Assembly: GCA_014896315.1 (NCBI GenBank)
Contig: JADBKP010000003.1
Location: forward strand, 122,134 to 186,133
Direction of reading: 5' to 3'
Length of the DNA: 64,000 nt
Source: Limnochordales bacterium
GTDB taxonomy: Bacteria; Bacillota; Limnochordia; Limnochordales; DUMU01
The translations under genes and the position numbers were made by a program. Under the pieces are notes generated by a model. It worked only from the letters and a program-made list of their open reading frames with translations. It did no database searches and was not told the origin of the DNA. Positions 1 through 64,000 of the stretch are shown piece by piece. The stretch's first letter is position 1; every line of letters starts with the position of its first letter.

Positions 1-561
1 ACCCGGAGGGCCAACGGAAAGCCAGGACGGGACGCCCGCCCGATCCTGGTGGATTCTCGCGGGCGCATTCCACCCTCGGCCAAAGTACTCACGGTTCCCA
101 GGAATCCGCCCGTTCCCCCGTTGATCGTCACCACCCGGCAGGCGCCGGCCCAGGTCCGCGCCGCCTGGGAGCGGGCAGGGGCAGAAGTCTGGGTGCTTCC
201 CGAGGACGACAGCGGGCACGTGGACCTGGTGGAGCTGAATCAGCGCCTGGGCGCCTGTGAGATCACCTCGATTCTGATCGAATCAGGCGGGACACTGGCC
301 GAGGCAGCCCTGCGGGCGGGCATGATTGACCGGGTTCTTGTCTACATCGCCCCCATCCTGATCGGAGGCACAACCTCCCCTACGGCTCTGGGAGGTACCG
401 GCGTGGAGAGGTTGGCGGAGGCCTGGCAGCTTGTCGAGGTGGAGGTTGGCCGTAGCGGTACTGATATACGGGTGACGGGCCGGGTGCGGTATGCAGGTTC
501 GCCCGGACAGAAAGGGATGGCGGGTGTCGAAGGAGATGACGGGCGTTGTTCACCGGAATAG
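1..561 (+). CDS. ribD: RibD C-terminal (reductase) part, cut by the window edge
   Basis: The reading frame is open from base 1 to the TAG at 559-561, so the gene starts left of the window. The visible part matches the reductase half of the bifunctional RibD enzyme, which reduces the ribosyl side chain of the pyrimidine intermediate in riboflavin synthesis using NADPH. Visible features are the DARPILVDSRGRIP segment near the left edge, the LIESGGTLAEAALRAG substrate-binding loop, and the end-of-domain motif PILIGG. The 3' end overlaps ribE by 16 bases, consistent with translational coupling in the riboflavin operon. The deaminase half and any upstream FMN riboswitch are outside the window. Confidence 0.93.
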   Translation, partial: TRRANGKPGRDARPILVDSRGRIPPSAKVLTVPRNPPVPPLIVTTRQAPAQVRAAWERAGAEVWVLPEDDSGHVDLVELNQRLGACEITSILIESGGTLAEAALRAGMIDRVLVYIAPILIGGTTSPTALGGTGVERLAEAWQLVEVEVGRSGTDIRVTGRVRYAGSPGQKGMAGVEGDDGRCSPE

Positions 562-1220
562 TTGAGGAAGTCGGCCGCATAGCCGCTATCGTACATACGG
601 GACAACAGGCCCGGTTGCGTGTGGAGGCGGGCCGCGTGCTGGAGGGCACCGCCATCGGTGACAGCATTGCCGTCAACGGCGTCTGCCTGACGGTCGTCGA
701 ACGGACGGATCATTCCTTCACGGCTGACGTGAGCGAGGAGACGCTGCGCCGGACCACCCTCGGACACCTCACCCGGGGTTGCCCCGTCAACCTCGAGCGG
801 GCTCTAACTCTTCAGAGCCGCCTCGGTGGGCATCTGGTACTCGGCCACGTAGACGGAATCGGACAGGTTACGGCGACTCGGGCCCAGGGCGACGGTCTGC
901 GACTTGAGATCGCCGCGCCGGAGGCGCTTCTGCCGTTCATAGCGGAAAAGGGTTCAATTGCGGTGGACGGCGTCAGCCTGACTGTGGCCGGGCTGACTTC
1001 GGGCGGTTTCTGGGTGGCGGTCATTCCCCAGACCGCCCGCGTCACGATCACCAACACCTACCGCCCCGGAACGCAGGTTAACCTGGAAGTGGACGTGCTT
1101 GCCCGGTACGTGCTGCGGCTCCTTGAGACCGGCAAGCTTGCCCACCAGCAAGTTCAGGATCAGGACAAGAGAGGCAGTCTGGCGTTGGATTGGGAGAGAC
1201 TGGCCCGGCAGGGTCTGTAA
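546..1220 (+). CDS. ribE: Riboflavin synthase alpha chain
   Basis: The 224-residue protein dismutates two molecules of 6,7-dimethyl-8-ribityllumazine into riboflavin. It begins MFTGIVEEVG, the family's hallmark N-terminus, and shows the two repeated lumazine-binding domains: IAVNGVCLTV in the first half and IAVDGVSLTV in the second. I chose the TTG at 546 because it restores this conserved start and has AAGGAG at 530-535 upstream. The start lies inside the end of ribD, so the two are probably coupled. Length is normal for the family. Confidence 0.96.
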   Translation: MFTGIVEEVGRIAAIVHTGQQARLRVEAGRVLEGTAIGDSIAVNGVCLTVVERTDHSFTADVSEETLRRTTLGHLTRGCPVNLERALTLQSRLGGHLVLGHVDGIGQVTATRAQGDGLRLEIAAPEALLPFIAEKGSIAVDGVSLTVAGLTSGGFWVAVIPQTARVTITNTYRPGTQVNLEVDVLARYVLRLLETGKLAHQQVQDQDKRGSLALDWERLARQGL

Positions 1221-1293
1221 CCCACTTACGAGGCAGGAAAGCTAGGACAAGCAGAACCGGCAGGACCGGGCAGTACACAGGGGGGACCGTTAG

Positions 1294-2613
1294 ATGATTT
1301 TTCAGGAAACTCCAGGGAACGGCATGCGCCTTCCTGAAGCCGAGCGAGAACTGCAGAGGGAGGCGGCCGCGTTTGACGAAAGAGCAGACTCTGGCGACAG
1401 GGGCGAGGTGAGCCCCGGTCAGTTCAACACCATTGAGGAGGCGCTCGCGGAGTTGCGGGCTGGCCGCCCAGTGGTGGTGGTGGACGACCCGGATAGGGAA
1501 AACGAGGGCGACCTCATACTGGCGGCGGAGAAAGTTACGCCCCAGGCCATCAACTTCATGCTCAAGTACGCCCGCGGCTTGATATGCGTGCCCATGGAAG
1601 GGCGGCGGCTGGATGAGCTAGAGATCCCGCTCATGACAGAACACAATACCGAACCTTTGGAGACAGCCTTCACCATCTCCGTAGATGACCGGGAAAACCG
1701 TACGGGTATCTCGGCAGAGGAGCGGGCGCGAACAATTCGCCGCCTGATCGATCCCAAAGCCAAACCGACGGACCTGGTACGGCCGGGTCACGTCTTCCCG
1801 CTGCGGGCAAAAGAGGGAGGGGTGCTGGCCCGGGCCGGTCATACGGAAGCGGCGGTTGACCTCGCCAGGCTGGCAGGTCTGTACCCGGCCGGCGTTATCT
1901 GCGAGATCATGAATGACGACGGCACCATGGCCCGTCTGCCCGACTTGTTCGCCTTCTCCCAGCGGCACGGCCTCAAGATCATCACCATCGCCGATCTTAT
2001 ACGTTACCGGCTCAAGCGTGAAACCCTGATCCGCCGGGGAGCCGAAGCTCTGCTTCCTACCGCCTACGGTCAGTTCCGCATTATTGGATACGAAAGCCTG
2101 GTGGATGGGAAGACCCACGTGGCACTGGTCAAGGGCGAGGTGGCGGGCAAAGAGAATGTCCTGGTCCGGGTGCATTCTGAGTGCCTCACCGGCGACGTGT
2201 TCGGTTCCCTGCGCTGTGACTGCGGCCCGCAATTGCATGCAGCCATGAAGATGGTGGAGGAGGAAGGGCTGGGCGTCATACTCTACATGCGCCAGGAGGG
2301 CCGGGGCATCGGGTTGCTCAACAAGATCAAGGCCTATGCCCTGCAGGACGCAGGCAAAGACACGGTTGAAGCCAACCTGGCCCTTGGCTTCCCGCCCGAC
2401 CTGCGTCACTATGGTATCGGCGCGCAGATCCTGGCCGACCTTGGTCTGACCACCATCCGCCTGATTACCAACAACCCCCGCAAGGTGGTGGGTCTTGAGG
2501 CCTATGGACTCAAGGTGGTCGACCGGGTGCCGCTCCAGGTGGGCGAGAACGAGGTAAACCGGCACTACCTGGAAACCAAGAAAGCCAAACTCGGTCATCT
2601 CCTCAACGCCTGA
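1294..2613 (+). CDS. ribBA: Bifunctional DHBP synthase / GTP cyclohydrolase II
   Basis: This 439-residue protein supplies both branches of riboflavin synthesis. The N-terminal half (about residues 45-245) is 3,4-dihydroxy-2-butanone-4-phosphate synthase, with the acidic [11 protein letters not shown] metal and substrate motif and [13 protein letters not shown]. The C-terminal half is GTP cyclohydrolase II, with the zinc cysteines in [17 protein letters not shown] and the catalytic RQEGRGIGL motif. About 45 residues precede the first conserved block, longer than usual, so the true start may lie a little downstream of the ATG at 1294. It sits between ribE and ribH. Confidence 0.96.
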
Positions 2614-2683
2614 CTTCAGACGGCATGCGGTTGGCCAAATAGGAATGTATATCAAATGAAATGGAAAGGAAGGACATGCAGAG

Positions 2684-3151
2684 ATGCCCAACACGTACGA
2701 AGGACAGCTCCTGGGAATCGGCCTCCGCTTTGGCATCGTGGTCAGCCGTTTCAACGAATTCCTCTCGGCCAAGCTGGTCGAAGGCGCGCTGGATGCCCTG
2801 CACCGGCACGGAGTACGTCCGGATGATATCGATGTGGTCTGGGTTCCCGGGGCCTTTGAGATCCCCCTGATCGCCAAGAAACTGGCAGAATCCCGTCGCT
2901 ACGACGCGGTGATCTGCCTCGGCACCGTTATCCGGGGTGCGACTCCCCATTTCGAGTACGTGGCAGGCGAGGTAGCCAAGGGTATCGCCCAGGTTAACCT
3001 GAGCACCGGCGTGCCGGTCCTCTTTGGGGTGATCACGGCCGATACGATTGAACAGGCAGTAGAACGTGCAGGCACCAAGATGGGCAACAAGGGATGGGAT
3101 GCGGCCCTCAGCGCCATTGAGATGGCCAACCTGATGAAGAGCCTCAACTGA
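2684..3151 (+). CDS. ribH: 6,7-dimethyl-8-ribityllumazine synthase
   Basis: The 155-residue protein condenses the RibA/RibD-derived pyrimidine with the RibB product to give lumazine, the substrate of RibE, and normally forms 60-subunit capsid-like shells. Family motifs are VVSRFNEF near the N-terminus, [23 protein letters not shown] and [15 protein letters not shown], the last close to the catalytic region. The ATG at 2684 has a GGAAAGGAAGGA purine stretch upstream. It is the last gene of the visible rib operon. Confidence 0.96.
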
Positions 3152-3182
3152 CGCGACAAGCAAGCAAGGAGGCGTCGGCGGT

Positions 3183-3980
3183 TTGATGGGTGGCGACGGG
3201 TGCGGGCCGGGTGCTGGTCTGCGATACGAGGCCCGCAGAGTTGCCGATTTCCTCGTGGAAGCGGCTTCCGACGGGATCATCGTCCTCACCGGCGCCGGAA
3301 TCAGCACCGCCTCGGGAATTCCGGATTTCCGTTCACCGGGAAGCGGTCTGTGGGAGAGGATCGACCCCATGGAAGCCATGTCGCTGGCGAGTTTTGAACG
3401 GGATCCCGCTGCCTTCTACCGGCTGGCTCTGGCTTCGTGGCTGCCGCCGCTTCTGGGTGCGCAGCCGAACGCCGCCCATCTGGCCCTGGCCCGCCTCGAG
3501 GTTGCCGGCCTGATCCGGGGGGTCATCACGCAAAACATAGACGGGCTGCACCAGGCCGCCGGGTCCCGGGCTGTCCTGGAGATTCACGGCAATGTGCAGC
3601 ACGTGGAGTGCCGCCGGTGTGGATACCGGGGAGAGGCGCCGCCACTAGGTACCGAAAGAGAGACGGAGTTACCGCCCCTCTGCCCCCTCTGCCATGCCCC
3701 GCTCAAGCCGGGCATCGTCCTCTTTGGTGAGCAGATGCCTCCCGCTTTCTACGAGGCCCTGGCGCTGGCGCAGGAGTGCGCCGCCATGATCGTGATCGGT
3801 TCGAGTTTGCAGGTGGCACCGGCCGCGTACCTGCCCGAGCTCGCCCGGCGATTGGTGGTGAACAACCTGCAGCCGACGCCCTTCGACACTGTGGCCGAGC
3901 TGGTAGTGCCCCTACCAGCGCAGGAGTTATGGCCGGAAGTGGTGGCAGAGCTGGCCGAGAGGGGACTCGTATCTCAATGA
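3183..3980 (+). CDS. cobB: Sirtuin family NAD-dependent protein deacylase
   Basis: This 265-residue Sir2 protein removes acyl groups from lysines using NAD. The NAD site motifs GAGISTASGIPDFRSP and TQNIDGLH are intact, the catalytic His follows in EIHGN, and two CxxC pairs (CRRCG and CPLCH) form the structural zinc site. The C-terminal GSSLQVAPAA motif is also present. TTG at 3183 and ATG at 3186 are adjacent possible starts, with AAGGAGGCG upstream. The gene follows ribH by about 30 bases and may be cotranscribed. Its stop overlaps the convergent methionine sulfoxide reductase gene by a few bases. Confidence 0.93.
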   Translation: MMGGDGCGPGAGLRYEARRVADFLVEAASDGIIVLTGAGISTASGIPDFRSPGSGLWERIDPMEAMSLASFERDPAAFYRLALASWLPPLLGAQPNAAHLALARLEVAGLIRGVITQNIDGLHQAAGSRAVLEIHGNVQHVECRRCGYRGEAPPLGTERETELPPLCPLCHAPLKPGIVLFGEQMPPAFYEALALAQECAAMIVIGSSLQVAPAAYLPELARRLVVNNLQPTPFDTVAELVVPLPAQELWPEVVAELAERGLVSQ

Positions 3981-4534
3981 CCCGGCTGCGAAACGAATGC
4001 CCCGGTTGCCTGTTGCCAGTCGACATGCGGGATTAACCGGCGCACGAACTCCTCCAGTCCCCGGGCATCAACTGCGTCGAAACGACCGGGTTCCGGACTG
4101 TCAAGGTCAAGGACGCCGGCCACCCAGTCCTTTTTTCCCTCCTCGCTCTCGCCCCCGCCCTCCCCTGCGGAGACAACAATGGGAACGACGATCTCCGACC
4201 GAGAGAGCGGATCACAGGCTATGTGTCCCGGGAAATGGTGCACATCCGGCACCACCACCGTCTCCCGCCGGCTGAAAGCGGTGCCACATACACCCTGTCC
4301 GGGCCGGATCCGGACACAGGCCGGCCGCCCCTGGAAAGGCCCAAGGACCAATTCCCCGTCCTTGTACAGATAGAAGCCGGCCCAGTTGAGCCCGGGCAGC
4401 TGGTCATAGAGGAGCGCCGCTGCGTTCGCCAGATTGGCCAGCCAGTCGGTCTCGACACCCACCAGGGCCTGCAGTTCACGGACGAGGAGGCTATAGAGGT
4501 CTGCCTTGCTGCTGGCTGTCCGGGCTAGCGCCAA
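3974..4534 (-). CDS. GAF-domain free methionine-(R)-sulfoxide reductase
   Basis: The protein matches the fRMsr family, GAF-fold enzymes that reduce free methionine-R-sulfoxide. Visible are WAGFYLYKDGELVLGPFQG, then cysteines in PACVRI, GVCGTA and GHIACD, the three-cysteine set used in catalysis and resolution, followed by SEIVVPI. The open frame extends much further upstream, but that extension runs into the divergent methyltransferase gene and is not conserved in character. I place the start at TTG 4534, which is uncertain. An insertion rich in Gly and Glu interrupts the last third of the domain. The gene is convergent with the sirtuin. Confidence 0.85.
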   Translation of the reverse strand: MALARTASSKADLYSLLVRELQALVGVETDWLANLANAAALLYDQLPGLNWAGFYLYKDGELVLGPFQGRPACVRIRPGQGVCGTAFSRRETVVVPDVHHFPGHIACDPLSRSEIVVPIVVSAGEGGGESEEGKKDWVAGVLDLDSPEPGRFDAVDARGLEEFVRRLIPHVDWQQATGAFVSQPGH

Positions 4535-4655
4535 CCGTTCCCATGACGCCGTGAGCCCACTAGTCGTACCGATTCCCCCCTTCCCGCGAGACTGGCTCCC
4601 TTGCTTTATACTATACTGGCATCCGGCCGCGCCAAAACAGACGAGGTGACCGTGC

Positions 4656-6164
4656 GTGCCCATCGCTTCCGGAGACAGAGTAACCCTTGACGTCAAAGCC
4701 GTGACCAGGGACGGCATCGGCCTGGCAGAACGGGACGGAGTGCTCTTCTTCCTCCCCGGCGCGCTCCCCGGAGAAGAAGTGGTGGCCGAGGTGGAAAAGA
4801 TCACTGCCTTCCGGCGTCGTCACCGGCCTTATGCAGCCCTGCTGGCCGCCCGGCCGGACAGCTTTGCTTTCCAGGCAACGGCACGGCTGGTGGACGTGGT
4901 ACGGCCGTCTGATGCCCGCCAGACGCCCCTCTGCCCCCATTTCTCCACCTGCGGCGGCTGCACCTGGCAGCATCAAGAGTACTCCGTTCAACTGGCCCAA
5001 AAGCGCGCCCTGGTCGTGGCGGCGCTGAGGCCGGCACTGGAAGCGGCGGGGCTGGCGGAGGAACAGATCGACACTATGGTCCGCCCCGTCATCCCCTCGC
5101 CCTCTCCCTGGCGGTATCGCAATAAGCTCGAATTCACCTTCTCCCCCACCGGCTGGCCCGGTTTTCACCAGCGGGGTGACTTTCGTCGTCTCGTTGAATT
5201 GCAGGAGTGCCAGATCGGTTCACCGGAGATGATAGCCGCCGCCAAGATCGTGGGAGAGTGGGCACAGGCGCACGGGTTGCCCGGTTATGACAAGGTCCGC
5301 AACACCGGTTTCCTGCGTCACCTGGTCGTCCGGCAGGCATACCACACGCAGGAACTGATGGTGGCGCTGGAAACGTTCACTCCCGCCAAGCTGCCGGTAG
5401 TTCCAGCTCCCGCAGCGGACCCGGCACTTCCGGTAGCTGCCCTACCCTTTGCGGAAGATCTGGTTGCGCGGCTGACCCAGGAGCTTCCCCACCTGACGAG
5501 TCTTCTCTGGGTGATCAACCCGTCCCCGTCCGATGTGGTCAAAGTCGAGCCGGGACAACTCCACGTCCTCTGGGGACGTCCCTACATTCTGGAGAAGCTC
5601 GCCGGACTCACCTTCCGCATCGAGCTCCCTACCTTCTTCCAGACCAACACCCAGCAGGCAGAGACCCTGATCCGTCTGGCCCGGGAAGGGGCACAGCTTC
5701 GCCCCTCCGACCTGCTCTTTGACCTTTACTGCGGCGTCGGTACCTTCAGCCTGGCTCTCGCACGGGAGTGCCGGCACGTGCTCGGTATTGAGCTTGTGGA
5801 AGAGGCGGTAGAGGCCGCCCGCGCCAACGCCGCACTCAACGGCATCACCAACGTCACCTTCCGTGCCGGCGACACCCGCAGGCAACTGGCCGTTGCCCTG
5901 CGCGACCCGGGCAACCCCGACGTAGTCCTGCTCGACCCTCCCCGGGCGGGAGCAGGGCGCCGGGTAATGACTGCGCTGGCCCGTGCCAACCCCCGCCGCG
6001 TGGTTTATGTATCCTGTAACCCGGAAACGCTGGGAAGCGATCTGCTGGAGCTGATACCTTTCGGCTACACTATCCAGTCAGTACAGCCCGTAGACCTATT
6101 TCCCCACACCAGCCACGTCGAGACGGTGGCCGTTGCCGTCCGCTCTGCAACCACTGCGGGGTAG
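4656..6164 (+). CDS. rlmD: 23S rRNA (uracil-5-)-methyltransferase, RumA/RlmD family
   Basis: The 502-residue protein methylates C5 of uridines in 23S rRNA. It has an N-terminal TRAM domain (about residues 1-60), a [4Fe-4S] cysteine set CPHFSTCGGC near residues 93-102 with a fourth Cys near residue 184, the SAM motif DLYCGVGTFSLAL, and the catalytic-loop motifs LLDPPRAG and YVSCNPETL, whose Cys is the nucleophile. In Firmicutes single enzymes of this family often modify both U747 and U1939. GTG at 4656 is preceded by GAGGTG. A roughly 120-base spacer separates it from the divergent fRMsr gene. Confidence 0.93.
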   Translation: MPIASGDRVTLDVKAVTRDGIGLAERDGVLFFLPGALPGEEVVAEVEKITAFRRRHRPYAALLAARPDSFAFQATARLVDVVRPSDARQTPLCPHFSTCGGCTWQHQEYSVQLAQKRALVVAALRPALEAAGLAEEQIDTMVRPVIPSPSPWRYRNKLEFTFSPTGWPGFHQRGDFRRLVELQECQIGSPEMIAAAKIVGEWAQAHGLPGYDKVRNTGFLRHLVVRQAYHTQELMVALETFTPAKLPVVPAPAADPALPVAALPFAEDLVARLTQELPHLTSLLWVINPSPSDVVKVEPGQLHVLWGRPYILEKLAGLTFRIELPTFFQTNTQQAETLIRLAREGAQLRPSDLLFDLYCGVGTFSLALARECRHVLGIELVEEAVEAARANAALNGITNVTFRAGDTRRQLAVALRDPGNPDVVLLDPPRAGAGRRVMTALARANPRRVVYVSCNPETLGSDLLELIPFGYTIQSVQPVDLFPHTSHVETVAVAVRSATTAG

Positions 6165-6232
6165 GCAAGCGCCGCGAGTGCCATCGCGTACCGGATTGGC
6201 GACTTTGGGCCGGCGAGCGCTCGACCAAAGCC

Positions 6233-6325
6233 TCAGAAAGTCTGGCCGAAGCCGAAATAGAACTTACCCTTCCGGTCGCCACCCATGGGGAAGCCCAAGT
6301 CAAAGCGCATCAGACCGAGGGGCGT
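6233..6325 (-). pseudogene. Relic of an Omp85/BamA-type C-terminus
   Basis: Between rlmD and gltX the minus strand encodes about 30 codons ending at the TGA at 6233-6235. Their translation contains ETPLG, RFDLGFP, GGDRKGKFYF and the final GFGQTF. This resembles the conserved last strand of Omp85 outer-membrane assembly proteins, where a TPLGP-RFDLG turn leads into a strand ending in an aromatic residue. Reading upstream in the same frame meets a stop inside the gltX 3' end, so no complete gene is present. It may be a leftover of a deleted gene or an insertion scar. Recognition is from memory of the family pattern and was not searched. Confidence 0.45.
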
Positions 6326-6326
6326 C

Positions 6327-7826
6327 TCAAGCCGCCGGCACAAGATGCTCCAGGGCGTACCTCATCCGCTCCCGCACCTTTTCCGGTCCCAGCACAGCCA
6401 GTGTGTCAAAGAGCGGCGGGCTAGCAGTCCGCCCGGTCACGGCCACCCGGATGGGCTGGAAGACCTCGATCCGCTTCAGCCCGTGTTCGTTGACGTATCC
6501 ATCCAGCAGCTTCTCCAGCGTCTCCGTCGTCCAGTTCGTCTCGGTGATCCCCTCAAGAAGCGAGAGTGCCGCTTCCAGATGCGGCCGGCACTCCGGCTTC
6601 AACACTTTCTGAACCGCCTTCGGATCATAGGTGATCTCAGTCTTGAAGAAATACTCGGTGGCCGGCACGATCTCTGCCAGGGTGCGAATCCGCTCCTGCT
6701 CCAGCGCGACTACCCGCCCGATCCACTCGCGCTTCTCCGGGCTTGGGTTTTCCTCGACCAATCCGGCCTGCTGCAGGTAGGGAAGGCAGCGGGCGAGCAG
6801 CTCTTCACGGCTGAGCATGCGAATGTAGACCCCGTTCATCCACTCCAGCTTCTGCAGATCGAAGATGGCTGGTGACTTTCCCACCCGCTCCAGGTCAAAC
6901 GTGCGGATGATGTTGTCGCGGCTTTGAATCTCCTGACCGTCAGGCGGGGTCCAACCCAGCAACGCCAGGAAGTTAAAGAGCGCCTCGGGAAGGAATCCCC
7001 GGTCGCGGTAATCGCCGACGTATGCGTCGCCATTCCGCTTGCTCAGCTTCTTCCCGTCTGTTCCCAGAATGTGGCCGATATGGCCGATCGCCGGCACCTC
7101 CGCCCCCAGAGCCTGATAGACCAGGAGCTGCATGGGGGTATTGCTTATGTGCCCCTCGCCGCGGATGACATGGGTGATCTTCATGGTAATGTCGTCCACC
7201 ACCACGGCGAAGTTGTAGAGAGGAATACCGTTGCCCCGCATGATCACAAAATCAGAGATGGTATCCGATGCCGTTTCGATCCGGCCACGGATGAGGTCGT
7301 CCCAGGCCAGAATCTGACCTTCGGGTACGCGGAAGCGTATAACCGGCCGGCGCCCCTGCTCCCGTAGCTTCGCCTCCGCCTGAGCCTTTTCAGCTTCGGT
7401 CAGGTGCAGACAGCGACGACTGTACTTGTACGCCTGGCCCGCCTTTTCCGCGGCTTTTCTCTCCGCCTCGAGCTCTTCCGGAGTGCAGTAACAGTAATAG
7501 GCGTAACCCCGATCGATGAGCTCCTGCGCATACTTCTGATACAGCTCGAGCCGCTCGCTCTGCCGGTAGGGGCCGTATGGTCCGCCCACGTCCGGTCCTT
7601 CGTCCCAGTCCAGCCCCAGCCAGCGCATCTCCTTATAGATCAGCTCTTCCCACTTCCGATCGGAGCGCTCCTGGTCGGTATCCTCGAAGCGCAGTATGAA
7701 AGTGCCGCCCTGTTTGCGGGCGAAAAGCCAGTTAAAGAGTGCGGTATGGATATTGCCGATATGAATGGGGCCTGTTGGGCTGGGGGCGATACGTACCCGG
7801 ACCGGCCCTGTCTGTGTTTCTGCCAT
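6327..7826 (-). CDS. gltX: Glutamyl-tRNA synthetase
   Basis: The 499-residue class I synthetase charges tRNA-Glu. The HIGH-type signature appears as PSPTGPIHIGNIHTAL near the N-terminus, and the KMSKS-type loop as DGKKLSKRNG. The CYCTPEELEA zinc-region remnant and the C-terminal helical anticodon-binding part are present, and the length is normal. The start ATG at 7826 has GGAGGGAGTGG upstream. The gene is divergent from zwf across about 180 bases that should hold both promoters. Confidence 0.96.
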   Translation of the reverse strand: MAETQTGPVRVRIAPSPTGPIHIGNIHTALFNWLFARKQGGTFILRFEDTDQERSDRKWEELIYKEMRWLGLDWDEGPDVGGPYGPYRQSERLELYQKYAQELIDRGYAYYCYCTPEELEAERKAAEKAGQAYKYSRRCLHLTEAEKAQAEAKLREQGRRPVIRFRVPEGQILAWDDLIRGRIETASDTISDFVIMRGNGIPLYNFAVVVDDITMKITHVIRGEGHISNTPMQLLVYQALGAEVPAIGHIGHILGTDGKKLSKRNGDAYVGDYRDRGFLPEALFNFLALLGWTPPDGQEIQSRDNIIRTFDLERVGKSPAIFDLQKLEWMNGVYIRMLSREELLARCLPYLQQAGLVEENPSPEKREWIGRVVALEQERIRTLAEIVPATEYFFKTEITYDPKAVQKVLKPECRPHLEAALSLLEGITETNWTTETLEKLLDGYVNEHGLKRIEVFQPIRVAVTGRTASPPLFDTLAVLGPEKVRERMRYALEHLVPAA

Positions 7827-8006
7827 CGGACTTCCACTCCCTCCCCGGACAGTTTACCACGCCTGTCCCAGCCCCAAAACGGTACAGCACCTTTACCGCG
7901 CTTCACGGAAGATCTATCATCGGTTACAAGACCCGTCTCGCCGGTGTTGTCGCCTTTGCTGCCGCTGCCAACCGCGACGAGCCGCGCGCTTGAGGAGGTG
8001 TACGCC

Positions 8007-9578
8007 GTGGCACAAGCAGCCGCACCTGCTCCCCCTTGCACAGTGGTGATCTTCGGGGCTACCGGCGACCTGGCCCGGCGCAAACTATTTCCCGCCCTGT
8101 ACGGTCTGGAACGAGAGCAGCTTCTTGCTCCTCAAACCCGGATCGTGGGTGTAGGCCGGCGTGAGAAAACAGACCCGGAGTTTCGCCGGGAGTTGGAGGA
8201 TGCCGTCCGCAAATACTCCCGCTTCGGCCTGGATGCTGAGGTTGATTGGGATAGTTTTGTCCGCCGCTTCTCCTACTTCCGCCTGGAGATGCATGATGCC
8301 GAAGGTTACCGCCGGCTGGCCGCATACCTGCAAAGTCTCGAAAGCGAACAGGGGCTTCCGCCCCGGCGGGTGTATTACCTTTCGGTCATGCCGGTTCTTT
8401 TTGAACCTATCACCGTAAACCTGCAAAGAGCGGGACTCGTAGGTAAAGCCAACGGTAATGGTCATGAGTTCTTCCGCCTGGTAATTGAGAAGCCATTCGG
8501 CTATGACCTGGAGTCTGCCGAGCAGCTCAACCGGCAAATCCGTCAGGTCTTCCGCGAAGAACAGATATACCGAATCGATCACTACCTGGGCAAGGAGATG
8601 ACGCAGAACATCAGCGTCATCCGCTTTGCCAACACGCTTTTTGAACCCATCTGGAACAACCGTTATATCGACAACGTGCAGATCACCTCGAGCGAGAGTG
8701 TCGGTGTAGAGAACCGCGGTGAGTACTACGATAAGACCGGTGCGTTGCGTGACATGGTTCAAAACCACATGCTGCAGTTGCTTAGCCTGGTGGCCATGGA
8801 ACCTCCTGAAAGCCTCGACTCCGAGGCGGTTCGGGACGAGAAGGTGCGCGTGCTCCGTTCCCTGGTCCGCTGGGAAAATCCAAAGGAAGTCCTCACCAAC
8901 GTGGTGCGGGGTCAATACGGACCTGGTATGATCAACAACCAGTTCGTCCCCGGCTACCGAAACGAACCGGAAGTGCATCCGGACTCGCAGACCGAGACTT
9001 TCGTAGCGATGCGAGTCTTCATCGACAACGAACGCTGGCGGGGAGTTCCGTTTTACATTCGTACCGGTAAGCGCTTGCCGGTAAAGGCCACCGAAATCCA
9101 GGTGCAGTTCAAGCATGTACCGGGCCTCCCTTACTATCGCTATCCCGCGAGTTTGGCCGGCCTGTCCGAACCGGCTTATTCCAACCAGATGGCAGCGGCT
9201 ATCCATCCCAACCGCCTCGTAATTCGCATCCAGCCCCTGGAAGGCATCTACCTGGAGATCAACGCCAAGAGCCCCGGTACGCACCCTCAAGTAACGCCGG
9301 TGGCGCTCGACTTTTGTCGGAACTGCACAACACCCATCAACTCTCCGGAGGCTTATGAGAGGTTGCTCTATGATGTGATGCGCGGCGATCCCACTCTTTT
9401 CACTCGCTGGGACGAGGTGGCTCTCGCGTGGCAGTTCATCGATCCCATCGAGGCGGTCTGGGCCAGTGAGCCGGTGGATTTTCCCAACTATGCTGCCGGC
9501 ACGTGGGGCCCTGCTGCCGCCGCCGAACTGCTGGCACGGGATGGGCGTCACTGGTGGCCGGTTCAGAATGAAAACTGA
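8007..9578 (+). CDS. zwf: Glucose-6-phosphate 1-dehydrogenase
   Basis: This is the first enzyme of the oxidative pentose phosphate pathway, oxidising glucose-6-phosphate with NAD(P). The dinucleotide motif GATGDLARRKLFPAL lies near the N-terminus, and the active-site signature RIDHYLGKE begins at about residue 189. GTG 8007 is chosen because TTGAGGAGGTG at 7990-8000 gives an ideal ribosome site and the resulting 523 residues fit the family. The open frame upstream runs antisense into gltX and is not coding. The 3' end overlaps the next gene by 11 bases. Confidence 0.95.
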   Translation: MAQAAAPAPPCTVVIFGATGDLARRKLFPALYGLEREQLLAPQTRIVGVGRREKTDPEFRRELEDAVRKYSRFGLDAEVDWDSFVRRFSYFRLEMHDAEGYRRLAAYLQSLESEQGLPPRRVYYLSVMPVLFEPITVNLQRAGLVGKANGNGHEFFRLVIEKPFGYDLESAEQLNRQIRQVFREEQIYRIDHYLGKEMTQNISVIRFANTLFEPIWNNRYIDNVQITSSESVGVENRGEYYDKTGALRDMVQNHMLQLLSLVAMEPPESLDSEAVRDEKVRVLRSLVRWENPKEVLTNVVRGQYGPGMINNQFVPGYRNEPEVHPDSQTETFVAMRVFIDNERWRGVPFYIRTGKRLPVKATEIQVQFKHVPGLPYYRYPASLAGLSEPAYSNQMAAAIHPNRLVIRIQPLEGIYLEINAKSPGTHPQVTPVALDFCRNCTTPINSPEAYERLLYDVMRGDPTLFTRWDEVALAWQFIDPIEAVWASEPVDFPNYAAGTWGPAAAAELLARDGRHWWPVQNEN

Positions 9579-10278
9579 TAATGGTCTGGGGGCGGTGCTT
9601 GTGGCAGGAAAAAGCCAGGCTGAAAGGGTAGGAACGCCAAGCTTCACTCTCTACGACATTTCCCGACCGATCTACCCGGGGATGCTGGTGTGGAAAGACA
9701 AACCGGAAAAGGCGCCTTGCTTCACCACCTCGCGGGAACATCCGCGGGAGACACGCCTTTCCTTTGACTCCCACTCCGGCACTCACGTAGACGCACCGCT
9801 GCACATGATCCCGGGCGGCGCACCCATCAATCAGGTTGCACTGGAACGGTTTGTAGGCAGCTGCCGGGTGGTCGACCTTACCCATATCGAAGAGAAGATC
9901 ACCCGCGCCGATCTGGAAAGCGTAGATGCCCTCGATCCTCTTGTGCCCCGGGATTTCGTCCTGCTGAAGACCCGGAACTCGTGGCAGATCGCGCCCCCCT
10001 TCGATCAGCGCTTCGTCTATCTTGCCCGGGATGGCGCAGAGTTCCTGGCCGAGCGGGGTGTACGGGGAGTAGGCATAGACTCCCTGGGGATCGAGCGGGA
10101 CCAACCCGGTTATCCCAGCCACCGGTGTCTCTTGGTTGCCGGCATTCCTATAATCGAAGGGTTGTACCTGGCCCGGGTGCCCGCCGGCCGCTATTTCCTC
10201 GTCGCTGCTCCGCTGCCCCTGGTGGGCATTGATGCCGCCCCCGCCCGGGTCTTCCTCATCCGTTTTGACGAGTGGTGA
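9568..10278 (+). CDS. Cyclase / kynurenine-formamidase-like metal hydrolase
   Basis: The roughly 236-residue protein belongs to the cyclase family (Pfam type PF04199) that includes arylformamidases and polyketide cyclases. The metal-binding signature HSGTHVDAPLHM is intact, and YPSHRCLL and GIDSLGIERD fit the second half of the family. ATG 9568 overlaps the end of zwf; GTG 9601 is an alternative. The specific substrate cannot be inferred because no tryptophan-degradation genes lie nearby. Confidence 0.85.
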   Translation: MKTDNGLGAVLVAGKSQAERVGTPSFTLYDISRPIYPGMLVWKDKPEKAPCFTTSREHPRETRLSFDSHSGTHVDAPLHMIPGGAPINQVALERFVGSCRVVDLTHIEEKITRADLESVDALDPLVPRDFVLLKTRNSWQIAPPFDQRFVYLARDGAEFLAERGVRGVGIDSLGIERDQPGYPSHRCLLVAGIPIIEGLYLARVPAGRYFLVAAPLPLVGIDAAPARVFLIRFDEW

Positions 10279-10326
10279 TTCCCGTCGCCGGGACTTGTGT
10301 TAACGTTGTGAGTAGCAGAGGGGAAG

Positions 10327-11190
10327 GTGGGGGCGTTGGCCGAGACGTCGCTGCGGGAACGGGTCCTCCCCGGCCTGTGGGAGGTACGGACGCACCTTCT
10401 CGAGTACGGTCCCGAGAATGGGGAGCCGGTAGTATTCGTTCACGGTTACCAATCAGACGCCCGTATCTGGAGCAGGAATCTGGCCGGGCTCGGTCCGGAC
10501 TTCCACACCATCGCCGTGGACCTACCCGGCCACGGTAAGAGCGGAAAGCCCCTGACGACCTACACCATTCCTTTCTACAGCCGGTTCCTGGGGGATCTCC
10601 TCGGTCGCCTCAACCTGGGCCCGGTCACGCTGGTGGGTCTCTCCCTGGGAGGGGCGATCGCCGCCGCAACTGCCATTGCCTGGCCAAGCCGCGTCAAGCG
10701 CCTGGTCGTCGTGGACGGCCTGGGAATGGGAGCAGCTCACCCAAGGCAGCTGGTACACCTTGTAAAACGTTTCTTCCCTCTGGTGTGGGCTCAGGTCACC
10801 GGCCGCATCGGCCGACAAGATATCTACAGGTTCCTCAGCGAAGTTCTCTTCGCCGACAGCCACCGGATCGACGAGGAACTGGTCAGTCTGGCCGTCGAAG
10901 GCAGCCGCCAAAGCCGCCTCGCCAGTCTGCTTACCGGCCTGATGCTGGTACTTCCCTCAAGCCACCTTTACCCGCGACTGCACCTGGTCCAACAACCCAC
11001 CCTGCTTATCTGGGGCGACTCCGATCACCTTTTCCCGGTGGACCATGCTCGGCAGGCGGCCGCCCGGATTCCTCACTGCCAGTTGGTTGTGATACCAAAG
11101 GCAGGTCATCTGCCCCACCTGGAACAACCCGCCATCTTCCATGAGGAGCTGGTGCGCTTTCTGCGCAGCACCCCCGCCGACTCTGACTGA
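10327..11190 (+). CDS. Alpha/beta-hydrolase
   Basis: The 287-residue protein has the alpha/beta-hydrolase layout: an oxyanion-hole region FVHGYQSDARIW, the nucleophile elbow GLSLGG carrying the catalytic Ser, a late acid in LIWGDSDHLFP, and the catalytic His in KAGHLPHLEQP. The substrate is unknown. It follows the cyclase gene by 48 bases with GGGAAGG before GTG 10327, so the two may be cotranscribed. Its 3' end overlaps the convergent exporter frame by about 185 bases. Confidence 0.88.
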   Translation: MGALAETSLRERVLPGLWEVRTHLLEYGPENGEPVVFVHGYQSDARIWSRNLAGLGPDFHTIAVDLPGHGKSGKPLTTYTIPFYSRFLGDLLGRLNLGPVTLVGLSLGGAIAAATAIAWPSRVKRLVVVDGLGMGAAHPRQLVHLVKRFFPLVWAQVTGRIGRQDIYRFLSEVLFADSHRIDEELVSLAVEGSRQSRLASLLTGLMLVLPSSHLYPRLHLVQQPTLLIWGDSDHLFPVDHARQAAARIPHCQLVVIPKAGHLPHLEQPAIFHEELVRFLRSTPADSD

Positions 11191-12136
11191 ACCAAGATGC
11201 CCCGTCCCCTCTAGCAGCACCCGCTTCGGCGACCAGCATTCCCAGCAGTATCAGCGCCGAGCCCACCGCTTCTTCCCGTCCCACTTGCTCTCCCGCCAGG
11301 AGATACCCGGTCAACATGGCAAAAACCGGTTCAAGAGAGAAGATGATGGCTGCATGGGCCGGAGTGGTATACCGCTGAGCGCGGGTCTGTACGAGCAACA
11401 CGCCGGCGGTCACCACGATACCCGTAAAGGCTGCGGTGGCCCAAACCGGACCGGGTGCCGGCCAATCCACCACTTCCCAGTAGATGCTGACCAGCAGGCT
11501 GGCCACAAAGACAACACCAATCTGCAATACGCTGAGAACAGCCTCGTGCATCTCTGCCCCAAAGCGACTGATAGCCACCACGTGCCCGGCAAAGGCAAAG
11601 GCGCACCCAAGCAGGAGCAGGTCGCCGGGGTCCATAGGCCAGAGACTTCCGTGGATTCTGGCCGCCGGCAGGAACATCGAGTACAGACCTGCGGCGGCAA
11701 AACCGGCGCCTACAAGCGGCGGCCAGCCGGGCAGGCGCCGGTATACCACGGCGGCAATAAAAGGGACAATAATCACCGACATTCCGGTGAAAAAACCGGC
11801 TCTCCCTGCGGTGGCAGACTGCAGCCCCAGCGTCTGCAGCGCGTACCCGGCAAAAAGCAGGCCGCCGGTCAGCAAACCGTAGCCTAACTGCCGCCAGGAG
11901 AGATGGAGTTTACCCTTCATTAGCAGGTGGACGAGGATTGGCAGGAGTACTACCAGGGCCAACCCGAAGCGGATGGCCAGGAAGGCGAAGACGGGGTAGG
12001 CACTGATAGCATTCTTTACGATTACAAAAGTACTGCCCCACAGGAAAGTGATCCCAAGAAGGATCAGATCTGCCTCCAGCCGGCCAAGGTGCGGCCGAGG
12101 GCAGGGTAATGCCTCCGGCGCTGCCACATTCCCCAT
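11006..12136 (-). CDS. EamA-family (DMT) exporter with an extended tail
   Basis: This membrane protein has two EamA repeats, each of about five hydrophobic segments, typical of drug/metabolite transporters. The first helix region ILLGITFLWGSTFVIVK and the repeat end YTTPAHAAIIFSLEPVFAML are characteristic. The transporter part ends near residue 305. The frame then continues for about 70 polar residues that lie antisense to the end of the alpha/beta-hydrolase gene. Either the tail is real and unrelated to transport, or a nearby stop was lost. The substrate is unknown. Confidence 0.83.
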   Translation of the reverse strand: MGNVAAPEALPCPRPHLGRLEADLILLGITFLWGSTFVIVKNAISAYPVFAFLAIRFGLALVVLLPILVHLLMKGKLHLSWRQLGYGLLTGGLLFAGYALQTLGLQSATAGRAGFFTGMSVIIVPFIAAVVYRRLPGWPPLVGAGFAAAGLYSMFLPAARIHGSLWPMDPGDLLLLGCAFAFAGHVVAISRFGAEMHEAVLSVLQIGVVFVASLLVSIYWEVVDWPAPGPVWATAAFTGIVVTAGVLLVQTRAQRYTTPAHAAIIFSLEPVFAMLTGYLLAGEQVGREEAVGSALILLGMLVAEAGAARGDGASWFSQSRRGCCAESAPAPHGRWRVVPGGADDLPLVSQPTGSEESGRPPAEHGPPGKGDRSRPR

Positions 12137-12148
12137 CCGGTACCACCC

Positions 12149-12943
12149 TCAGTTCGTGGTCACCGGCGGGGGTGATGATACTCTCTGGCCGCCGGCGCGC
12201 CGGAAAAGATTGTTCCGCCGCTCGATCCAGTTGACGAGCAAGGAGATGGCCTTGGTCATCACCAGGTAGATCACAGCCGTCATCAGGTAGACCTCAAAAG
12301 GTTTGAAGGTACGCGTTACAAGGATCTGTGAACGGCGGAAAAGCTCTTCCAGAGAGATCACCGCCACAAGCGACGAGTCCTTGAGGAGAGCAATAAACTC
12401 GTTGCCGAGCGGTGGAACCATGCGTCGCATGGCTTGAGGCAGGACCACGTGCCACATGGCCTGGACGTAGGTGAGGCCGGTAGCCAGAGCCGCTTCCATC
12501 TGGCCGCGGTCAATCGACTGGATGCCCGCGCGCACTATTTCGCCCACATACGCCCCGGAGTTGAGGCTGAGAGCGATGACCCCGGCAGTGAAGGCGTCAA
12601 AGGACAGCGAGGTGAAGACCATCGGCAGGCCGAAGAAGACGATATAGAGTTGAACTAGCAGAGGCGTACCCCGGAAGAAGTCGACATACGCCCCGGCTGC
12701 CCGGTGCACGAAGCGCAGGACGAGCTTGCGCAGTACCCTGGCCATCCCCTCGTTCGGGCGGATCGGTTTCGGAGGGATCACCCGGCACAGGCCGATGATC
12801 GTGCCGAACACTATCCCAAGGCCCACCGACAACGTGGTGAGAATCAGTGTGGTTCGCGCACCTTCAAGCAAGTAAGGAACTTCGGGACCCCATTCTCGGA
12901 AGAAGGCAATCACGTCCGCCCACAAGCCTGCCAAACCGTCCAA
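12149..12943 (-). CDS. Polar amino-acid ABC transporter permease
   Basis: The roughly 264-residue protein is a HisM/GlnP-type inner-membrane permease. It has several hydrophobic helices and the EAA-type loop in YVQAMWHVVLPQAMRRMVPP. The frame opens at GTG 12958, but GGAGG sits eight bases before TTG 12943, so that start is preferred. It is separated from the upstream binding-protein gene by about 170 bases containing a terminator-like hairpin, which should lower its expression relative to the binding protein. Confidence 0.9.
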   Translation of the reverse strand: MDGLAGLWADVIAFFREWGPEVPYLLEGARTTLILTTLSVGLGIVFGTIIGLCRVIPPKPIRPNEGMARVLRKLVLRFVHRAAGAYVDFFRGTPLLVQLYIVFFGLPMVFTSLSFDAFTAGVIALSLNSGAYVGEIVRAGIQSIDRGQMEAALATGLTYVQAMWHVVLPQAMRRMVPPLGNEFIALLKDSSLVAVISLEELFRRSQILVTRTFKPFEVYLMTAVIYLVMTKAISLLVNWIERRNNLFRRAGGQRVSSPPPVTTN

Positions 12944-12971
12944 GACGAGCACCTCCACAAGGATTCACATC

Positions 12972-13012
12972 AAAAGGGAGACCGCCCTCCCGTCGAGCAG
13001 GGGGTCTCCCTT
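12972..13012 (-). terminator. Intercistronic hairpin between binding protein and permease
   Basis: A 10-bp perfect stem (12974-12983 with 13003-13012) is followed on the minus strand by a short T run at 12975-12972. It lies downstream of the binding-protein gene and upstream of the permease. Partial termination or 3'-end protection here would give excess binding protein, as is common for such transporters. Confidence 0.7.
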
Positions 13013-13115
13013 CCTTGCCAAAGCCGTCGACCCACCCGGACTCTTGCTCTCAAGTCCCACTCAGCTATCGGTAAGCGTTTGGCCCTAGCTTCAAGCGCAG
13101 GCCAAAAACTTTCCT

Positions 13116-13859
13116 TCACTCAGCCCCAAACCACTTCTCATATATCGCATCGTACGTGCCATCGGCCTTCATCAGGGCCAGCGCCCGGTTGATCTGGCGT
13201 AGCAGATCGGTCCGGCCTTTGTTGACAGCTATGCCGTAGTACTCCACGGTGAACGGCCGGCCTACCACCCGTACCTGGCCCGGATTGGCTCGTTGCTCTT
13301 CTTTGGCCACCAGCTCGTCAGCTATAACCGCATCGGCCTTCCGCATCTTCAGTGCCAGAAAGGCGGCCGGGTAGGTGTCATAGGTGTCGATCCGCTTCAG
13401 GCCCTGAATCTTCTGGGCCGCAAAATGGCCGGTGGTACCGATCTGAACCGCTACCACCTTCCCCTTCAGATCGGCCGGTTCCTTTATGTCGGTAGTGTCG
13501 GGGCGTACCAGGATCACCTGTCCAGTAGCGAAATACGGGTCCGAGAAATCGACCGCCTGGGCACGCTCATCAGTAATCGTCATGCCGGCGATGACCACAT
13601 CGAACTTACCCGTCTTGAGGCCGGGCAGCAGACCGTCCCAGGCGGTGTTGATAATCTCCACGGTCATCCCGAGCCGCCTACCAATCTCCTTGATGATGTC
13701 AATGTCGAACCCGACCACCTCGCGCCCTTTCTCGTCCACGAACTCAAACGGCGGGAACGTGGCATCGGTGGCGACCCGCAGTTTTCCGGCGGCCAGAGCC
13801 GGCACGCTCCCGGCCAGGACCAACGCCAGGAGCACCAGCAGGATCCCTACTTTTTTCAT
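13116..13859 (-). CDS. Amino-acid ABC transporter substrate-binding protein
   Basis: The 247-residue protein belongs to solute-binding family 3. A signal peptide spans about residues 1-23 (basic MKK, a hydrophobic stretch, then ALAAG). The mature part begins LRVATDATFPPFEFVDE and includes GFDIDIIKEIG and the FSDPYFATGQ hinge motif, typical of polar amino-acid binding proteins such as those for glutamine, arginine or cystine. No lipobox Cys is visible, so anchoring is unclear. AAAGGGGGAG precedes the ATG. Confidence 0.93.
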   Translation of the reverse strand: MKKVGILLVLLALVLAGSVPALAAGKLRVATDATFPPFEFVDEKGREVVGFDIDIIKEIGRRLGMTVEIINTAWDGLLPGLKTGKFDVVIAGMTITDERAQAVDFSDPYFATGQVILVRPDTTDIKEPADLKGKVVAVQIGTTGHFAAQKIQGLKRIDTYDTYPAAFLALKMRKADAVIADELVAKEEQRANPGQVRVVGRPFTVEYYGIAVNKGRTDLLRQINRALALMKADGTYDAIYEKWFGAE

Positions 13860-13987
13860 TGCAAAAGCTCCCCCTTTATGCTACGTAATGAATAATAATG
13901 CAGGGCAAATTCGGCGGCAGTGGCAGCAAGTCCTCCTCTTGGTTTTACCACGCGGCCGAGGGATTTGTCTCCAGGGGGACGTCGACT

Positions 13988-14749
13988 TTGATAGCAACGC
14001 AGGAAAAGGCTGGAGCAGCTGAGCCGATTATACAGTTGCGCGGAGTCAACAAGTACTATAACGACCTGCATGTTCTCAAAGATATCAACGAGACCATCCA
14101 TTCCGGAGAGGTGGTGGTCGTACTCGGGCCGAGCGGTTCGGGCAAGAGCACGATGCTCCGCTGCATCAACAGGCTGGAGGAGATCCAGTCCGGCCAGATC
14201 ATTGTGGACGGCATCGACATCAACTCGCCTTCGGTGGACATCACCAAGGTCAGGGCCGAGGTAGGGATGGTCTTTCAACACTTCCACCTCTACCCTCACC
14301 GGACGGTGCTGGAGAACATCATGCTGGCCCCGCTCAAGGTCCGGAAAATGAGCCGTGCCGAAGCCGAGGCCATCGCTCTCGAACTGCTGGAAAAGGTGGG
14401 CATCCCGGACAAGCGCGATGCATACCCCGCCCAGCTTTCCGGCGGCCAGCAACAGCGGGTGGCCATCGCCCGGAGCCTGGCGATGCATCCCAAAGTGATG
14501 CTCTTCGATGAGCCAACCTCCGCGCTCGACCCGGAGATGATCAAGGAGGTTCTCGACGTCATGAAGGCCCTCGCCCGCGACGGAATGACCATGGTGGTGG
14601 TCACACACGAGATGGGTTTTGCCCGCGAGGTGGCTCACCGGATTATCTTCATGGACGAGGGTCGCATCATCGAACGGGGAACGCCGGAAGAGTTCTTCAA
14701 TCACCCGCAGCATCCCCGCACCCGCCAGTTCCTCGAGAAAATCCTGTAA
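13988..14749 (+). CDS. Amino-acid ABC transporter ATPase, GlnQ type
   Basis: The 253-residue protein has the Walker A motif GPSGSGKST, the Q-loop [10 protein letters not shown], the signature LSGGQQQR, Walker [15 protein letters not shown] and the switch His in [10 protein letters not shown]. It is transcribed divergently from its partner binding protein and permease, which is unusual because these genes normally form one operon. TTG 13988 is selected for the AGGGGGA site upstream and the family length. A longer in-frame start at 13898 lacks support. Confidence 0.93.
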
Positions 14750-14853
14750 GGTCGCAGGGATTCGTCACCAGTTGCCGAAAGCAGGAAGAGAGCGAGCGGA
14801 CAAGCCTATTCCCGCAACCGGCGTCGCGCCGGTAAAAGAAAGGAGATATCATT

Positions 14854-15831
14854 ATGCCAAGGATTGTTTTCCCCTGGCTTCCGAACCAGGCTGCCATCTC
14901 TTCGTTCCTGGCGAACACCGACGTGATCACCCACATCAGCCCGACGGGCCTTTCCCTAAGCTCCGACGGGTCTATCAAGCAGGCCGAAAACCCGGATATC
15001 GCCACCGTTTGCCAGATCGCTCGGGAAAAGGGAGTCAAGTGCGTACCGCTGGTCGTAAACGAAGGATTCAGCGCCGCTTCGGCCGCCGCCATACTCTGCG
15101 ATCCGGTCCGGCGCCGGCAGGCGGCTGATCGTCTCTGCGACCTGGTAGAAGAGAACGACTGGGACGGAATCAACCTGGACTTCGAGGGGCCGTGGGCGTT
15201 CCGCTCGGAATATACCGCCTTCGTCGCCCGCGTGGCCGACCGGTTGCGCCCGCGGAGCAAACTGGTCACCCTGGACGTCGTCGCTCAGTATCGACCACCC
15301 ACCGGTAACTCAGAACATCCCAACTCAGCCTGGGCCGATCCTTATGATTATCCGGCACTGGGCCAGCTGGTCGACCTTTTCATTATCATGGGGTATGACT
15401 TCCATTCCCGCAGCGGTCCCCCCGGGCCGGTCGGACCGGCGTGGTGGCTGGAAAGGGTGCTAGAGTATGCAACGGCCCATGTACAACCGGAGAGAATCGT
15501 GCTGGGCCTCCCGTTCTATGGCTATCATTGGATCGTCGACGAGGACGGTAAGACCATCAGCGGCAATTATGTGTCCTACAGCCGCGCTGAAGAGATCCGG
15601 CTGCAGCATCAGGTCGGCAAATCGTGGGATTATGATGGTCAGTGCCGCCACTTCCATTTCCGTGACGCGGATGGCCGAGAAAACATTGTCTTTTATGACG
15701 ATGCCCGTTCACTAGCCCGCCGTCTGAGACTTGTCGACCTATTCCACCTCGCCGGAGTTGCCTTCTGGTCGCTCGGGCAGGAAGATCCTGAGGTTTGGTC
15801 CGAAATCCGTGCCTGGCATCAACAAGGCTGA
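14854..15831 (+). CDS. GH18-family glycoside hydrolase, SleL/YaaH-like
   Basis: The 325-residue protein has the GH18 catalytic signature DGINLDFEG, with the acid Glu at its end, followed by IIMGYDFH and LGLPFYGYHW, and a C-terminal AGVAFWSLGQED block. This layout fits spore cortex N-acetylglucosaminidases (SleL/YaaH) and related peptidoglycan or chitin hydrolases. Unlike YaaH it lacks LysM domains and an evident signal peptide, so it may act after spore or cell lysis. AAAGGAGATATC gives a strong ribosome site. A LysM-SleB gene lies just downstream. Confidence 0.87.
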   Translation: MPRIVFPWLPNQAAISSFLANTDVITHISPTGLSLSSDGSIKQAENPDIATVCQIAREKGVKCVPLVVNEGFSAASAAAILCDPVRRRQAADRLCDLVEENDWDGINLDFEGPWAFRSEYTAFVARVADRLRPRSKLVTLDVVAQYRPPTGNSEHPNSAWADPYDYPALGQLVDLFIIMGYDFHSRSGPPGPVGPAWWLERVLEYATAHVQPERIVLGLPFYGYHWIVDEDGKTISGNYVSYSRAEEIRLQHQVGKSWDYDGQCRHFHFRDADGRENIVFYDDARSLARRLRLVDLFHLAGVAFWSLGQEDPEVWSEIRAWHQQG

Positions 15832-16075
15832 ACTTACTCTTGACATGCTGGTAGGTATCACCATCTGATTCTATATACGTCAATTACCAGCAGGGACAGG
15901 CAGGTTTGCGTCTAACTATCAGTGCAACAGGACGTTACCTGGTCTTAAACGTTACTGGATAGGTTACCAAACTGTCCTGCAATCATCTTGTCTCACTCTG
16001 CCAAACACAGCACCACATCAGACAACTTACTGGGAACGTCCTGGCACGTTCAACACCAGAAAGGAGTCAGGGTGC

Positions 16076-17053
16076 TTGATGTCGCTTCGACGGCACTCGA
16101 TCTACTTCTTCACGGTGTCAGTCCTCCTGATGGGCTTGATAGCCGCAAGCTGTCCTGCCTGGGCTTTCCCGTACACGGTTCAGCCAGGAGATACTTTTTA
16201 CAAGCTGAGCCAGCGATTCGGTGTATCGATGTCCGCCCTGCAAAAGGCCAATAACAACTGGAGCGGCTACCTCGAGGTCGGACAGGTCATCACTATCCCT
16301 GACCCCAGTCCCTCTTCCGGTTCGGGAACTACCTACACGGTAAAGCCCGGCGATTCACTCTACCTGATCGCCCAGCGGTTCGGCACTACCGTTGCCGCGC
16401 TGATGTCGGCCAACAACCTCTCCCACTCCGAGATCTACCCGGGACAGGTCCTGACTATACCCCGGACAAGCAGTGGTAGCGGCAAGAGCGGGAGCGGGCA
16501 GCGATATACCGTTCAGTATGGCGATACACTCTACCTGATCGCCCAGCGGTTCGGCACTACCGTTGCCGCGCTGATGTCGGCCAACAACCTCTCCCGGTCC
16601 GAAATCCACCCCGGACAGGTCCTGATCATACCTGCCTCGTCAGGAGCACCCCCCAACCCCTCCACCCCCCGGCTCTCGCTGACGTGGAACGAGAAGGACC
16701 TGGTAGCGCGGCTGGTACGGGCGGAAGCGGAGGCAGAACCGTTTGAAGGACAGGTAGCAGTGGCGGCTACGGTATTCAATCGCCTCAAGGACCCCCGCTA
16801 CCCCAAGAACGTAACTGCCGTCATCTATCAGAAGGTGCACGGTTACTACCAGTACGAGCCGGTTCAGAACGGCACCATCAACCAGCCGGCCAACGCGCTC
16901 TCCCTGCGGGCGGTAGAGCTCGCGTTGAACGGCTGGGATCCGAGCCTCGGTGCCACCGGCTTCTACAACCCGGCCAAGGTCAGCCCTACCAGCTGGGTAC
17001 TCCGCCAGCCGGTAACCGTGGTCATTGGCAACCACGTTTTCATCAAGCCCTAA
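16076..17053 (+). CDS. LysM (three copies) plus SleB-type cell wall hydrolase
   Basis: The 325-residue secreted protein has a signal peptide (about residues 1-30), three LysM peptidoglycan-binding domains at about 31-77, 87-132 and 143-188, and a C-terminal SleB/hydrolase-2 domain. The last contains the RAEAEAEPFEGQ catalytic region and VFNRLKDPRYP, AVIYQ and GATGFYNP motifs. SleB enzymes are lytic transglycosylases that open the spore cortex at germination, and vegetative relatives also exist. LysM domains 2 and 3 share an identical 69-bp stretch. TTG 16076 or ATG 16079 may start the gene, after AAAGGAG. Confidence 0.92.
   Translation: MMSLRRHSIYFFTVSVLLMGLIAASCPAWAFPYTVQPGDTFYKLSQRFGVSMSALQKANNNWSGYLEVGQVITIPDPSPSSGSGTTYTVKPGDSLYLIAQRFGTTVAALMSANNLSHSEIYPGQVLTIPRTSSGSGKSGSGQRYTVQYGDTLYLIAQRFGTTVAALMSANNLSRSEIHPGQVLIIPASSGAPPNPSTPRLSLTWNEKDLVARLVRAEAEAEPFEGQVAVAATVFNRLKDPRYPKNVTAVIYQKVHGYYQYEPVQNGTINQPANALSLRAVELALNGWDPSLGATGFYNPAKVSPTSWVLRQPVTVVIGNHVFIKP
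16356..16595 (+). repeat. 69-bp exact direct repeat in LysM domains 2 and 3
   Basis: Positions 16356-16424 and 16527-16595 are identical over 69 bases, 171 bases apart, and encode the core of the second and third LysM domains. Identity at the DNA level, including third codon positions, indicates a recent duplication or gene conversion. The copy number could change by recombination. Confidence 0.9.
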
Positions 17054-17078
17054 CTTCCCGAGGACTGGCGGGCTCTGC

Positions 17079-18866
17079 TTAAGTTGACCGCCCCGCCCGC
17101 TGGATGATGAACTCAAAGAGCGCACGGGCTGCTGCTTCCGGCCCTCTGGGCCCGTACCCGGGTACCCCCAGCTGAGTGCGCAGCTGACCTACGACCACAC
17201 CAGTTTTCAGCATATGGGAGAGATAGCGCCGGGCCAGCTCGTGATGCTTCTCCCTCTTCTGCTGCGCGCCGAAGGGGTTGGCGAAGTAGGTGTGGGTCAA
17301 CCCCTCCTCGTCCGTCGTCCCTTTGGACATCCGCGCCCCGGCACTGAAGACCCGCAGTGCCAGCTCAACATCGGTAAACACTTCCAGATAGGGGTGCTCG
17401 TCGTCGACCTGCTCATAGTTGTTCGCATACAGGTACATGTCTACCGGGACACCCTTGATCACCTGTTCGTAGCGAGTGATAGGGATGACAAGCCGGGCAT
17501 TGGTCTTGTGCGGGTTCATGAAAATAGAGCGGTCGATCTCGTCATAGCCAAAGCCGGGCTCAAGATCGTCGAGGCGGACGAATGCACCGATCTCCGTTCC
17601 CTTGGCCACTACACTACCATCGCCCTCGGGCGGCAGGCGCAAGGATCCCATGTCATCGAAAATGACCGTCAACTGGCGCAAGTACTCCCCTGCCAGCACG
17701 CGGAAAGCCTCCAGCGACTCCGATTTGCCGGCGCCGCTGTCACCCACCAGCACTACATTGGCCTCCGCCCCCGAGCGCAAGAGGATCCGGGCCATTGCTC
17801 CGTGGACGGGCAGCCACCCCCGTTCAATACAAATGACGTTATGCAACGTAAGGGTCATCTTCTTGAAATAACCGAAGTAATCGACGTCGTCGGATTTGAC
17901 CACCAGCCCCACCACAACACCGGCCTCCGGATCTTCGTAGTACATGGTCGGATTGTCCGGCAGCACCTCTTTCTCAACGCCAAACAACAGGATGCCGTCG
18001 GGGCGACGACCCGCAATTTGGTAGGGGGCAGCCAGCTCGAAGAGGTTGGAGAGGCTGGCGGCCAGAGCCATGTAGCGCTTGTGGAAGAATATGAAGATAA
18101 GCAGATCGCCCACCCAAGCCGGATAGCAGAGCCATTGAGAAGGTTCAATCTGCACCTGGGGCATGGGGTTGCTCGTCAACGGCTCGAAAGTGCCGCGCCG
18201 GAAGTTACGCTTGGGGTAGTAAACCAGCGGCGGTTCAATGACGGCTGTCTGTATGAACGGTATTGCTTTCAACTTCTCGTAATGTGTGCCCGGTACGACC
18301 CAATCCACCGGACCGACCAGAAACCCGACACCGGCCCCGCAAGGAAGCTGTCGGTACACCTGCGGACGCTTACCAACCAGGTTAGCCCCAATCTTGCGGT
18401 AGGTCTCGAGGACAACCGCCTTAAACTCCTCGTTCAGCTGGATGAACTGCTGGTGCTGCTCGGCCGTAGTAAGCCGCGGGTTTGGTTCCAGAATCAAGAA
18501 CCGTTCATGCTTGCGCCAGAAATCATAAAGTTCCTCGACAAAATCGCTGAAGAGTGCGATATCGGGCAGCCGGTTAGCGAAAGCCGGTACGGCTGCGCGG
18601 ATGTCCTCAGCCCGTCGGTGGGCAAGGAGCTGCAAGAGCTGGATGAAGGCATCCAGGTCGTAGGGCACACCGTAAACGGCGGTTTTATCCTCCCCGCCGT
18701 CCAGGCTAAACGGCTCCATTACCGCCAACAGGGGCGAGGCACGGCGCTCCAGATACCGGAGGAAACGGATCAGAACCCGGCGAAAAGCCGAGCTCTGCAA
18801 CAACTCGTCGCTGGTACGGCATATAAGATGCTCGATAATTTCGACATGCTTCTCTTCCACTGGCAT
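17079..18866 (-). CDS. PEP carboxykinase-like / HPr-kinase-fold P-loop protein
   Basis: The roughly 595-residue protein has a P-loop GDSGAGKSESLEAFR in its last third, followed by VIFDDMG, as in the PEPCK/HPr kinase nucleotide fold, and VPGTHYEKLKAIPFIQ earlier. The N-terminal 250 residues are not like classical PEPCK. Firmicutes carry long proteins of this kind that are sometimes labelled PEP carboxykinase. True carboxykinase activity is not shown by the motifs I can see. ATG 18866 follows AGGTGGGAAG, and GTG 18878 is an alternative. It is convergent with the LysM-SleB gene. Confidence 0.6.
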   Translation of the reverse strand: MPVEEKHVEIIEHLICRTSDELLQSSAFRRVLIRFLRYLERRASPLLAVMEPFSLDGGEDKTAVYGVPYDLDAFIQLLQLLAHRRAEDIRAAVPAFANRLPDIALFSDFVEELYDFWRKHERFLILEPNPRLTTAEQHQQFIQLNEEFKAVVLETYRKIGANLVGKRPQVYRQLPCGAGVGFLVGPVDWVVPGTHYEKLKAIPFIQTAVIEPPLVYYPKRNFRRGTFEPLTSNPMPQVQIEPSQWLCYPAWVGDLLIFIFFHKRYMALAASLSNLFELAAPYQIAGRRPDGILLFGVEKEVLPDNPTMYYEDPEAGVVVGLVVKSDDVDYFGYFKKMTLTLHNVICIERGWLPVHGAMARILLRSGAEANVVLVGDSGAGKSESLEAFRVLAGEYLRQLTVIFDDMGSLRLPPEGDGSVVAKGTEIGAFVRLDDLEPGFGYDEIDRSIFMNPHKTNARLVIPITRYEQVIKGVPVDMYLYANNYEQVDDEHPYLEVFTDVELALRVFSAGARMSKGTTDEEGLTHTYFANPFGAQQKREKHHELARRYLSHMLKTGVVVGQLRTQLGVPGYGPRGPEAAARALFEFIIQRAGRST

Positions 18867-18946
18867 CCAACTTCCCACCTGTCATTGCGGCCTGTGGCCA
18901 CAGATCCCATGATTCTATAAGCTTAGCACAGCGATGGGCAATCTGG

Positions 18947-20776
18947 CTACGCCTGCACCGGCTGCAGGATCAAAGTTTCTGGCCCGCGCCACTCTATCTC
19001 TATTCCTCGCGTCGCACTGCGGAATCGACGGCCGGAGAGAAGGTCTACCCACCCCCCGGGCACTTCCGGCAGGGGGAGATATGTTGTGGTACGTTCGTCT
19101 CGCGCGGTGGTCGCCACCACCACCCCTCCCTTAGTGTCCTGGGGGGCAAGGGGATCAGGGCGGCGATAGGCGAAAATACCGGAGTTGTCGTCGGCCACGA
19201 GCAGCTGCAACCGAGCTCCGCGCAGCGCCGGGTGGGTGCGGCGTAGGCGAATCAGCTGCTGGTACCAGCGAAACAGGTCTTCATCCTTCTGCTGCCAGTT
19301 GACCGGCGCCCGCTGGGCATCCCAGTTGTCTCGTTTCTCGCCCAGCATCCCCCTTTCATCGCCGTAGTAGATCACAGGGATCCCCGGCAGGGTAAACTGA
19401 ACGGCCGTCAACGCCTTCAGTCTGGCCACGGCCTCCGGTCGCGGGCGCTCACCCAGATTACCTCCCCCAAGCAGCGTCAGCACTCTGTCGGTATCATGGG
19501 AGTCGACCACGTTGAACATCATGGCGAGCGCCTGCGGGGGATATAAGCGCATCAGGTGCCTAATAACGTTTCTCAGGCGAGAAGGCGGCCAGCTTCTCTC
19601 GTTGCGGAAGAAAGGGACCAAGCTGTCAAGCCCCCAGGGGTAGTTCATCAGGCTATCGAAGCGATCACCCTGTAGCCAGCTGGGATCGGGACGCCAGATC
19701 TCGCCAACGATAAAAGCATGCCTGTTGATGGATTTCACTACCCGGCGGAACTCCTCCCAGAAGCCCAGGACCTGGATTTCATTGGGTACATCCAGACGCC
19801 AGCCATCGATACCCATGGACGTCCAGTAACGGGCGACCTCCAGCAGATACTCACGTACAGGACGGTACGAAACATTCAGTTTGGGAAGCGAGGGGACGCC
19901 CCACCAGCATTCGTAGTTACCAAGGTCGGTTCGGACCGGGAACGAGTGGATGTAGAACCAATCCACGTAGGGAGAGGCAGCTCCTCTGCGACAGACGTCC
20001 TGGAAGGCCCAAAAACCGGTCCCTACGTGGTTGAAAACCCCGTCCAGAATGATCCTTATGCCCAGACGGTGTGCCTCAGCGAGCAAGGCTTTGAACTCCT
20101 CAAGGGTACCCAGTATCGGATCGATACGCATGTAATCGACGGTATCGTAGCGATGCGAGCTCTGCGCAGCAAAGATCGGGTTGAGGTAGAGCGCCGTGAC
20201 CCCCAGATCGGCAAGGTAGTCAAGGCGTCTGCGGATACCCGCCAGGTCACCTCCAAAGTACTGGGTGGAGGTACCGTGCCGGACCGGTCCATTCCAGGGA
20301 GTAACGCCGGGAGGATCGTTGGCTGGGTTAGCATTGTCAAACCGGTCAGGGAATATCTGATAGAAAACGGCCTCCTGTGTCCAGGGAATAACCGGATAAA
20401 GCTCCTGGCTGTTCTCCTCCAGACGAAACCAACCCACCTCGGGCAAACAGGGGGCGGTCGCATCTTCCAGGACGGCATGCCCCTGAGGTCCGACACCCCA
20501 GACCTGCGATCCCACCGCGGCGACGAACTGATATTCCACCGTCTCTCCCGGCAGCTGGACCGTCGCTTCCCAGTAGGAGTCGCTTCCGCTTTCAAAGTCG
20601 TCACTGTCGATCAGCTCAAGGGCGATTCGCCGGATTGGGTCTGTCCTCAGTATCAGAAAGACCCGGCCGGCGACTCTTTCCGCTTCGCCGGCAATCCGAA
20701 GGCGAAACAGCCAACGCCCGGGTGATAGGCGGTTGACAAAACTCCGATCGGTGGGATCAAAGATAATGGCAGGCAC
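18947..20776 (-). CDS. Alpha-amylase family, neopullulanase/cyclomaltodextrinase type
   Basis: The 609-residue GH13 enzyme has an N-terminal starch-binding-like region (about residues 1-115), then the barrel. Catalytic motifs are DGVFNHVG, GWRLDVPNE with the nucleophile Asp, VGEIW with the acid Glu, and VDSHDTDR with the third carboxylate. No signal peptide is seen from the chosen start, so it probably degrades internal maltodextrins. GTG 20776 has GGAGAGGGGAG upstream; the longer frame to 20947 would overlap the divergent gene and is rejected. Confidence 0.92.
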   Translation of the reverse strand: MPAIIFDPTDRSFVNRLSPGRWLFRLRIAGEAERVAGRVFLILRTDPIRRIALELIDSDDFESGSDSYWEATVQLPGETVEYQFVAAVGSQVWGVGPQGHAVLEDATAPCLPEVGWFRLEENSQELYPVIPWTQEAVFYQIFPDRFDNANPANDPPGVTPWNGPVRHGTSTQYFGGDLAGIRRRLDYLADLGVTALYLNPIFAAQSSHRYDTVDYMRIDPILGTLEEFKALLAEAHRLGIRIILDGVFNHVGTGFWAFQDVCRRGAASPYVDWFYIHSFPVRTDLGNYECWWGVPSLPKLNVSYRPVREYLLEVARYWTSMGIDGWRLDVPNEIQVLGFWEEFRRVVKSINRHAFIVGEIWRPDPSWLQGDRFDSLMNYPWGLDSLVPFFRNERSWPPSRLRNVIRHLMRLYPPQALAMMFNVVDSHDTDRVLTLLGGGNLGERPRPEAVARLKALTAVQFTLPGIPVIYYGDERGMLGEKRDNWDAQRAPVNWQQKDEDLFRWYQQLIRLRRTHPALRGARLQLLVADDNSGIFAYRRPDPLAPQDTKGGVVVATTARDERTTTYLPLPEVPGGWVDLLSGRRFRSATRGIEIEWRGPETLILQPVQA

Positions 20777-20900
20777 AGTATCTCCCCTCTCCCGGCGCAG
20801 GGGCAAACTCACCACTAAGCTTTCCCCGTGGTATCTCTGTCTCTGCACTCGGACGGGCGCCAGTGAGAGCAAGAATCGGTGAACACAGGGGGTAACGGAA

Positions 20901-21671
20901 ATGAGCAAAACCAGCACCGAAGTACAGGAAGAGGCGGCCCTGGCCATCTACGACCGGCTTCTCTTTCCCCCCGCACCGGCCGGACGCCCGCTGGTTGCCA
21001 TCAACATGGTAGCCACCGTCGACGGACGCACCACCCTGAGCAGATCGGGAATGCCCGTGCGGGAGCGGATCGGCAGTGAGGTGGACCGCATCTTGATGAA
21101 AAGGCTACGGGCTCATTTCGACGCCGTCGCCCGCGGAGCTGCGACCGTCCGTCGGAACCCTTACTACCCTCTTGCAGCAGCAACGAACGCAAATCCGGGA
21201 GAGATCCGGCAGCCGCTTGCCGTAGTCTTCAGTCGCAGCGGTGAACTGCCAATTACGACAGCTTTCTTCCGGGAAGCCCCCCGCCCGCCATTGGTGGTCA
21301 CCGGTCCGCTTTCCTTGCTGCGCCGGACCGAACTTGAGGCTGCCGGGGCGGAGATCTGGGAGATCGAAGATGAACGTCGACGCGTCCCCCTGGCTCTGGA
21401 ACGCCTCGCACGCGAAAAGAAGGTAAACCGCCTGCTACTTGAAGGCGGCCCCCGGCTCAACCACGCCTTCCTGCTGGCTGACGCCGTGGACGAGCTCTTC
21501 TTGACAATTGCTCCCCGGCTGGCCTCCACCGCCGGCGGCCTCAACCTGTCGTTAGTAGAAGGAGAGGAGGCTTTTTGGCCTCCTCTCCCCCTCGAGCTTG
21601 TCTCCTGCTTCCGGTACGGCAGCGAGCTTTACCTGCGCTATCGCCGCCACCCATTGCAGGCAGGCGACTGA
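20901..21671 (+). CDS. RibD C-terminal-domain reductase (DHFR-like fold)
   Basis: The 256-residue stand-alone protein resembles the reductase domain of RibD without a deaminase domain. It shows VAINMVATVDGRTTLS at the N-terminus, DAVARGAATVRRNPY, LLLEGGPRLNHAFL and LFLTIAP. Such proteins act as pyrimidine reductases or as NADPH-dependent reductases of other substrates. The window also carries the true ribD at its left edge, so this is a paralogue. ATG 20901 fits the conserved N-terminus. Confidence 0.85.
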   Translation: MSKTSTEVQEEAALAIYDRLLFPPAPAGRPLVAINMVATVDGRTTLSRSGMPVRERIGSEVDRILMKRLRAHFDAVARGAATVRRNPYYPLAAATNANPGEIRQPLAVVFSRSGELPITTAFFREAPRPPLVVTGPLSLLRRTELEAAGAEIWEIEDERRRVPLALERLAREKKVNRLLLEGGPRLNHAFLLADAVDELFLTIAPRLASTAGGLNLSLVEGEEAFWPPLPLELVSCFRYGSELYLRYRRHPLQAGD

Positions 21672-21680
21672 CAGCCACCG

Positions 21681-23564
21681 CTACACCTGAAAGCGCGCCA
21701 CCAGATGTTGTAATTGCTCGGCGGTCGCTGCGACGCGTCGGGCGGCCTCCGCCGTACTCGCCACCGCTCCGTTCACCTCTTCGGTGGAGGCCGAAGCTTC
21801 CTCGGCGGCGGCAGCACTCTCCTCAGTTACTGCTGCTATATTCTCGATCGCCTGGCGAACCGTGTCAGCACTCTGAGACATCTCCCGGGTGGCCTGCCGA
21901 TTCTGCTCTGCAAGCTCTGCCATCCTCTCGGTGGTCTCGGTCACCTGCTGAATGGCCGCCACCATCTCGTCCAGCACGGTACGGATATTCTGAACCGCAG
22001 CATCGGTCTGACGAACGGCCTCAGCAATCTCATCAAAGCTCGTACCCATGTCCTCTACCAGGCTCGTCCCCTGTTCCACCGCCTCATTACCCTTCTCCAT
22101 ACTGGCCACCGCCGCCTCGATGCTGCCCTGCATCGTCTGGATGATACCCGCGATCTCCTTAGTCGCCTGGCGGGAACGTTCCGCCAGCCGTCTCACTTCG
22201 TCGGCCACCACGGCGAAGCCCTTCCCATGTTCACCGGCCCGGGCTGCCTCGATCGCCGCGTTGAGAGCCAGAAGATTGGTCTGGTCAGCGATCTCATCTA
22301 TAACCTGGATAATGTCCCCAATTCTGGCCGACTGACTGCCGAGCTGGCGAACCGCGGCAGTGACCTGCTCCATAGCCTGGCTGATTCCTCTGATACCCCG
22401 GATGGTGTTCTCCACCCGCTGTTGGCCCTGCGTGGCCGACTCCGAGGCGTTCTCCGACATCTCGCTCAGTTTCTGAGCAGACTGGCGCAGGCTCTCCACG
22501 CCCTGACTTACCCGTTCCATCAACTCCCGGTTGCCGCGAGCCGCTTCAGCCTGTTCCTCCACTGCTGCCACCAGCCGCGCCACTGCCGCACCCAGCCTCT
22601 GCGTGCTCTCAGTAGTAGCTTGAGCGTTATCCGACTGCTCCTGGGCTCCGTGGGCCAGTTGCTGTACCACGTCGCTGATCTGCCGGACGGCGTTGGCAGA
22701 CTGTTCGGAGGTAGCAACCAGTTCCTCACTGGTAGCGCCGAGTTGCGCCGCGGCCGCCGCTACCTGCTGTACCAGATCCCTCAAGCTTGCCATGAACCGA
22801 TTGAAGGCTCGGGCAGTCATGCCAGCTTCGTCGTCGCTGCTGATCTCGAGTTGTCGCCGCAGGTCCGCCTCGCCGGAAGCCAGTGCTTCCGCCTGCGCCT
22901 GGAATTGTTGCAGCGGTCGCACGATACGGCGGAAGAGGACGAGCCCGGTTACTACCGCCGCCACCAAAAGGCCAACAATGCCGGCGACGGCAACCGTGGC
23001 CGCGAAACCGACCAGAGCTTGCGCCCGGTCAATCAAGCTCTCGGAGTCTGCTTTCTCCTTGCTTCTTATCTGCTCTACACGGCTGCGGATACTCTCCTGC
23101 GCGGGCAAGTACTGATCCTGGTAAAGCTCCAAAGCCGCACCGGGTTCGAACGTCACCAGGGAAGTGATCTGATCGGCTATCCCGTCCTCTTGCGCCTGCT
23201 GATCGAGAAGCGCCTTCATCTGGGCAATCAGCTCGGAGTCCGACTCACGTCCGACCAGTTCCTGGAGATGGCTGCTTGCCGCGTCCCGCGCCGTCCGGAT
23301 CTCTAGATAGGCGTTCTGCTTGCCTGGATTACCGGGATCGAGAACTTGCTGCAACAGTGCCTGACCAAGCTTCTCCTCCGCCAGCTCATACTCGTAGAGC
23401 GCCGAAACTAGCCTGGTCGCATCGTTGACCTGGACCGCAGCATTCCGGGCATTGAGAACTGAGAAAAAGAGGTAGCTCAGGGATAACACGGCCAGAAGGG
23501 TGATGACCCCCAGACCCAGGGTGAGTCGGGAGCCGATCCCTCTGGTGCTAAGAATCCGTCTCAT
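21681..23564 (-). CDS. Methyl-accepting chemotaxis protein
   Basis: The 627-residue chemoreceptor has a first transmembrane segment at about residues 13-35, an extracytoplasmic helical sensor of about 150 residues, a second membrane segment near 185-210, a HAMP domain starting [19 protein letters not shown], and a long coiled-coil signalling domain. The hairpin tip [20 protein letters not shown] is intact and would contact CheA and CheW. GGGAGG precedes the ATG. The ligand is unknown. No other chemotaxis genes are nearby. Confidence 0.95.
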
Positions 23565-23668
23565 ACTTGGCCTCCCTCAACCAACTCTGGCAACTGCCAA
23601 CAGCGAAATGGCTTCCTTATGTTGCATCGGCAGGCAAGCGCAGGACATGAGAAGGGGTAGACGCTCGC

Positions 23669-24223
23669 TTACTGCCAGATCCGACCGATCGCCCTAACCA
23701 GCGGAGGAATCAATGCCAGTTGCAGGATGATACCGGGCAGACCGGTGAGAGTAGCTCCTACCACGTAAGGGCAGGCCTGGAACGGCCACCCGAACAATGG
23801 GCCAAGCAGCCAGATCGCCAGCCCCATCACGAAACGCCCGGCCAGCATGGCCACCGGCAGGAATAGAAAGGGCAGCCAACCAGAGGAATCCATCGGTCTT
23901 GAGGAGGCCAACCGGGTACGGTGGACGAGGACAGAATGACCCAACCCGGCCACTGTACCATACACAACCAGCTCGATCACCATCACGGGCAGGACCGGCG
24001 GGGTAAGCGGCGGCCTTCCGGTCAGGGCAAAGCTGCCCAGGGGAGCGGCAATGCCCACCAGCAAACCGGCGGGCGGGCCTAAGAGAAAGCCGGCAAGCAG
24101 TACGGGAAGATGCATGGGCAGGAATACCGGACCGGGAACCCCGCTGACATGGGTGATTAGTGGAAGAAGCACTCCCACGGCGACCAGCAGGGCGAGCCGC
24201 GCCAGGTAGCGCGTCCGACTCAC
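23669..24223 (-). CDS. Small membrane protein resembling an ECF-transporter S component
   Basis: The 184-residue protein has about five to six hydrophobic segments and the PVFLPMHLPVLLAGFLLGP block typical of ECF-type substrate-capture proteins for vitamins, including the loop GRPPLTPPVLPVM. Its substrate cannot be told. GTG 24223 follows GGAGAGGAG. It lies 27 bases downstream of the phosphoribosyltransferase-like gene on the same strand. The energising subunits EcfA and EcfT are not in the window. Confidence 0.72.
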   Translation of the reverse strand: MSRTRYLARLALLVAVGVLLPLITHVSGVPGPVFLPMHLPVLLAGFLLGPPAGLLVGIAAPLGSFALTGRPPLTPPVLPVMVIELVVYGTVAGLGHSVLVHRTRLASSRPMDSSGWLPFLFLPVAMLAGRFVMGLAIWLLGPLFGWPFQACPYVVGATLTGLPGIILQLALIPPLVRAIGRIWQ

Positions 24224-24250
24224 GGCAGGCTCTCCTCTCCAGACATAACC

Positions 24251-25102
24251 TCAGTGCGGATAGGCTCGGGTTAAGGCCAGTCCGACCACGGTGCCGGCGC
24301 CCGACCGTCGCAAGGCATACGCTACCTGGCGCATACTCGCCCCGGAGACCAGTACATCATCGAGTACCAGCACCCTGCTGCCGGGTCTGACTCCGGTTAC
24401 CTCCACCGCACCTTCCAGGTTGAGCCAGCGATCTTGCGGGTCGGCGATGCTTTTCTGTGGCTGCGGAACGGCCAAAGAGACAGTAGCAGTCGTCAGTGCA
24501 AAACGGTTGGTCAGCCGTTCTGCCAGCATCTCCAGCAACGTCCGGCCGGCCGCCCCTGCCGGTGTGGCAGCGGCGGTCGCCCCGCCCCGGCGGGCGGCCG
24601 CCTCACCAGAGGGAACAACGGCGAGGGCATTGACGGTGCGAAAGAGCGGCTGGGTGGCAAGGAACTGTGCCAGTTCTTCCCAGAAGAGTTCCGGGTCTAC
24701 TCTCCCCTCCTGCCGCTTGCTCTGCATAATGGCAGCCCCCCACGGGCTTGGCCGGAACTCTCCCCGGTATTCGCCGTGCGGGTGAAGAGCGACCAGGGCC
24801 TGCAGGGGGCCGGCCTCTCCGGCCTCGAGGAGATAACGCCCCCCTATGAAGGTTAGCAGCTGTTCAAGCCGCTCCCGTGCCGACGTCGCCGAGGAACGGT
24901 GTACGGCGTAGATGGCCCAACGGAACGGCAACTGGCGCGCCGGTTCAATAGCACTCCAGCTCCACTCCGGAAGACTGAGTGCGAGGTAGGTGGCAAGTGC
25001 TGGCGGGCCGAGCACCTGCAAGGTACAGGTCTGCCAGCCGGCCGCGGTCCTGTCGAAGGTTACGTGCCAGGCCTGAACCCGCTCGTCTTCCCCCCCGTAC
25101 AT
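24251..25102 (-). CDS. Protein with C-terminal phosphoribosyltransferase motif
   Basis: The 283-residue protein ends with VLVLDDVLVSGASM, a match to the PRPP-binding loop of type I phosphoribosyltransferases, followed by a hydrophobic strand VGLALTRAYPH. The N-terminal 180 residues are not recognisable. The overall plan recalls ComF-like or amidophosphoribosyltransferase-related proteins, but no zinc ribbon is seen. An Ala-Gly-rich linker occurs near residues 170-190. It may form an operon with the ECF-like gene downstream. Confidence 0.6.
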   Translation of the reverse strand: MYGGEDERVQAWHVTFDRTAAGWQTCTLQVLGPPALATYLALSLPEWSWSAIEPARQLPFRWAIYAVHRSSATSARERLEQLLTFIGGRYLLEAGEAGPLQALVALHPHGEYRGEFRPSPWGAAIMQSKRQEGRVDPELFWEELAQFLATQPLFRTVNALAVVPSGEAAARRGGATAAATPAGAAGRTLLEMLAERLTNRFALTTATVSLAVPQPQKSIADPQDRWLNLEGAVEVTGVRPGSRVLVLDDVLVSGASMRQVAYALRRSGAGTVVGLALTRAYPH

Positions 25103-25120
25103 CCCTGACCCTCGCCCCTT

Positions 25121-27208
25121 TCAACGTGCCGTCAACTTGTTCATCAATACCTGCCAGCGGTCCAGGTCGGCGTCGCGGTACGAACGGAGTTCATCAACGG
25201 CCCGGGACGTGCTGTAGCCGTCGTGAACTATTCGGTATACTGCGAGCGCCACGGCCGCCGGATCATCCATCCCCGGATACAATATGTTGCGCCCGACCAG
25301 CGCCCCGCGCACGTTCGCCCCCGCCGCCATGCCCCGTTCAAAATCGAGCAGGGTAGGCAGCGGAGTCTGCCTTGCTTCGCCGCCCAGCATCAGGATGGGA
25401 AGAGTGGTGGCGCGGGCCACCTCCGTGAACCCCGTTACATACGGGATCTTCAACCAGACGTTGACCGATGAATCGCCCATAGCGGAGGCGATGCCTACAA
25501 TCCGGATCAGTGCCTCCGCCTCCATTACGGTACGGTAGCCCTGATCCGTTCTCTCCACGGGAAGCGGTTCGAGGAAGACCGGCAGACCATGGCGGCGACA
25601 CTCATTCATCGCCTGCGACACGTAATACATCGTCTGGATCGAGTAGCGGGAGTAGGGGCCGCTATCAAGCCGGAAGAGGAGTTTGGCTCCATCCAGCCCC
25701 AATTCGGCCATACGGGCGGCCGTGAAGGCGCTGACGCGGTCGTCCATCTCGTAATCGAGCCCCGCCAATCCGGTGCGGTTCATCGAACCGATAATGACCT
25801 TCTCGTCCAGGAAACCGGGCAATCCCGCCTCCTTGGCCAGCCCCTCCAGCAAGAAGAGATCCTCGATGATGTCGGGCGTGGCCATGACGCCATCCACCCA
25901 GGGAGAAGCGACCACCCGCAAAGTCCGCCCCAGGTATTCGAGACGGTCCCCCATCGCGAGCGGCCGGTCGCCCACCCTGGTAACGTTACGGGCCGGATGA
26001 TCTGCCGCCACTATCACCAGTTTGCCATCAGCCCCCGCCAGGCGGCTGCGACGCCGACGAGCGGCTGCTACTGCCGCGACCATCTCCTGTCCCCGTTCCC
26101 AGCGGAGTTGAGAGAGGCGGGCCATGAGTGACAGCGGGAAGTACTTCTGCACCCGGAAAGCGTAACTCCCCCGGGCGATCCTGACTTCTGGCCGGCTGGC
26201 CGCGGCGAGAAAGTGGGCTTTGGTGCTGGCTACCAGGGCCACCGGATCTTCGGTCCCCACCGGTTTCACCTCAAAACCGATAGGACCGCGGTAATCGATA
26301 TCAACCAGCGCTTCGAGGAAATCAGCCAGGAGCTTGTCGCTGACAGCGCTGCCCGGGTAATCAAACCCAGGATGGGTGTCGCCGGTCAGGGGATCGTCCG
26401 GATCCGTAACGCAGGTGCCAATATGCACATGGTTGAGATAGGGAGCCAGCACCCGCAGGGCGTCGGGGGTCTCCGCCTGACCGGGATCGTCGCCGGCCAG
26501 CAGCATGTGGCTCAGATCGTAAAGAAGCCCGAATTCCCACACCCCGTAAACATCCCGCAATGTGCGGGCGATCGCGGCCGCCTCGATGGCCGGCCCAACC
26601 AGCAATCCTTTGCAACCCTTGGTAGAACGCCGGTCAAAGATCTCCAGGGTCAGCAAGAGAGGCTCGACTCCCAGCTCCCGCGCCCGGGCACGAGAGTACT
26701 CGGACAGCTCACGAATGGAACGGATGAGCGCGCCTCGCGCCGCCTCGCGTCGGTCCTCCGCCGCCCCTGGCGGGATAACACCGCCCCTTTCAGCAACGAC
26801 CGGGTCGCGGCCGGAGACAAAGGCAAACTGGCGGGCCCGCCAGCGATAGGCCATGTCAATGTATTCCTGAAGCCGTACCACGGCCTGGCGCCGGTTGACT
26901 TCATCAACATCGCTAATGTCTAAGGGTGAGACAATCCCCTCCAGGTTTTGCAGCTGGATTACCTGAGCGCTGAAGATCACTTCCAGGTGCGGATGCTGGT
27001 TGAGCCAATTGATGAGCTCGCGCTCCACCTCTGGATCTTGTACCTGCGTGAGCTCCACCGCCCCGAAGAACGGATCTGCAGCGATCGCCTCCAGGCTTTC
27101 CCGTAAAACGGGCCAACTCGCCTCGCCCCGTTGCATCACGGGCGAGTTTCCCGGCCCTGGCCAGGCCATGAATTGAACAATAGACTTCACGTTCTTTGTG
27201 AGAACCAC
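25121..27208 (-). CDS. Fusion of a xylose-isomerase-like barrel and a Cgl0159-like aldolase
   Basis: The roughly 695-residue protein has two enzyme-like halves. Residues about 1-330 look like a sugar phosphate isomerase/epimerase TIM barrel, with LLTLEIFDRR, LLYDLSHMLL and HVHIGTC metal-site-like segments. Residues about 375-695 resemble the class I aldolase-type Cgl0159 family linked to inositol or sugar catabolism, with VAADHPARN, KLLFRLD, FLEPLP, WLKIPY and ALVGRNILYPG. GTG 27208 has GGAGG eight bases upstream and is preferred to ATG 27223. It is divergent from an IclR regulator, which likely controls it. Confidence 0.7.
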   Translation of the reverse strand: MVLTKNVKSIVQFMAWPGPGNSPVMQRGEASWPVLRESLEAIAADPFFGAVELTQVQDPEVERELINWLNQHPHLEVIFSAQVIQLQNLEGIVSPLDISDVDEVNRRQAVVRLQEYIDMAYRWRARQFAFVSGRDPVVAERGGVIPPGAAEDRREAARGALIRSIRELSEYSRARARELGVEPLLLTLEIFDRRSTKGCKGLLVGPAIEAAAIARTLRDVYGVWEFGLLYDLSHMLLAGDDPGQAETPDALRVLAPYLNHVHIGTCVTDPDDPLTGDTHPGFDYPGSAVSDKLLADFLEALVDIDYRGPIGFEVKPVGTEDPVALVASTKAHFLAAASRPEVRIARGSYAFRVQKYFPLSLMARLSQLRWERGQEMVAAVAAARRRRSRLAGADGKLVIVAADHPARNVTRVGDRPLAMGDRLEYLGRTLRVVASPWVDGVMATPDIIEDLFLLEGLAKEAGLPGFLDEKVIIGSMNRTGLAGLDYEMDDRVSAFTAARMAELGLDGAKLLFRLDSGPYSRYSIQTMYYVSQAMNECRRHGLPVFLEPLPVERTDQGYRTVMEAEALIRIVGIASAMGDSSVNVWLKIPYVTGFTEVARATTLPILMLGGEARQTPLPTLLDFERGMAAGANVRGALVGRNILYPGMDDPAAVALAVYRIVHDGYSTSRAVDELRSYRDADLDRWQVLMNKLTAR

Positions 27209-27408
27209 CTTGTAAACCTCCATATCGCCTTACTGAACTCACTGGATGGACGGGTTGTCTGTAATGCGCGATGCCTCTAATTCGTTTTTGCGCCCGGTCA
27301 CTCCTGTTGCTTCTGCCATTGTCCGGCTGCGGCCGGGCGCCCACCTTCCGGACCGGCTGACACTCGCATACGCACATCTCGACTGCCTGGTTGCCATGCA
27401 ACTTATGT

Positions 27409-27419
27409 AGTATGATACT
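27409..27419. promoter_or_regulatory. AGTATGATACT palindrome in the IclR divergent region
   Basis: A perfect inverted repeat with one central base lies 67 bases before the IclR start, in the 278-base region between the fusion gene and the regulator. IclR proteins bind short palindromes in such regions and often repress their own gene. No promoter element is convincing enough to fix its role. The rest of 27209-27486 shows nothing else clear. Confidence 0.35.
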
Positions 27420-27486
27420 GACGATCTTACAATCTGAAAGATCCATCCGCTGGCGGCAAGAAAACCCCAAGGGAGGAATTGAGCAA

Positions 27487-28260
27487 ATGCCCGCCAAAGG
27501 CGCGGGAGTCAAACCGGTCCAGGCTGTGCTGCGTGCTCTGCAGATTCTCGAAACCCTCGGGCAGCACGACCGCCCGCTTGCCCTGGGTGAGATAGCCAGC
27601 AACGTAGGGCTGAATGAGAGCACTACTTACCGGTTGCTGCAGACGATGGCACAGGCCGGGTTTGTTTCCAGTGATCGTCGCCGCGGTTTCCGCCTGACTG
27701 CCAAGCTTTTCGACCTTGCGCAGGCGGCAATCCCGGGGATGGAGGTCAGGACCCTGGTTCGCCCGCTGCTCGAAGAGGTAGTGGCCCGCTGTAACGAGAC
27801 GGCCAACATCGTCCTCTTCGACGGCGTCGAGGTGGTCTACGTCGATCAGGTGCAATCCCGGCAGACCATCCGTATCCTGGCCGAAGTAGGTCGACGATTG
27901 CCGGCTTACGCTACCGCGTCGGGCAAAGTCTTTCTGGCTCACCTGCCACCGGAACACCTCGAGCGTTATTTGCGGACGGTCCCCCTGCACCGCTTCACCG
28001 CGCACACCATTGCCGACCCGGAAAGATTGCGCCAGCACCTCGCCGTGGTTCGCCAGCGAGGTTACGCGGAGGAGAACCAGGAGATGGAGGAGGGCGTAAG
28101 CTGCGTGGCCGCACCGATCCGTGACGCCGGCGGTAAGGTGGTGGCAGTGCTCAGCATCTCCGGCCCTACAGCCCGCTGGACGGACGCCTTGATGGAGGGC
28201 TTGCTCATTCCTACTGTGCGGGAGTATGCCGAGCGGATGAGCCAATTGTTGCGGGAATAG
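27487..28260 (+). CDS. IclR-family transcriptional regulator
   Basis: The 257-residue protein has an N-terminal winged helix-turn-helix (about residues 10-75: ALRALQILETLG, GEIASNVGLNESTTYRLLQT) and a C-terminal effector domain with LPAYATASGKVFLAHLP and YAEENQEMEEGVSCVAAPI, typical of IclR. ATG 27487 has AAGGGAGGAATT upstream. It lies between the divergent isomerase/aldolase gene and the codirectional glutamate dehydrogenase gene 42 bases downstream, so either could be a target. Confidence 0.93.
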   Translation: MPAKGAGVKPVQAVLRALQILETLGQHDRPLALGEIASNVGLNESTTYRLLQTMAQAGFVSSDRRRGFRLTAKLFDLAQAAIPGMEVRTLVRPLLEEVVARCNETANIVLFDGVEVVYVDQVQSRQTIRILAEVGRRLPAYATASGKVFLAHLPPEHLERYLRTVPLHRFTAHTIADPERLRQHLAVVRQRGYAEENQEMEEGVSCVAAPIRDAGGKVVAVLSISGPTARWTDALMEGLLIPTVREYAERMSQLLRE

Positions 28261-28302
28261 ACCGCGATTGGCTTGACAGATGGTCACAGGAGGTTGAGAT
28301 CC

Positions 28303-29577
28303 ATGGCGGCAGAACAGATTGCCGCAACAGCAGTTGAGGAATTGAACCCCTTTCACATTGTCCAGCAGGAGATCCGGCAGGCTGTAGAGGCGGCCGGACT
28401 GCCGGCGGCGGTGGCAGAGATCCTGCAGGAACCGGCCCGGGTGGTAGCGGTCTCCTTCCCCGTCCGTATGGACAACGGCGAGGTCCGGCTGTTCCGGGGC
28501 TTTCGTTCCCAGCATACTTTCGCCTTGGGACCGACCAAGGGCGGCATTCGTTTTCATCCCCAGGTCACCCTGGACGAAGTCAAGGCCCTATCTATGTGGA
28601 TGACGTTGAAGTGCGGGGTGATCGGGTTGCCCTACGGGGGCGGCAAGGGTGGTGTTATCTGCAATCCCAAAGAGCTCTCCCAGGGTGAACTGGAGAGGGT
28701 GAGCCGGGGTTACATCCGGGCCATCGCCGCGTTCATCGGGCCGGATGTCGATATTCCCGCTCCTGACGTTTATACCAACGCCCAGGTGATGGCCTGGATG
28801 ATGGACGAATACAGCCAGATCACCGGGCGTCCCGTACCCGCAGTTATCACCGGCAAGCCCATCATCCTTGGCGGCTCGCTGGGGCGCAATGAGGCTACGG
28901 CCCGGGGCTGCGTGATTGTGATCCGCGAGGCGGCCAGGGAGATCGGGCTGGATCTGCAGCAGGCTACCGCCGCCATCCAGGGCTTCGGTAACGCAGGCAG
29001 TATCGCCGCCCGCCTGCTGTCGGAGCTAGGTGTGCGGGTGATCGCCGTCAACGACTCCCGGGGTGGCGTCTACAACCCGGATGGCCTTGACGTGGCCGCC
29101 CTGGTCCGCCACAAGCAGGCAACCGGAAGTGTTGCTGGCTTCCCCGGCTCGCAACCCATCAGCACCGAGGAGTTGCTGACGCTCCCCTGCGACATTCTCA
29201 TACCGGCCGCCCTGGAAAACCAGATAACCGCCGCAGTGGCGGAGCGGGTCAGGGCCAGGATCGTGGCCGAGGCGGCAAATGGCCCTACCACGCCTGAGGC
29301 TGACGTCATCCTGACCGCCCACAACATTCTGGTCTTGCCGGACATCCTCGCCAATGCCGGCGGCGTTACCGTCTCTTACTTTGAGTGGGTGCAAAACCTG
29401 CAACAGTACTACTGGACCGAGCAGGAGGTAAACCAGCGGCTCGAAGCCCTTATGGTCAAGGCGTTCCGCAGCGTCTACAGCACTTACAGGGAGAAGAACG
29501 TAACCATGCGACGGGCCGCTTACATGGTGAGCCTGGCTCGCGTGGCCGAGGCCATGAAGAGCCGGGGCTGGCTATAG
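28303..29577 (+). CDS. Glu/Leu/Phe/Val dehydrogenase (glutamate dehydrogenase)
   Basis: The 424-residue protein interconverts glutamate and 2-oxoglutarate plus ammonia. It has the substrate-binding block GPTKGGIRFHP, the catalytic Lys motif PYGGGKGGV, DIPAPDVYTN, and a Rossmann domain starting IQGFGNAGSIAA. Length and spacing fit hexameric catabolic GDH, and cofactor choice cannot be decided here. ATG 28303 has AGGAGG upstream. It probably shares a transcript with the IclR gene. Confidence 0.94.
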   Translation: MAAEQIAATAVEELNPFHIVQQEIRQAVEAAGLPAAVAEILQEPARVVAVSFPVRMDNGEVRLFRGFRSQHTFALGPTKGGIRFHPQVTLDEVKALSMWMTLKCGVIGLPYGGGKGGVICNPKELSQGELERVSRGYIRAIAAFIGPDVDIPAPDVYTNAQVMAWMMDEYSQITGRPVPAVITGKPIILGGSLGRNEATARGCVIVIREAAREIGLDLQQATAAIQGFGNAGSIAARLLSELGVRVIAVNDSRGGVYNPDGLDVAALVRHKQATGSVAGFPGSQPISTEELLTLPCDILIPAALENQITAAVAERVRARIVAEAANGPTTPEADVILTAHNILVLPDILANAGGVTVSYFEWVQNLQQYYWTEQEVNQRLEALMVKAFRSVYSTYREKNVTMRRAAYMVSLARVAEAMKSRGWL

Positions 29578-29612
29578 CAGCGCCGGCGGGCAATGATGGG
29601 GCACTGGCAATC

Positions 29613-29649
29613 CGGGCTCAGGATGGCGCAGAACGCCAGCCTGAGCCCG
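29613..29649. terminator. Bidirectional terminator hairpin between gdh and pyrE
   Basis: CGGGCTCAGG (29613-29622) pairs perfectly with CCTGAGCCCG (29640-29649), and the inner TGGCG and CGCCA extend the stem around a CAGAA loop. It lies between two convergent genes. The T tract is weak on both strands, so efficiency is uncertain. Confidence 0.7.
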
Positions 29650-29690
29650 TAATCTTGGTGAGAAGCGCAGAAGCTTGTGTGATCGCCCGG

Positions 29691-30305
29691 CTAACGCAGG
29701 TGGCGACTCCCCCGCTCCGTCACAGGGATACCCTGCTGGCACAGGGGGCAGGCGGATGGCGGCCAGGCGCTGATGTCCAGGGAGAGCAGCGCTTCGACAG
29801 GAATACCAGACCAGGCAGCCAGTGCCCTGCCCCCACTCCGATCAACAAGAAGGCCGATGGCGGCAACCTGCCCCCCGGCAGCCCGCACTGCCGCCAGCAC
29901 CTCATTCACGCTCCCGCCGGTGGTGCAGACGTCTTCCACTACGATTACCGGTTCTCCGGGCTTGATCTGAAAGCCCCGCCGGAAGACCATCTTCCCCTCC
30001 TCGCGCTCAGTGAAGAGTGAACGGGCTTCCGGTCCCAGATGTCTCGCGACCACATGGCTGAGCAGGATACCGCCGGTGGCCGGTCCGACCACGGTGCGAA
30101 CGGTTACGTTGGCCAAGAGAAGCCGCCGTTGCAGACGAGCGGCCAGCTCGGCACCCAGGCGGTCGGTGAGATGCGGGTACTGCAACACCCGGAATTTCTC
30201 AAAGTAGCGATCGGAGTGGAGCCCGGACGTGAGCAGAAAATGACCTGTGAGCAGCGCTCCACAATCTTCAAAGACTCGCGCGATCTCTTTGCTGTCCAAC
30301 CCCAA
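29691..30305 (-). CDS. pyrE: Orotate phosphoribosyltransferase
   Basis: The 204-residue enzyme makes orotidine-5-phosphate from orotate and PRPP. The PRPP motif VIVVEDVCTTGGSVNEV is clear, and GHFLLTSGLHSDRYFEKF is the conserved N-terminal orotate site. TTG 30305 or 30299 may start the gene, after GGGAGG. It is the last gene of the abbreviated pyrimidine operon, 17 bases after pyrD. The usual pyrF is absent between them. Confidence 0.93.
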   Translation of the reverse strand: MGLDSKEIARVFEDCGALLTGHFLLTSGLHSDRYFEKFRVLQYPHLTDRLGAELAARLQRRLLLANVTVRTVVGPATGGILLSHVVARHLGPEARSLFTEREEGKMVFRRGFQIKPGEPVIVVEDVCTTGGSVNEVLAAVRAAGGQVAAIGLLVDRSGGRALAAWSGIPVEALLSLDISAWPPSACPLCQQGIPVTERGSRHLR

Positions 30306-30322
30306 AGCCTCCCTGCCTCCCG

Positions 30323-31300
30323 TTACGCCAGGCCTTCCCGATGCGCGGCCCCAACAAGCTGCCGCAGCGAGCGGATACCGTGTCGCTGGCAGTACTCCCG
30401 GATTCCGCTCACCACCTCAAGCACCGTCACCGGTCGAACGAAGGTGGCCGTACCGACGGCGACGGCGCTCGCACCTGCCAGGATAAACTCGAGGGCGTCC
30501 CGGGCACTGGTAATGCCGCCCATACCGATGATGGGAACTTTAGAGCGCTCGCCACCCCCTCCCCCTTCCCGGTCGGTGTCGGAGAGAGCCCGGTACGCCT
30601 GCCATACCTGGTATACCGCCAACGGCCGGATGGCTGGACCGGAAAGCCCCCCGACTCCCCGCGCCAGAACCGGGCGTCGCCGCTCCACATCGATCACCAT
30701 CCCCGTATAGGTGTTGACCAACGAGACAGCGTCGGCACCCGCCTGCACCACCGCCCGGGCCATGATGCCGATGTCGGTGACGTTGGGCGATAGCTTCACA
30801 ATGACCGGAAGCCGGGTGACTTGCCTGACGGTGGCTACGACTTCGGCAGCCAGTTGCGGATCGGCCCCGAAGAGCATCCCGCCCTTCTCCACGTTGGGGC
30901 AGGAGATGTTGAGCTCGATCCCGGCCACCCCCGAAACCTTGTCGAGACGAGCCGCCAGTTCGCCGTACTCCGCGGGCGTGTCGCCGGCAATATTAACGAT
31001 CACCGGCACTCCCAGGCGGGCCAGAAAGGGAATCTTCTCCGCAATCACCCGGTCGATTCCCGGATTTTGCAGACCTATGGAATTGAGCACGCCGGCCGGC
31101 GTCTCTACCAGCCGCGGCGGCGGATTGCCCACCCGTGGATGCAGCGTCGTACCCTTGACGACGAAAGCCCCAAGCTGTCTAAGGTCGATAAAACGGGCGA
31201 GTTCCTCACCATAACCGCAGGTCCCTGAGGCGGTCATCACCGGATTGGCCAGGATCAGGCCCCGGCCAAGGTCCACGCTGAGATCGACCGGACTAGCCAG
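30323..31300 (-). CDS. pyrD: Dihydroorotate dehydrogenase, class 1B catalytic subunit
   Basis: The roughly 325-residue FMN enzyme oxidises dihydroorotate and pairs with PyrK. Motifs are NPVMTASGTCGYG, SIGLQNPGID and ELNISCPNVEKGG with the catalytic Cys of class 1 enzymes, then GMGGITSARDALEFI. The start is unresolved. The frame is open to 31459 but overlaps pyrK; a CTG at 31300 follows GGAGG and a GTG lies at 31276. The short overlap or adjacency with pyrK suggests coupling. Confidence 0.92.
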   Translation of the reverse strand: MASPVDLSVDLGRGLILANPVMTASGTCGYGEELARFIDLRQLGAFVVKGTTLHPRVGNPPPRLVETPAGVLNSIGLQNPGIDRVIAEKIPFLARLGVPVIVNIAGDTPAEYGELAARLDKVSGVAGIELNISCPNVEKGGMLFGADPQLAAEVVATVRQVTRLPVIVKLSPNVTDIGIMARAVVQAGADAVSLVNTYTGMVIDVERRRPVLARGVGGLSGPAIRPLAVYQVWQAYRALSDTDREGGGGGERSKVPIIGMGGITSARDALEFILAGASAVAVGTATFVRPVTVLEVVSGIREYCQRHGIRSLRQLVGAAHREGLA

Positions 31301-32192
31301 AGAGATCGACCTCCTCCGACGCAAATACCGGACCATCCTGGCACACCAGAGCATATGAACCGTCGGGCCGCGGCAAGACACAGGAAAGGCAAACGCCAAA
31401 GCCACACCCCATGGTCCGCTCCGCCGACACCTGGCAGGGAACGCCCGCCGCCCGGGCAAGCTCCGCAGTGGCCTTCAGCATGACGGCGGGGCCACAGGCC
31501 AGGATAGCATCGAAGCGGGCGGGGGTGGGGGCGGGGCCGTGGCCGCAGTCGCAGCCGCTGCTGCTGGTGCTGGTGGTGGTGGTGCTGGCGCTGGCGAGCA
31601 GGCGCCTGAGGACGTCTGTGACAAGCCCCTTTTTGCCAGCGCTGCCATCTTCCGTGACCAGATAACGGGAGGTAGCCCAGGCAGAAGTGGCCTCCCACCC
31701 GATCACGCTCCCGGCGTTGCGGAAGCCGAAGAGCACTGTGACTGCTATTCCCCGGGCGGCAAACCGTTCACCGGCGAAGACCAGGGGGGCTACCCCTGCG
31801 CCTCCGCCTACGAGCAACAGGTGTTTCCAGCCCGGTTCGACGCGAAACGGCCGGCCCAGCGGCCCCAGCACCGAGTACACCTGCCCGGGTACCGCAGCGG
31901 CAAGGATCCGCGAACCCCGACCTGTCGCCTGGCCAAGCAGGAAGATCTCTTCTTCTGCGCTGTTTACCCGATAGATACTGAATGGTCGCCTAAGCAGCGG
32001 ATCCCAACTGGACGAGATGGCCAAAAACCCGCTGTCGGCAGCCAGCTGAGGATGAACGGCAATCATGACAAACTGTCCCGGCTCGGCCTGCCGGGCAATC
32101 GACCCGGCCCGCAACCCGATGGTGAAGAAATGAGAGCCGTGCCTTTCCATCCGGGTGACGACGGCATCTTGAAGCTGCGGGGCCGCTACCAT
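31293..32192 (-). CDS. pyrK: Dihydroorotate dehydrogenase electron-transfer subunit
   Basis: The 299-residue FAD and [2Fe-2S] protein passes electrons from PyrD to NAD. It has RRPFSIYRV in the flavin domain, LLVGGGAGVAPLVFAGE in the NAD domain, and the cluster cysteines in TMGCGFGVCLSCVLP plus a later Cys in LVCQDG. It is longer than usual because a Ser/Thr-rich insertion with GCDCGHG sits near residues 212-236. It follows carA by two bases. The expected carB is not between them. Confidence 0.92.
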   Translation of the reverse strand: MVAAPQLQDAVVTRMERHGSHFFTIGLRAGSIARQAEPGQFVMIAVHPQLAADSGFLAISSSWDPLLRRPFSIYRVNSAEEEIFLLGQATGRGSRILAAAVPGQVYSVLGPLGRPFRVEPGWKHLLLVGGGAGVAPLVFAGERFAARGIAVTVLFGFRNAGSVIGWEATSAWATSRYLVTEDGSAGKKGLVTDVLRRLLASASTTTTSTSSSGCDCGHGPAPTPARFDAILACGPAVMLKATAELARAAGVPCQVSAERTMGCGFGVCLSCVLPRPDGSYALVCQDGPVFASEEVDLSG

Positions 32193-32194
32193 CC

Positions 32195-33409
32195 CTAGAC
32201 CACCTCACTGTTGGCTGCCCAGGCCGCCGCGCCGGCAGCGTTACCGCCCGCTTGCCCGCCCCGGACCAGTTCCAGGAAACGGTCGAAGAAGTAGGCTGCG
32301 TCCTGGGGGCCGGGCATCGCCTCCGGGTGGTACTGGATCGAGAATATCGGCCGGGTCTTATGCCGCAGCCCCTCGACCGTACCGTCGTTCAGTTCACGAT
32401 GAGTAACGACGATATCGGACGGCAACGAGGACTCGTCTACGGCAAAGCCATGATTTTGTGAGGTCATGTAGGCCCGGCCCGTAGACAGCTCCACCACCGG
32501 GTGGTTTGCTCCCCGGTGACCGTACTTGAGCTTGTAGGTTCGGGCACCAAAGGCTAGTGCCAGTACCTGATGGCCGAGGCAGATGCCGAAAATAGGCAAC
32601 TCTGGTCTCTCCTTGATGATCCCGCGGACCGTTTCCACCGCATACGGAATGGCCTGGGGATCACCGGGGCCGTTCGATATGAGCACGCCGTCGGGATGGA
32701 ACGAAAGGATCTCGTCAGCGCTAGCCCGCGCCGGGACGACGGTCACCCGGCAACCCCGCTGCTGCAACATGCGGATCTGGCTATACTTTGCCCCCAGATC
32801 GTAGAGGACGATATGAGGGGGGATGCGGGCCGCAGCTTCGGGGCGAGAGTTGTCGGCGGAGTCGCCGGTGGGGGCTGCAACCGGTTCATACGTTTGGACC
32901 GACTCCCCGGTTACCCGCGCCACCCAGTCGGTATCACTGATTGTGGGAGCCTGGCGGGCCATAGCCAGGAGTTCCCCCGCGGTTCTTCCCGGCAGGGTGC
33001 TGATCACCGCCCGGCATGTACCAAACTCGCGCAAATGGCGGACGAGGGCCCGAGTGTCGACCCCCTCAATACCCGGCACTCCCTGTGATCTGAGAAAAGA
33101 GTCCAGAGTCTGCTCGGAGCGCCAGTGGCTGGGCGCGGTTGCCGCCTCCCGCACGACCAGCCCCAGGGCAAACGACCGGCGCGACTCGCTGTCATCCCGG
33201 TTGATGCCGCAGTTACCAATCAAGGGATAGGTGAATGTGATTATCTGGCCGGCATAGGACGGGTCGGTGAGAATTTCCTGGTACCCGGTCATGCCTGTAC
33301 TGAAAACAATCTCGCCGGCATTCTCCGCCTCCGCCCCCACCGCCCATCCTTGCAGGACCATTCCGGTCTCAAGGACAAGCAGGGCCGACCGACGTTCATC
33401 TGTGAACAT
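32195..33409 (-). CDS. carA: Carbamoyl-phosphate synthase small subunit
   Basis: The 404-residue glutamine amidotransferase subunit provides ammonia for carbamoyl phosphate. GIVFSTGMTGYQEILTDPSY-type N-terminal sequence, the nucleophile motif GICLGHQ, and the HPEA triad end are intact. ATG 33409 gives the standard N-terminus, and the frame open to 33496 is rejected. The gene has its own promoter-like sequence. The partner carB gene is absent from this operon and must be elsewhere. Confidence 0.94.
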   Translation of the reverse strand: MFTDERRSALLVLETGMVLQGWAVGAEAENAGEIVFSTGMTGYQEILTDPSYAGQIITFTYPLIGNCGINRDDSESRRSFALGLVVREAATAPSHWRSEQTLDSFLRSQGVPGIEGVDTRALVRHLREFGTCRAVISTLPGRTAGELLAMARQAPTISDTDWVARVTGESVQTYEPVAAPTGDSADNSRPEAAARIPPHIVLYDLGAKYSQIRMLQQRGCRVTVVPARASADEILSFHPDGVLISNGPGDPQAIPYAVETVRGIIKERPELPIFGICLGHQVLALAFGARTYKLKYGHRGANHPVVELSTGRAYMTSQNHGFAVDESSLPSDIVVTHRELNDGTVEGLRHKTRPIFSIQYHPEAMPGPQDAAYFFDRFLELVRGGQAGGNAAGAAAWAANSEVV

Positions 33410-33448
33410 GCTCTTCACCCGTTCACCCACTACCTGAGTATTGGAACT

Positions 33449-33478
33449 AGTGTACTCCCCCGGCAAACAGAGTGTCAA
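33449..33478 (-). promoter_or_regulatory. Candidate promoter for the carA-pyrK-pyrD-pyrE unit
   Basis: On the minus strand TTGACA (33478-33473) is followed after 18 bases by TACACT (33454-33449), about 40 bases before the carA start. The short leader leaves no room for a PyrR-type attenuator, so the unit may not be under classic PyrR control. Confidence 0.55.
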
Positions 33479-33485
33479 CGAAAGT

Positions 33486-33514
33486 CGGCCGGCCATGGGC
33501 CCGGCTGCCGGCCG
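33486..33514 (-). terminator. Hairpin between ABC ATPase and carA
   Basis: An 8-bp GC-only stem (33486-33493 with 33507-33514) encloses a 13-base loop just after the ABC ATPase stop and before the carA promoter. On the minus strand it is followed by ACTTTCGTT, a weak T tract. It probably ends the upstream ABC operon. Confidence 0.5.
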
Positions 33515-33523
33515 CTCTCCAGG

Positions 33524-34477
33524 TCAGGTAGCCTTCCCATCCAACACGATCGCACCGGCAGGTTCGGCTGCGGACTCGGCTACAGCTTCTGCTTCGTCCT
33601 CAGGTTCGGTCCTCGCTTCGCCGTCATGACCGATCAGCAGGTTGAGCTGGCGCCAGATTGCCCCGAATCCGGGCATATCCGGACGGCGGGGGCGTGGGAG
33701 GGTGTTTTCGATGAGTGCGGCAATGCTGCTCAGAGGGCGCTGAGAACCATTGTCGGCAGCCCCGCAGGGAGTGTTGGCGCCGTTGGCCGGTAAGAGCGGT
33801 CGCAAAACCAGGATGCGATCGCTCTGGATAATGGCCTCCTGAATATTGTGGGTAACAAAGATGATAGTGATTTTCGTCTCCTGCCAGAGCCGCAGCAATT
33901 CTTGCTGCAGGACGTTGCGGGTCATGGCGTCCAGCGCAGCAAACGGTTCATCCATGAGCAGCATTCGCGGCGCAACCGAAAGAGCGCGGGCGATCGCCAC
34001 CCGCTGTTTCATGCCGCCGGATAGCTGGTGGGGGTAGTATTCGAGAAAACGTTCCAATCCCACCATCTCCAGGTAGTGAACGGCACGCGCCCGCCGCTCC
34101 CGGCGCGGTACTCCTGCGGCCTGCAGGGCGAACTCGACGTTGCCGAGGACGGTGAGCCAGAGGAAGAGCTGGTCGGTCTCCTGAAAGACCATCATCCGGT
34201 CGATCCCCGGCCCGGTGATCTCCCGCCCCTCGATGAGCAGAGAGCCCCGGGAGGGTTTTTCGAAGCCAGCGATACAGCGTAGCAGGGTAGTCTTTCCGCA
34301 CCCGGACCGTCCGATGATCGAAAGAAACTCCCCGCGGTAAACCGTCAACTCCACACCCGCCAGAACGGTAAGTTCTCCCCCGCCCCTGGGACTCGGAAAG
34401 CGTTTGTAAAGAGAGTTCACCGCGAGGAGCGGTTCTGCCCCCTCCCTCCGCTGGTGGTGATTGAGAAAAACAGCCAT
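33524..34477 (-). CDS. ABC transporter ATPase, nitrate/sulfonate/taurine type
   Basis: The roughly 317-residue ATPase shows Walker A GRSGCGKTT, the signature LSGGMKQR, Walker B MLLMDEPFAALDAMTR and the switch FVTHNIQEA, matching the SsuB/TauB/NrtD group. The last 75 residues form an acidic Ala/Glu-rich tail of unknown role. ATG 34477 follows GGGAGGG. It is the third gene after the binding protein and permease. Confidence 0.9.
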   Translation of the reverse strand: MAVFLNHHQRREGAEPLLAVNSLYKRFPSPRGGGELTVLAGVELTVYRGEFLSIIGRSGCGKTTLLRCIAGFEKPSRGSLLIEGREITGPGIDRMMVFQETDQLFLWLTVLGNVEFALQAAGVPRRERRARAVHYLEMVGLERFLEYYPHQLSGGMKQRVAIARALSVAPRMLLMDEPFAALDAMTRNVLQQELLRLWQETKITIIFVTHNIQEAIIQSDRILVLRPLLPANGANTPCGAADNGSQRPLSSIAALIENTLPRPRRPDMPGFGAIWRQLNLLIGHDGEARTEPEDEAEAVAESAAEPAGAIVLDGKAT

Positions 34478-34513
34478 CGTTGCCACCCTCCCGTGCTTTC
34501 ACTCACTACTCAC

Positions 34514-35356
34514 TCACTCTGCCCGGCTCATTCCCCACCGCCGGACGGTCAGGCGCTCGAGCGTACCAAAAACAACATGTTCGACCAGTATGCCGATGAT
34601 GATGATCATCAGCATGCCGGCAAAGACGGCCGGGATCTCCAGGAAGAAGCGTCGCTTGTAGATGAACCACCCAAGTCCCCCATCGCCGCCGCCCGCTCCA
34701 AAGACCATCTCACCTGCAACCGCCGTCTGCCACCCTCGCGCCCAGGCCAGGCGCAGGCCCGCCAGGGCATAGGGAAGCGAGGCGGGAATGAGGACGAAGA
34801 GGATAAGACGGGCACGTCGCAATCCCAGGTTCCGTCCTACCTCGATCTGGGTTCGGGGCACTGCTTCCAGGCCGGCCAGAAGGTTTTGCACCATCGGCCA
34901 GATGCAGGAGAAGACGACCACTGCCAGGACTGCGGGAGCTCCGGTACCAAACCACAAGAGGAAGATGGGCAACACGGCAATGCCGGGCAGCGGGTGAAGA
35001 ACGTTGAGCAGTGCGTCGACGAGGGGACGGAGGGGGCGAATGCCGAGGGCGATACCGGCCGCAGCGATGGAGATGGCAACTGCCAGCGCCACACCCGTGC
35101 AGATCGTCCCTAGCGACCAGCCGGTGCGGGCCAGGATCTCGCCGGTCCGCATCTCCGTAACGAGCGTCGCCAAGACGTCGGACAACCGGGGAAAGAGGAT
35201 GGGCGGGTAGACGCTGGCCCGGGCCAGGGCTTCCCATCCAGCGGCGACCGCCATGAGCCAGGCTACCTGCCGGGCGAGGTGCGTGCGCAAGAGATTCTGC
35301 CCCCACGAGCGTGCCATGAGCGCCAACCTGGTGCGAGCTTCGTTTATCAACCGCAT
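34514..35356 (-). CDS. ABC transporter permease, nitrate/sulfonate/taurine type
   Basis: The 280-residue membrane protein has about six hydrophobic segments. It shows LHPLPGIAVLPIFLLWFGTG and the downstream EAA loop region LILFVLIPASLPYALAGLRLA, both typical of the SsuC/TauC group. It is spaced 53 bases from the binding-protein gene and 36 bases from the ATPase gene. Confidence 0.9.
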   Translation of the reverse strand: MRLINEARTRLALMARSWGQNLLRTHLARQVAWLMAVAAGWEALARASVYPPILFPRLSDVLATLVTEMRTGEILARTGWSLGTICTGVALAVAISIAAAGIALGIRPLRPLVDALLNVLHPLPGIAVLPIFLLWFGTGAPAVLAVVVFSCIWPMVQNLLAGLEAVPRTQIEVGRNLGLRRARLILFVLIPASLPYALAGLRLAWARGWQTAVAGEMVFGAGGGDGGLGWFIYKRRFFLEIPAVFAGMLMIIIIGILVEHVVFGTLERLTVRRWGMSRAE

Positions 35357-35409
35357 CTCGGCCTTGCCCCCTGCAGATCCGGTCTTTCAGCAGACTGTCT
35401 TCTGGTTCT

Positions 35410-36468
35410 CTACTCTTCTCCCGGCGGCACAAGCGCCCGCGCGTTCTCCCAGACGAGGTCGTCAAGGCTGGCCGGCATGTTCCGGATAAACCCGTTTTCG
35501 TACATGAACCGGGCAAATTTCATCAATCCCCGAACTTCCACAGTGTAGTGAACTCCCGGCCAGGTGAGGTAGGCGTACGTCTTCTCAACGCTCAGGTTGA
35601 ACTCAGGTGCCAGCAGCGGCGCTGCCTCTTTTTTGTGGGTTTCCAGCCAGTTCATGGCTTCGGTCAGAGCGGCCACAAACTGGCGGTAGGCCTGCGGACG
35701 GGAGTCATGAAATTGCTTCGTAACTACGCCCACATTGAAACTGAACCGGCCGCCGAAGGCCTGCCTATCCGTGAGCACGGCATGGAATCCCGGCTGGCTC
35801 AGCAATTCAAAGGCGTACGGCGGCGTGGTGAAATGGGCCGTGATTCCCCGCCGGGCGAGCAGTGCGGCCATGCCATCGGGGTGGGCCATGGCCACCAGGA
35901 GCGAATCCAGAGCCTTGGCATTCCCCAGCTCTCGCCTGGCCGCCATTCCCAGGAGAAGGTGCTGCACGGAGCCCGGGGACGGAAGAGCTATTCGATCCTT
36001 GCTGGTGAAGTCTGTGAGGCTTTTGATGTCTTTCCGGTAGGTTATCAGCATGATAGGAACCTCACCGAAGCCGACCGCCACTTTCCAGGGAACACCTTTA
36101 TCCCAGCCGATCAGAAAGGGCGGGATACCCATAAACCCCACGTCTACCTGCCCGGCGATAAGCGCCTCGTTGATCGCGGCACCCGAACCCAGTTGCCGCC
36201 ACTCCACCTGCAGCCCGTGTTTCTCGAAGATCTCCAGTTCACGGGCGATGGAAAGCGGCGCGTAGACAAGACCGAATTGCTGGGCGATGCGAATCTTCTC
36301 CAGGGGCTGTCTCGCCGCCGACACCCTCGTGCTCAGCAGGGCCGAGGTGGGTGCGATCAAGACTGCCAGGGCCAAAGCAATCACCGCTGCCTCTGCGAAG
36401 AGCCTCTTGCGAGCCCACCACTGGCCGTCTCCGCCTGGGCTTGTGGCCTCGATCCCAATCAACCTCAT
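35410..36468 (-). CDS. ABC transporter substrate-binding protein, NMT1/SsuA-like
   Basis: The 352-residue protein has an N-terminal hydrophobic signal or anchor segment (about residues 25-45) and a periplasmic-binding fold with IAQQFGLVYAPLSIARELEIF, GSGAAINEALIAGQVDVGFMG and ALPSPGSVQHLLLGM. It groups with nitrate, sulfonate, taurine or pyrimidine precursor binders, and the ligand is unknown. ATG 36468 has AGGAGG upstream; the open frame to 37260 is antisense to tadA and is rejected. Confidence 0.9.
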   Translation of the reverse strand: MRLIGIEATSPGGDGQWWARKRLFAEAAVIALALAVLIAPTSALLSTRVSAARQPLEKIRIAQQFGLVYAPLSIARELEIFEKHGLQVEWRQLGSGAAINEALIAGQVDVGFMGIPPFLIGWDKGVPWKVAVGFGEVPIMLITYRKDIKSLTDFTSKDRIALPSPGSVQHLLLGMAARRELGNAKALDSLLVAMAHPDGMAALLARRGITAHFTTPPYAFELLSQPGFHAVLTDRQAFGGRFSFNVGVVTKQFHDSRPQAYRQFVAALTEAMNWLETHKKEAAPLLAPEFNLSVEKTYAYLTWPGVHYTVEVRGLMKFARFMYENGFIRNMPASLDDLVWENARALVPPGEE

Positions 36469-36696
36469 TGTCGGTCCTCCTTCTCCTGACCGTTGGTCCT
36501 GATACCCGCCCGGCGCAATATCCGCCCGGCGCACGGCACTCAGGCGGCGCGTCTGGCGGGTCGGCCGGACGATCGGTCCAGTATATGGGCCAGCAGTACT
36601 GTTGGTACCGGCGTAGTGGCCAAAACCTCCGGGGCTGCTTTGGGTTGGCCAACGAGGTGCTATACTAGTTCCGAGAGCCGGGCATTGGGGGAAGCG

Positions 36697-37203
36697 ATGC
36701 GGCAAGGCGCACGGGAACGTGACGAAAAGTGGATGCGCAGGGCTCTCGCCGAGGCCGAGATAGCTCTGGCGGAGGGAGAAGTCCCCGTGGGCGCAGTGCT
36801 GGTTTGCGGGGACGAAGAGGTGGCCGCCGGCCACAACCGGCGGGAGAATGACTTTGATCCCACCGCTCACGCCGAGATGCTCGTCTTGCGGGCGGCGGGG
36901 CAGGTTCTCGGGCGCTGGCGATTGACCGGATGCACATTGTATGTTACGCTGGAGCCCTGCCCGATGTGCGCGGCGGCTATCACGCTGGCCCGGGTAGAGC
37001 GTGTGGTCTTCGCCTGCGATGACCCGCAGGTCGGGGCGGTCTATTCGGTCTTTGACCTGCTTCGTCATCCGGTGTTCGGCCACAGCCCTGCGGTGACAGC
37101 AGGAGTTTTGGCGGAGGAAGCCGAAAAGATCCTGCGACACTTTTTCAACCAGTTGCGGAGAGGTGCCGGAGCGGTTGAACGGGGCGGTCTCGAAAACCGT
37201 TAG
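36697..37203 (+). CDS. tadA: tRNA-specific adenosine deaminase
   Basis: The 168-residue enzyme converts A34 to inosine in tRNA-Arg(ACG). Zinc and catalytic motifs HAEMLVL and EPCPMC are present, together with the conserved EVPVGAVLV. ATG 36697 follows GGGGGAAG. The final codons run into the downstream tRNA-Ser gene, overlapping it by 47 bases, so the protein tail is encoded by the tRNA 5' half. TATACT at 36661-36666 is a possible -10 element. Confidence 0.94.
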   Translation: MRQGARERDEKWMRRALAEAEIALAEGEVPVGAVLVCGDEEVAAGHNRRENDFDPTAHAEMLVLRAAGQVLGRWRLTGCTLYVTLEPCPMCAAAITLARVERVVFACDDPQVGAVYSVFDLLRHPVFGHSPAVTAGVLAEEAEKILRHFFNQLRRGAGAVERGGLENR

Positions 37204-37246
37204 GCGGGTTTCCGCCTCGGGGGTTCGAATCCCCCCCTCTCCGCCA
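37157..37246 (+). tRNA. tRNA-Ser (anticodon CGA)
   Basis: A 7-bp acceptor stem (GGAGAGG with CCTCTCC), a long variable arm, a GGGGG-TTCGAAT-CCCCC T arm and encoded CCA are present. The anticodon loop CTCGAAA gives CGA at 37191-37193, which reads UCG. The 5' half overlaps the end of tadA. Confidence 0.95.
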
Positions 37247-37280
37247 GTGCTGATAATCACTGAATACTCTTAGCTAACGC

Positions 37281-37370
37281 GGAAGGGTGCTGGAGCGGCC
37301 GAACAGGCACGCCTGGAGAGCGTGTGGCGGTCTACACCGCCCGTGGGTTCAAATCCCACCCCTTCCGCCA
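37281..37370 (+). tRNA. tRNA-Ser (anticodon GGA)
   Basis: The acceptor stem GGAAGGG pairs with CCCTTCC, followed by discriminator G and CCA. The anticodon loop CTGGAGA gives GGA at 37315-37317, which reads UCC and UCU. A long variable arm confirms the serine type. The prophage integrase gene ends 48 bases beyond its 3' end. Confidence 0.95.
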
Positions 37371-37417
37371 TTTTTGTACCTGTCTAGCTGCGAAAATTGT
37401 TAGTCGGGAACATGCTG
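37340..37417. other. Likely prophage attachment region at tRNA-Ser(GGA)
   Basis: The tRNA 3' half and the short spacer before the integrase gene are the expected place for the attachment core, because tyrosine integrases commonly use tRNA 3' ends. The matching copy should lie beyond position 64000, so the core cannot be proved here. Confidence 0.4.
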
Positions 37418-38608
37418 TCAAGCCTGACTGGAACTGCTGGCGTGTGATGTTTGACTGGAGTTTGACTGGAGTTGAGCTTCGGGACCAGTACTAGCAGTAA
37501 GTCCGGATATCGTGCTGACCGCCCGCCTAGCCATGTCGAGTGTCACACCTTGGTAGATAGCCAAGGTGGTCCTGACGTCTCCATGTCCCAGCAAAGCAGC
37601 AATAGTCTTCGGGTCTACCCCTGCATCCGCCAGCCAGGTGGCAAAGGACTTCCTTGTGCTGTGCAGGGTTAGGCGTTTGTCGAGACCCAAGCGGTCGCGA
37701 ATAGCAGCAAACATGTGGTCAAGATGCTGGGCACTGACCGGGCCACCATGTCGCCCCGTGCAAACAAAGCCATCAAGGGAGATAACCTTCTGGCTGGCTC
37801 GGTGGCGTTTTAGTGTCTCCCATAGTTCGGGAGGCATGGGAATGTCCCGCCTGCTCTGCTGCGTTTTCAACGGTTGCAGGCCATCGCGTTGAAGTTGCTC
37901 CACGACATGGATCACTCCATGTTGCAGATCCACGTTCCGCCACCGCAAGCCCAGGATCTCTCCCCTTCTCATACCAGTGGAGAAGGCCAGTAGAAGGGGC
38001 AGATACGCGACGCTCTTCTTGGCTTCTTCGAGCATGAGCCTGGCTTGCTCCTTGGTCAAGAAGGCCACCTCGTGTTTGACAGCGCGGGGAGGGTCCGCAA
38101 TTAGATCGCAGGGGTTGCGGGTGAGCAACCCTTCCTTAACAGCAGCCTCAAACGCCACGTGCAGGAGCTTGTGCGCCATCTCCGCCCTTCGGGGGGAGAG
38201 TCCCTTCTGCAGGATCTGGGAATACAATGCCTGCAGGTGTCTTGGAGTCACCTTGTCCAACCGTAGTTGTCCAATAGCCGGAATAATGTGGAGGCGTAGC
38301 TGTACGGAATAATCACGAACTGTGTTCGGTCGTAGCGGGCCTCCATCCCGACCACCAAACTGTTTGTGGTGCTCAAGCCATTGTGTTAGGAAGGCCTCGA
38401 CAGTCGGAGTACCCGCGTTTGGAAGGATACCCTGTCCAGCCGAAGCAGCCAGCTCTGCCAACTTTTCCGCGACCTCTTGGCGAGTCTTCCCGTATACGAC
38501 ACGTCGGTCACGTGTCCCGTCGGGTTTGTACCCGACCATGATCTGCCCTTCCCACCGACCATCAGGGCGCTTCCTAATTGAGCCTTCTCGGTTACCCCGT
38601 CTTGGCAT
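37418..38608 (-). CDS. Tyrosine recombinase (phage integrase)
   Basis: The 396-residue protein has an N-terminal arm-DNA binding domain (GSIRKRPDGRWEGQIMVGY), a SAM-like core-binding domain, and a catalytic domain. Its conserved residues lie in STGMRRGEILGLRW, LHSTRKSF, LLGHGD and the Tyr in AIYQG. It would integrate and excise the prophage at the adjacent tRNA-Ser. CTGGAGGGG precedes the ATG. It is codirectional with the late genes, and no repressor or excisionase is next to it. Confidence 0.95.
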   Translation of the reverse strand: MPRRGNREGSIRKRPDGRWEGQIMVGYKPDGTRDRRVVYGKTRQEVAEKLAELAASAGQGILPNAGTPTVEAFLTQWLEHHKQFGGRDGGPLRPNTVRDYSVQLRLHIIPAIGQLRLDKVTPRHLQALYSQILQKGLSPRRAEMAHKLLHVAFEAAVKEGLLTRNPCDLIADPPRAVKHEVAFLTKEQARLMLEEAKKSVAYLPLLLAFSTGMRRGEILGLRWRNVDLQHGVIHVVEQLQRDGLQPLKTQQSRRDIPMPPELWETLKRHRASQKVISLDGFVCTGRHGGPVSAQHLDHMFAAIRDRLGLDKRLTLHSTRKSFATWLADAGVDPKTIAALLGHGDVRTTLAIYQGVTLDMARRAVSTISGLTASTGPEAQLQSNSSQTSHASSSSQA

Positions 38609-38645
38609 TTAATCCCCTCCAGAATTGAGCAAAACTTACATGCCA

Positions 38646-38677
38646 TCATTTGTTCGCCATTACACTTCCGCCTCCTT
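38646..38677 (-). promoter_or_regulatory. Strong ribosome site and mini-ORF before the integrase
   Basis: On the minus strand AAGGAGG (38677-38671) is followed by an out-of-context GTG-TAA pair and by a five-codon frame ATG-GCG-AAC-AAA-TGA (38660-38646). Neither leads into the integrase frame. It could be a translated leader or minigene, or a decayed gene start. Confidence 0.3.
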
Positions 38678-38680
38678 GCA

Positions 38681-38732
38681 CAAAAGAAAACCCCCCGAGT
38701 CGGGCGACTGCCATTGGCCACTCGACCCGGGG
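38681..38732 (-). terminator. Rho-independent terminator upstream of the integrase
   Basis: On the minus strand CCCCGGGTCG (38732-38723) pairs with CGACTCGGGG (38702-38693) with one imperfect pair, followed by GGTTTTCTTTT. It would end the late transcript after the holin-like gene, leaving the integrase to a separate or read-through transcript. Confidence 0.75.
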
Positions 38733-38751
38733 TAATCGCAAAACTTGACCG

Positions 38752-38782
38752 TCTATACGTGTTAAGTAATCCGACTAGTCAA
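38752..38782 (-). promoter_or_regulatory. Weak candidate promoter upstream of the integrase region
   Basis: TTGACT (38782-38777) and TATAGA (38757-38752) are 19 bases apart on the minus strand, with a second TTGACA at 38796-38791. The spacing is long and a terminator follows, so this is tentative. The remainder of 38609-38828 shows only the terminator and mini-ORF. Confidence 0.25.
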
Positions 38783-38828
38783 GCCACTTTTGTCAAGTAA
38801 CGAAAGGGCGTCCTCGCCGAAGTCCACC

Positions 38829-39418
38829 TCAAAACCGCCACGTAGCCTGCACTCCTGCCCGCACCTTGTCCGGACCTCCGACCGCCACCCCAGCGGACCA
38901 GGCATCCGACTCCCACCGAATCCCGACGCCACCTCCCGAGGCGAGGCCTAGCGTAACGTCACCGACCCGGACCCCAGTGATTTTGGGACGACGGTCATTC
39001 CCTGGGCCTTCTGCTTCAAGACAGCCCGCTCGACCTCTGTGGCCACCCACGCCTCAAGGTCGCCCACAGCTGCCCGCAGGACCTCTGCTAGTGCCTTAGG
39101 CATGGTCGCCTGGAACTTCTCCCATGCCATCCTGCGGATCTCTTGAATCTCGTCCGCGGTCAGTTTCCCATCCTGGGCCTTTGCCTTCAACTGTTCAACA
39201 ACGGTCTGCTGCAGCTGGGCTACGATAGCCTCCACCTGCTGACGTCCGGTTTCCAAGGCGGTCAACAACAGCGCCAGCCCCCGGTTCTCCTTTTGGGCCT
39301 GGAGAACCCGGAGTACGTAGGAGATGCCAGCGACCACCAAGGCGCTGAGCAGGGTCAACAGCAAGCTTGCCAGGGTGGGCATTGCCTGGGCAGCAAGACT
39401 GGAAAGAAAGTCACTCAT
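38829..39418 (-). CDS. Predicted -1 frameshift extension of the LLH-type holin
   Basis: At 38987-38981 the minus strand carries C-CCA-AAA in the zero frame, an X-XXY-YYZ slippery heptamer, 146 codons into the holin-like gene. A -1 shift would replace the last ten residues with about 50 others, ending at 38829, for a 196-residue product. The added part is beta-strand-like: alternating hydrophobics in VRVGDVTLGLA and GVGIRWESDAWSAGVAVGG, and an aromatic end VQATWRF. No start codon exists for this frame close to its conserved-looking part. Frameshift mutation or a separate short gene are alternatives. Confidence 0.45.
38948..39418 (-). CDS. Phage holin, LLH-like (zero-frame product)
   Basis: The 156-residue protein has one N-terminal membrane segment (about residues 13-36) followed by a long amphipathic, Gln- and Ala-rich helical region, the plan of the LL-H family of phage holins. 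AAAGGAGAGGTG precedes the ATG. It lies downstream of a terminator that follows the endolysin gene and upstream of another terminator, so it may be a separately controlled unit. A -1 frameshift may give a longer form. Confidence 0.65.
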   Translation of the reverse strand: MSDFLSSLAAQAMPTLASLLLTLLSALVVAGISYVLRVLQAQKENRGLALLLTALETGRQQVEAIVAQLQQTVVEQLKAKAQDGKLTADEIQEIRRMAWEKFQATMPKALAEVLRAAVGDLEAWVATEVERAVLKQKAQGMTVVPKSLGSGSVTLR

Positions 39419-39444
39419 CGAACACCTCTCCTTTCATGGGCATG

Positions 39445-39466
39445 AAAAAAGCAGCCCTCTGGCTGC
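39445..39466 (-). terminator. Terminator between endolysin and holin-like gene
   Basis: On the minus strand GCAGCC-AGAG-GGCTGC (39466-39451) is followed immediately by six T residues (39450-39445). This is a canonical intrinsic terminator inside what looks like the late lysis module. Confidence 0.85.
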
Positions 39467-39491
39467 ACTCGTGAGCTGTGCACTATTCCGT

Positions 39492-40022
39492 CTAGGCGGA
39501 CAGATTCGGGACCGGTTTCCCCTTGTTTACCCCGCTGCGCCACAGGGCAGCGGTGATCTGGGCTAGGGTCAGACGTGGCGGTCGAGGCCACTCGAGGAGC
39601 CCGTGCAACCGCATGATCGACTTGAGCTTAGCAGCATATTTGGGGTCAGTGGCGTAGCCAGCTCGTGCGATCTCCTCTGCAAATCGCTCCGGGTCATCCG
39701 CCACCGCCAAGGCTTGGCTGTACCTCGGGTTTTCGAGGAGAAATGCTGAGTGATCCCGGAGGCTTTCATAAGGGGTTTCGTACGCCCGAAACTTGGCAAT
39801 CACAGACTGCTTCTTTCCGTTGACGTACTCGGTGGTACGGGCCTCCTGGTACGGGCCTTGGCCTGTCCACTTGATTCCAAACAGGTTGTTCCCGACAGCA
39901 CTCTTCCCCCACCCAGTCTCTAGGGCTGCCTGAGCTGCGATTACGGCAGCAGGAATGCCCAGTTCGTTCTGGAGCTTGAGCGCGTGAGGCTTGATCCAGG
40001 CGAGGAACTCCTTAGGCGTCAT
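39492..40022 (-). CDS. Phage endolysin, glucosaminidase (GH73) type
   Basis: The roughly 176-residue protein matches FlgJ/LytG-type N-acetylglucosaminidases, with AAQAALETGWGKS carrying the catalytic Glu, then NNLFGIKWTG, FRAYETPYESLRDH and YATDPKYAAKL. It has no signal peptide, as expected for a holin-dependent endolysin. ATG 40022 follows GGAGAGGTGG; GTG 40034 also lies in frame. The last 25 residues form a short tail of unknown function. Confidence 0.9.
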   Translation of the reverse strand: MTPKEFLAWIKPHALKLQNELGIPAAVIAAQAALETGWGKSAVGNNLFGIKWTGQGPYQEARTTEYVNGKKQSVIAKFRAYETPYESLRDHSAFLLENPRYSQALAVADDPERFAEEIARAGYATDPKYAAKLKSIMRLHGLLEWPRPPRLTLAQITAALWRSGVNKGKPVPNLSA

Positions 40023-40356
40023 GCTTGTCACCACCTCTCCGGGTCATGAGGGCGTCCACCCGTTGAGCCACCCGATTCACCTTTTCGGAGAGTTCTTCGA
40101 GGATCGTTTGCCAAGGCGGTCCTCCATCGCCGCGAGAGGTCCATAATTCGAATCGTCGGGTTAGCTCATCTATTTTCTCGGTCAACTCTCTCAGTGCAAC
40201 CTGCCACTGCGAGTTGACCTCGATCAACCGACGCTCTCGTTCTGCACTTGTTCTCATTACCCAGACCAGCAAGCCAACGAACAAAAGTGGCCAGGCAGCG
40301 ATAATCGCTGCTGTGACCGGGTATTGAAGAAGGAGCTTTGCCATCTCTGCTTCCAT
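40012..40356 (-). CDS. Small membrane protein, BhlA/XhlA-like holin or holin partner
   Basis: The 114-residue protein has one membrane segment (about residues 11-33) and then a charged coiled coil with heptad-like spacing (ALRELTEKIDELTRRFEL, ILEELSEKVNRVAQRVDAL). This plan is typical of BhlA/UviB or XhlA phage lysis proteins. It overlaps the endolysin start by 11 bases, consistent with coupled lysis genes. A second holin-like gene lies beyond the endolysin. Confidence 0.7.
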   Translation of the reverse strand: MEAEMAKLLLQYPVTAAIIAAWPLLFVGLLVWVMRTSAERERRLIEVNSQWQVALRELTEKIDELTRRFELWTSRGDGGPPWQTILEELSEKVNRVAQRVDALMTRRGGDKHDA

Positions 40357-40393
40357 CGTTCATCACCACCTGGCCCTAGTGGAACGCCCAGGG

Positions 40394-40684
40394 TCACAAG
40401 CCCTGGACGTCCGACAGTTCGATGATCAGTGTCTCCATGTCACGTCCACCCACGGTGCGCAGAGTGTGCGTCCGTGCGATGCCCTTACCGCTACAGACCT
40501 GCGTCCCGTCGGAGTAAAACACAGTGACATCGCTCTCCTCGTTCGCCAGCCCGGCAAGAGCCAGTTGCCCCGTAACCGGGGCTTGCAGCGTAATCAGACA
40601 CCGGGGGTCTTGCTTGGTCGGGATCTGAAGAGAAACCTCAAGGTTCGGGATCTCCACAGAAGCACCGTTCACCGTAATTGTCAT
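40394..40684 (-). CDS. Unknown phage protein (96 residues)
   Basis: The sequence is predicted to be mostly beta strand (VNGASVEIPNLEVSLQIP, VTVFYSDGTQVCSGKGIAR) and has no recognisable domain. It begins 14 bases after the second CC-motif protein and may be the last member of the enzyme cassette or an ordinary structural protein. No function can be assigned. Confidence 0.7.
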   Translation of the reverse strand: MTITVNGASVEIPNLEVSLQIPTKQDPRCLITLQAPVTGQLALAGLANEESDVTVFYSDGTQVCSGKGIARTHTLRTVGGRDMETLIIELSDVQGL

Positions 40685-40697
40685 TGCTTACCACTCC

Positions 40698-41303
40698 TCA
40701 TTCAGGGATTAGTCGGATCTCGACGTTTGGACCGACGGAATCGAAGGTATCGCTAAACCACGGATTGCTCACCTCCATCTCTCCCCCCGCCCTGCGAAAG
40801 ACAACGGGGGCGCGGAGTACAGTCTCCAGGTCGCTCCTGATGCCCTCGGGGATCAGGGGCAGGAGCTGGTTCGCGAATCGGACTGCTGCTCCGCAACGCA
40901 GGGTACATGGGACGAAGGGCAGCAGCGCCAAGTTGGGCCAGAAAACGTTCAGTTGCCACGGGAAGCTCAGCTCGCCCGATGCATTAGGAAGGAGCGTACC
41001 CAGGTTGTTCTGGGCCAGAGCGCAGCACCGGGGATAGCCCATTGCCAGCCATAGGGCTTCGTGCTTTCCCGAGGCCCATACTTCGGAGACCCGGGTTAGA
41101 GCTGCAGCGTCTCGGGCCACAGCGACCAACCCCACGTCGTCCACCCGGGACACTAACAAGCGGGCCTCCTTGGCTTTTCCAGCGAGAGTTTCGGGGACGA
41201 TGGTCGCCCCGCTCACCTCATGAGCCACCGCGAGAATGGGGAGCTCGCGCGAAAGAAAATGGACCACCTGCGCCAGGCGGTCCGCGTTTTCCGGGGACTC
41301 CAT
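40698..41303 (-). CDS. Second GYPxCC / PCxxxC protein of the radical SAM cassette
   Basis: The 201-residue protein shares with the 41821-42723 product the order GYP-x-CC (Cys 93 and 94) and P-C-x3-C (Cys 133 and 137), about 40 residues apart. The four cysteines could hold a metal or Fe-S cluster. The pattern recalls DUF483-type proteins, from memory only. ATG 41303 overlaps the methyltransferase stop in TGATG, so translation is probably coupled. Function unknown; a cofactor, electron donor or substrate-delivery role in the cassette is inferred. Confidence 0.8.
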   Translation of the reverse strand: MESPENADRLAQVVHFLSRELPILAVAHEVSGATIVPETLAGKAKEARLLVSRVDDVGLVAVARDAAALTRVSEVWASGKHEALWLAMGYPRCCALAQNNLGTLLPNASGELSFPWQLNVFWPNLALLPFVPCTLRCGAAVRFANQLLPLIPEGIRSDLETVLRAPVVFRRAGGEMEVSNPWFSDTFDSVGPNVEIRLIPE

Positions 41304-41824
41304 CACAGTTCGACCACCCCTGCTTGGCTGATTGGTCCGACCACCGGGGCATCTCTCAGCCTGAGCCCCGCCTCCCTGCAAAGGCCAGCGAGCGACCCAT
41401 ACCGGGTTACCCAGTCTCCGTAGGCGTAGGCAATGACGGTCGCCCCCGAGTGGCGAAGGCAGTTCAGCAGAAGAAACGCCCGGTAGATTGGGACTTCAAC
41501 GAGACGCCCGGGCATCAGCAGAACCACGTCAATGCTCCGGGGCAGACGATACTCAAACATGTCCCCGACCACGAAATGGTTGGCAAACTCGGGCAGCAGT
41601 TGCTTCGCGTTTTGGATGGCTACCGGGTTCACGTCCACCCCATAGGGAATGAAATCCGGGTTGCGTTCCCGGAGCTTTTTCAGCAGCGCCCCGTTCCCGC
41701 AACCGAGGTCGAGGATGTTACCGCCCTGCGCCACCTGGGGAATTAGGTCCAGAAGCGGGCGGTGCGCCTGTTCCTGGGCCTCAAGCGTGCTGAACCCGTT
41801 GTCTCGCCAGTACCACTCGTTCAC
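41303..41824 (-). CDS. Class I SAM-dependent methyltransferase of the cassette
   Basis: The 173-residue protein has the SAM motif ILDLGCGNGALLKKL, the acidic post-motif PYGVDVNP, and VVGDMFEY and DVVLLMPG as later motifs. GTG 41824 overlaps the stop of the upstream CC-motif gene in GTGA, and the stop overlaps the next start, so it is tightly coupled to both. The open frame to 42046 is antisense-like extension and is rejected. A methylated substrate in the phage-encoded protein is inferred from context only. Confidence 0.87.
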   Translation of the reverse strand: MNEWYWRDNGFSTLEAQEQAHRPLLDLIPQVAQGGNILDLGCGNGALLKKLRERNPDFIPYGVDVNPVAIQNAKQLLPEFANHFVVGDMFEYRLPRSIDVVLLMPGRLVEVPIYRAFLLLNCLRHSGATVIAYAYGDWVTRYGSLAGLCREAGLRLRDAPVVGPISQAGVVEL

Positions 41825-42723
41825 TCCGCCCCCACCGCCTTCCGGTAGGACTTGGTCTCGGTAAGGCGCGTCCCTCTGGGTGACCTGAACGGAAACACGA
41901 GCCCCTGCGCCCCCTCCTCGGGGTAGCTCGTCCCCTGGCGTCTTACCACCAGCTTGCTGGGGGTGTAGTCCGTACGAGCGGTAATCTGCAGCACTGGCGT
42001 CTTGATTATGGCAATTCCGTGCAGGGCAGACCATTCGACGGGCCATGAAAGCATCTCCAACAGCCAGTCCATCTCCCGGTCATAGCCTCGTGCCCGCCCG
42101 ACCTCGACCAGGCGTCTTCCGAAGTCCACCGTGGCCTGGCAGGTAAAGCTGCATGGTAGGTGGGGTACTGCTCGTACCCCGAGCCACCTTAGCAGGATGT
42201 TGGCCTCAGGAGGCCCCGAGACCTCGACCACGTGCCCTTCCGGGCCAACGGTATTGGTAGCCATCTGCCAGGTTGTATCCACGTGTTGCCCGTCTACCCA
42301 GACCCGGCGGAAGAAGTCGATGCAACATCCCGGATACCCGAGCAGTTGTCCAATGATCTCGTCATCGCGATCTGAGGAGGCTCTGGCGAATTCCGAGGCG
42401 ACCTCGGGCTTGCAGATGGCCACCCGGTATTCCCATGCCCCACCTGGCTTGATCCCTGGCGTTGTTGCGGCATAGGTGCGACCTCTGCCCTGCCGGGCCA
42501 GTGGCACGAGAACTAGCCCTAGGTCCATCACATACCGCGCCCGCGCTGGTAGTTCTTCGGGCGTTGCTACCTGGAGGGCAGCTTGGCGCATGCCTTCGCT
42601 AACCGCCCAGACCTCGACCTCCGTCCACACGCGCTGGATGGCCTCGACTCGGGGTTGCCAAACTTCTCTGGCACGCTGGCTTGCCCACATCACTCGTGTA
42701 AAGTCCGGAAGCTCAAAGCTCAC
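41821..42723 (-). CDS. First GYPxCC / PCxxxC protein of the radical SAM cassette
   Basis: The 300-residue protein carries GYPGCCIDFF (Cys 133 and 134) and HLPCSFTC (Cys 191 and 195). It resembles DUF483-like proteins in the GYPxCC-xxFF signature, a recollection that was not searched. GTG 42723 overlaps the radical SAM stop in GTGA. The N-terminal 100 residues are helical, and the C-terminal part is beta-rich. The shared cysteine layout with the 40698-41303 product suggests two paralogous, possibly paired, metal-binding proteins serving the same pathway. Confidence 0.82.
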   Translation of the reverse strand: MSFELPDFTRVMWASQRAREVWQPRVEAIQRVWTEVEVWAVSEGMRQAALQVATPEELPARARYVMDLGLVLVPLARQGRGRTYAATTPGIKPGGAWEYRVAICKPEVASEFARASSDRDDEIIGQLLGYPGCCIDFFRRVWVDGQHVDTTWQMATNTVGPEGHVVEVSGPPEANILLRWLGVRAVPHLPCSFTCQATVDFGRRLVEVGRARGYDREMDWLLEMLSWPVEWSALHGIAIIKTPVLQITARTDYTPSKLVVRRQGTSYPEEGAQGLVFPFRSPRGTRLTETKSYRKAVGAE

Positions 42724-43976
42724 TGCCCCGCCCCCCTCGTGTCATAGTGGTCGCCATGGGTTATCTGGTCTCCGTGGCCTCCCGGGTGGCACTGGCCACC
42801 GACGACAGGCGCCCTCCCGCCCCGGAGAGCCTGTCTTGCCTGCTGAATCGTAGGGCGTTCCCCTGCAACCCACCGGGCCAAGAAGTAGCGTTCGATGTCC
42901 TGGCGCTTCGGATCTTGGGAGATGGGCGTGATTCCGACGTCAAGCAGTTTGGCCTCGAAATACTCCATCAGCCCGAACCAAACCCGACAATGCTCGCTCC
43001 GGTTACGCCAGTCCCCGTCAATGGCTGTAGCTGGGCAGTTACCCTTGCAAGCAAGCCAAAACCTGCATCCCTGGCAGCCCCCGTCCTCCTGTGGGGTCTG
43101 GTATAGAGCCAGGTAGCGCTCGAAACCCACTTGGTCTGCCTTGAACCAATCGACCCCGTCCTTGTTGGTCCTGCTACAGTTCGACCGCTCCCCGTGGGCC
43201 TCTATGCCCCTTACAGCATGTGTGGTCCATGCGTCGCACCCCTGCCAGATACAGGTGGCGCGCCCGTCCTCGCCTTTGAGCATGGCAAGGATGTCTCGGA
43301 AAACGTCAAACCGTAGGGTTTTCAGTTCCCGCTCGAGCTTAGCGAGTTCGATGAACGCACTCAGGTTCTCCTCGTCCGACAACGCCCACCGAGCCCGAAC
43401 TAGCGGGTGGTCGACCTCAAGAATGTGCAACCTGGCACTCTGGATGCCCTTTTGGTCCAGCTCCCTGAACCAATCCTTAAGTCTGGGAAGGCGCTCTGGG
43501 CTGGCATTCCCCCGGTGCAAGGTAACAATTAAGCCGGGCTTGAGCCCGGCTTCAAGCAGCTTGTCGATGGCTTGCATCGTTCTTCGAGTCGCCTCTCGCG
43601 TCTTTTCGAGGCTACCAGCCCATCTGACATCATTGAGTTCATCTGGCCCATCGATGCTAATCCCGACGTTGACATTGTAGCGCTTGAACAACTCGATATG
43701 CTTGTCGGTGATCAAGGCCCCGTTGGTCTGTATACCGTTTCTCCCGAACCGCTCATAGCCCCAACGCCAAAGTTCCTTGAGGTCAGACAAAGGCATCAAG
43801 AGTGCCTCACCGCCAAACAAGGAGAAGCTGTCAGCGCCCTCTGCTTCGACAGCCCGTTTGATCGCGTCAAGGTCGTAATCCCGCGCGAAGTTTCCCGCAT
43901 CGCGGACGGGATGCTCGTAACAATATGTACATGCAAGATTGCACGTGACGCCAAGTGGTCTTACTTCGGCGTTCAT
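42720..43976 (-). CDS. Radical SAM/SPASM peptide-modifying enzyme
   Basis: The 418-residue protein has the radical SAM cluster motif CNLACTYC (Cys 12, 16, 19), the GGEALL motif, and a SPASM domain for auxiliary clusters with Cys 242, 247, 267, 301, 304, 310, 314 and 330. SPASM enzymes of this build make thioether or carbon-carbon crosslinks in ribosomal peptides. No RRE-like leader-binding domain is evident. The last 20 residues contain HGD, HGD and HYD, the same triplets seen in the protein encoded just upstream, its likely substrate. GAGGAGG precedes ATG 43976. Confidence 0.93.
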   Translation of the reverse strand: MNAEVRPLGVTCNLACTYCYEHPVRDAGNFARDYDLDAIKRAVEAEGADSFSLFGGEALLMPLSDLKELWRWGYERFGRNGIQTNGALITDKHIELFKRYNVNVGISIDGPDELNDVRWAGSLEKTREATRRTMQAIDKLLEAGLKPGLIVTLHRGNASPERLPRLKDWFRELDQKGIQSARLHILEVDHPLVRARWALSDEENLSAFIELAKLERELKTLRFDVFRDILAMLKGEDGRATCIWQGCDAWTTHAVRGIEAHGERSNCSRTNKDGVDWFKADQVGFERYLALYQTPQEDGGCQGCRFWLACKGNCPATAIDGDWRNRSEHCRVWFGLMEYFEAKLLDVGITPISQDPKRQDIERYFLARWVAGERPTIQQARQALRGGRAPVVGGQCHPGGHGDQITHGDHYDTRGAGQ

Positions 43977-43987
43977 CGTTTGCCTCC

Positions 43988-44524
43988 TCAGGTTACTAGC
44001 ACGGGTTGGTCAAGGTGTGTGCCAAACACCTCGTCAATATGGTCACTATAGTCGGAGTAATCGTAATGGTCGTGATACAGCACGGTGTCGTAGTAAGGTC
44101 CATCCGTGTGGTCTACGTACAATGCGCTATCCTGATGGTCAACATGTTCGTAGTACGGTTCATCCTGATGGTAAGCGCTATCATAGTACGGGTCGTCGGT
44201 GTAGTCACTGTGGTAGTAGTCGCCGTAGTCAGAGTGAGCCTGGTGCTTGTGCTGTGACGCGTCTAACCACGCCCACCACGTCGCCTCCACCCACAAGCTT
44301 CCCGCCAGGCCTGTTTTGGCCCCGAAGTCGGGCCCGGTGATCTTTCGCTCGGCGCCGTTGGCGTCGATGTAGTGAAACTCGCTGCCCTCGATCCAGAACG
44401 ATCCTGGAAGAGCCCCGGAGGGGGTGGAAACATAGTCCCCGGTGAAGGCCCACTCGTTTCCATTGGCGTCGACATAGTGCCAGTCTGTGCCTTCAACCCA
44501 GATCGAGCCAGGTACTTTCGCCAT
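43988..44524 (-). CDS. Fibre-like protein with 17 His/Tyr-x-Asp triplets, probable enzyme substrate
   Basis: The 178-residue protein starts with three repeats of about 37 residues (PGSxWxEGxxxHYxDANG type), a pattern common in phage fibre tips. Residues 97-172 are 58 percent Asp, Tyr or His and hold 17 [HY]-x-D triplets, five of them back to back at residues 150-164. There is no Cys. The pattern matches substrates of cyclophane-forming radical SAM enzymes (aromatic-x-Asp). It sits between the main fibre and the radical SAM gene, 11 bases upstream of the latter. Metal binding by Asp and His is an alternative role. Confidence 0.85.
   Translation of the reverse strand: MAKVPGSIWVEGTDWHYVDANGNEWAFTGDYVSTPSGALPGSFWIEGSEFHYIDANGAERKITGPDFGAKTGLAGSLWVEATWWAWLDASQHKHQAHSDYGDYYHSDYTDDPYYDSAYHQDEPYYEHVDHQDSALYVDHTDGPYYDTVLYHDHYDYSDYSDHIDEVFGTHLDQPVLVT
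44009..44236 (-). repeat. Degenerate [His/Tyr]-x-Asp codon repeat
   Basis: This stretch encodes the triplet-rich domain. The repeat is in the protein more than in the DNA, since codons for Asp, His and Tyr alternate, which argues for selection on the amino-acid pattern and not simple slippage. Confidence 0.8.
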
Positions 44525-44536
44525 GTTTCCACCCCT

Positions 44537-46189
44537 TTACGCAGTCGCCCATTTGTCTGGGCCTACCGGCGCGACCAGGCGACCGTTGGTTGTGTTGAAG
44601 GTCCACCGAGAATTGACCGATGTGGCAGCATCCACACGCCCGAAGCTGGACGCGTGCAGGCTATCAACCGTGTCTGCGTTCATCGCCTGGGCCACCGCGC
44701 TGGTAATGTCTCCGCCAGCATGGGTATGGCTCGCCTGCGCCACCCCGGTCACTGCAATCGTGACTTTGTCATTCGTGGCATCGGGCGTGAGGCTGATGTT
44801 CGCTCCCGCGACCAGTTCCAGCACATCCGTTGGGGAATCCGCATCGATGTTGGTCGTCCCCACCCTCACCGTGCTGAAGGCGGGCTGGTTCACTTGCGCC
44901 CCGGCCTGGATGCCATCGAGCTTGGCTTTATCGGACGCGCTCATGAACCCCGCGGTGGTGGGGGTCGCTACTGCGTGAAGGCTGCCCCCGCCTCGGTTGC
45001 CATGAACAGCGTCGCTCATGGCAAACCCGATGGTCACCTTGTCGTTGGTGGCATCCGTCGTTATCGTGACCCCGCCCGTCCCTTCAAGGGTCAGGGTGTC
45101 GGAAGGCGAATCCGCTGCCACGGTCGATTGCCCGGAGACTGCCACGTTCGTAAACGCGTTCTGGCTTGCGGTGGAGGAGATGGTGATGACATCACCGCTG
45201 ACACTTAGACCGATGCCCGTGCCAGCCCGCAGGTTGACCGTGTCGGTCTTGGAGTCAGCACTGACAGAGCCAACAACCGCCCCCGAACCATCCTGCGCCT
45301 GGATCACGCTAAAGGCGTTCTGGTTGACCTCCGCGCCCGCAGCGATCCCGTCAAGTTTGGCCTTGTCACTCGGGGACATGAAGCCTGCGGCGCTGGTGGT
45401 CGCGTTAGCATGGGTGTGGCTGGCAGAGGCAAACGCAGAGGCATGCTGACCGTCCAGCGTATCCGCGTTCAAACCCGACGTGTTGACCCCGATGGTGATC
45501 ACGTCGTTCGTCGAGTCGACCGCCAAAGAGATGTTCTGGCCTTCTTTGAGGGTGAGCAGGTCCGTCTTCGCATCCGCATCCACCTGGCCCCGCGAGGTGG
45601 TCCCGTCCGATGCCACCGCCTTAACGCTGGAAAAAGCATTCTGGTTGGGCTCTGAACCGGACGCCACCGTGTCCAGCTTTGCCTTATCAGCGGGCGACAT
45701 GAACCCTGCAGTGGTTGTGGTGGCCAGCGCATGAGCACTCCCACCTGCCCCCACATGAGAAGCTGGGGCAAACCCGCTAGGCGCGATGCCCCCTACGGTC
45801 GCTGCATCCCCAGTGATGCTGGCCGGCAACTTTGCATCAGCGTTCAACCGCAGGATCTTCCCAGCCACTGGTGCGTCCACAACGTCGCTGACGAGCACAT
45901 GCCCCGGATGGGGCGCAGCAGCATCCATGTGGGCCTTGACAGCCTCCAGCGTCGTGGCCGGGGCCTCCCACCAGTTCGCCTTCCCCGTAATGGCCTTGAT
46001 CCGGTTGGTGATCCAGCTAATCCACTGGACCAGTTTGCCTGGTCCGTTGCCTGTAGGAGTCTGAGACGGGTCAGCAGTAGGAGTCAGAGCAGCGTCGATC
46101 TGGTCGGCGTTGTAGTTAAGGTCTGCAATGTTGACGACATCCGTTCCATCGGGTTTCTTCAGACCGTAGTTAGGAGTCGTCTGCACCAC
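44537..46189 (-). CDS. Phage tail fibre
   Basis: The 550-residue protein begins with a typical attachment segment (TPNYGLKKPDGTDVVNIADLN) and then repeats units of about 90 residues around AGFMSPSDKAKLDGIAAG and VNQNAFS, found in many phage fibres. The repeats likely form a trimeric beta-helical shaft. The C-terminal part has SRWTFNTTNGRLVAP. GAGGTGATGA precedes GTG 46189. Confidence 0.9.
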   Translation of the reverse strand: MVQTTPNYGLKKPDGTDVVNIADLNYNADQIDAALTPTADPSQTPTGNGPGKLVQWISWITNRIKAITGKANWWEAPATTLEAVKAHMDAAAPHPGHVLVSDVVDAPVAGKILRLNADAKLPASITGDAATVGGIAPSGFAPASHVGAGGSAHALATTTTAGFMSPADKAKLDTVASGSEPNQNAFSSVKAVASDGTTSRGQVDADAKTDLLTLKEGQNISLAVDSTNDVITIGVNTSGLNADTLDGQHASAFASASHTHANATTSAAGFMSPSDKAKLDGIAAGAEVNQNAFSVIQAQDGSGAVVGSVSADSKTDTVNLRAGTGIGLSVSGDVITISSTASQNAFTNVAVSGQSTVAADSPSDTLTLEGTGGVTITTDATNDKVTIGFAMSDAVHGNRGGGSLHAVATPTTAGFMSASDKAKLDGIQAGAQVNQPAFSTVRVGTTNIDADSPTDVLELVAGANISLTPDATNDKVTIAVTGVAQASHTHAGGDITSAVAQAMNADTVDSLHASSFGRVDAATSVNSRWTFNTTNGRLVAPVGPDKWATA

Positions 46190-46197
46190 TCATCACC

Positions 46198-46815
46198 TCA
46201 CTGCTGCAAGGGTTTTGCAACCCGGAATTGATCCCACGTCATCACGCTTGCCTGTGCCCATGTGTAGGTCGGGGTTTCGTTCCACACCATGTAGGTGTAG
46301 GCATAAGAAAAAGCCAGGTGCGCTGGCTTGATCTCTTCGATGGCCTGGGTCAGGTCACCCAGGTTCGGGGGAATCCCCCTTGTCCCGATAAACTTGACCA
46401 CGAAGCGATATTCGCTGGGGTATTCGATGACATCTGTTTCCCCGCCCGAAAATGCAGCTGCTACAGTCCGTATGAGTTCCTTGGTGGTTGTTCCCACGCC
46501 GCGCAGCTTCGCTTTGATCACCGAACGTCTGAAGTCCACGGGCTTGCTTGGATCTGTTGGTATTCCCAGTTCCTTCTCCCACAGATCCAGCCCCCATGTA
46601 GCCCGATCCACAAAGAACTGGTCTAATGTCTCGTCCAAGGCCTGCCAAAGCTTTGCCAGTTCGCTACCAATGGCAGCCTGTATAGAGTTCATGACCCGAC
46701 TGGTTCTGTAGTAAGGAGGCAGGTACTTCATGAGATCGGGAGGCGGGCGAAGGGTGGAAGTACTCCCCGTGTCCCCATATTGGGCTTGCCCATATACCAA
46801 CTCACCGTAGGCCAC
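46198..46815 (-). CDS. Tail baseplate protein, XkdU/DUF2313 type
   Basis: The 205-residue protein has LMKYLPPYYR near the N-terminus and a central IKAKLRGVGTTTKELI segment, as in the DUF2313 (XkdU, P2 gpI-like) baseplate proteins. It lies directly between fibre genes, as in PBSX-type clusters. Confidence 0.85.
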   Translation of the reverse strand: MAYGELVYGQAQYGDTGSTSTLRPPPDLMKYLPPYYRTSRVMNSIQAAIGSELAKLWQALDETLDQFFVDRATWGLDLWEKELGIPTDPSKPVDFRRSVIKAKLRGVGTTTKELIRTVAAAFSGGETDVIEYPSEYRFVVKFIGTRGIPPNLGDLTQAIEEIKPAHLAFSYAYTYMVWNETPTYTWAQASVMTWDQFRVAKPLQQ

Positions 46816-46828
46816 TCAGCCCACCTCC

Positions 46829-47902
46829 CTATAGCCCTGCGAGCTGATTCCAAGTGACCGGACCCTTGGGCATCTTGCTGTTTGGGTCGAAGTTGCCAGC
46901 GTGCCAGACTTGGTTCCAACCAACCCACAACCCGAAACTCTCGTCCGCGGCCCCGGAGGTCTCGCCGGTGGACCACGTTTGCGTCTTGTTCGTCTTTGAC
47001 GGGTAAAACGTGAAGTGTGCCCCCAGGATAAAGTACCGGAAAGCACCTTCAGCATCTCCTGACCAATCAGAGTGCCCGGCTATCAACAACCGCTGTGTAG
47101 GTCCACCTCGCGTCATTTTTTGAAGTTGCGTAGTCCACCATGGCACCCAGAAGGTGCTCGTATCCCCCCGCTTACTTCGCGATGCCTGAGCATGGCCCAG
47201 ATAGATGTCAGGGTCTCCATCCATCTTCTTCCATGTGCCTGTGGACGTATCGAAGAACTCACGTCGCAGATATAGGTACATGCCATGCCAATGATCTGCC
47301 GAATAGTGCAGAGTCACCTTGGCATACAGCTTGGAGTACCCCTGCGGAAGTGCGGGTGGGATCGCCCATGCGCCTCTATGTGTCCAATCCCACTCGTTCA
47401 ACTGCCACACGGTCGGCTTGGCAAAGTTAGGGCCTTGGCCATATGCCGAGTTGACAACCGCTATCTGTGGAGTCAGGAAAAACTCCTCGCCCACAGGTAT
47501 CATGCTCACAGTGTCATCGATGTCTGCCACGTAGAAGTGCATCAGGTCATCCGCGTGTTTTCCATCGACGGTGTCAGCCTCGGAAACCACGCTAGTGATG
47601 TCCGCTCCCGAGTGTGTATGGGGAGCTGGTGTAAAGGTGCTCGGCTTCCCCATTACCCCCGTCCATGGTACGCTATCAGCCACTTCCGCTGCATCTACTC
47701 GCCCGTCGTTGTCCGTGTCGTAAATGCTCTTCAGCATGTCGCCAGCGGTGGACACGTTGACGAGCAGGACGTTTCCGGTCGGCGTACCAATGTAGAGTTT
47801 CTGAGTATCGGTGGTGAATCCCAGTTCGCCCGGGGCAAGGGTAACGCCTGCCAGTTCTGCCTCTGTCCCCCGACGAATCTGGATGAGTACCTTCCTCGGC
47901 AT
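46829..47902 (-). CDS. Tail adhesin with Mtd-like N-terminal domain and EF-hand-like loop
   Basis: The 357-residue protein begins IQIRRGTEAELAGVTLAPGELGFTTDT, the N-terminal fold of phage tropism determinants and hyaluronidase-like fibres. Residues about 60-70 read YDTDNDGRVDAAE, a canonical calcium-binding loop. A middle region resembles fibre beta domains, and the C-terminus WHAGNFDPNS is common in fibre tips. It is a paralogue of the next gene in its first 50 residues. It may bind the host surface. Confidence 0.8.
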   Translation of the reverse strand: MPRKVLIQIRRGTEAELAGVTLAPGELGFTTDTQKLYIGTPTGNVLLVNVSTAGDMLKSIYDTDNDGRVDAAEVADSVPWTGVMGKPSTFTPAPHTHSGADITSVVSEADTVDGKHADDLMHFYVADIDDTVSMIPVGEEFFLTPQIAVVNSAYGQGPNFAKPTVWQLNEWDWTHRGAWAIPPALPQGYSKLYAKVTLHYSADHWHGMYLYLRREFFDTSTGTWKKMDGDPDIYLGHAQASRSKRGDTSTFWVPWWTTQLQKMTRGGPTQRLLIAGHSDWSGDAEGAFRYFILGAHFTFYPSKTNKTQTWSTGETSGAADESFGLWVGWNQVWHAGNFDPNSKMPKGPVTWNQLAGL

Positions 47903-47922
47903 GATGTCACCACCTGCCCAGA

Positions 47923-48948
47923 TTAAGCAAACGTTCCACCATCAACTACAGCCACCATGAGACGGTTCCCGTTGGCAGGGTCATATTGGATGGAGACTCC
48001 ATCGATATTGACAGCCACACCGTTTGCGTCAACCGTTATCCCTTTATAGGCCTTTACCGATATGGAATCATCACCAACGATAATCCCGTCCCCCGCGCCC
48101 ACGTTGAGGGTAACAGTGTCCGCCTGCCCCCCGCCTGTAAGGCCAGCCCCGGCCACAATGGTCTGGAGAGCGCCGCCAGTTCTCACCCAGGCGCTCCCAT
48201 TCCAGGAGTAGATCTTCTGCTCGTCATCGACATAGCAGGTCCAACCGGTTTGAGGGGTGTAGAACACCCACCCGGCACCATTCCACTCCGCGATCTCATT
48301 CGTGTGACCGTTCCATGCGCCTGTGGCGCCAGCGGGAACGATGTAGCGATCTCCTACCGCGGGGGTCGTGGGCGGAGTAGTCGTCGTCCGGTTCTTCACA
48401 CTGGCCTGGGGCTCGATGTTATGCTTGGCCAGCTCAATCTCGTTCTTGATTTTCTGGGCAGACCACAGGTCCGTTGGCCCGGTCCCGTTGTCATTGATCG
48501 ACCGATGAATGGCCGGGTCATTGATATGGCTCGCGATCTCCGCAGCGGTCTTCGTGTTCGTCCCGTCCGAGACCTTGTTGACATGCCCGTCCGTGATATC
48601 CGCCTTGAGCACCCGGGCATAGGTGCTACCATCCGCGATGTTGTCCAGCGAACCCGTCAGGTCTGCCAGGGTCTGGGTGTTCACCCGACGCCAGGCAGTC
48701 CCATCGTCGAGGAACAGGTACCCCGCCTGGTCGCCCGAGGTTACGTAGTACAGGCGTCCCGGAACCGACGCATTGGGGCGGCTGGCAAGCGTTCCCGACA
48801 TTACCCGCCCGACGAAGATGTTCGTGGTCCCGTCCCCGATGTACACCTCTTTGGTGTCGGTGCAGAAACCAAGCTCGCCCGGAGCGAGTGCGCCCCGGGC
48901 GACCAATTCCGCCTTGGTGCCACGACGGATCTGGATGATCTGCGCCAT
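47923..48948 (-). CDS. Second tail adhesin with Mtd-like N-terminal domain
   Basis: The 341-residue protein starts IIQIRRGTKAELVARGALAP and GELGFCTDTKEVYIGDG, like its neighbour. The middle carries PAVGDRYIVPAGATGAWNGH and VDDEQKIYSWNGSAWV, typical DUF2793-like fibre segments. It ends VVDGGTFA, nearly the same end as the gene upstream. It is likely part of the receptor-binding apparatus. Confidence 0.8.
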   Translation of the reverse strand: MAQIIQIRRGTKAELVARGALAPGELGFCTDTKEVYIGDGTTNIFVGRVMSGTLASRPNASVPGRLYYVTSGDQAGYLFLDDGTAWRRVNTQTLADLTGSLDNIADGSTYARVLKADITDGHVNKVSDGTNTKTAAEIASHINDPAIHRSINDNGTGPTDLWSAQKIKNEIELAKHNIEPQASVKNRTTTTPPTTPAVGDRYIVPAGATGAWNGHTNEIAEWNGAGWVFYTPQTGWTCYVDDEQKIYSWNGSAWVRTGGALQTIVAGAGLTGGGQADTVTLNVGAGDGIIVGDDSISVKAYKGITVDANGVAVNIDGVSIQYDPANGNRLMVAVVDGGTFA

Positions 48949-48966
48949 TGCCTTGTCTCCCCCTTG

Positions 48967-49368
48967 TTACACGAACGTCCCGCCATCCACCCGGAAGTCT
49001 GCGATATGGCTAGAACTGTCTCGTTCGTGGGCTGCCAGCGCCTGCTGCAGTTCCTCCAACAAGGTCTGTAACATGTTCACGTCGTCAGCTTCCACCTGGT
49101 CACCTGTCGTTTCATAGGTGAGATAGACCCGGTCTACGGGTGCCGTGACCCGAATGATCGTCTTCCAGGGCTGGTCCGGCACTTCCCGCAGCGTGTAAGT
49201 GAACAATCGAACACCTGTTTTGCCCGGGCCCGTCCAGACCTCGATGCTTTCCGCCCGGACATTGTCGTGGGCGAACTGGGCCTCACCCACTCCGTCTTTC
49301 AGGGTTAGAACCTCATCATAGATCACATAGGGCGTGGTTCGTCGGTTCAGCTTCGGTACGAACCCCAT
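48967..49368 (-). CDS. Phage structural protein (baseplate or fibre connector)
   Basis: The roughly 133-residue protein has no recognised domain. A beta-rich part is followed by a helix near residues 95-115 and the end VDGGTFV, a short tag also found at the end of the next gene's product. ATG 49368 follows GAGGTGA. It lies between baseplate J and the adhesins, so a connecting role is inferred. Confidence 0.7.
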   Translation of the reverse strand: MGFVPKLNRRTTPYVIYDEVLTLKDGVGEAQFAHDNVRAESIEVWTGPGKTGVRLFTYTLREVPDQPWKTIIRVTAPVDRVYLTYETTGDQVEADDVNMLQTLLEELQQALAAHERDSSSHIADFRVDGGTFV

Positions 49369-49378
49369 GACCATCACC

Positions 49379-50470
49379 TCATGTGCTTAGAGTGACCGTG
49401 CCCAGCACAGGCACGGACTCTTCGTCCATCATCACGTTCGCGGCTGCCCCATTCAGCGCCAGGGCGGAATAGTCCAATACGCCTGGAAGCGCCAATAAGA
49501 GTGCTCCGACCTGGGCATAGCTGACGTAGTACTGCTTGAAAGCCAAACTTGCGAAATGCTCCGTCAGCTTCGCAGCGAATGCCTGCTGAACGTCGTTCAG
49601 CACATACCCGCTGGCGAGAGTGATGGTGGCAGTTACATCCACCACCACGCCCTTGGCTGGCTCCACAGTCACGCTTGCCCCTATGGGGCGCTCTTCCTCG
49701 ATATGGGCAGCCACCTGGGCCACCAGCTCAGGGCTCGCGGGTTTCTTGTTCACGTCGATGACCCGTACCTTAACTGTCCCTGGACCATTCCAGAGTGGGT
49801 AGACTTTGGCGTCCCCAACCCCAGGTATGTCCAGCGCCCACATCCGGTAGTGGGCGGCATTCCCGCTGGTAGCTGGAGTGCGGACCTTGAGGAAGTACCG
49901 CGCCAGTAACGCCTCGTCCGATTCCGCATCCGCCCCGCCTGTGGTCGGTGCAGGGTTGGTAACCGAGGCCACGCCGGGCGTTCCATCGACCACGAGAGTG
50001 ATCGCTCCAGCCCCGACGTTACCCGATGCCCCCGGAACTGTCGCCTGCACATCAACAGTGGCTTGTCCCGCGCTATCCAGGGTCACGTCTGCCACCGTGC
50101 GAAACTCCACCGACGGGGTCCGGGTGACAGGGTCTCCTGGTGTGGCTACCCTGGTCCCAGCAGGGATGATGACTCCCGGTAGGCCCACGAATCGAACCTT
50201 CCCCGTCGCCGGCGTGGCGGGCCTGCGCTCGACCCCATGTTCCGCACAACGGAGGTCGAGGTACGGGCCAAAGGTCGTCGAGGCAAACCCGCGACGCAGC
50301 ACCTCCTGTGCCCAGATCGCAGCCTGAGCCAGTTCTGCAGCTGTCGGTGCGAGGGCGTCCCAAATGTAGCTGCCCTCTGACTTATCCAGGTCAGAGGGCA
50401 GGCTGTCCAGCATCCGTTGGCGTATCCTTTCCTCGGTCTGATCGGTGAGGTACTCTGGCAACTCGGCCAT
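49379..50470 (-). CDS. Baseplate J-like protein, XkdT type
   Basis: The 363-residue protein matches the baseplate J family: SEGSYIWDALAPTAAELAQA, FGPYLDLRCAEHGVERRPA, AGTRVATPGD and GGADAESDEALLARYFLKVR. It forms the wedge of the contractile tail baseplate. ATG 50470 overlaps the upstream stop in TAATG, so it is coupled with the XkdS-like gene; the longer open frame to 50560 is rejected. Confidence 0.9.
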   Translation of the reverse strand: MAELPEYLTDQTEERIRQRMLDSLPSDLDKSEGSYIWDALAPTAAELAQAAIWAQEVLRRGFASTTFGPYLDLRCAEHGVERRPATPATGKVRFVGLPGVIIPAGTRVATPGDPVTRTPSVEFRTVADVTLDSAGQATVDVQATVPGASGNVGAGAITLVVDGTPGVASVTNPAPTTGGADAESDEALLARYFLKVRTPATSGNAAHYRMWALDIPGVGDAKVYPLWNGPGTVKVRVIDVNKKPASPELVAQVAAHIEEERPIGASVTVEPAKGVVVDVTATITLASGYVLNDVQQAFAAKLTEHFASLAFKQYYVSYAQVGALLLALPGVLDYSALALNGAAANVMMDEESVPVLGTVTLST

Positions 50471-50919
50471 TAGGGAATCACCACCATTCCGGTTACAACG
50501 CCCTTTTCGCCCCGAACGTTCGTAACCTCGCACGTAAAGCGAACGGTGTCCCCGTCCCACTCAAAGACGAAGTGGTCCACGCTGGCAGTACGCGGATCGA
50601 CCATCAGCGTCTCTCGGGTGATCCGCTGGATCTCGCTCTCGTTCGCTGCCCGGGTCAAGTGCCGCGCCATCAAGTCCTCGTACTCCTGACCGTACTGGTC
50701 AGAGTAGGCCAGATACCGATACCTCTCCGTGAGAAGGGCCTTCTGGCACCATTCCAGCCACGCGTCTGCACCATGGCTCTCCGCCACCCGCCCGGTCGGA
50801 GTTAGCACGAATTCGCCCTTCGCAAAATCGAACCGCCAGGAGCGACCGAACGGAACGATCTTGCTCACTGGCGGTGCTGGCTGCAAAGAAGGAGGCTCTG
50901 TCGGAAACAGGTTAGGCAT
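50470..50919 (-). CDS. XkdS/DUF2634-like baseplate protein
   Basis: The 149-residue protein has the DUF2634 pattern (WRFDFAKGEFVLTPTGRVAES, AWLEWCQKALLTERYRYLAYSDQYG), the baseplate equivalent of T4 gp25. It lies between XkdR-like and XkdT-like genes in the PBSX order. Confidence 0.85.
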   Translation of the reverse strand: MPNLFPTEPPSLQPAPPVSKIVPFGRSWRFDFAKGEFVLTPTGRVAESHGADAWLEWCQKALLTERYRYLAYSDQYGQEYEDLMARHLTRAANESEIQRITRETLMVDPRTASVDHFVFEWDGDTVRFTCEVTNVRGEKGVVTGMVVIP

Positions 50920-51376
50920 AGGGCACCACCCTCGCGAGGATCACGACGTCCCGCCCTCCATGGACGAGGGCGCAGACCACCCTGTCCCCAGGCTTGTACT
51001 GGGGACGGAACTTGAGCCTGGCCTTGGTTACTTTGATGAACCCCTGGGCCTTGGCGTCATGAACCCACTTGTCGAACTTGAATGTGGCAGCGTACTCACC
51101 CGCCACCGTGGGCCCGCCCCCGGATGTTGGGATTGCAGGCAGCACGATCTTCCCGGTTTCTTGATGGGCCGGCACCTCGAGGCTGACCTCTATGTCGCAG
51201 TCCACCACCGGTTCCAGGACCAGTGGGTCCGTGAATTCGTGAGGAAAGCGGTCCAACCTCACACCTCTATCCGTGATCACGCCTAGCTCCGTAGCAACCA
51301 TCGCGCTGGCCTGAGCGGATGCCTGCTGGGCCAGCCTACGCAGGTCGAATGCCAGCTCCTGTATCCCACTAGGCAT
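50912..51376 (-). CDS. XkdR/DUF2577-like baseplate protein
   Basis: The 154-residue protein has GIQELAFDLRRLAQQASAQ at its start and a C-terminal PGDRVVCALVHGGRDVVILARV, matching DUF2577. It overlaps the XkdQ-like and XkdS-like genes by eight bases each. GGAGGCGG precedes the ATG. Confidence 0.82.
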   Translation of the reverse strand: MPSGIQELAFDLRRLAQQASAQASAMVATELGVITDRGVRLDRFPHEFTDPLVLEPVVDCDIEVSLEVPAHQETGKIVLPAIPTSGGGPTVAGEYAATFKFDKWVHDAKAQGFIKVTKARLKFRPQYKPGDRVVCALVHGGRDVVILARVVPYA

Positions 51377-52304
51377 AGTACCGCCTCCTAACGTATTCCT
51401 CAGACCCGAGCTCCAATGTCATCTCGCCAGGTGTTCCTGGCTGATACCGGTGGGTGACGTTGCAGACGATGTATGACGCACCGGAATACGTCACCCGGTC
51501 TCCAGCCCGAACGGTGGGAACATCGATGGTCGTAACCCGGACGGTTCCGTCGATCCCGGCGAGGAGTGCCTTACCAGCCTCCCTCGCTGCCCCGACGGTG
51601 TCGATCTGTGAATCCTGGAGCACTTTCTGCAGCGTCCCTAGCTCTTTCGTCTGGCCGGTGACTATCGCTAGCACAGGTGACCGCACGTCCTCGATAGCTG
51701 CTCCCAGCACTTTCACCTGGGTCACCGCGCCTTCGAGCGAGCGGGACATCTCGGTCTCCATCACATTCTCCAGCGCCAGAACCGGGCCACTACCCAGCTC
51801 GACCAGTTCCATCTGTTGACCCCGCATGCGCACCCGGTACAACCCCCCGCCCTGGCGGGCAGTCTCCCGGAGGTCGCTCTGGATCATGCTGAAAATGGTC
51901 TGCGCTCGGTAAACAGCTTTTCCCAACTTCACACGGGTATCTGCGAGCGGTCCCAGCGTAATGCCCCAGGGTTGAACGTACTGCCGAATCCGTGATGTGG
52001 CAGTCTGGCCCGAAGGCCAGAGATACTCATCTTCCGATCGGTCCAGGTAAATCATTCGGTCAAACACGACCACTTCAACCCTGGGTTGCCCCTGCTCGCT
52101 GCGGGTCGCAGTCCAGATGATTCCATCGAGAAGCGTCTGCCCCTCGTGTTCCACCGCTGCATATTGTCCCGCGTCCAGCTTGGGCAGCTCCGGGGTGACT
52201 ACCAGGCGAACCGTCGCCTTGTACGCGACTGACGCCAGCGAATCTTCGAGCATAACCTCTTCGAGCAGGTGCTGAGCGTCCCAACCCGAAACCTTCAAGT
52301 TCAT
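51369..52304 (-). CDS. XkdQ-like tail hub protein
   Basis: The 311-residue protein corresponds to XkdQ or P2 gpD-like hub proteins at the tip of the tail tube: IYLDRSEDEYLWPSGQTATSRIR, IFSMIQSDLRETARQGGG and a C-terminal RAGDRVTYSGASYIVCNVTHRY. It overlaps the LysM gene by four bases. Confidence 0.83.
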   Translation of the reverse strand: MNLKVSGWDAQHLLEEVMLEDSLASVAYKATVRLVVTPELPKLDAGQYAAVEHEGQTLLDGIIWTATRSEQGQPRVEVVVFDRMIYLDRSEDEYLWPSGQTATSRIRQYVQPWGITLGPLADTRVKLGKAVYRAQTIFSMIQSDLRETARQGGGLYRVRMRGQQMELVELGSGPVLALENVMETEMSRSLEGAVTQVKVLGAAIEDVRSPVLAIVTGQTKELGTLQKVLQDSQIDTVGAAREAGKALLAGIDGTVRVTTIDVPTVRAGDRVTYSGASYIVCNVTHRYQPGTPGEMTLELGSEEYVRRRYYA

Positions 52305-52936
52305 GGGATCACCAGCTCCATGCCTGGCTTGAGACTATCTGGATCTGGTCCAATCAGCTTCTTGTTTGCATTGTAGATCTCCATCCAGCGACTGCCATCG
52401 CCGAGAGTCCTTTTCGCTATGATCCACAGATTGTCTCCCAGGTTGACGGTGTAGGTCTTCGGTTTTGGTTTCGTGGATGGTCTTGGCTGGCCAGCAGGAG
52501 CTCCACTCGAGGGCGCGGTGGTTTTGTTCCCGGCAACCTCCCGCCACGTTCTGGCTGTCACCTCGTAGTAGATGTCACCGGGCTCTCCTCCGCGTAGTGT
52601 GTAGTTCACCCTGACTATCAGCACCAATGTGTTGATCGGACTGTCGGTGATCAGCAAGCGCACGGGCTTGCCGGAATCCCGAAAGCTCAGGAGCTGGGCG
52701 AGAGCTTGTTGGGGATCAGGGATGTCTGCATAGCGACAGTAGCCCGGGTCGTAATGGGCTGGGAAAAACGAGGCGAAGTGGATCTCAGCCCGTTTGTCCC
52801 CGGTCGGAAAGTCGACCTCGCCCAGGCGCAGGATATTCACTGTCTCGATCTGCTTCTCGCCCATAACCGTGACTTCTTCTGGGTTCACGGGGAGGCGCAG
52901 GGTCTGGTTGTCTTCACCCATGAGGTAGAAGTCCAT
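52301..52936 (-). CDS. XkdP-like LysM tail protein
   Basis: The 211-residue protein ends in a LysM domain (about residues 162-211: TYTVNLGDNLWIIAKRTLGD, YNANKKLIGPDPDSLKPG), preceded by a Pro/Ser linker. The N-terminal domain LRLPVNPEEVTV is typical of XkdP. It lies between the tape measure and the hub, as in PBSX. Confidence 0.87.
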   Translation of the reverse strand: MDFYLMGEDNQTLRLPVNPEEVTVMGEKQIETVNILRLGEVDFPTGDKRAEIHFASFFPAHYDPGYCRYADIPDPQQALAQLLSFRDSGKPVRLLITDSPINTLVLIVRVNYTLRGGEPGDIYYEVTARTWREVAGNKTTAPSSGAPAGQPRPSTKPKPKTYTVNLGDNLWIIAKRTLGDGSRWMEIYNANKKLIGPDPDSLKPGMELVIP

Positions 52937-52954
52937 GCTCTGCGCCTCCTCTCG

Positions 52955-55900
52955 TTAGCTAATGGCATTCGCCAGTGCGGCCCGCAGATTGCGGGAAAGG
53001 ATCGTCGCAGCCTGGTCCGCCACGCGATCAATATCTGCCTCGTTACGAACCACGATGGTGTTCACCGCTGGTCCGATGTGGATATGGACTACGGTCGGTG
53101 CCCGGACCGGAGTTGGTGAAGGCAGAGCAAAAACGGGCTGCTCGTTTCCACCCAGCCAGCGGGGAGAGGAAGCAGGGCCAACGATCCCGCCCTCTGCGAA
53201 CCTCTGTATCCCCAGCCTGCGCCCGACTTCCGACCAGAGCGCAATGGCTCGGGCCCGCATGGCAACCGACAACGGTATGATTGCCTCCGGCCCTGCCTCA
53301 GCGACCAATCCCAAGTGCGGGCGGGTCAGAATCCCGCCTTGAGCATAGGTCGGGACACTTGCGGGCTCCAGGACGGGGCGAATGCCAGGAGGACGGGCTA
53401 CCTTGCCTGCAACCTCCTTGGCAACGTCCACGACCTTCCTCAAGCCCGGGATCAACAGCCCAAACTGTTCCCCGACTTCCTGCCCCAAGGCAATCGCCTG
53501 CGCCCGCCACGTCGGAGAAAGCGGGATGACCGCCTCCGTAACCAGTCTCAGCGTTGAGCGGGCCATCGGTCCAGTAATCAGCCTGGGCAGTCCCAGTCGC
53601 GCGCCCACTTCCTGCCACAGAGAAAGCGCTCGGGCCCGGTATTCTGTAGCCAGAGGAATAATCGCCTCCGGCCCGCGCTCGGCAACCAGGGCGATGTGGG
53701 GCTGGGTCGCAATCGTGCCCAGGGCATGGCCGGGAAGACTCCTGCCTGCACGTTCCAACACCTGCTTGGCAGTAGCCTCCGCAGCCTCGCGCTGCATCCG
53801 GGCCTGCTCCATTAGTCGCTGGAGGTCTGGTACATAGAGAGCTTCTGCCTTCTCTTTCTCTTTGGCTACAACCGGTACTGGTGTTATAGGTGTTGCAGCA
53901 ATTTTGGCTGTTTCCAAAGCCGGAATAGTAGTCAGAGTCGGCTCGACTTTAAACGGCATAACAGGGGAAGGGAGTCCAAGAGGGCCCTCGCCCGGTCTTA
54001 CTGCCGCATTGAACAGCCCCCACAACCCTGAAACCCCTGCGCCTACTCCTGCGCCAATAGCTGCACCAGCCGCCGTCCCAATTGGACCTCCGAGGCTTCC
54101 GATAATCGCCCCGATTCCTGCTCCAGCCTTTGCCCCGCCCCAGGCGAGAAGCAAAGTCCGGATGATCCAGTTGCTCTTCAGGGCGGTCCATATCCCTTCG
54201 ACAAGGGCTTTGCCCAGGGTTGTCGCTATTGCCAGACCAGCGTTAGTCGCCCACACCTTACCGTTCGAAGACCACCAGCGGTCGAAGGGCTTGGCTATGA
54301 TTTCATCCCAGAGGATTTGAGTCTTACCGAACAAATCGGCCTTCTGGAAGCGCGGTTCCTTCATCAACGCGTCCAGTCTGTTAAAGGCCGACTCGATCTT
54401 GCTGAACAGGGCCTCGCCCACCTGATAGGCAGCCCGCTCCAGGGTGTCGCCCCACCGGTCGACGACCTCTTCGTTCTTCGTGAACAGGTCTACCAATCGC
54501 TCAAGCCGCGGCTTCACGGCCCGGCTCAACCCATCGCCCCACCGGGTGACAAGTGACAGGTTGAACACGTCCTTGATCGTGCTCCAGAGACCGAAGAGGG
54601 ACCGCGACTGCTTCTCCATCATGCCGCGGAATTGCTCATTCATGCCCTTGACCAGGATCTTGATTGCCTGATCAGCGGGGATAAGGCCTTTCTCAGCCAT
54701 CTTCATGACCTCTGCGGTGGTCTTCCCCATCGCCTTCGCCAGCATATCCCACGCAGGGATACCGGCTTCAGTCAACTGAAGCATCTCCTCCGCCGAAACC
54801 TTGGTCTTGGCCTGCATCTGGCCGAGGGCAAGGATTATCCGCTGCATCCCCTCTTCCCCACGACCGAGACCGGCAGCGGCATTGCCAATGGCGGTCAGCA
54901 TTTCAGGGATCTCCTCTGCCACAAAGCGAAAGGCAAGGAGCTGCCGGGCAGCTTCCTGAATGCCGGCAAACTCGTAAGGTGTAGTCGCTGCAAACTTTTT
55001 CAATTCAGCCAGGAACGCTTTGCCCCGCTCCCGGCCCAGCATCGTTTCAAACGCGATCTCGCTCTGCTCCATCGTTCCTGCCGCCTGAAGTGGTCGGAGC
55101 CCGAAGGCTTGGACCGCAGCTCCTGCCCCGACGCCGATACCAAGCATGGTCAGGGGAGAGGTCAGTATCCGGGTAATCCGACCGACTACGCCGGTCACCA
55201 TGTCCTTGGCCTTGATGACCACGTCCCAACTCCGACTCGCGAGTCCACGTAGCCTGGAAGAGATGGCCGAAACCGTCCCGGAAACCCGGTCGATCAGGGT
55301 CGCGCGGGGAGTGACCAGCATATCGTCAAGGCTTCTCAGGAGGGCCTCGGCCTTGGTGAGCTGCCCAAACAGCTCTCCCCGGAGCTGGGCTACCGGGCCG
55401 ATGTTGATCCCGGATAGCTCCCGCAGGGTCGCCTTGGCCCGTGTTATCTCGTCAAACAGGGGGCCACGCATCTCGGCAGCTATGGCGATCTTGCCCTGGT
55501 CCAGCGCCCGGAGCATTGTATCTACCCGGGCCAGGACTCCAGACACCCGATCCCGGGCCTCCAGGATCGGGGAAGCCGTCTGAAGATTCAGCGCCTTAAG
55601 CTTCGAGTCCGTCTGGGCCAGCTTCGCCGTCAGTCGATCCCGGAGCGAGACAAGGGGTTCGGCTTTGGTGAAGTCAAGCTTCTGGACCTTCTCCTTGGCC
55701 TGCTCAAGCTGCTGAAGAAGAGGACCCTTCAGTTCAGCGTAGGGTGACCCCTTCGCCCCGCTTATCCGACGTACCGCCTTCTCGGCAGCGTCGATTTGTT
55801 TCAGGATCTCACCGCGCATGGAAACGGCTACGTCGGCTTTCCCCTGATCAATGGTTTCGACAGCCTGGCTTATCCGGTCGATCACAGCCTGGGCTTCGTC

Positions 55901-56155
55901 TCTCGCTGTGATAACCGGAGTAGCTACTTCCGCACTCAGCCGCTTAACCAGGGCATCAGCCCGGAGCAGGCTCTGGGTCAGCCTGTCCCGGACCGTCAGC
56001 ATGGGAGCAATCCGGGTCTGACTCAGGCTCTTGCCCAGCCTGTCCATCCGGGCCAGTGACTGCTCGAATTTCCGCTGTATGCGCTCGGTCCGGGCAATGG
56101 CATCCCGGTCATTTATGTCGATCACTATTTCGGACCTGTAGAGCTCATCTGCCAT
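52955..56155 (-). CDS. Tail tape measure protein
   Basis: The 1066-residue protein sets tail length. About residues 1-320 are a long coiled coil in units of about 42 residues. A hydrophobic segment near 330-350 is followed by the tape-measure N-terminal domain (MLGRERGKAFLAELKKFAATTP) and a second hydrophobic, Gly-rich region near 660-730. The last 260 residues hold three copies of a GPEAIIPLS-RARALSLWQEVG-type repeat. Its start overlaps the stop of the frameshifted chaperone. Confidence 0.95.
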   Translation of the reverse strand: MADELYRSEIVIDINDRDAIARTERIQRKFEQSLARMDRLGKSLSQTRIAPMLTVRDRLTQSLLRADALVKRLSAEVATPVITARDEAQAVIDRISQAVETIDQGKADVAVSMRGEILKQIDAAEKAVRRISGAKGSPYAELKGPLLQQLEQAKEKVQKLDFTKAEPLVSLRDRLTAKLAQTDSKLKALNLQTASPILEARDRVSGVLARVDTMLRALDQGKIAIAAEMRGPLFDEITRAKATLRELSGINIGPVAQLRGELFGQLTKAEALLRSLDDMLVTPRATLIDRVSGTVSAISSRLRGLASRSWDVVIKAKDMVTGVVGRITRILTSPLTMLGIGVGAGAAVQAFGLRPLQAAGTMEQSEIAFETMLGRERGKAFLAELKKFAATTPYEFAGIQEAARQLLAFRFVAEEIPEMLTAIGNAAAGLGRGEEGMQRIILALGQMQAKTKVSAEEMLQLTEAGIPAWDMLAKAMGKTTAEVMKMAEKGLIPADQAIKILVKGMNEQFRGMMEKQSRSLFGLWSTIKDVFNLSLVTRWGDGLSRAVKPRLERLVDLFTKNEEVVDRWGDTLERAAYQVGEALFSKIESAFNRLDALMKEPRFQKADLFGKTQILWDEIIAKPFDRWWSSNGKVWATNAGLAIATTLGKALVEGIWTALKSNWIIRTLLLAWGGAKAGAGIGAIIGSLGGPIGTAAGAAIGAGVGAGVSGLWGLFNAAVRPGEGPLGLPSPVMPFKVEPTLTTIPALETAKIAATPITPVPVVAKEKEKAEALYVPDLQRLMEQARMQREAAEATAKQVLERAGRSLPGHALGTIATQPHIALVAERGPEAIIPLATEYRARALSLWQEVGARLGLPRLITGPMARSTLRLVTEAVIPLSPTWRAQAIALGQEVGEQFGLLIPGLRKVVDVAKEVAGKVARPPGIRPVLEPASVPTYAQGGILTRPHLGLVAEAGPEAIIPLSVAMRARAIALWSEVGRRLGIQRFAEGGIVGPASSPRWLGGNEQPVFALPSPTPVRAPTVVHIHIGPAVNTIVVRNEADIDRVADQAATILSRNLRAALANAIS

Positions 56156-56734
56156 TGCCCGTACCCCCTTCCTTTGCCTGCTTCGCTTCCTCTTCGAGTT
56201 TCAGGGCCATGCTCGCCAGCATGAAACGACGCGCCCCGTCCGGTTTGGCCCAAAACTCGTCCGGTGGTAACCCGGTACGCTGGAAAATCTCATGGACCAA
56301 ACGAAGGACGGGGCGCGTACTGATCAGTTTTTTAGTTCGGTGAGGTCCTCATCGAAGCCCGACAATGCCAGGATCTCGCTAAAGATCTGGCTCAGCTCGC
56401 CCGCCAACAATAACCGCTGAAGCGCTTCCTCCGGACCGCTGACCTGCAGCTTCTCTAGGAGTCTTGGGTTGTCGAACTTCGGCTCGACGATCCCTGCGAG
56501 AACTACTCGCAGCGTGAACAGCTCGGTGTCCACTTCCTCACGGTCGGGTTGCCCCCGCTTGCCTCGAATTGTTCGCGTGCACTGCTCCCGGATGGCGTAG
56601 ACCTGCTTGCTGGTGAGCGCCTGTACAACCACCGGGATTTGCAGACGTTTGAGCCAGAGCCTGGCCTGGGGGACCTTCTGGCCATTCAACAACCGTTCCA
56701 GGATCTGCTCGTCTGTCAGCTTCTCCACATCCAT
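56145..56734 (-). CDS. Frameshifted tail assembly chaperone (gpGT / XkdN* equivalent)
   Basis: At 56333-56327 the minus strand carries A-AAA-AAC in the zero frame, right before the XkdN stop. A -1 shift there continues for 60 codons, which read LISTRPVLRLVHEIF, PPDEFWAKPDGARRF and LEEEAKQAKEG, to the TGA at 56145-56147, giving 196 residues. This is the classic long form of tail chaperones, located between tube and tape measure. The extended frame has no start of its own at a useful place. Confidence 0.85.
56324..56734 (-). CDS. Tail assembly chaperone, XkdN-like (short form)
   Basis: The 136-residue protein has LNGQKVPQARLWLKRLQIPV and a helical C-terminal half, as in XkdN (gpG-like) chaperones. 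The last codons carry the slippery heptamer used to make the long form. It follows the tail tube gene by 18 bases. Confidence 0.87.
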   Translation of the reverse strand: MDVEKLTDEQILERLLNGQKVPQARLWLKRLQIPVVVQALTSKQVYAIREQCTRTIRGKRGQPDREEVDTELFTLRVVLAGIVEPKFDNPRLLEKLQVSGPEEALQRLLLAGELSQIFSEILALSGFDEDLTELKN

Positions 56735-56752
56735 AACGCGTCATTTACCCCC

Positions 56753-57235
56753 TTACACGACTTGCCAACCACCGGGAGGCGTGAACCCGCCACCACCGCC
56801 ACCTTCGACGATGGGATCAACAAGCTCGTAGTCCTCGAAAGTAAAGGGCCACTCCTCGTTTACGACCTCCCCGGTGGTCCAGTTAGCAAGGCTGATTCGG
56901 TCGAACATCACGTTCTTGAGACGGATACGCTCGTACCCCCACGCCTCGGGGTCAGCGAGCTTGCTCACAATCTCTGTCCTGACCGCGCCCTTGGTGCTGT
57001 CACGGATTGGATCATTGAGCTGAATAAGTCTGCTCGTTACCTTGAATCCGGAGATCACACCAGTTCCTCTCAGCCCGGTCACCTTGTGGTGCACCCACCT
57101 GTCACCAGAGGGGCGTATCTCCGCTTTCTGGATCTCCACGTTTGCCTCAAGATGGTTGAAGTTCGTTTCCCATTGACCATCTACATAAACCTCACCGTAG
57201 CTCCCGTTAATCACACGACTCGCGTCCAGAGGCAT
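56753..57235 (-). CDS. Tail tube protein, XkdM-like
   Basis: The 160-residue protein begins with DASRVINGSYGEVYVDG and contains VHHKVTGLRGTGVISGFKVTS and WTTGEVVNEEWPFTFEDYEL, typical of contractile-tail core tube proteins of the XkdM family. It sits directly after the sheath gene. Confidence 0.9.
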   Translation of the reverse strand: MPLDASRVINGSYGEVYVDGQWETNFNHLEANVEIQKAEIRPSGDRWVHHKVTGLRGTGVISGFKVTSRLIQLNDPIRDSTKGAVRTEIVSKLADPEAWGYERIRLKNVMFDRISLANWTTGEVVNEEWPFTFEDYELVDPIVEGGGGGGFTPPGGWQVV

Positions 57236-57240
57236 TCATC

Positions 57241-58683
57241 TCACCCCCTGACGTTGAACGTGCCGAAGATGAACTCCATCGTGTCGGTCAGGCGTGCATC
57301 CCAGCGAATGTAAACCTCATCTGGTGCAGCCAAGGCAGGGTGATAGGCAGGATCGAGCTGCACCGTATAGTCCGGTTCAATCAAGCCTCCGTTCACCAGT
57401 TGGTCCATGTACTGCTTGCAGGCATTGATCAAGGCCAGCTTCCCGTCATCGTTGTTCACGACTTTGCCAATGTAGTTGTCCGAGGCAGTCTTGAGCAGAT
57501 CCGCATTGATGGCATCCATGACCCGGATGGCCCGGATCTTGCGCCACTGCCGGTTCTGCCCCTCGCGCAGGCTGGTGAGCGTGTTAATGCCTTGCTCGAC
57601 CTTCACCTTTTCGCCATCGTGCACCAGCACCAGCGAGCCCGAGTTCAGGGCTTCCCGAATCTGGCTGTCCGTTAGGCGCGGTTTTACGTCTGTGAATGGG
57701 CAAACCGCGTAGGTGATGCTCTCTGCCAGCCTCTGCCCAGCGATCAGCCCGGCGATGAACGGCGCGATCTGGGCGCTCGAGTACCAGGTATCACCCAGTT
57801 GGGCGGAGGTGATAACGTTGACGATGCCCTCATGATTGAAGCTGAGTGACCGGGCGTTGCCCTTGGTCGGATCCTCGTCGTCGGTAGCGCTACCGCCCAA
57901 GACCGCGATAACGCCATGGCCTTCATCGCGCAGACGGGCCACCCATGCCTTCACCGAAGCTTGCAGGGAAGCGTCCGTCGCTCCGTCCAAGGAGAACAGG
58001 TTGAACTGACGCGCTTCGAAGGCAGCCAGAGCGCCCATGTAGTCCGCATTCGTGACCCCGGTTGCCCCATTGTTGCCATTGGCGAAAGGCTGCGCATTGA
58101 CCGCTGCAAGAGTTCCATTACCGTCAGCGATCTTGGTTGCAGTGATCCACCGGTTACCCGCGTCTCCGTTCACTGCTGTCACCGCAGCGTCAATTGTCCC
58201 CTTGAGGAAAGTGAACGTACGCAGTTGGGCAGTCCCCTCGTAGAGCACAATGTCCTGCTTGGTGCTGTCCACGGGGTTGTCACGGACGGTCACTGCAAAC
58301 GGACGATTGGTCTCATATTTCGTCTCGAGCCTCAGTACATCCCCTGGAGTGCTGGCAGTGTCCTTCAGCGTGATGCTGCCCTTGGACGCGTATGAATCAG
58401 CCAGGCGGTACACCAGGACGGTTCTCGCTCCACCCAGGAGCGCCATCCGTACGGTGTTATAGGCAGTCAGCCCGTTGGTGGTCGCATTCCCGAACCTATC
58501 GACCAGTTCTGCCTCACTGCTGATCTCTACTACCTGACGAATAGGTCCCCAATCCGCCTTCACCGGCACGGCCACAATGCCTCGAGCCCCGGGCTTGATT
58601 GCAGCCACGCCAGCAGCAACGAAATTAAGATAAAAGCCCGGACGGACCTTACCTTCCGTCGGGCTCCAGATCCCACCTGCCAT
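57241..58683 (-). CDS. Tail sheath protein, XkdK-like
   Basis: The 480-residue protein shows PGFYLNFVAAG and ARGIVAVPVKADWGP at its start, a middle domain with VTNADYMGALAAFEARQFNL, and the C-terminal assembly domain RVMDAINADLLKTASDNYIGK. This defines the phage as a contractile-tail (myovirus-type) particle. AGGAGGGT precedes the ATG. Confidence 0.94.
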   Translation of the reverse strand: MAGGIWSPTEGKVRPGFYLNFVAAGVAAIKPGARGIVAVPVKADWGPIRQVVEISSEAELVDRFGNATTNGLTAYNTVRMALLGGARTVLVYRLADSYASKGSITLKDTASTPGDVLRLETKYETNRPFAVTVRDNPVDSTKQDIVLYEGTAQLRTFTFLKGTIDAAVTAVNGDAGNRWITATKIADGNGTLAAVNAQPFANGNNGATGVTNADYMGALAAFEARQFNLFSLDGATDASLQASVKAWVARLRDEGHGVIAVLGGSATDDEDPTKGNARSLSFNHEGIVNVITSAQLGDTWYSSAQIAPFIAGLIAGQRLAESITYAVCPFTDVKPRLTDSQIREALNSGSLVLVHDGEKVKVEQGINTLTSLREGQNRQWRKIRAIRVMDAINADLLKTASDNYIGKVVNNDDGKLALINACKQYMDQLVNGGLIEPDYTVQLDPAYHPALAAPDEVYIRWDARLTDTMEFIFGTFNVRG

Positions 58684-58695
58684 GGCTTACCCTCC

Positions 58696-58902
58696 TTACC
58701 TAGGTTTGGCCTGCAAGAAAGCCTTGATTGCTTGTCGGACTTCGCTTACTGTCAGCTCCTGCTTGTTGACACCATACAGCGCCCCAATTACCACCTCGGG
58801 TCCGACCCCGAAAATGGCTCGAGCGTCTCGTATCAGTTCGTTGCGGGGGTACGTGACCTCGAGCTGGCGCGCTGGACGCTGCTCTTGTGACTTCTCGGCC
58901 AT
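58696..58902 (-). CDS. Small phage protein before the sheath
   Basis: The 68-residue protein (QLEVTYPRNELIRDARAIFG, EVVIGALYGVNKQELTVSEV) has no catalytic motif. Similar small proteins precede sheath genes in PBSX-like clusters. Start ATG 58902, five bases after the preceding gene ends. Function unknown. Confidence 0.75.
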   Translation of the reverse strand: MAEKSQEQRPARQLEVTYPRNELIRDARAIFGVGPEVVIGALYGVNKQELTVSEVRQAIKAFLQAKPR

Positions 58903-58906
58903 ATGC

Positions 58907-59755
58907 TCACCTCCATGCGCCCTGAGAGTAGACGCGCTGGATGTACGGAATCTCGTCGAACGGTCGGTTAGTCATCCGACTAAGCTGGACACTGAGCTGG
59001 CCTCCGGTCAAGGCATCTGAACGGTAGTCAGCTCGCACGTCCTCTACCGTCAAGTACAGGCGCTGCACTGGGTCTAGTGGCAACTTGATTACCTGCCCCA
59101 AGCCCTGCGCAATCTGGAGCACCCCGCCAGACTCTTCATTGGGGGTCCTTCCCAGCACATGCCCTTGCAATGTCTTCGCGACTTTGAACGCCCCCCTCGT
59201 CGCCGGCTCTAAGGCTAGGCTCAGCTGATGCCATAGGACTGCTGGCTTGCGATAGCCCAGGGGCCAGATATCCCTGTAGACCGTCCAGCCTGGCCCAAGG
59301 AGCTGCTCCGTCCAACCAGCCACCGCCTCCACCCACGCGTCTCCCGCCACGGTTTCCGGGGTTGAGACGGGTTGTAGAGCCAGGACGGCGAACTGCAGGC
59401 CTCGCGTGATGGCGTCCCACTCCGTGTCCACCGTGTCTGCGCCAACCGTGCCCATGTACTGGCAGGTGAACGCCTCTCCCGCGTCAGTGGACAGGAGCTG
59501 TCCATTCAGGGCCTGGATTACCTGGTTCGCCAGTTCGTCCACCCGCTGGAAGGTGGTCCTCGCCACATAGGGCCAAACCTCGATGATCCGTCGAAAGCCA
59601 GCCCAAGGGTTCTCCTCGGACTCCACTCCCTGACGCACCACCAGGTAGGGCTTTTCCACATCGGGCCCGGCAGCTTGAGGTTCGTAGACCCTTCCACCAA
59701 CAGCGGGGATAGCCTCGACAAGGCGTTGACGAATAGCTGCCCTCATTTGCGCCAC
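58907..59755 (-). CDS. Tail terminator-like protein with extra C-terminal half
   Basis: The 282-residue protein has an N-terminal half (AIRQRLVEAIPAVGGRVYEP, KPYLVVRQG) resembling DUF3168-type tail completion proteins. The second half starts near GPGWTVYRDIWPLGYRKP and recalls XkdJ-type proteins. The apparent fusion is inferred. It overlaps the gp10-like gene by 13 bases. Confidence 0.7.
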   Translation of the reverse strand: MAQMRAAIRQRLVEAIPAVGGRVYEPQAAGPDVEKPYLVVRQGVESEENPWAGFRRIIEVWPYVARTTFQRVDELANQVIQALNGQLLSTDAGEAFTCQYMGTVGADTVDTEWDAITRGLQFAVLALQPVSTPETVAGDAWVEAVAGWTEQLLGPGWTVYRDIWPLGYRKPAVLWHQLSLALEPATRGAFKVAKTLQGHVLGRTPNEESGGVLQIAQGLGQVIKLPLDPVQRLYLTVEDVRADYRSDALTGGQLSVQLSRMTNRPFDEIPYIQRVYSQGAWR

Positions 59756-60111
59756 AGCTCCTCAATGGTCTTCCGGATGCGACGCTCGTGAGCTTGCATC
59801 GTAGGCTCAACGATGGCATAGGGCCCGGGCTTGTTCCAAAGCGCTTTGCGCAGCCTCTTGGGCTTACAGGCGATCTCTAGCCACTCTCCGTACTCGACCC
59901 CATGGCTGAGGTAAAGCACCATACTACTTCCCCGAACCTCGACCCCGGCGTGCAGCCCCTGCCGGGCATGCCCCGTCCGGTCGGTCCAGGAGGCATGAGA
60001 CTTCGCGTAGGCCTCCAAGTAACCGCTCCAGTTTTGAAGCAAGGCGTAGATAGCAGCTCGCCTGCGCTCCAGCGTGTCCCGGACACCATCCGCCATCCTG
60101 CGCTTTGCCAT
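59743..60111 (-). CDS. HK97 gp10-like head-tail protein
   Basis: The 122-residue protein has SWTDRTGHARQGLHAGVEV and LYLSHGVEYGEWLEI, typical of gp10-like proteins that join head and tail. It overlaps the next genes on both sides, as expected in a compact late operon. Confidence 0.8.
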   Translation of the reverse strand: MAKRRMADGVRDTLERRRAAIYALLQNWSGYLEAYAKSHASWTDRTGHARQGLHAGVEVRGSSMVLYLSHGVEYGEWLEIACKPKRLRKALWNKPGPYAIVEPTMQAHERRIRKTIEELWRK

Positions 60112-60494
60112 CAGCTCACCTTCTCCAGGTCAGCCTGCATACCCACCACTTGCCCCTGGACCACTTGGGGATACACCGCCTTTACCAGGAAGTGCCCCAG
60201 GCCCGGAACGTCGAACTCATCCTTGATGTTTGGTCCTACCCGCAGGTCTGCGCGCTCGTCAGCCAGAAGTGCCCAGCCGCGGTCTACCTGTTTGGTGCCA
60301 GCCAGGCCCGATACTTCCTGGGGGATCCGATTACCGGCAGTGAAGATCCGAACCGTGATAGGCCCATGCTGGGTTTTTACCTCGTCGAAGTATCCGCCCC
60401 GGTCCACCCGTTCGGTACGCTGGACGGTTATCGTCGTAGGGTTTTGAGCAATGGTCCAGGCGATGTGCTGGCGACGCAACGCAACCATGTCCAT
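60111..60494 (-). CDS. Head-tail joining protein, XkdH-like
   Basis: The 127-residue beta-rich protein has TITVQRTERVDRGGYFDEVK and LLADERADLRVGPNIKDEFD, a pattern of small head closure proteins. It begins one base after the connector gene ends and overlaps the gp10-like gene by one base. Confidence 0.72.
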   Translation of the reverse strand: MDMVALRRQHIAWTIAQNPTTITVQRTERVDRGGYFDEVKTQHGPITVRIFTAGNRIPQEVSGLAGTKQVDRGWALLADERADLRVGPNIKDEFDVPGLGHFLVKAVYPQVVQGQVVGMQADLEKVS

Positions 60495-60842
60495 CTACAG
60501 CACCTCCGGAGGAGTCAGGCGAAGAATCACGCTGCTCCCACTGACCTGTGCAAGATTGGCATACTGCTGGGCCATCGCCAGTGCATGAGCCAACCTGTCC
60601 TTTAGAGGGGTCAGGTCATACCGTTCCTGACCCACGCTGTAACTCTCGATCTGTGCCTGGAGCAGGCCCGCCTTCATCGTCCACCCTGCTGACGCTGCGC
60701 CGTACAGGTTCTGGCTTTCAGTGAGCAGTAGGTCCAGGTCTGCATCGGAGAGCTCAGCGTCCGCGTCGCTGCCTCCGGCCGGTATCGGGTCGTTCAGCAA
60801 CTTTCGGAGGCGTGCCCTCAGTTCCGGAGTAGGTGTCATCAC
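60495..60842 (-). CDS. Head-tail connector protein (gp6/YqbG-like)
   Basis: The 115-residue helical protein (LRARLRKLLNDPIPAG, DADLDLLLTESQNLYGAASAGWTMKA) matches small connector proteins with a bundle of helices. GTG 60842 lies inside the small Cys-rich gene upstream. Confidence 0.78.
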   Translation of the reverse strand: MMTPTPELRARLRKLLNDPIPAGGSDADAELSDADLDLLLTESQNLYGAASAGWTMKAGLLQAQIESYSVGQERYDLTPLKDRLAHALAMAQQYANLAQVSGSSVILRLTPPEVL

Positions 60843-61008
60843 TCTTCACCTCCCGAGGACAGAACTCGGGGCATGCATGCTCCGCCAGCACACCATCTCG
60901 TGTCCAGCGTCGGGCAGGGAGGCTTGGACTGCATCGCATCACCGGGAGCATAGAAACGTCTGCGCCTGGTTCCCAAGGGAACCAGGCGCAGTCCTTACAA
61001 CGTGCCAT
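60754..61008 (-). CDS. Small Cys-rich protein in the head module
   Basis: The 84-residue protein has CKDC near the start, a third Cys near residue 26, and CPEFC near residues 46-50, a possible zinc ribbon. The last 30 residues overlap the connector gene in another frame and are basic. It lies between capsid and connector genes. Function unknown. Confidence 0.65.
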   Translation of the reverse strand: MARCKDCAWFPWEPGADVSMLPVMRCSPSLPARRWTRDGVLAEHACPEFCPREVKSDDTYSGTEGTPPKVAERPDTGRRQRRGR

Positions 61009-61022
61009 TGCTACTCACCGCC

Positions 61023-62072
61023 TTAGCTGGTGGGCAGGGTGAGTTCCTCTACCGCGTCAGCAGGATAGGCCAACACACCCCGACGCGCCCGGGCCACGAT
61101 CTGCTGCTCTACCAAGCGGGAAAGGTCCGCGCCCGACGCGTCGACCATCAGGTCATGCTTTACCAGCTCCCGGAAGTACTTCTGGCCCTCGATGAGATAG
61201 GCCTTATTCGGATCAACTCCCGGGTAGGTATAGTTCTTCTCGCCGACGTTGACTGACCAGCCATCGTAGAAGATGAGGGTGTCGATCCCGGAGACCGCTG
61301 GGTACTCGGTTCCGCCAATCACCATCCGCTGCAGCACCTCTTCGATGTCCCACCGCCTGCTGGAATGTGCCAGCAAGATGTTGGGACGACGAGGCGCACC
61401 GGTGGTCGTGTTCTTGTCCTGCGAAGCATGGATCAAACCGGCCTTGATCGTCTCGCGCAGGCGCTCTCGGTAGGTAGGCGCGGTCGTGTTAGCTGCGGTC
61501 TTATTCTTGGCCGGATAGTTGTACGACAAGATCGGGTAGAGGTGGATGTGGTTGAGCAGCGCGTTATATGCCTCACCCAGTGCCCGGTTCGTCTCCGTCA
61601 GCTGCCAGGTCTTGTCATAGACCCGCATGTCTTCGGTGATCTCGAAGCCAGCCGCGTACGTCACGATGGGAACGGTGTCCTTCTGTCCGATACGCCGGTG
61701 GCCGAATTTCACTTCCTCAAGCTCCATGTGCTCGAGGAAAACGACCTGCGCCCCCACAAACGGTGCGACGTCTACGTACTCGGTGAAATTGGGGTCCTCG
61801 AGCCTGCGATAGATGGGCGTATACAGCAGAGGCACAGACTCACGCCCAAGCTCCAGGTCGATCACGCTTTTTTGGACGACATCATAAAGCCCGGCCGGGG
61901 TCGTCAACATCTCCCCCAGTGGCCGGGCCAGGTCGAAGACTTCCATTTCCCCGTTGACAATGCGCTTCTTCACGGTGGCAAGCTTACCGCCAGGCGCAAT
62001 GAAGGGGACGTCAATTTCCACGGTCTGCTGGCGTCGTTCCTGCTTCAGCGTGTCAATGCTAATGATCTTCAC
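61023..62072 (-). CDS. Major capsid protein, E-type / HK97-fold
   Basis: The 349-residue protein shows MLTTPAGLYDVVQKSVID, EEVKFGHRRIGQKDTVPIVTY, EVLQRMVIGGTEYPAVSG and the C-terminal ARARRGVLAYPADAVEELTL, consistent with major capsid proteins of the E-like or HK97 group. It follows the decoration-like gene and the protease/scaffold gene in standard order. Confidence 0.88.
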   Translation of the reverse strand: MKIISIDTLKQERRQQTVEIDVPFIAPGGKLATVKKRIVNGEMEVFDLARPLGEMLTTPAGLYDVVQKSVIDLELGRESVPLLYTPIYRRLEDPNFTEYVDVAPFVGAQVVFLEHMELEEVKFGHRRIGQKDTVPIVTYAAGFEITEDMRVYDKTWQLTETNRALGEAYNALLNHIHLYPILSYNYPAKNKTAANTTAPTYRERLRETIKAGLIHASQDKNTTTGAPRRPNILLAHSSRRWDIEEVLQRMVIGGTEYPAVSGIDTLIFYDGWSVNVGEKNYTYPGVDPNKAYLIEGQKYFRELVKHDLMVDASGADLSRLVEQQIVARARRGVLAYPADAVEELTLPTS

Positions 62073-62091
62073 CTACTTCACCCCCTGGTCC

Positions 62092-62478
62092 TCACGCCGG
62101 ATGAACTTGAACTTGCGGTCCGAGCTTGAACCAGATGACGTTGTTGGCGTCCTTGGCCTCGGTCACTATGCCTACCAGACGGTTTTGCGGGTTCCCGCTG
62201 GCATCCGGGTTCGCAGCAGTGGTCAAGACCTTGGCAGCAGCGTCGTAGAACACCTTGTCGCCCTTATTGAAGGCATCTGTCGTTTTGATCTGGCTAGTCT
62301 CGTACTCCGCCTCCTCGATGTTCAACACCACCTGCGCCGTCTGTCCTACACCGGTGGTTACACTTTGAACCGCCATGCCGAAGAATCCGTCGAGCAAGTA
62401 AAACTTGCCCTGTTCAATAACGGTGTTCTCCGGGACAGTTACCCGGACCGACCTCCCATCGCTTACTTTCCGACCCAT
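62092..62478 (-). CDS. Capsid decoration or stabilisation protein, DUF2190-like
   Basis: The roughly 128-residue protein (ENTVIEQGKFYLLDGFFGMA, GDKVFYDAAAKVLTTAA, LVGIVTEAKDANNVIWFKLG) has the repeated beta plan of DUF2190 or head-decoration proteins. ATG 62478 follows GGGGAGGTGG; GTG 62487 is also in frame. Confidence 0.8.
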   Translation of the reverse strand: MGRKVSDGRSVRVTVPENTVIEQGKFYLLDGFFGMAVQSVTTGVGQTAQVVLNIEEAEYETSQIKTTDAFNKGDKVFYDAAAKVLTTAANPDASGNPQNRLVGIVTEAKDANNVIWFKLGPQVQVHPA

Positions 62479-62496
62479 CGAATCCACCTCCCCAAA

Positions 62497-64000
62497 TTAA
62501 ATGGCCTGCCGCTTTACGCGCAGGCCGGTGGGCTGCTGGTTGTTGCTGCTGCCAATCACGGGTGGTTTGTCAATGTAGAACTTGCCAATGGCAGCTTTGA
62601 CTGTCTCGTCCGCCAGAAGCTTGTCAATCTCGCCTGCCACTTGCTCCTTTGTCGCGCCCGTGGGTACTTGCAGGAGCTTCTTCACCAATGCCTGGGCCAT
62701 TTCGCCGGCGACCTTCTGGGATACGACCTCATTTACCAAAGCCTCATGCTGCGCCTTGCGGGCATCAGCAACAACTTTGGCCGCGTCCTGGGCTACCTGC
62801 ACCACATCCATTTCACCGGTAACCCCGAGGACCTGCTTGACCTTGCCCAGGGTCTCTGCATCCTTGGCAGCTTGCATGGCAACCTTGACGACGTCCGTCT
62901 CGCCGGTCGCCTTCAGAGTTTCCCGAACCTTCTCAAGGATCTCCGCAGCCCCGTTGACCTGCTTGAGCCACCCGGGGTCGATCTCCCCAGCCACGTCCTG
63001 CGCGTTCCAGCCCAGCTCACTGAGGATCTGCGCCCGGGTCACATCCCCCGAGGCCAACATCGTTTTCAGCTGCGTAACCAACTCCCGCCAACTCATGGTC
63101 TTCACTCCCTCCACGATTTGATCCATCTCCCCTATCGCTACTACTGCCGTGGGCATCCCCGCCCGCCCCAGTGGCGTCCAATCGATGCTCAAAGGCTGGT
63201 AGTCCACGACGTTCGTCTCGCCAGCCACCTGCTCAAGTGTCGGGATCCCGAAGATGCTCACGGTCCGGACGACCTTGCCCCGAATCCACCGCTTGAGGTC
63301 TGCCGCAGACTTGTCAATAACGCCCCGGAAGTATGCCTTTCCGTCCTTCCACAGCGCCCCAACCCAGTGGGTAACGGGGGTGGGAAACTCATGGTCCACG
63401 TCCTCCGGCTTCTGGTGGCCCAAGAAGCCAGGTAGACCTTGGGTCATCACCTCGCCTACGATTCGCTGCAAGGCTTTGGGCGTGTAGTTCCAGCCCCGCT
63501 TGCTGCGCCCCGCAGGTATTTCGACCACGACCTCCATAGGGTCCGGGTCTCCCGCCTTCAACGCTTCCAGGTCCGCCCAAGGCGCGACCGGGACGTCTTC
63601 CACCCGCATCTCTCCGCTGACGGTGGCTTGGACCGCGGTCATCTCCCCTGTGAGACTGGCCGGGGCTGGCATCTCCAGCTGTCGATAGTGGCGCAGTAGG
63701 TGCTGGCGAGCTCTGGCCATCTGCTCTGGCGTCAGGTTAGGTTCCGCCCGGGCCCCTGCCAAAGCTGCTGCTGCCGCGATCAGCCCAGCCCGGTTCAGGA
63801 CCACCGTTCCATCCTCCCGAACCTCATGATGAGGACCCCAGCAATCCGCCTCGGTGAGGTTCTCGTCAACCGTGGCTTTAACTACTGCGTAAACCTCACG
63901 CACAGCCTCTGCAGCTCCAGCTTCACCGTCGGCAAGCCCCTGCTTGAGTCGCTGCCAGATTTTGCTCTTGTCCACATCGCCCCAGGCCCGGTTGCTGACG
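62497..64000 (-). CDS. Prohead protease-scaffold fusion (start beyond the window)
   Basis: The frame is open to the right window edge, and its last residues read SNRAWGDVDKSKIWQRL, a segment normally internal in these proteins, so the true start lies beyond 64000. The N-terminal part has REVYAVVK and PHHEV, the middle FLGHQKPEDVDHEFPTPVTHWVG resembles phage prohead proteases, and the last 200 residues form a helical scaffold. The gene would process capsid assembly. Confidence 0.82.
   Translation of the reverse strand, partial: VSNRAWGDVDKSKIWQRLKQGLADGEAGAAEAVREVYAVVKATVDENLTEADCWGPHHEVREDGTVVLNRAGLIAAAAALAGARAEPNLTPEQMARARQHLLRHYRQLEMPAPASLTGEMTAVQATVSGEMRVEDVPVAPWADLEALKAGDPDPMEVVVEIPAGRSKRGWNYTPKALQRIVGEVMTQGLPGFLGHQKPEDVDHEFPTPVTHWVGALWKDGKAYFRGVIDKSAADLKRWIRGKVVRTVSIFGIPTLEQVAGETNVVDYQPLSIDWTPLGRAGMPTAVVAIGEMDQIVEGVKTMSWRELVTQLKTMLASGDVTRAQILSELGWNAQDVAGEIDPGWLKQVNGAAEILEKVRETLKATGETDVVKVAMQAAKDAETLGKVKQVLGVTGEMDVVQVAQDAAKVVADARKAQHEALVNEVVSQKVAGEMAQALVKKLLQVPTGATKEQVAGEIDKLLADETVKAAIGKFYIDKPPVIGSSNNQQPTGLRVKRQAI

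Follow-up and report, generated by a model that had tools for sequence, protein, structure and literature searches.

The window (the whole 64,000-nt stretch analyzed, from a Limnochordales bacterium, GCA_014896315.1, contig JADBKP010000003.1, positions 122,134-186,133 of the forward strand) was found to carry a prophage cassette which probably encodes a cyclophane-type cross-linking system for tail-fibre proteins, a reading to which a probability of roughly 0.6 is assigned on sequence evidence. The pairing of its radical SAM/SPASM enzyme with a protein bearing an array of aromatic-x-Asp triplets, which recurs in dozens of unrelated phages, is real, conserved and specific. The assignment of this array as substrate is strong, while the chemistry is inferred.

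The prophage is a myovirus with a contractile tail, as marked by the tail sheath gene (57247..58686, minus strand, as are the integrase, tail fibre, cassette and endolysin genes given below), together with tape measure, baseplate wedge and endolysin genes. Its integrase (37418..38608) lies at the prophage end and adjoins tRNA-Ser (37281-37370). The sequence-only reading had described five adjacent genes on one strand between the tail fibre and the lysis genes, the last four with overlapping junctions, and this layout was confirmed. Directly downstream of the tail fibre gene (44537..46189) are found the genes for the 178-aa array protein (43988..44524), the 418-aa radical SAM/SPASM enzyme (42720..43976), a DUF483 (PF04467) protein (41821..42723; previously the first CC-motif protein, with YPxCC and PCxxxC motifs), a 173-aa class I SAM-dependent methyltransferase (41303..41824; GTG start, with a longer raw ORF) and a second CC-motif protein (40698..41303), followed downstream by the endolysin (39492..40034). 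The array gene ends 11 nt from the radical SAM gene and the remaining junctions are GTGA, GTGA and TGATG. Two further fibre genes of the window (46829-47902 and 47923-48948) carry the Mtd_N domain (N-terminal domain of the major tropism determinant).

The array protein and its residue rule

The array protein consists of an N-terminal domain (residues 1-90; 44255..44524) with three GSxW[IV]EG..hYIDA.G copies kept across phages, and an aromatic-x-Asp array (residues 97-172; 44009..44236) of 17 triplets, nine HxD and eight YxD. Within residues 91-178, 17 of the 18 Asp residues sit two positions after His or Tyr; none of 200,000 composition-preserving shuffles matched these 17 [HY]xD motifs (shuffle maximum 14). 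Other aromatic-Asp spacings in this segment occur two to four times each, except for 11 at i+5, which are a harmonic of the triplet packing. The codons used for His, Tyr and Asp are mixed, so the pattern belongs to the protein and not to a DNA microsatellite. AlphaFold2 predicted an all-beta N-terminal domain (pLDDT about 95) and a disordered repeat tail (pLDDT about 44). The C-terminus is conserved (HxD-[QLN]-P). Structure comparison of the N-terminal domain with the PDB gave no informative match, and the model matches one nameless viral model at 37% identity. It is possible that this domain is an enzyme-recognition or virion-anchoring part, and it could also be a leader of the RiPP type. BLAST searches with the array protein alone returned only the Thermus phages Cumys and phiMa, chiefly through the N-terminal domain, the array being probably masked by low-complexity filtering; arrays were sought by pattern and six-frame scans instead.

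Across 31 array proteins, whose rows are related by descent so that the counts are descriptive and not independent trials, the position two after an aromatic residue is Asp 1139 times, Asn 140, His 41 and Glu 10 times, and the residue two before Asp is His 979 times, Tyr 108, Trp 37 and Phe 15 times. In a less redundant set the ratio of Asp to Glu is 984:9 in motifs vs 107:60 outside them, and Pro occupies the middle position once in 1102 motifs vs 228 of 2179 positions outside. When close homologues were compared, the commonest change at position i was between Phe and His, while 82 of the 137 changes at i+2 were between Asp and Asn and none between Asp and Glu. Individual arrays differ in their preferences: Asn is found at almost half of the sites in L106, and L263 has a free mix of Trp, Tyr and His at i. 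The latter array protein (390 aa, W/Y/H/F triplets with D/N; L263:278-3737) is from a genome of the window's phylum and has a divergent member of the radical SAM family and DUF483 alongside. A three-residue cyclophane requires an aromatic ring and, at i+2, a short side chain whose beta carbon is accessible, with no Pro between them. The acceptance of Asp and Asn, with Glu almost absent, fits a bond to the beta carbon, and the triplet rule suits aromatic-to-beta-carbon cross-links better than metal binding.

The radical SAM enzyme, its partners and the conservation of the pairing

The enzyme possesses the radical SAM motif CxxxCxxC (C12/C16/C19) and a full seven-Cys SPASM set (C247, C267, C301, C304, C310, C314 and C330). 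SPASM domains are typical of enzymes that modify peptides. No cut-off was reached for the curated maturase families GrrM, XyeB, YhhB, AmcB, FxsB and DynA, the best being DynA with 76.4 bits against 450; apart from anaerobic sulfatase maturases, the best curated matches were to cyclophane and peptide maturases, all far under their cut-offs. The enzyme carries a substrate-like HGDHYD motif at its own C-terminal tail (42741..42758) which is kept in phage members. Most phage members have two to nine HxD motifs in this tail and cellular members have none; the segment may serve for docking or be modified itself. In two phages (L104:11290-11688 and L106:6649-7047) the radical SAM and DUF483 genes are separated by a gene for a small protein in which HADHxDxTGxY occurs twice. 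This motif is also that of the radical SAM C-terminus in this phage group, and the small protein possibly serves in docking or as a carrier.

The Thermus phages Cumys, phiMa and phiLo (52–57% identity), about 30 IMG/VR contigs and a few bacterial genomes were found to carry close relatives of the enzyme. The homologue search proposed by the sequence-only reading, which had placed a triplet-rich protein beside the enzyme, returned an aromatic-x-Asp/Asn array near the enzyme in all phage relatives with enough flanking DNA among the matches listed. Unrelated partners in place of a triplet protein, which that reading had named as contrary to it, were not the rule among the matches listed: the array adjoins the enzyme in 36 of 43 non-redundant close relatives vs two of 80 remote homologues (Fisher test, p about 1e-21, the rows not being independent). 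The seven close relatives with no array are one phage contig (L096) and six cellular loci, of which four include RiPP-type genes. L096, the only phage lacking an array among the matches listed, is a truncated phiLo-like contig which ends before the site of the phiLo arrays. The absence of arrays from the cellular relatives L016, L017, L019, L020 and L022 indicates that the enzyme family is not everywhere tied to them. In the sixth cellular locus, L018 (Owenweeksia MAG; 7294-13378), the radical SAM gene is overlapped by that of a 901-aa protein with a sparser HxD-rich C-terminus, and genes for DUF483 and an aKG-HExxH hydroxylase come next.

The pairing was also recovered from the opposite direction, by a scan of viral contigs for DNA encoding HxDHxDHxDHxD which was blind to the enzyme (the IMG/VR pattern-scan and GTDB-scan counts are samples, of the matches listed). 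Among these matches, the HxD arrays with diverse middle residues (L211, L173, L159, L243, L191, L199, L221 and L257) all adjoin the enzyme, and the sole genuine array without it lies on a 2.4-kb fragment. Most matches to the pattern were set aside, being simple repeats or collagen read out of frame (HKDHKD).

The DUF483 protein is present with the enzyme in every close-relative locus with enough flanking DNA, and in only one of the 80 remote radical SAM homologues among the matches listed. The window's copy scored 25.7 bits against the Pfam gathering cut-off of 25 for PF04467. The second CC-motif protein scored 36.7 bits to a DUF483 profile built in this analysis, its assignment being through that profile only, and the two proteins of the window are probably relatives, the second being the divergent one. 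DUF483 has a conserved cysteine set of the CC...Cx3C type and is a probable metal or Fe-S protein; its confident model (pLDDT 94) had no informative match in a structure comparison with the PDB, and a PDB sequence search was empty. The methyltransferase is fused to DUF483 in many relatives and is absent from Cumys and phiMa.

Neighbors of the cellular relatives include an NHLP leader peptide (TIGR03793, just below cut-off), aKG-HExxH hydroxylases (TIGR04267) and a RiPP C-methyltransferase (TIGR03975), and these RiPP-type genes support a role in peptide or protein modification. Downstream of the radical SAM and DUF483-methyltransferase genes of Marinicella, a small ORF with HIDF at its end (L022:12589-12966) may encode a precursor peptide. 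In the enzyme tree a six-member cellular clade is nested among phage lineages (rooting weak).

Proposed mechanism and alternative explanations

Evidence that the substrate is a tail protein comes from arrays fused to other virion proteins. In L097 the array lies in frame within a homologue of the central tail fibre J (gpJ; phrog_31 E 3e-47, Phage-tail_3), in L129 it forms the end of a virion-type protein with LamG, and L104 has it joined to a collagen-like tail fibre; such fusions support a structural substrate. In Cumys and phiMa, as in the window, the array gene comes after genes for the tail or its fibres, the tail assignment of the window's own array protein being by position and N-terminal homology only. 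The earlier proposal that the phage crosslinks, and perhaps methylates, a virion protein of its own or a carried peptide is upheld in part: the fusions and the RiPP-type cellular neighbors are in its favor, while the enzyme falls below all curated cyclophane-maturase cut-offs, which weighs against it.

The array would very likely be the substrate of the enzyme, and its protein is very probably part of the virion, as a tail-fibre or fibre-tip component in which aromatic-x-Asp/Asn triplets make up a flexible C-terminal tail. The radical SAM/SPASM enzyme would modify the triplets of the neighboring array many times, joining a His, Tyr, Trp or Phe ring to the beta carbon of the Asp or Asn two residues on with a loss of 2 Da per three-residue cyclophane, which is favored as the product. 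The DUF483 protein would act as obligate partner of the enzyme and the methyltransferase would provide an optional second tailoring step. The disordered chain would become a stiff, protease-resistant rod, although whether cross-linking does stiffen the tail is judged an even question. Equally balanced is the wider proposal that many unrelated tailed phages use a dedicated radical SAM-DUF483 system to place tens of intra-chain cyclophanes in proteins of their tail fibres or tail tips, giving a rigid stapled rod, and that such systems are a possible source of some cellular RiPP clusters; the last is suggested by the nesting of the cellular clade among phage enzymes (with weak rooting). Oxygen sensitivity is a property of radical SAM enzymes, and turnover of dozens of sites by such an enzyme would be demanding, which counts against cross-linking.

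Repeated His and Asp residues could instead be ligands for Fe, Zn or Ca in a metal-binding fibre, the radical SAM operon being unrelated or metal-loading. HxH motifs, as in T4 gp37, bind iron in tail fibres (PMC11705849), HxD could chelate metal and the DUF483 cysteines are conserved. However, Tyr, Trp and Phe freely replace His while D/N is kept, the near exclusion of Glu, the Asn-rich L106 array and the exclusion of Pro at x do not suit metal ligands, and the radical SAM pairing is left without explanation, making this quite improbable. Even if the triplets are the substrate, the radical SAM chemistry could be of another kind (epimerization, oxidation, an aromatic-Asp cross-link between chains or a joint step with the methyltransferase), as the enzyme lies outside all curated families and both its substrate and its companions are unlike those of known triceptides; this is considered unlikely, given that the fixed i, i+2 spacing and the rule of Asp or Asn, not Glu, are those known for three-residue cyclophanes.

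Instead of belonging to the particle, the array might be a carried peptide product, such as a RiPP resembling a bacteriocin or another kind of cargo. There is little likelihood of this, since the cassette has no peptidase or exporter, and the array fusions with tail proteins of the gpJ, LamG and collagen kinds, the tail-operon site and the conserved C-terminus all speak for a particle component, against which stand the RiPP-type enzymes and the small array proteins of some genomes (L015 and L021). Modification of phage DNA was suggested in 2024 for the module of Cumys and phiMa, described there as a radical SAM, DUF483 and a protein of unknown function, with similar prophage loci (PMC11437467). 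It would be in keeping with the methyltransferase fusion and with the enzyme and DUF483 homologues which adjoin deazapurine DNA-modification genes in some cyanobacteria (PMC11437467). It is nonetheless highly improbable, as the constant partner in phages is the array protein, on whose repeats that paper is silent (no mention of HxD was found in its text), the genes sit in tail/lysis operons, cellular relatives accompany RiPP genes, and a SPASM domain is characteristic of enzymes acting on peptides.

Comparison with known systems

Should the cross-linking reading hold, natural-product style radical chemistry would serve the building of phage particles, and three-residue cyclophane formation would no longer be confined to small peptides but would include proteins that carry as many as about 100 sites. 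An unassigned phage module would be explained, DUF483 would gain a role and an enzyme for stapling protein rods would be at hand. Direct testing is feasible, as three module-bearing phages (Cumys, phiMa and phiLo) are cultured on Thermus thermophilus HB8. We know of no precedent for a covalently stapled rod as a structural element of virions. A literature search on radical SAM enzymes with tail fibres or virions, and on SPASM in phages, found no report of a modified fibre, although subscription papers and bioRxiv were mostly outside its reach and priority is unproven. The many radical SAM genes of Campylobacter phages were treated as metabolic in the paper describing them.

The module of Cumys and phiMa resembles that of the window in its adjacent enzyme of the same family (56–57% identity), DUF483, a third protein homologous to the array protein and the tail/lysis site, but lacks the methyltransferase and a second DUF483 protein. 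The triceptide maturases (YxdB, HaaB, YhhB, OscB/GrrM and XyeB) share a SPASM radical SAM enzyme with an adjacent aromatic-x-Asp/Asn substrate and the use of His, Tyr, Trp or Phe rings; YxdB joins Tyr to the beta carbon of Asp, HaaB joins His to Ala and OscB joins Trp to Asn/Asp (PMC11002830). Unlike these systems, the phage modules have large tail proteins with 10–100 motifs (array substrates of about 170–870 aa, known triceptide precursors being far smaller), a constant DUF483, no transporter or protease and an enzyme that reaches no curated cut-off. A further pairing was found in an Oligoflexaceae MAG (L056:895-2506), one of the two array-bearing remote homologues among the 80, where a GrrM/OscB enzyme (398 bits, cut-off 310) adjoins a 126-aa precursor with a WxD/WxN repeat array at its end. 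This is a known type of chemistry, and the locus differs in its short precursor, its lack of DUF483 and its separate deep branch in the enzyme tree. The HxH iron-binding tail fibres of T4 (gp37) and alterophage R22Y likewise contain His motifs in repeats, but the arrays described here differ from them in their aromatic substitutions, their Asp/Asn rule (with His far rarer than Asp at i+2, 41 vs 1139, which is not the pattern of an HxH ligand pair) and their dedicated radical SAM operon.
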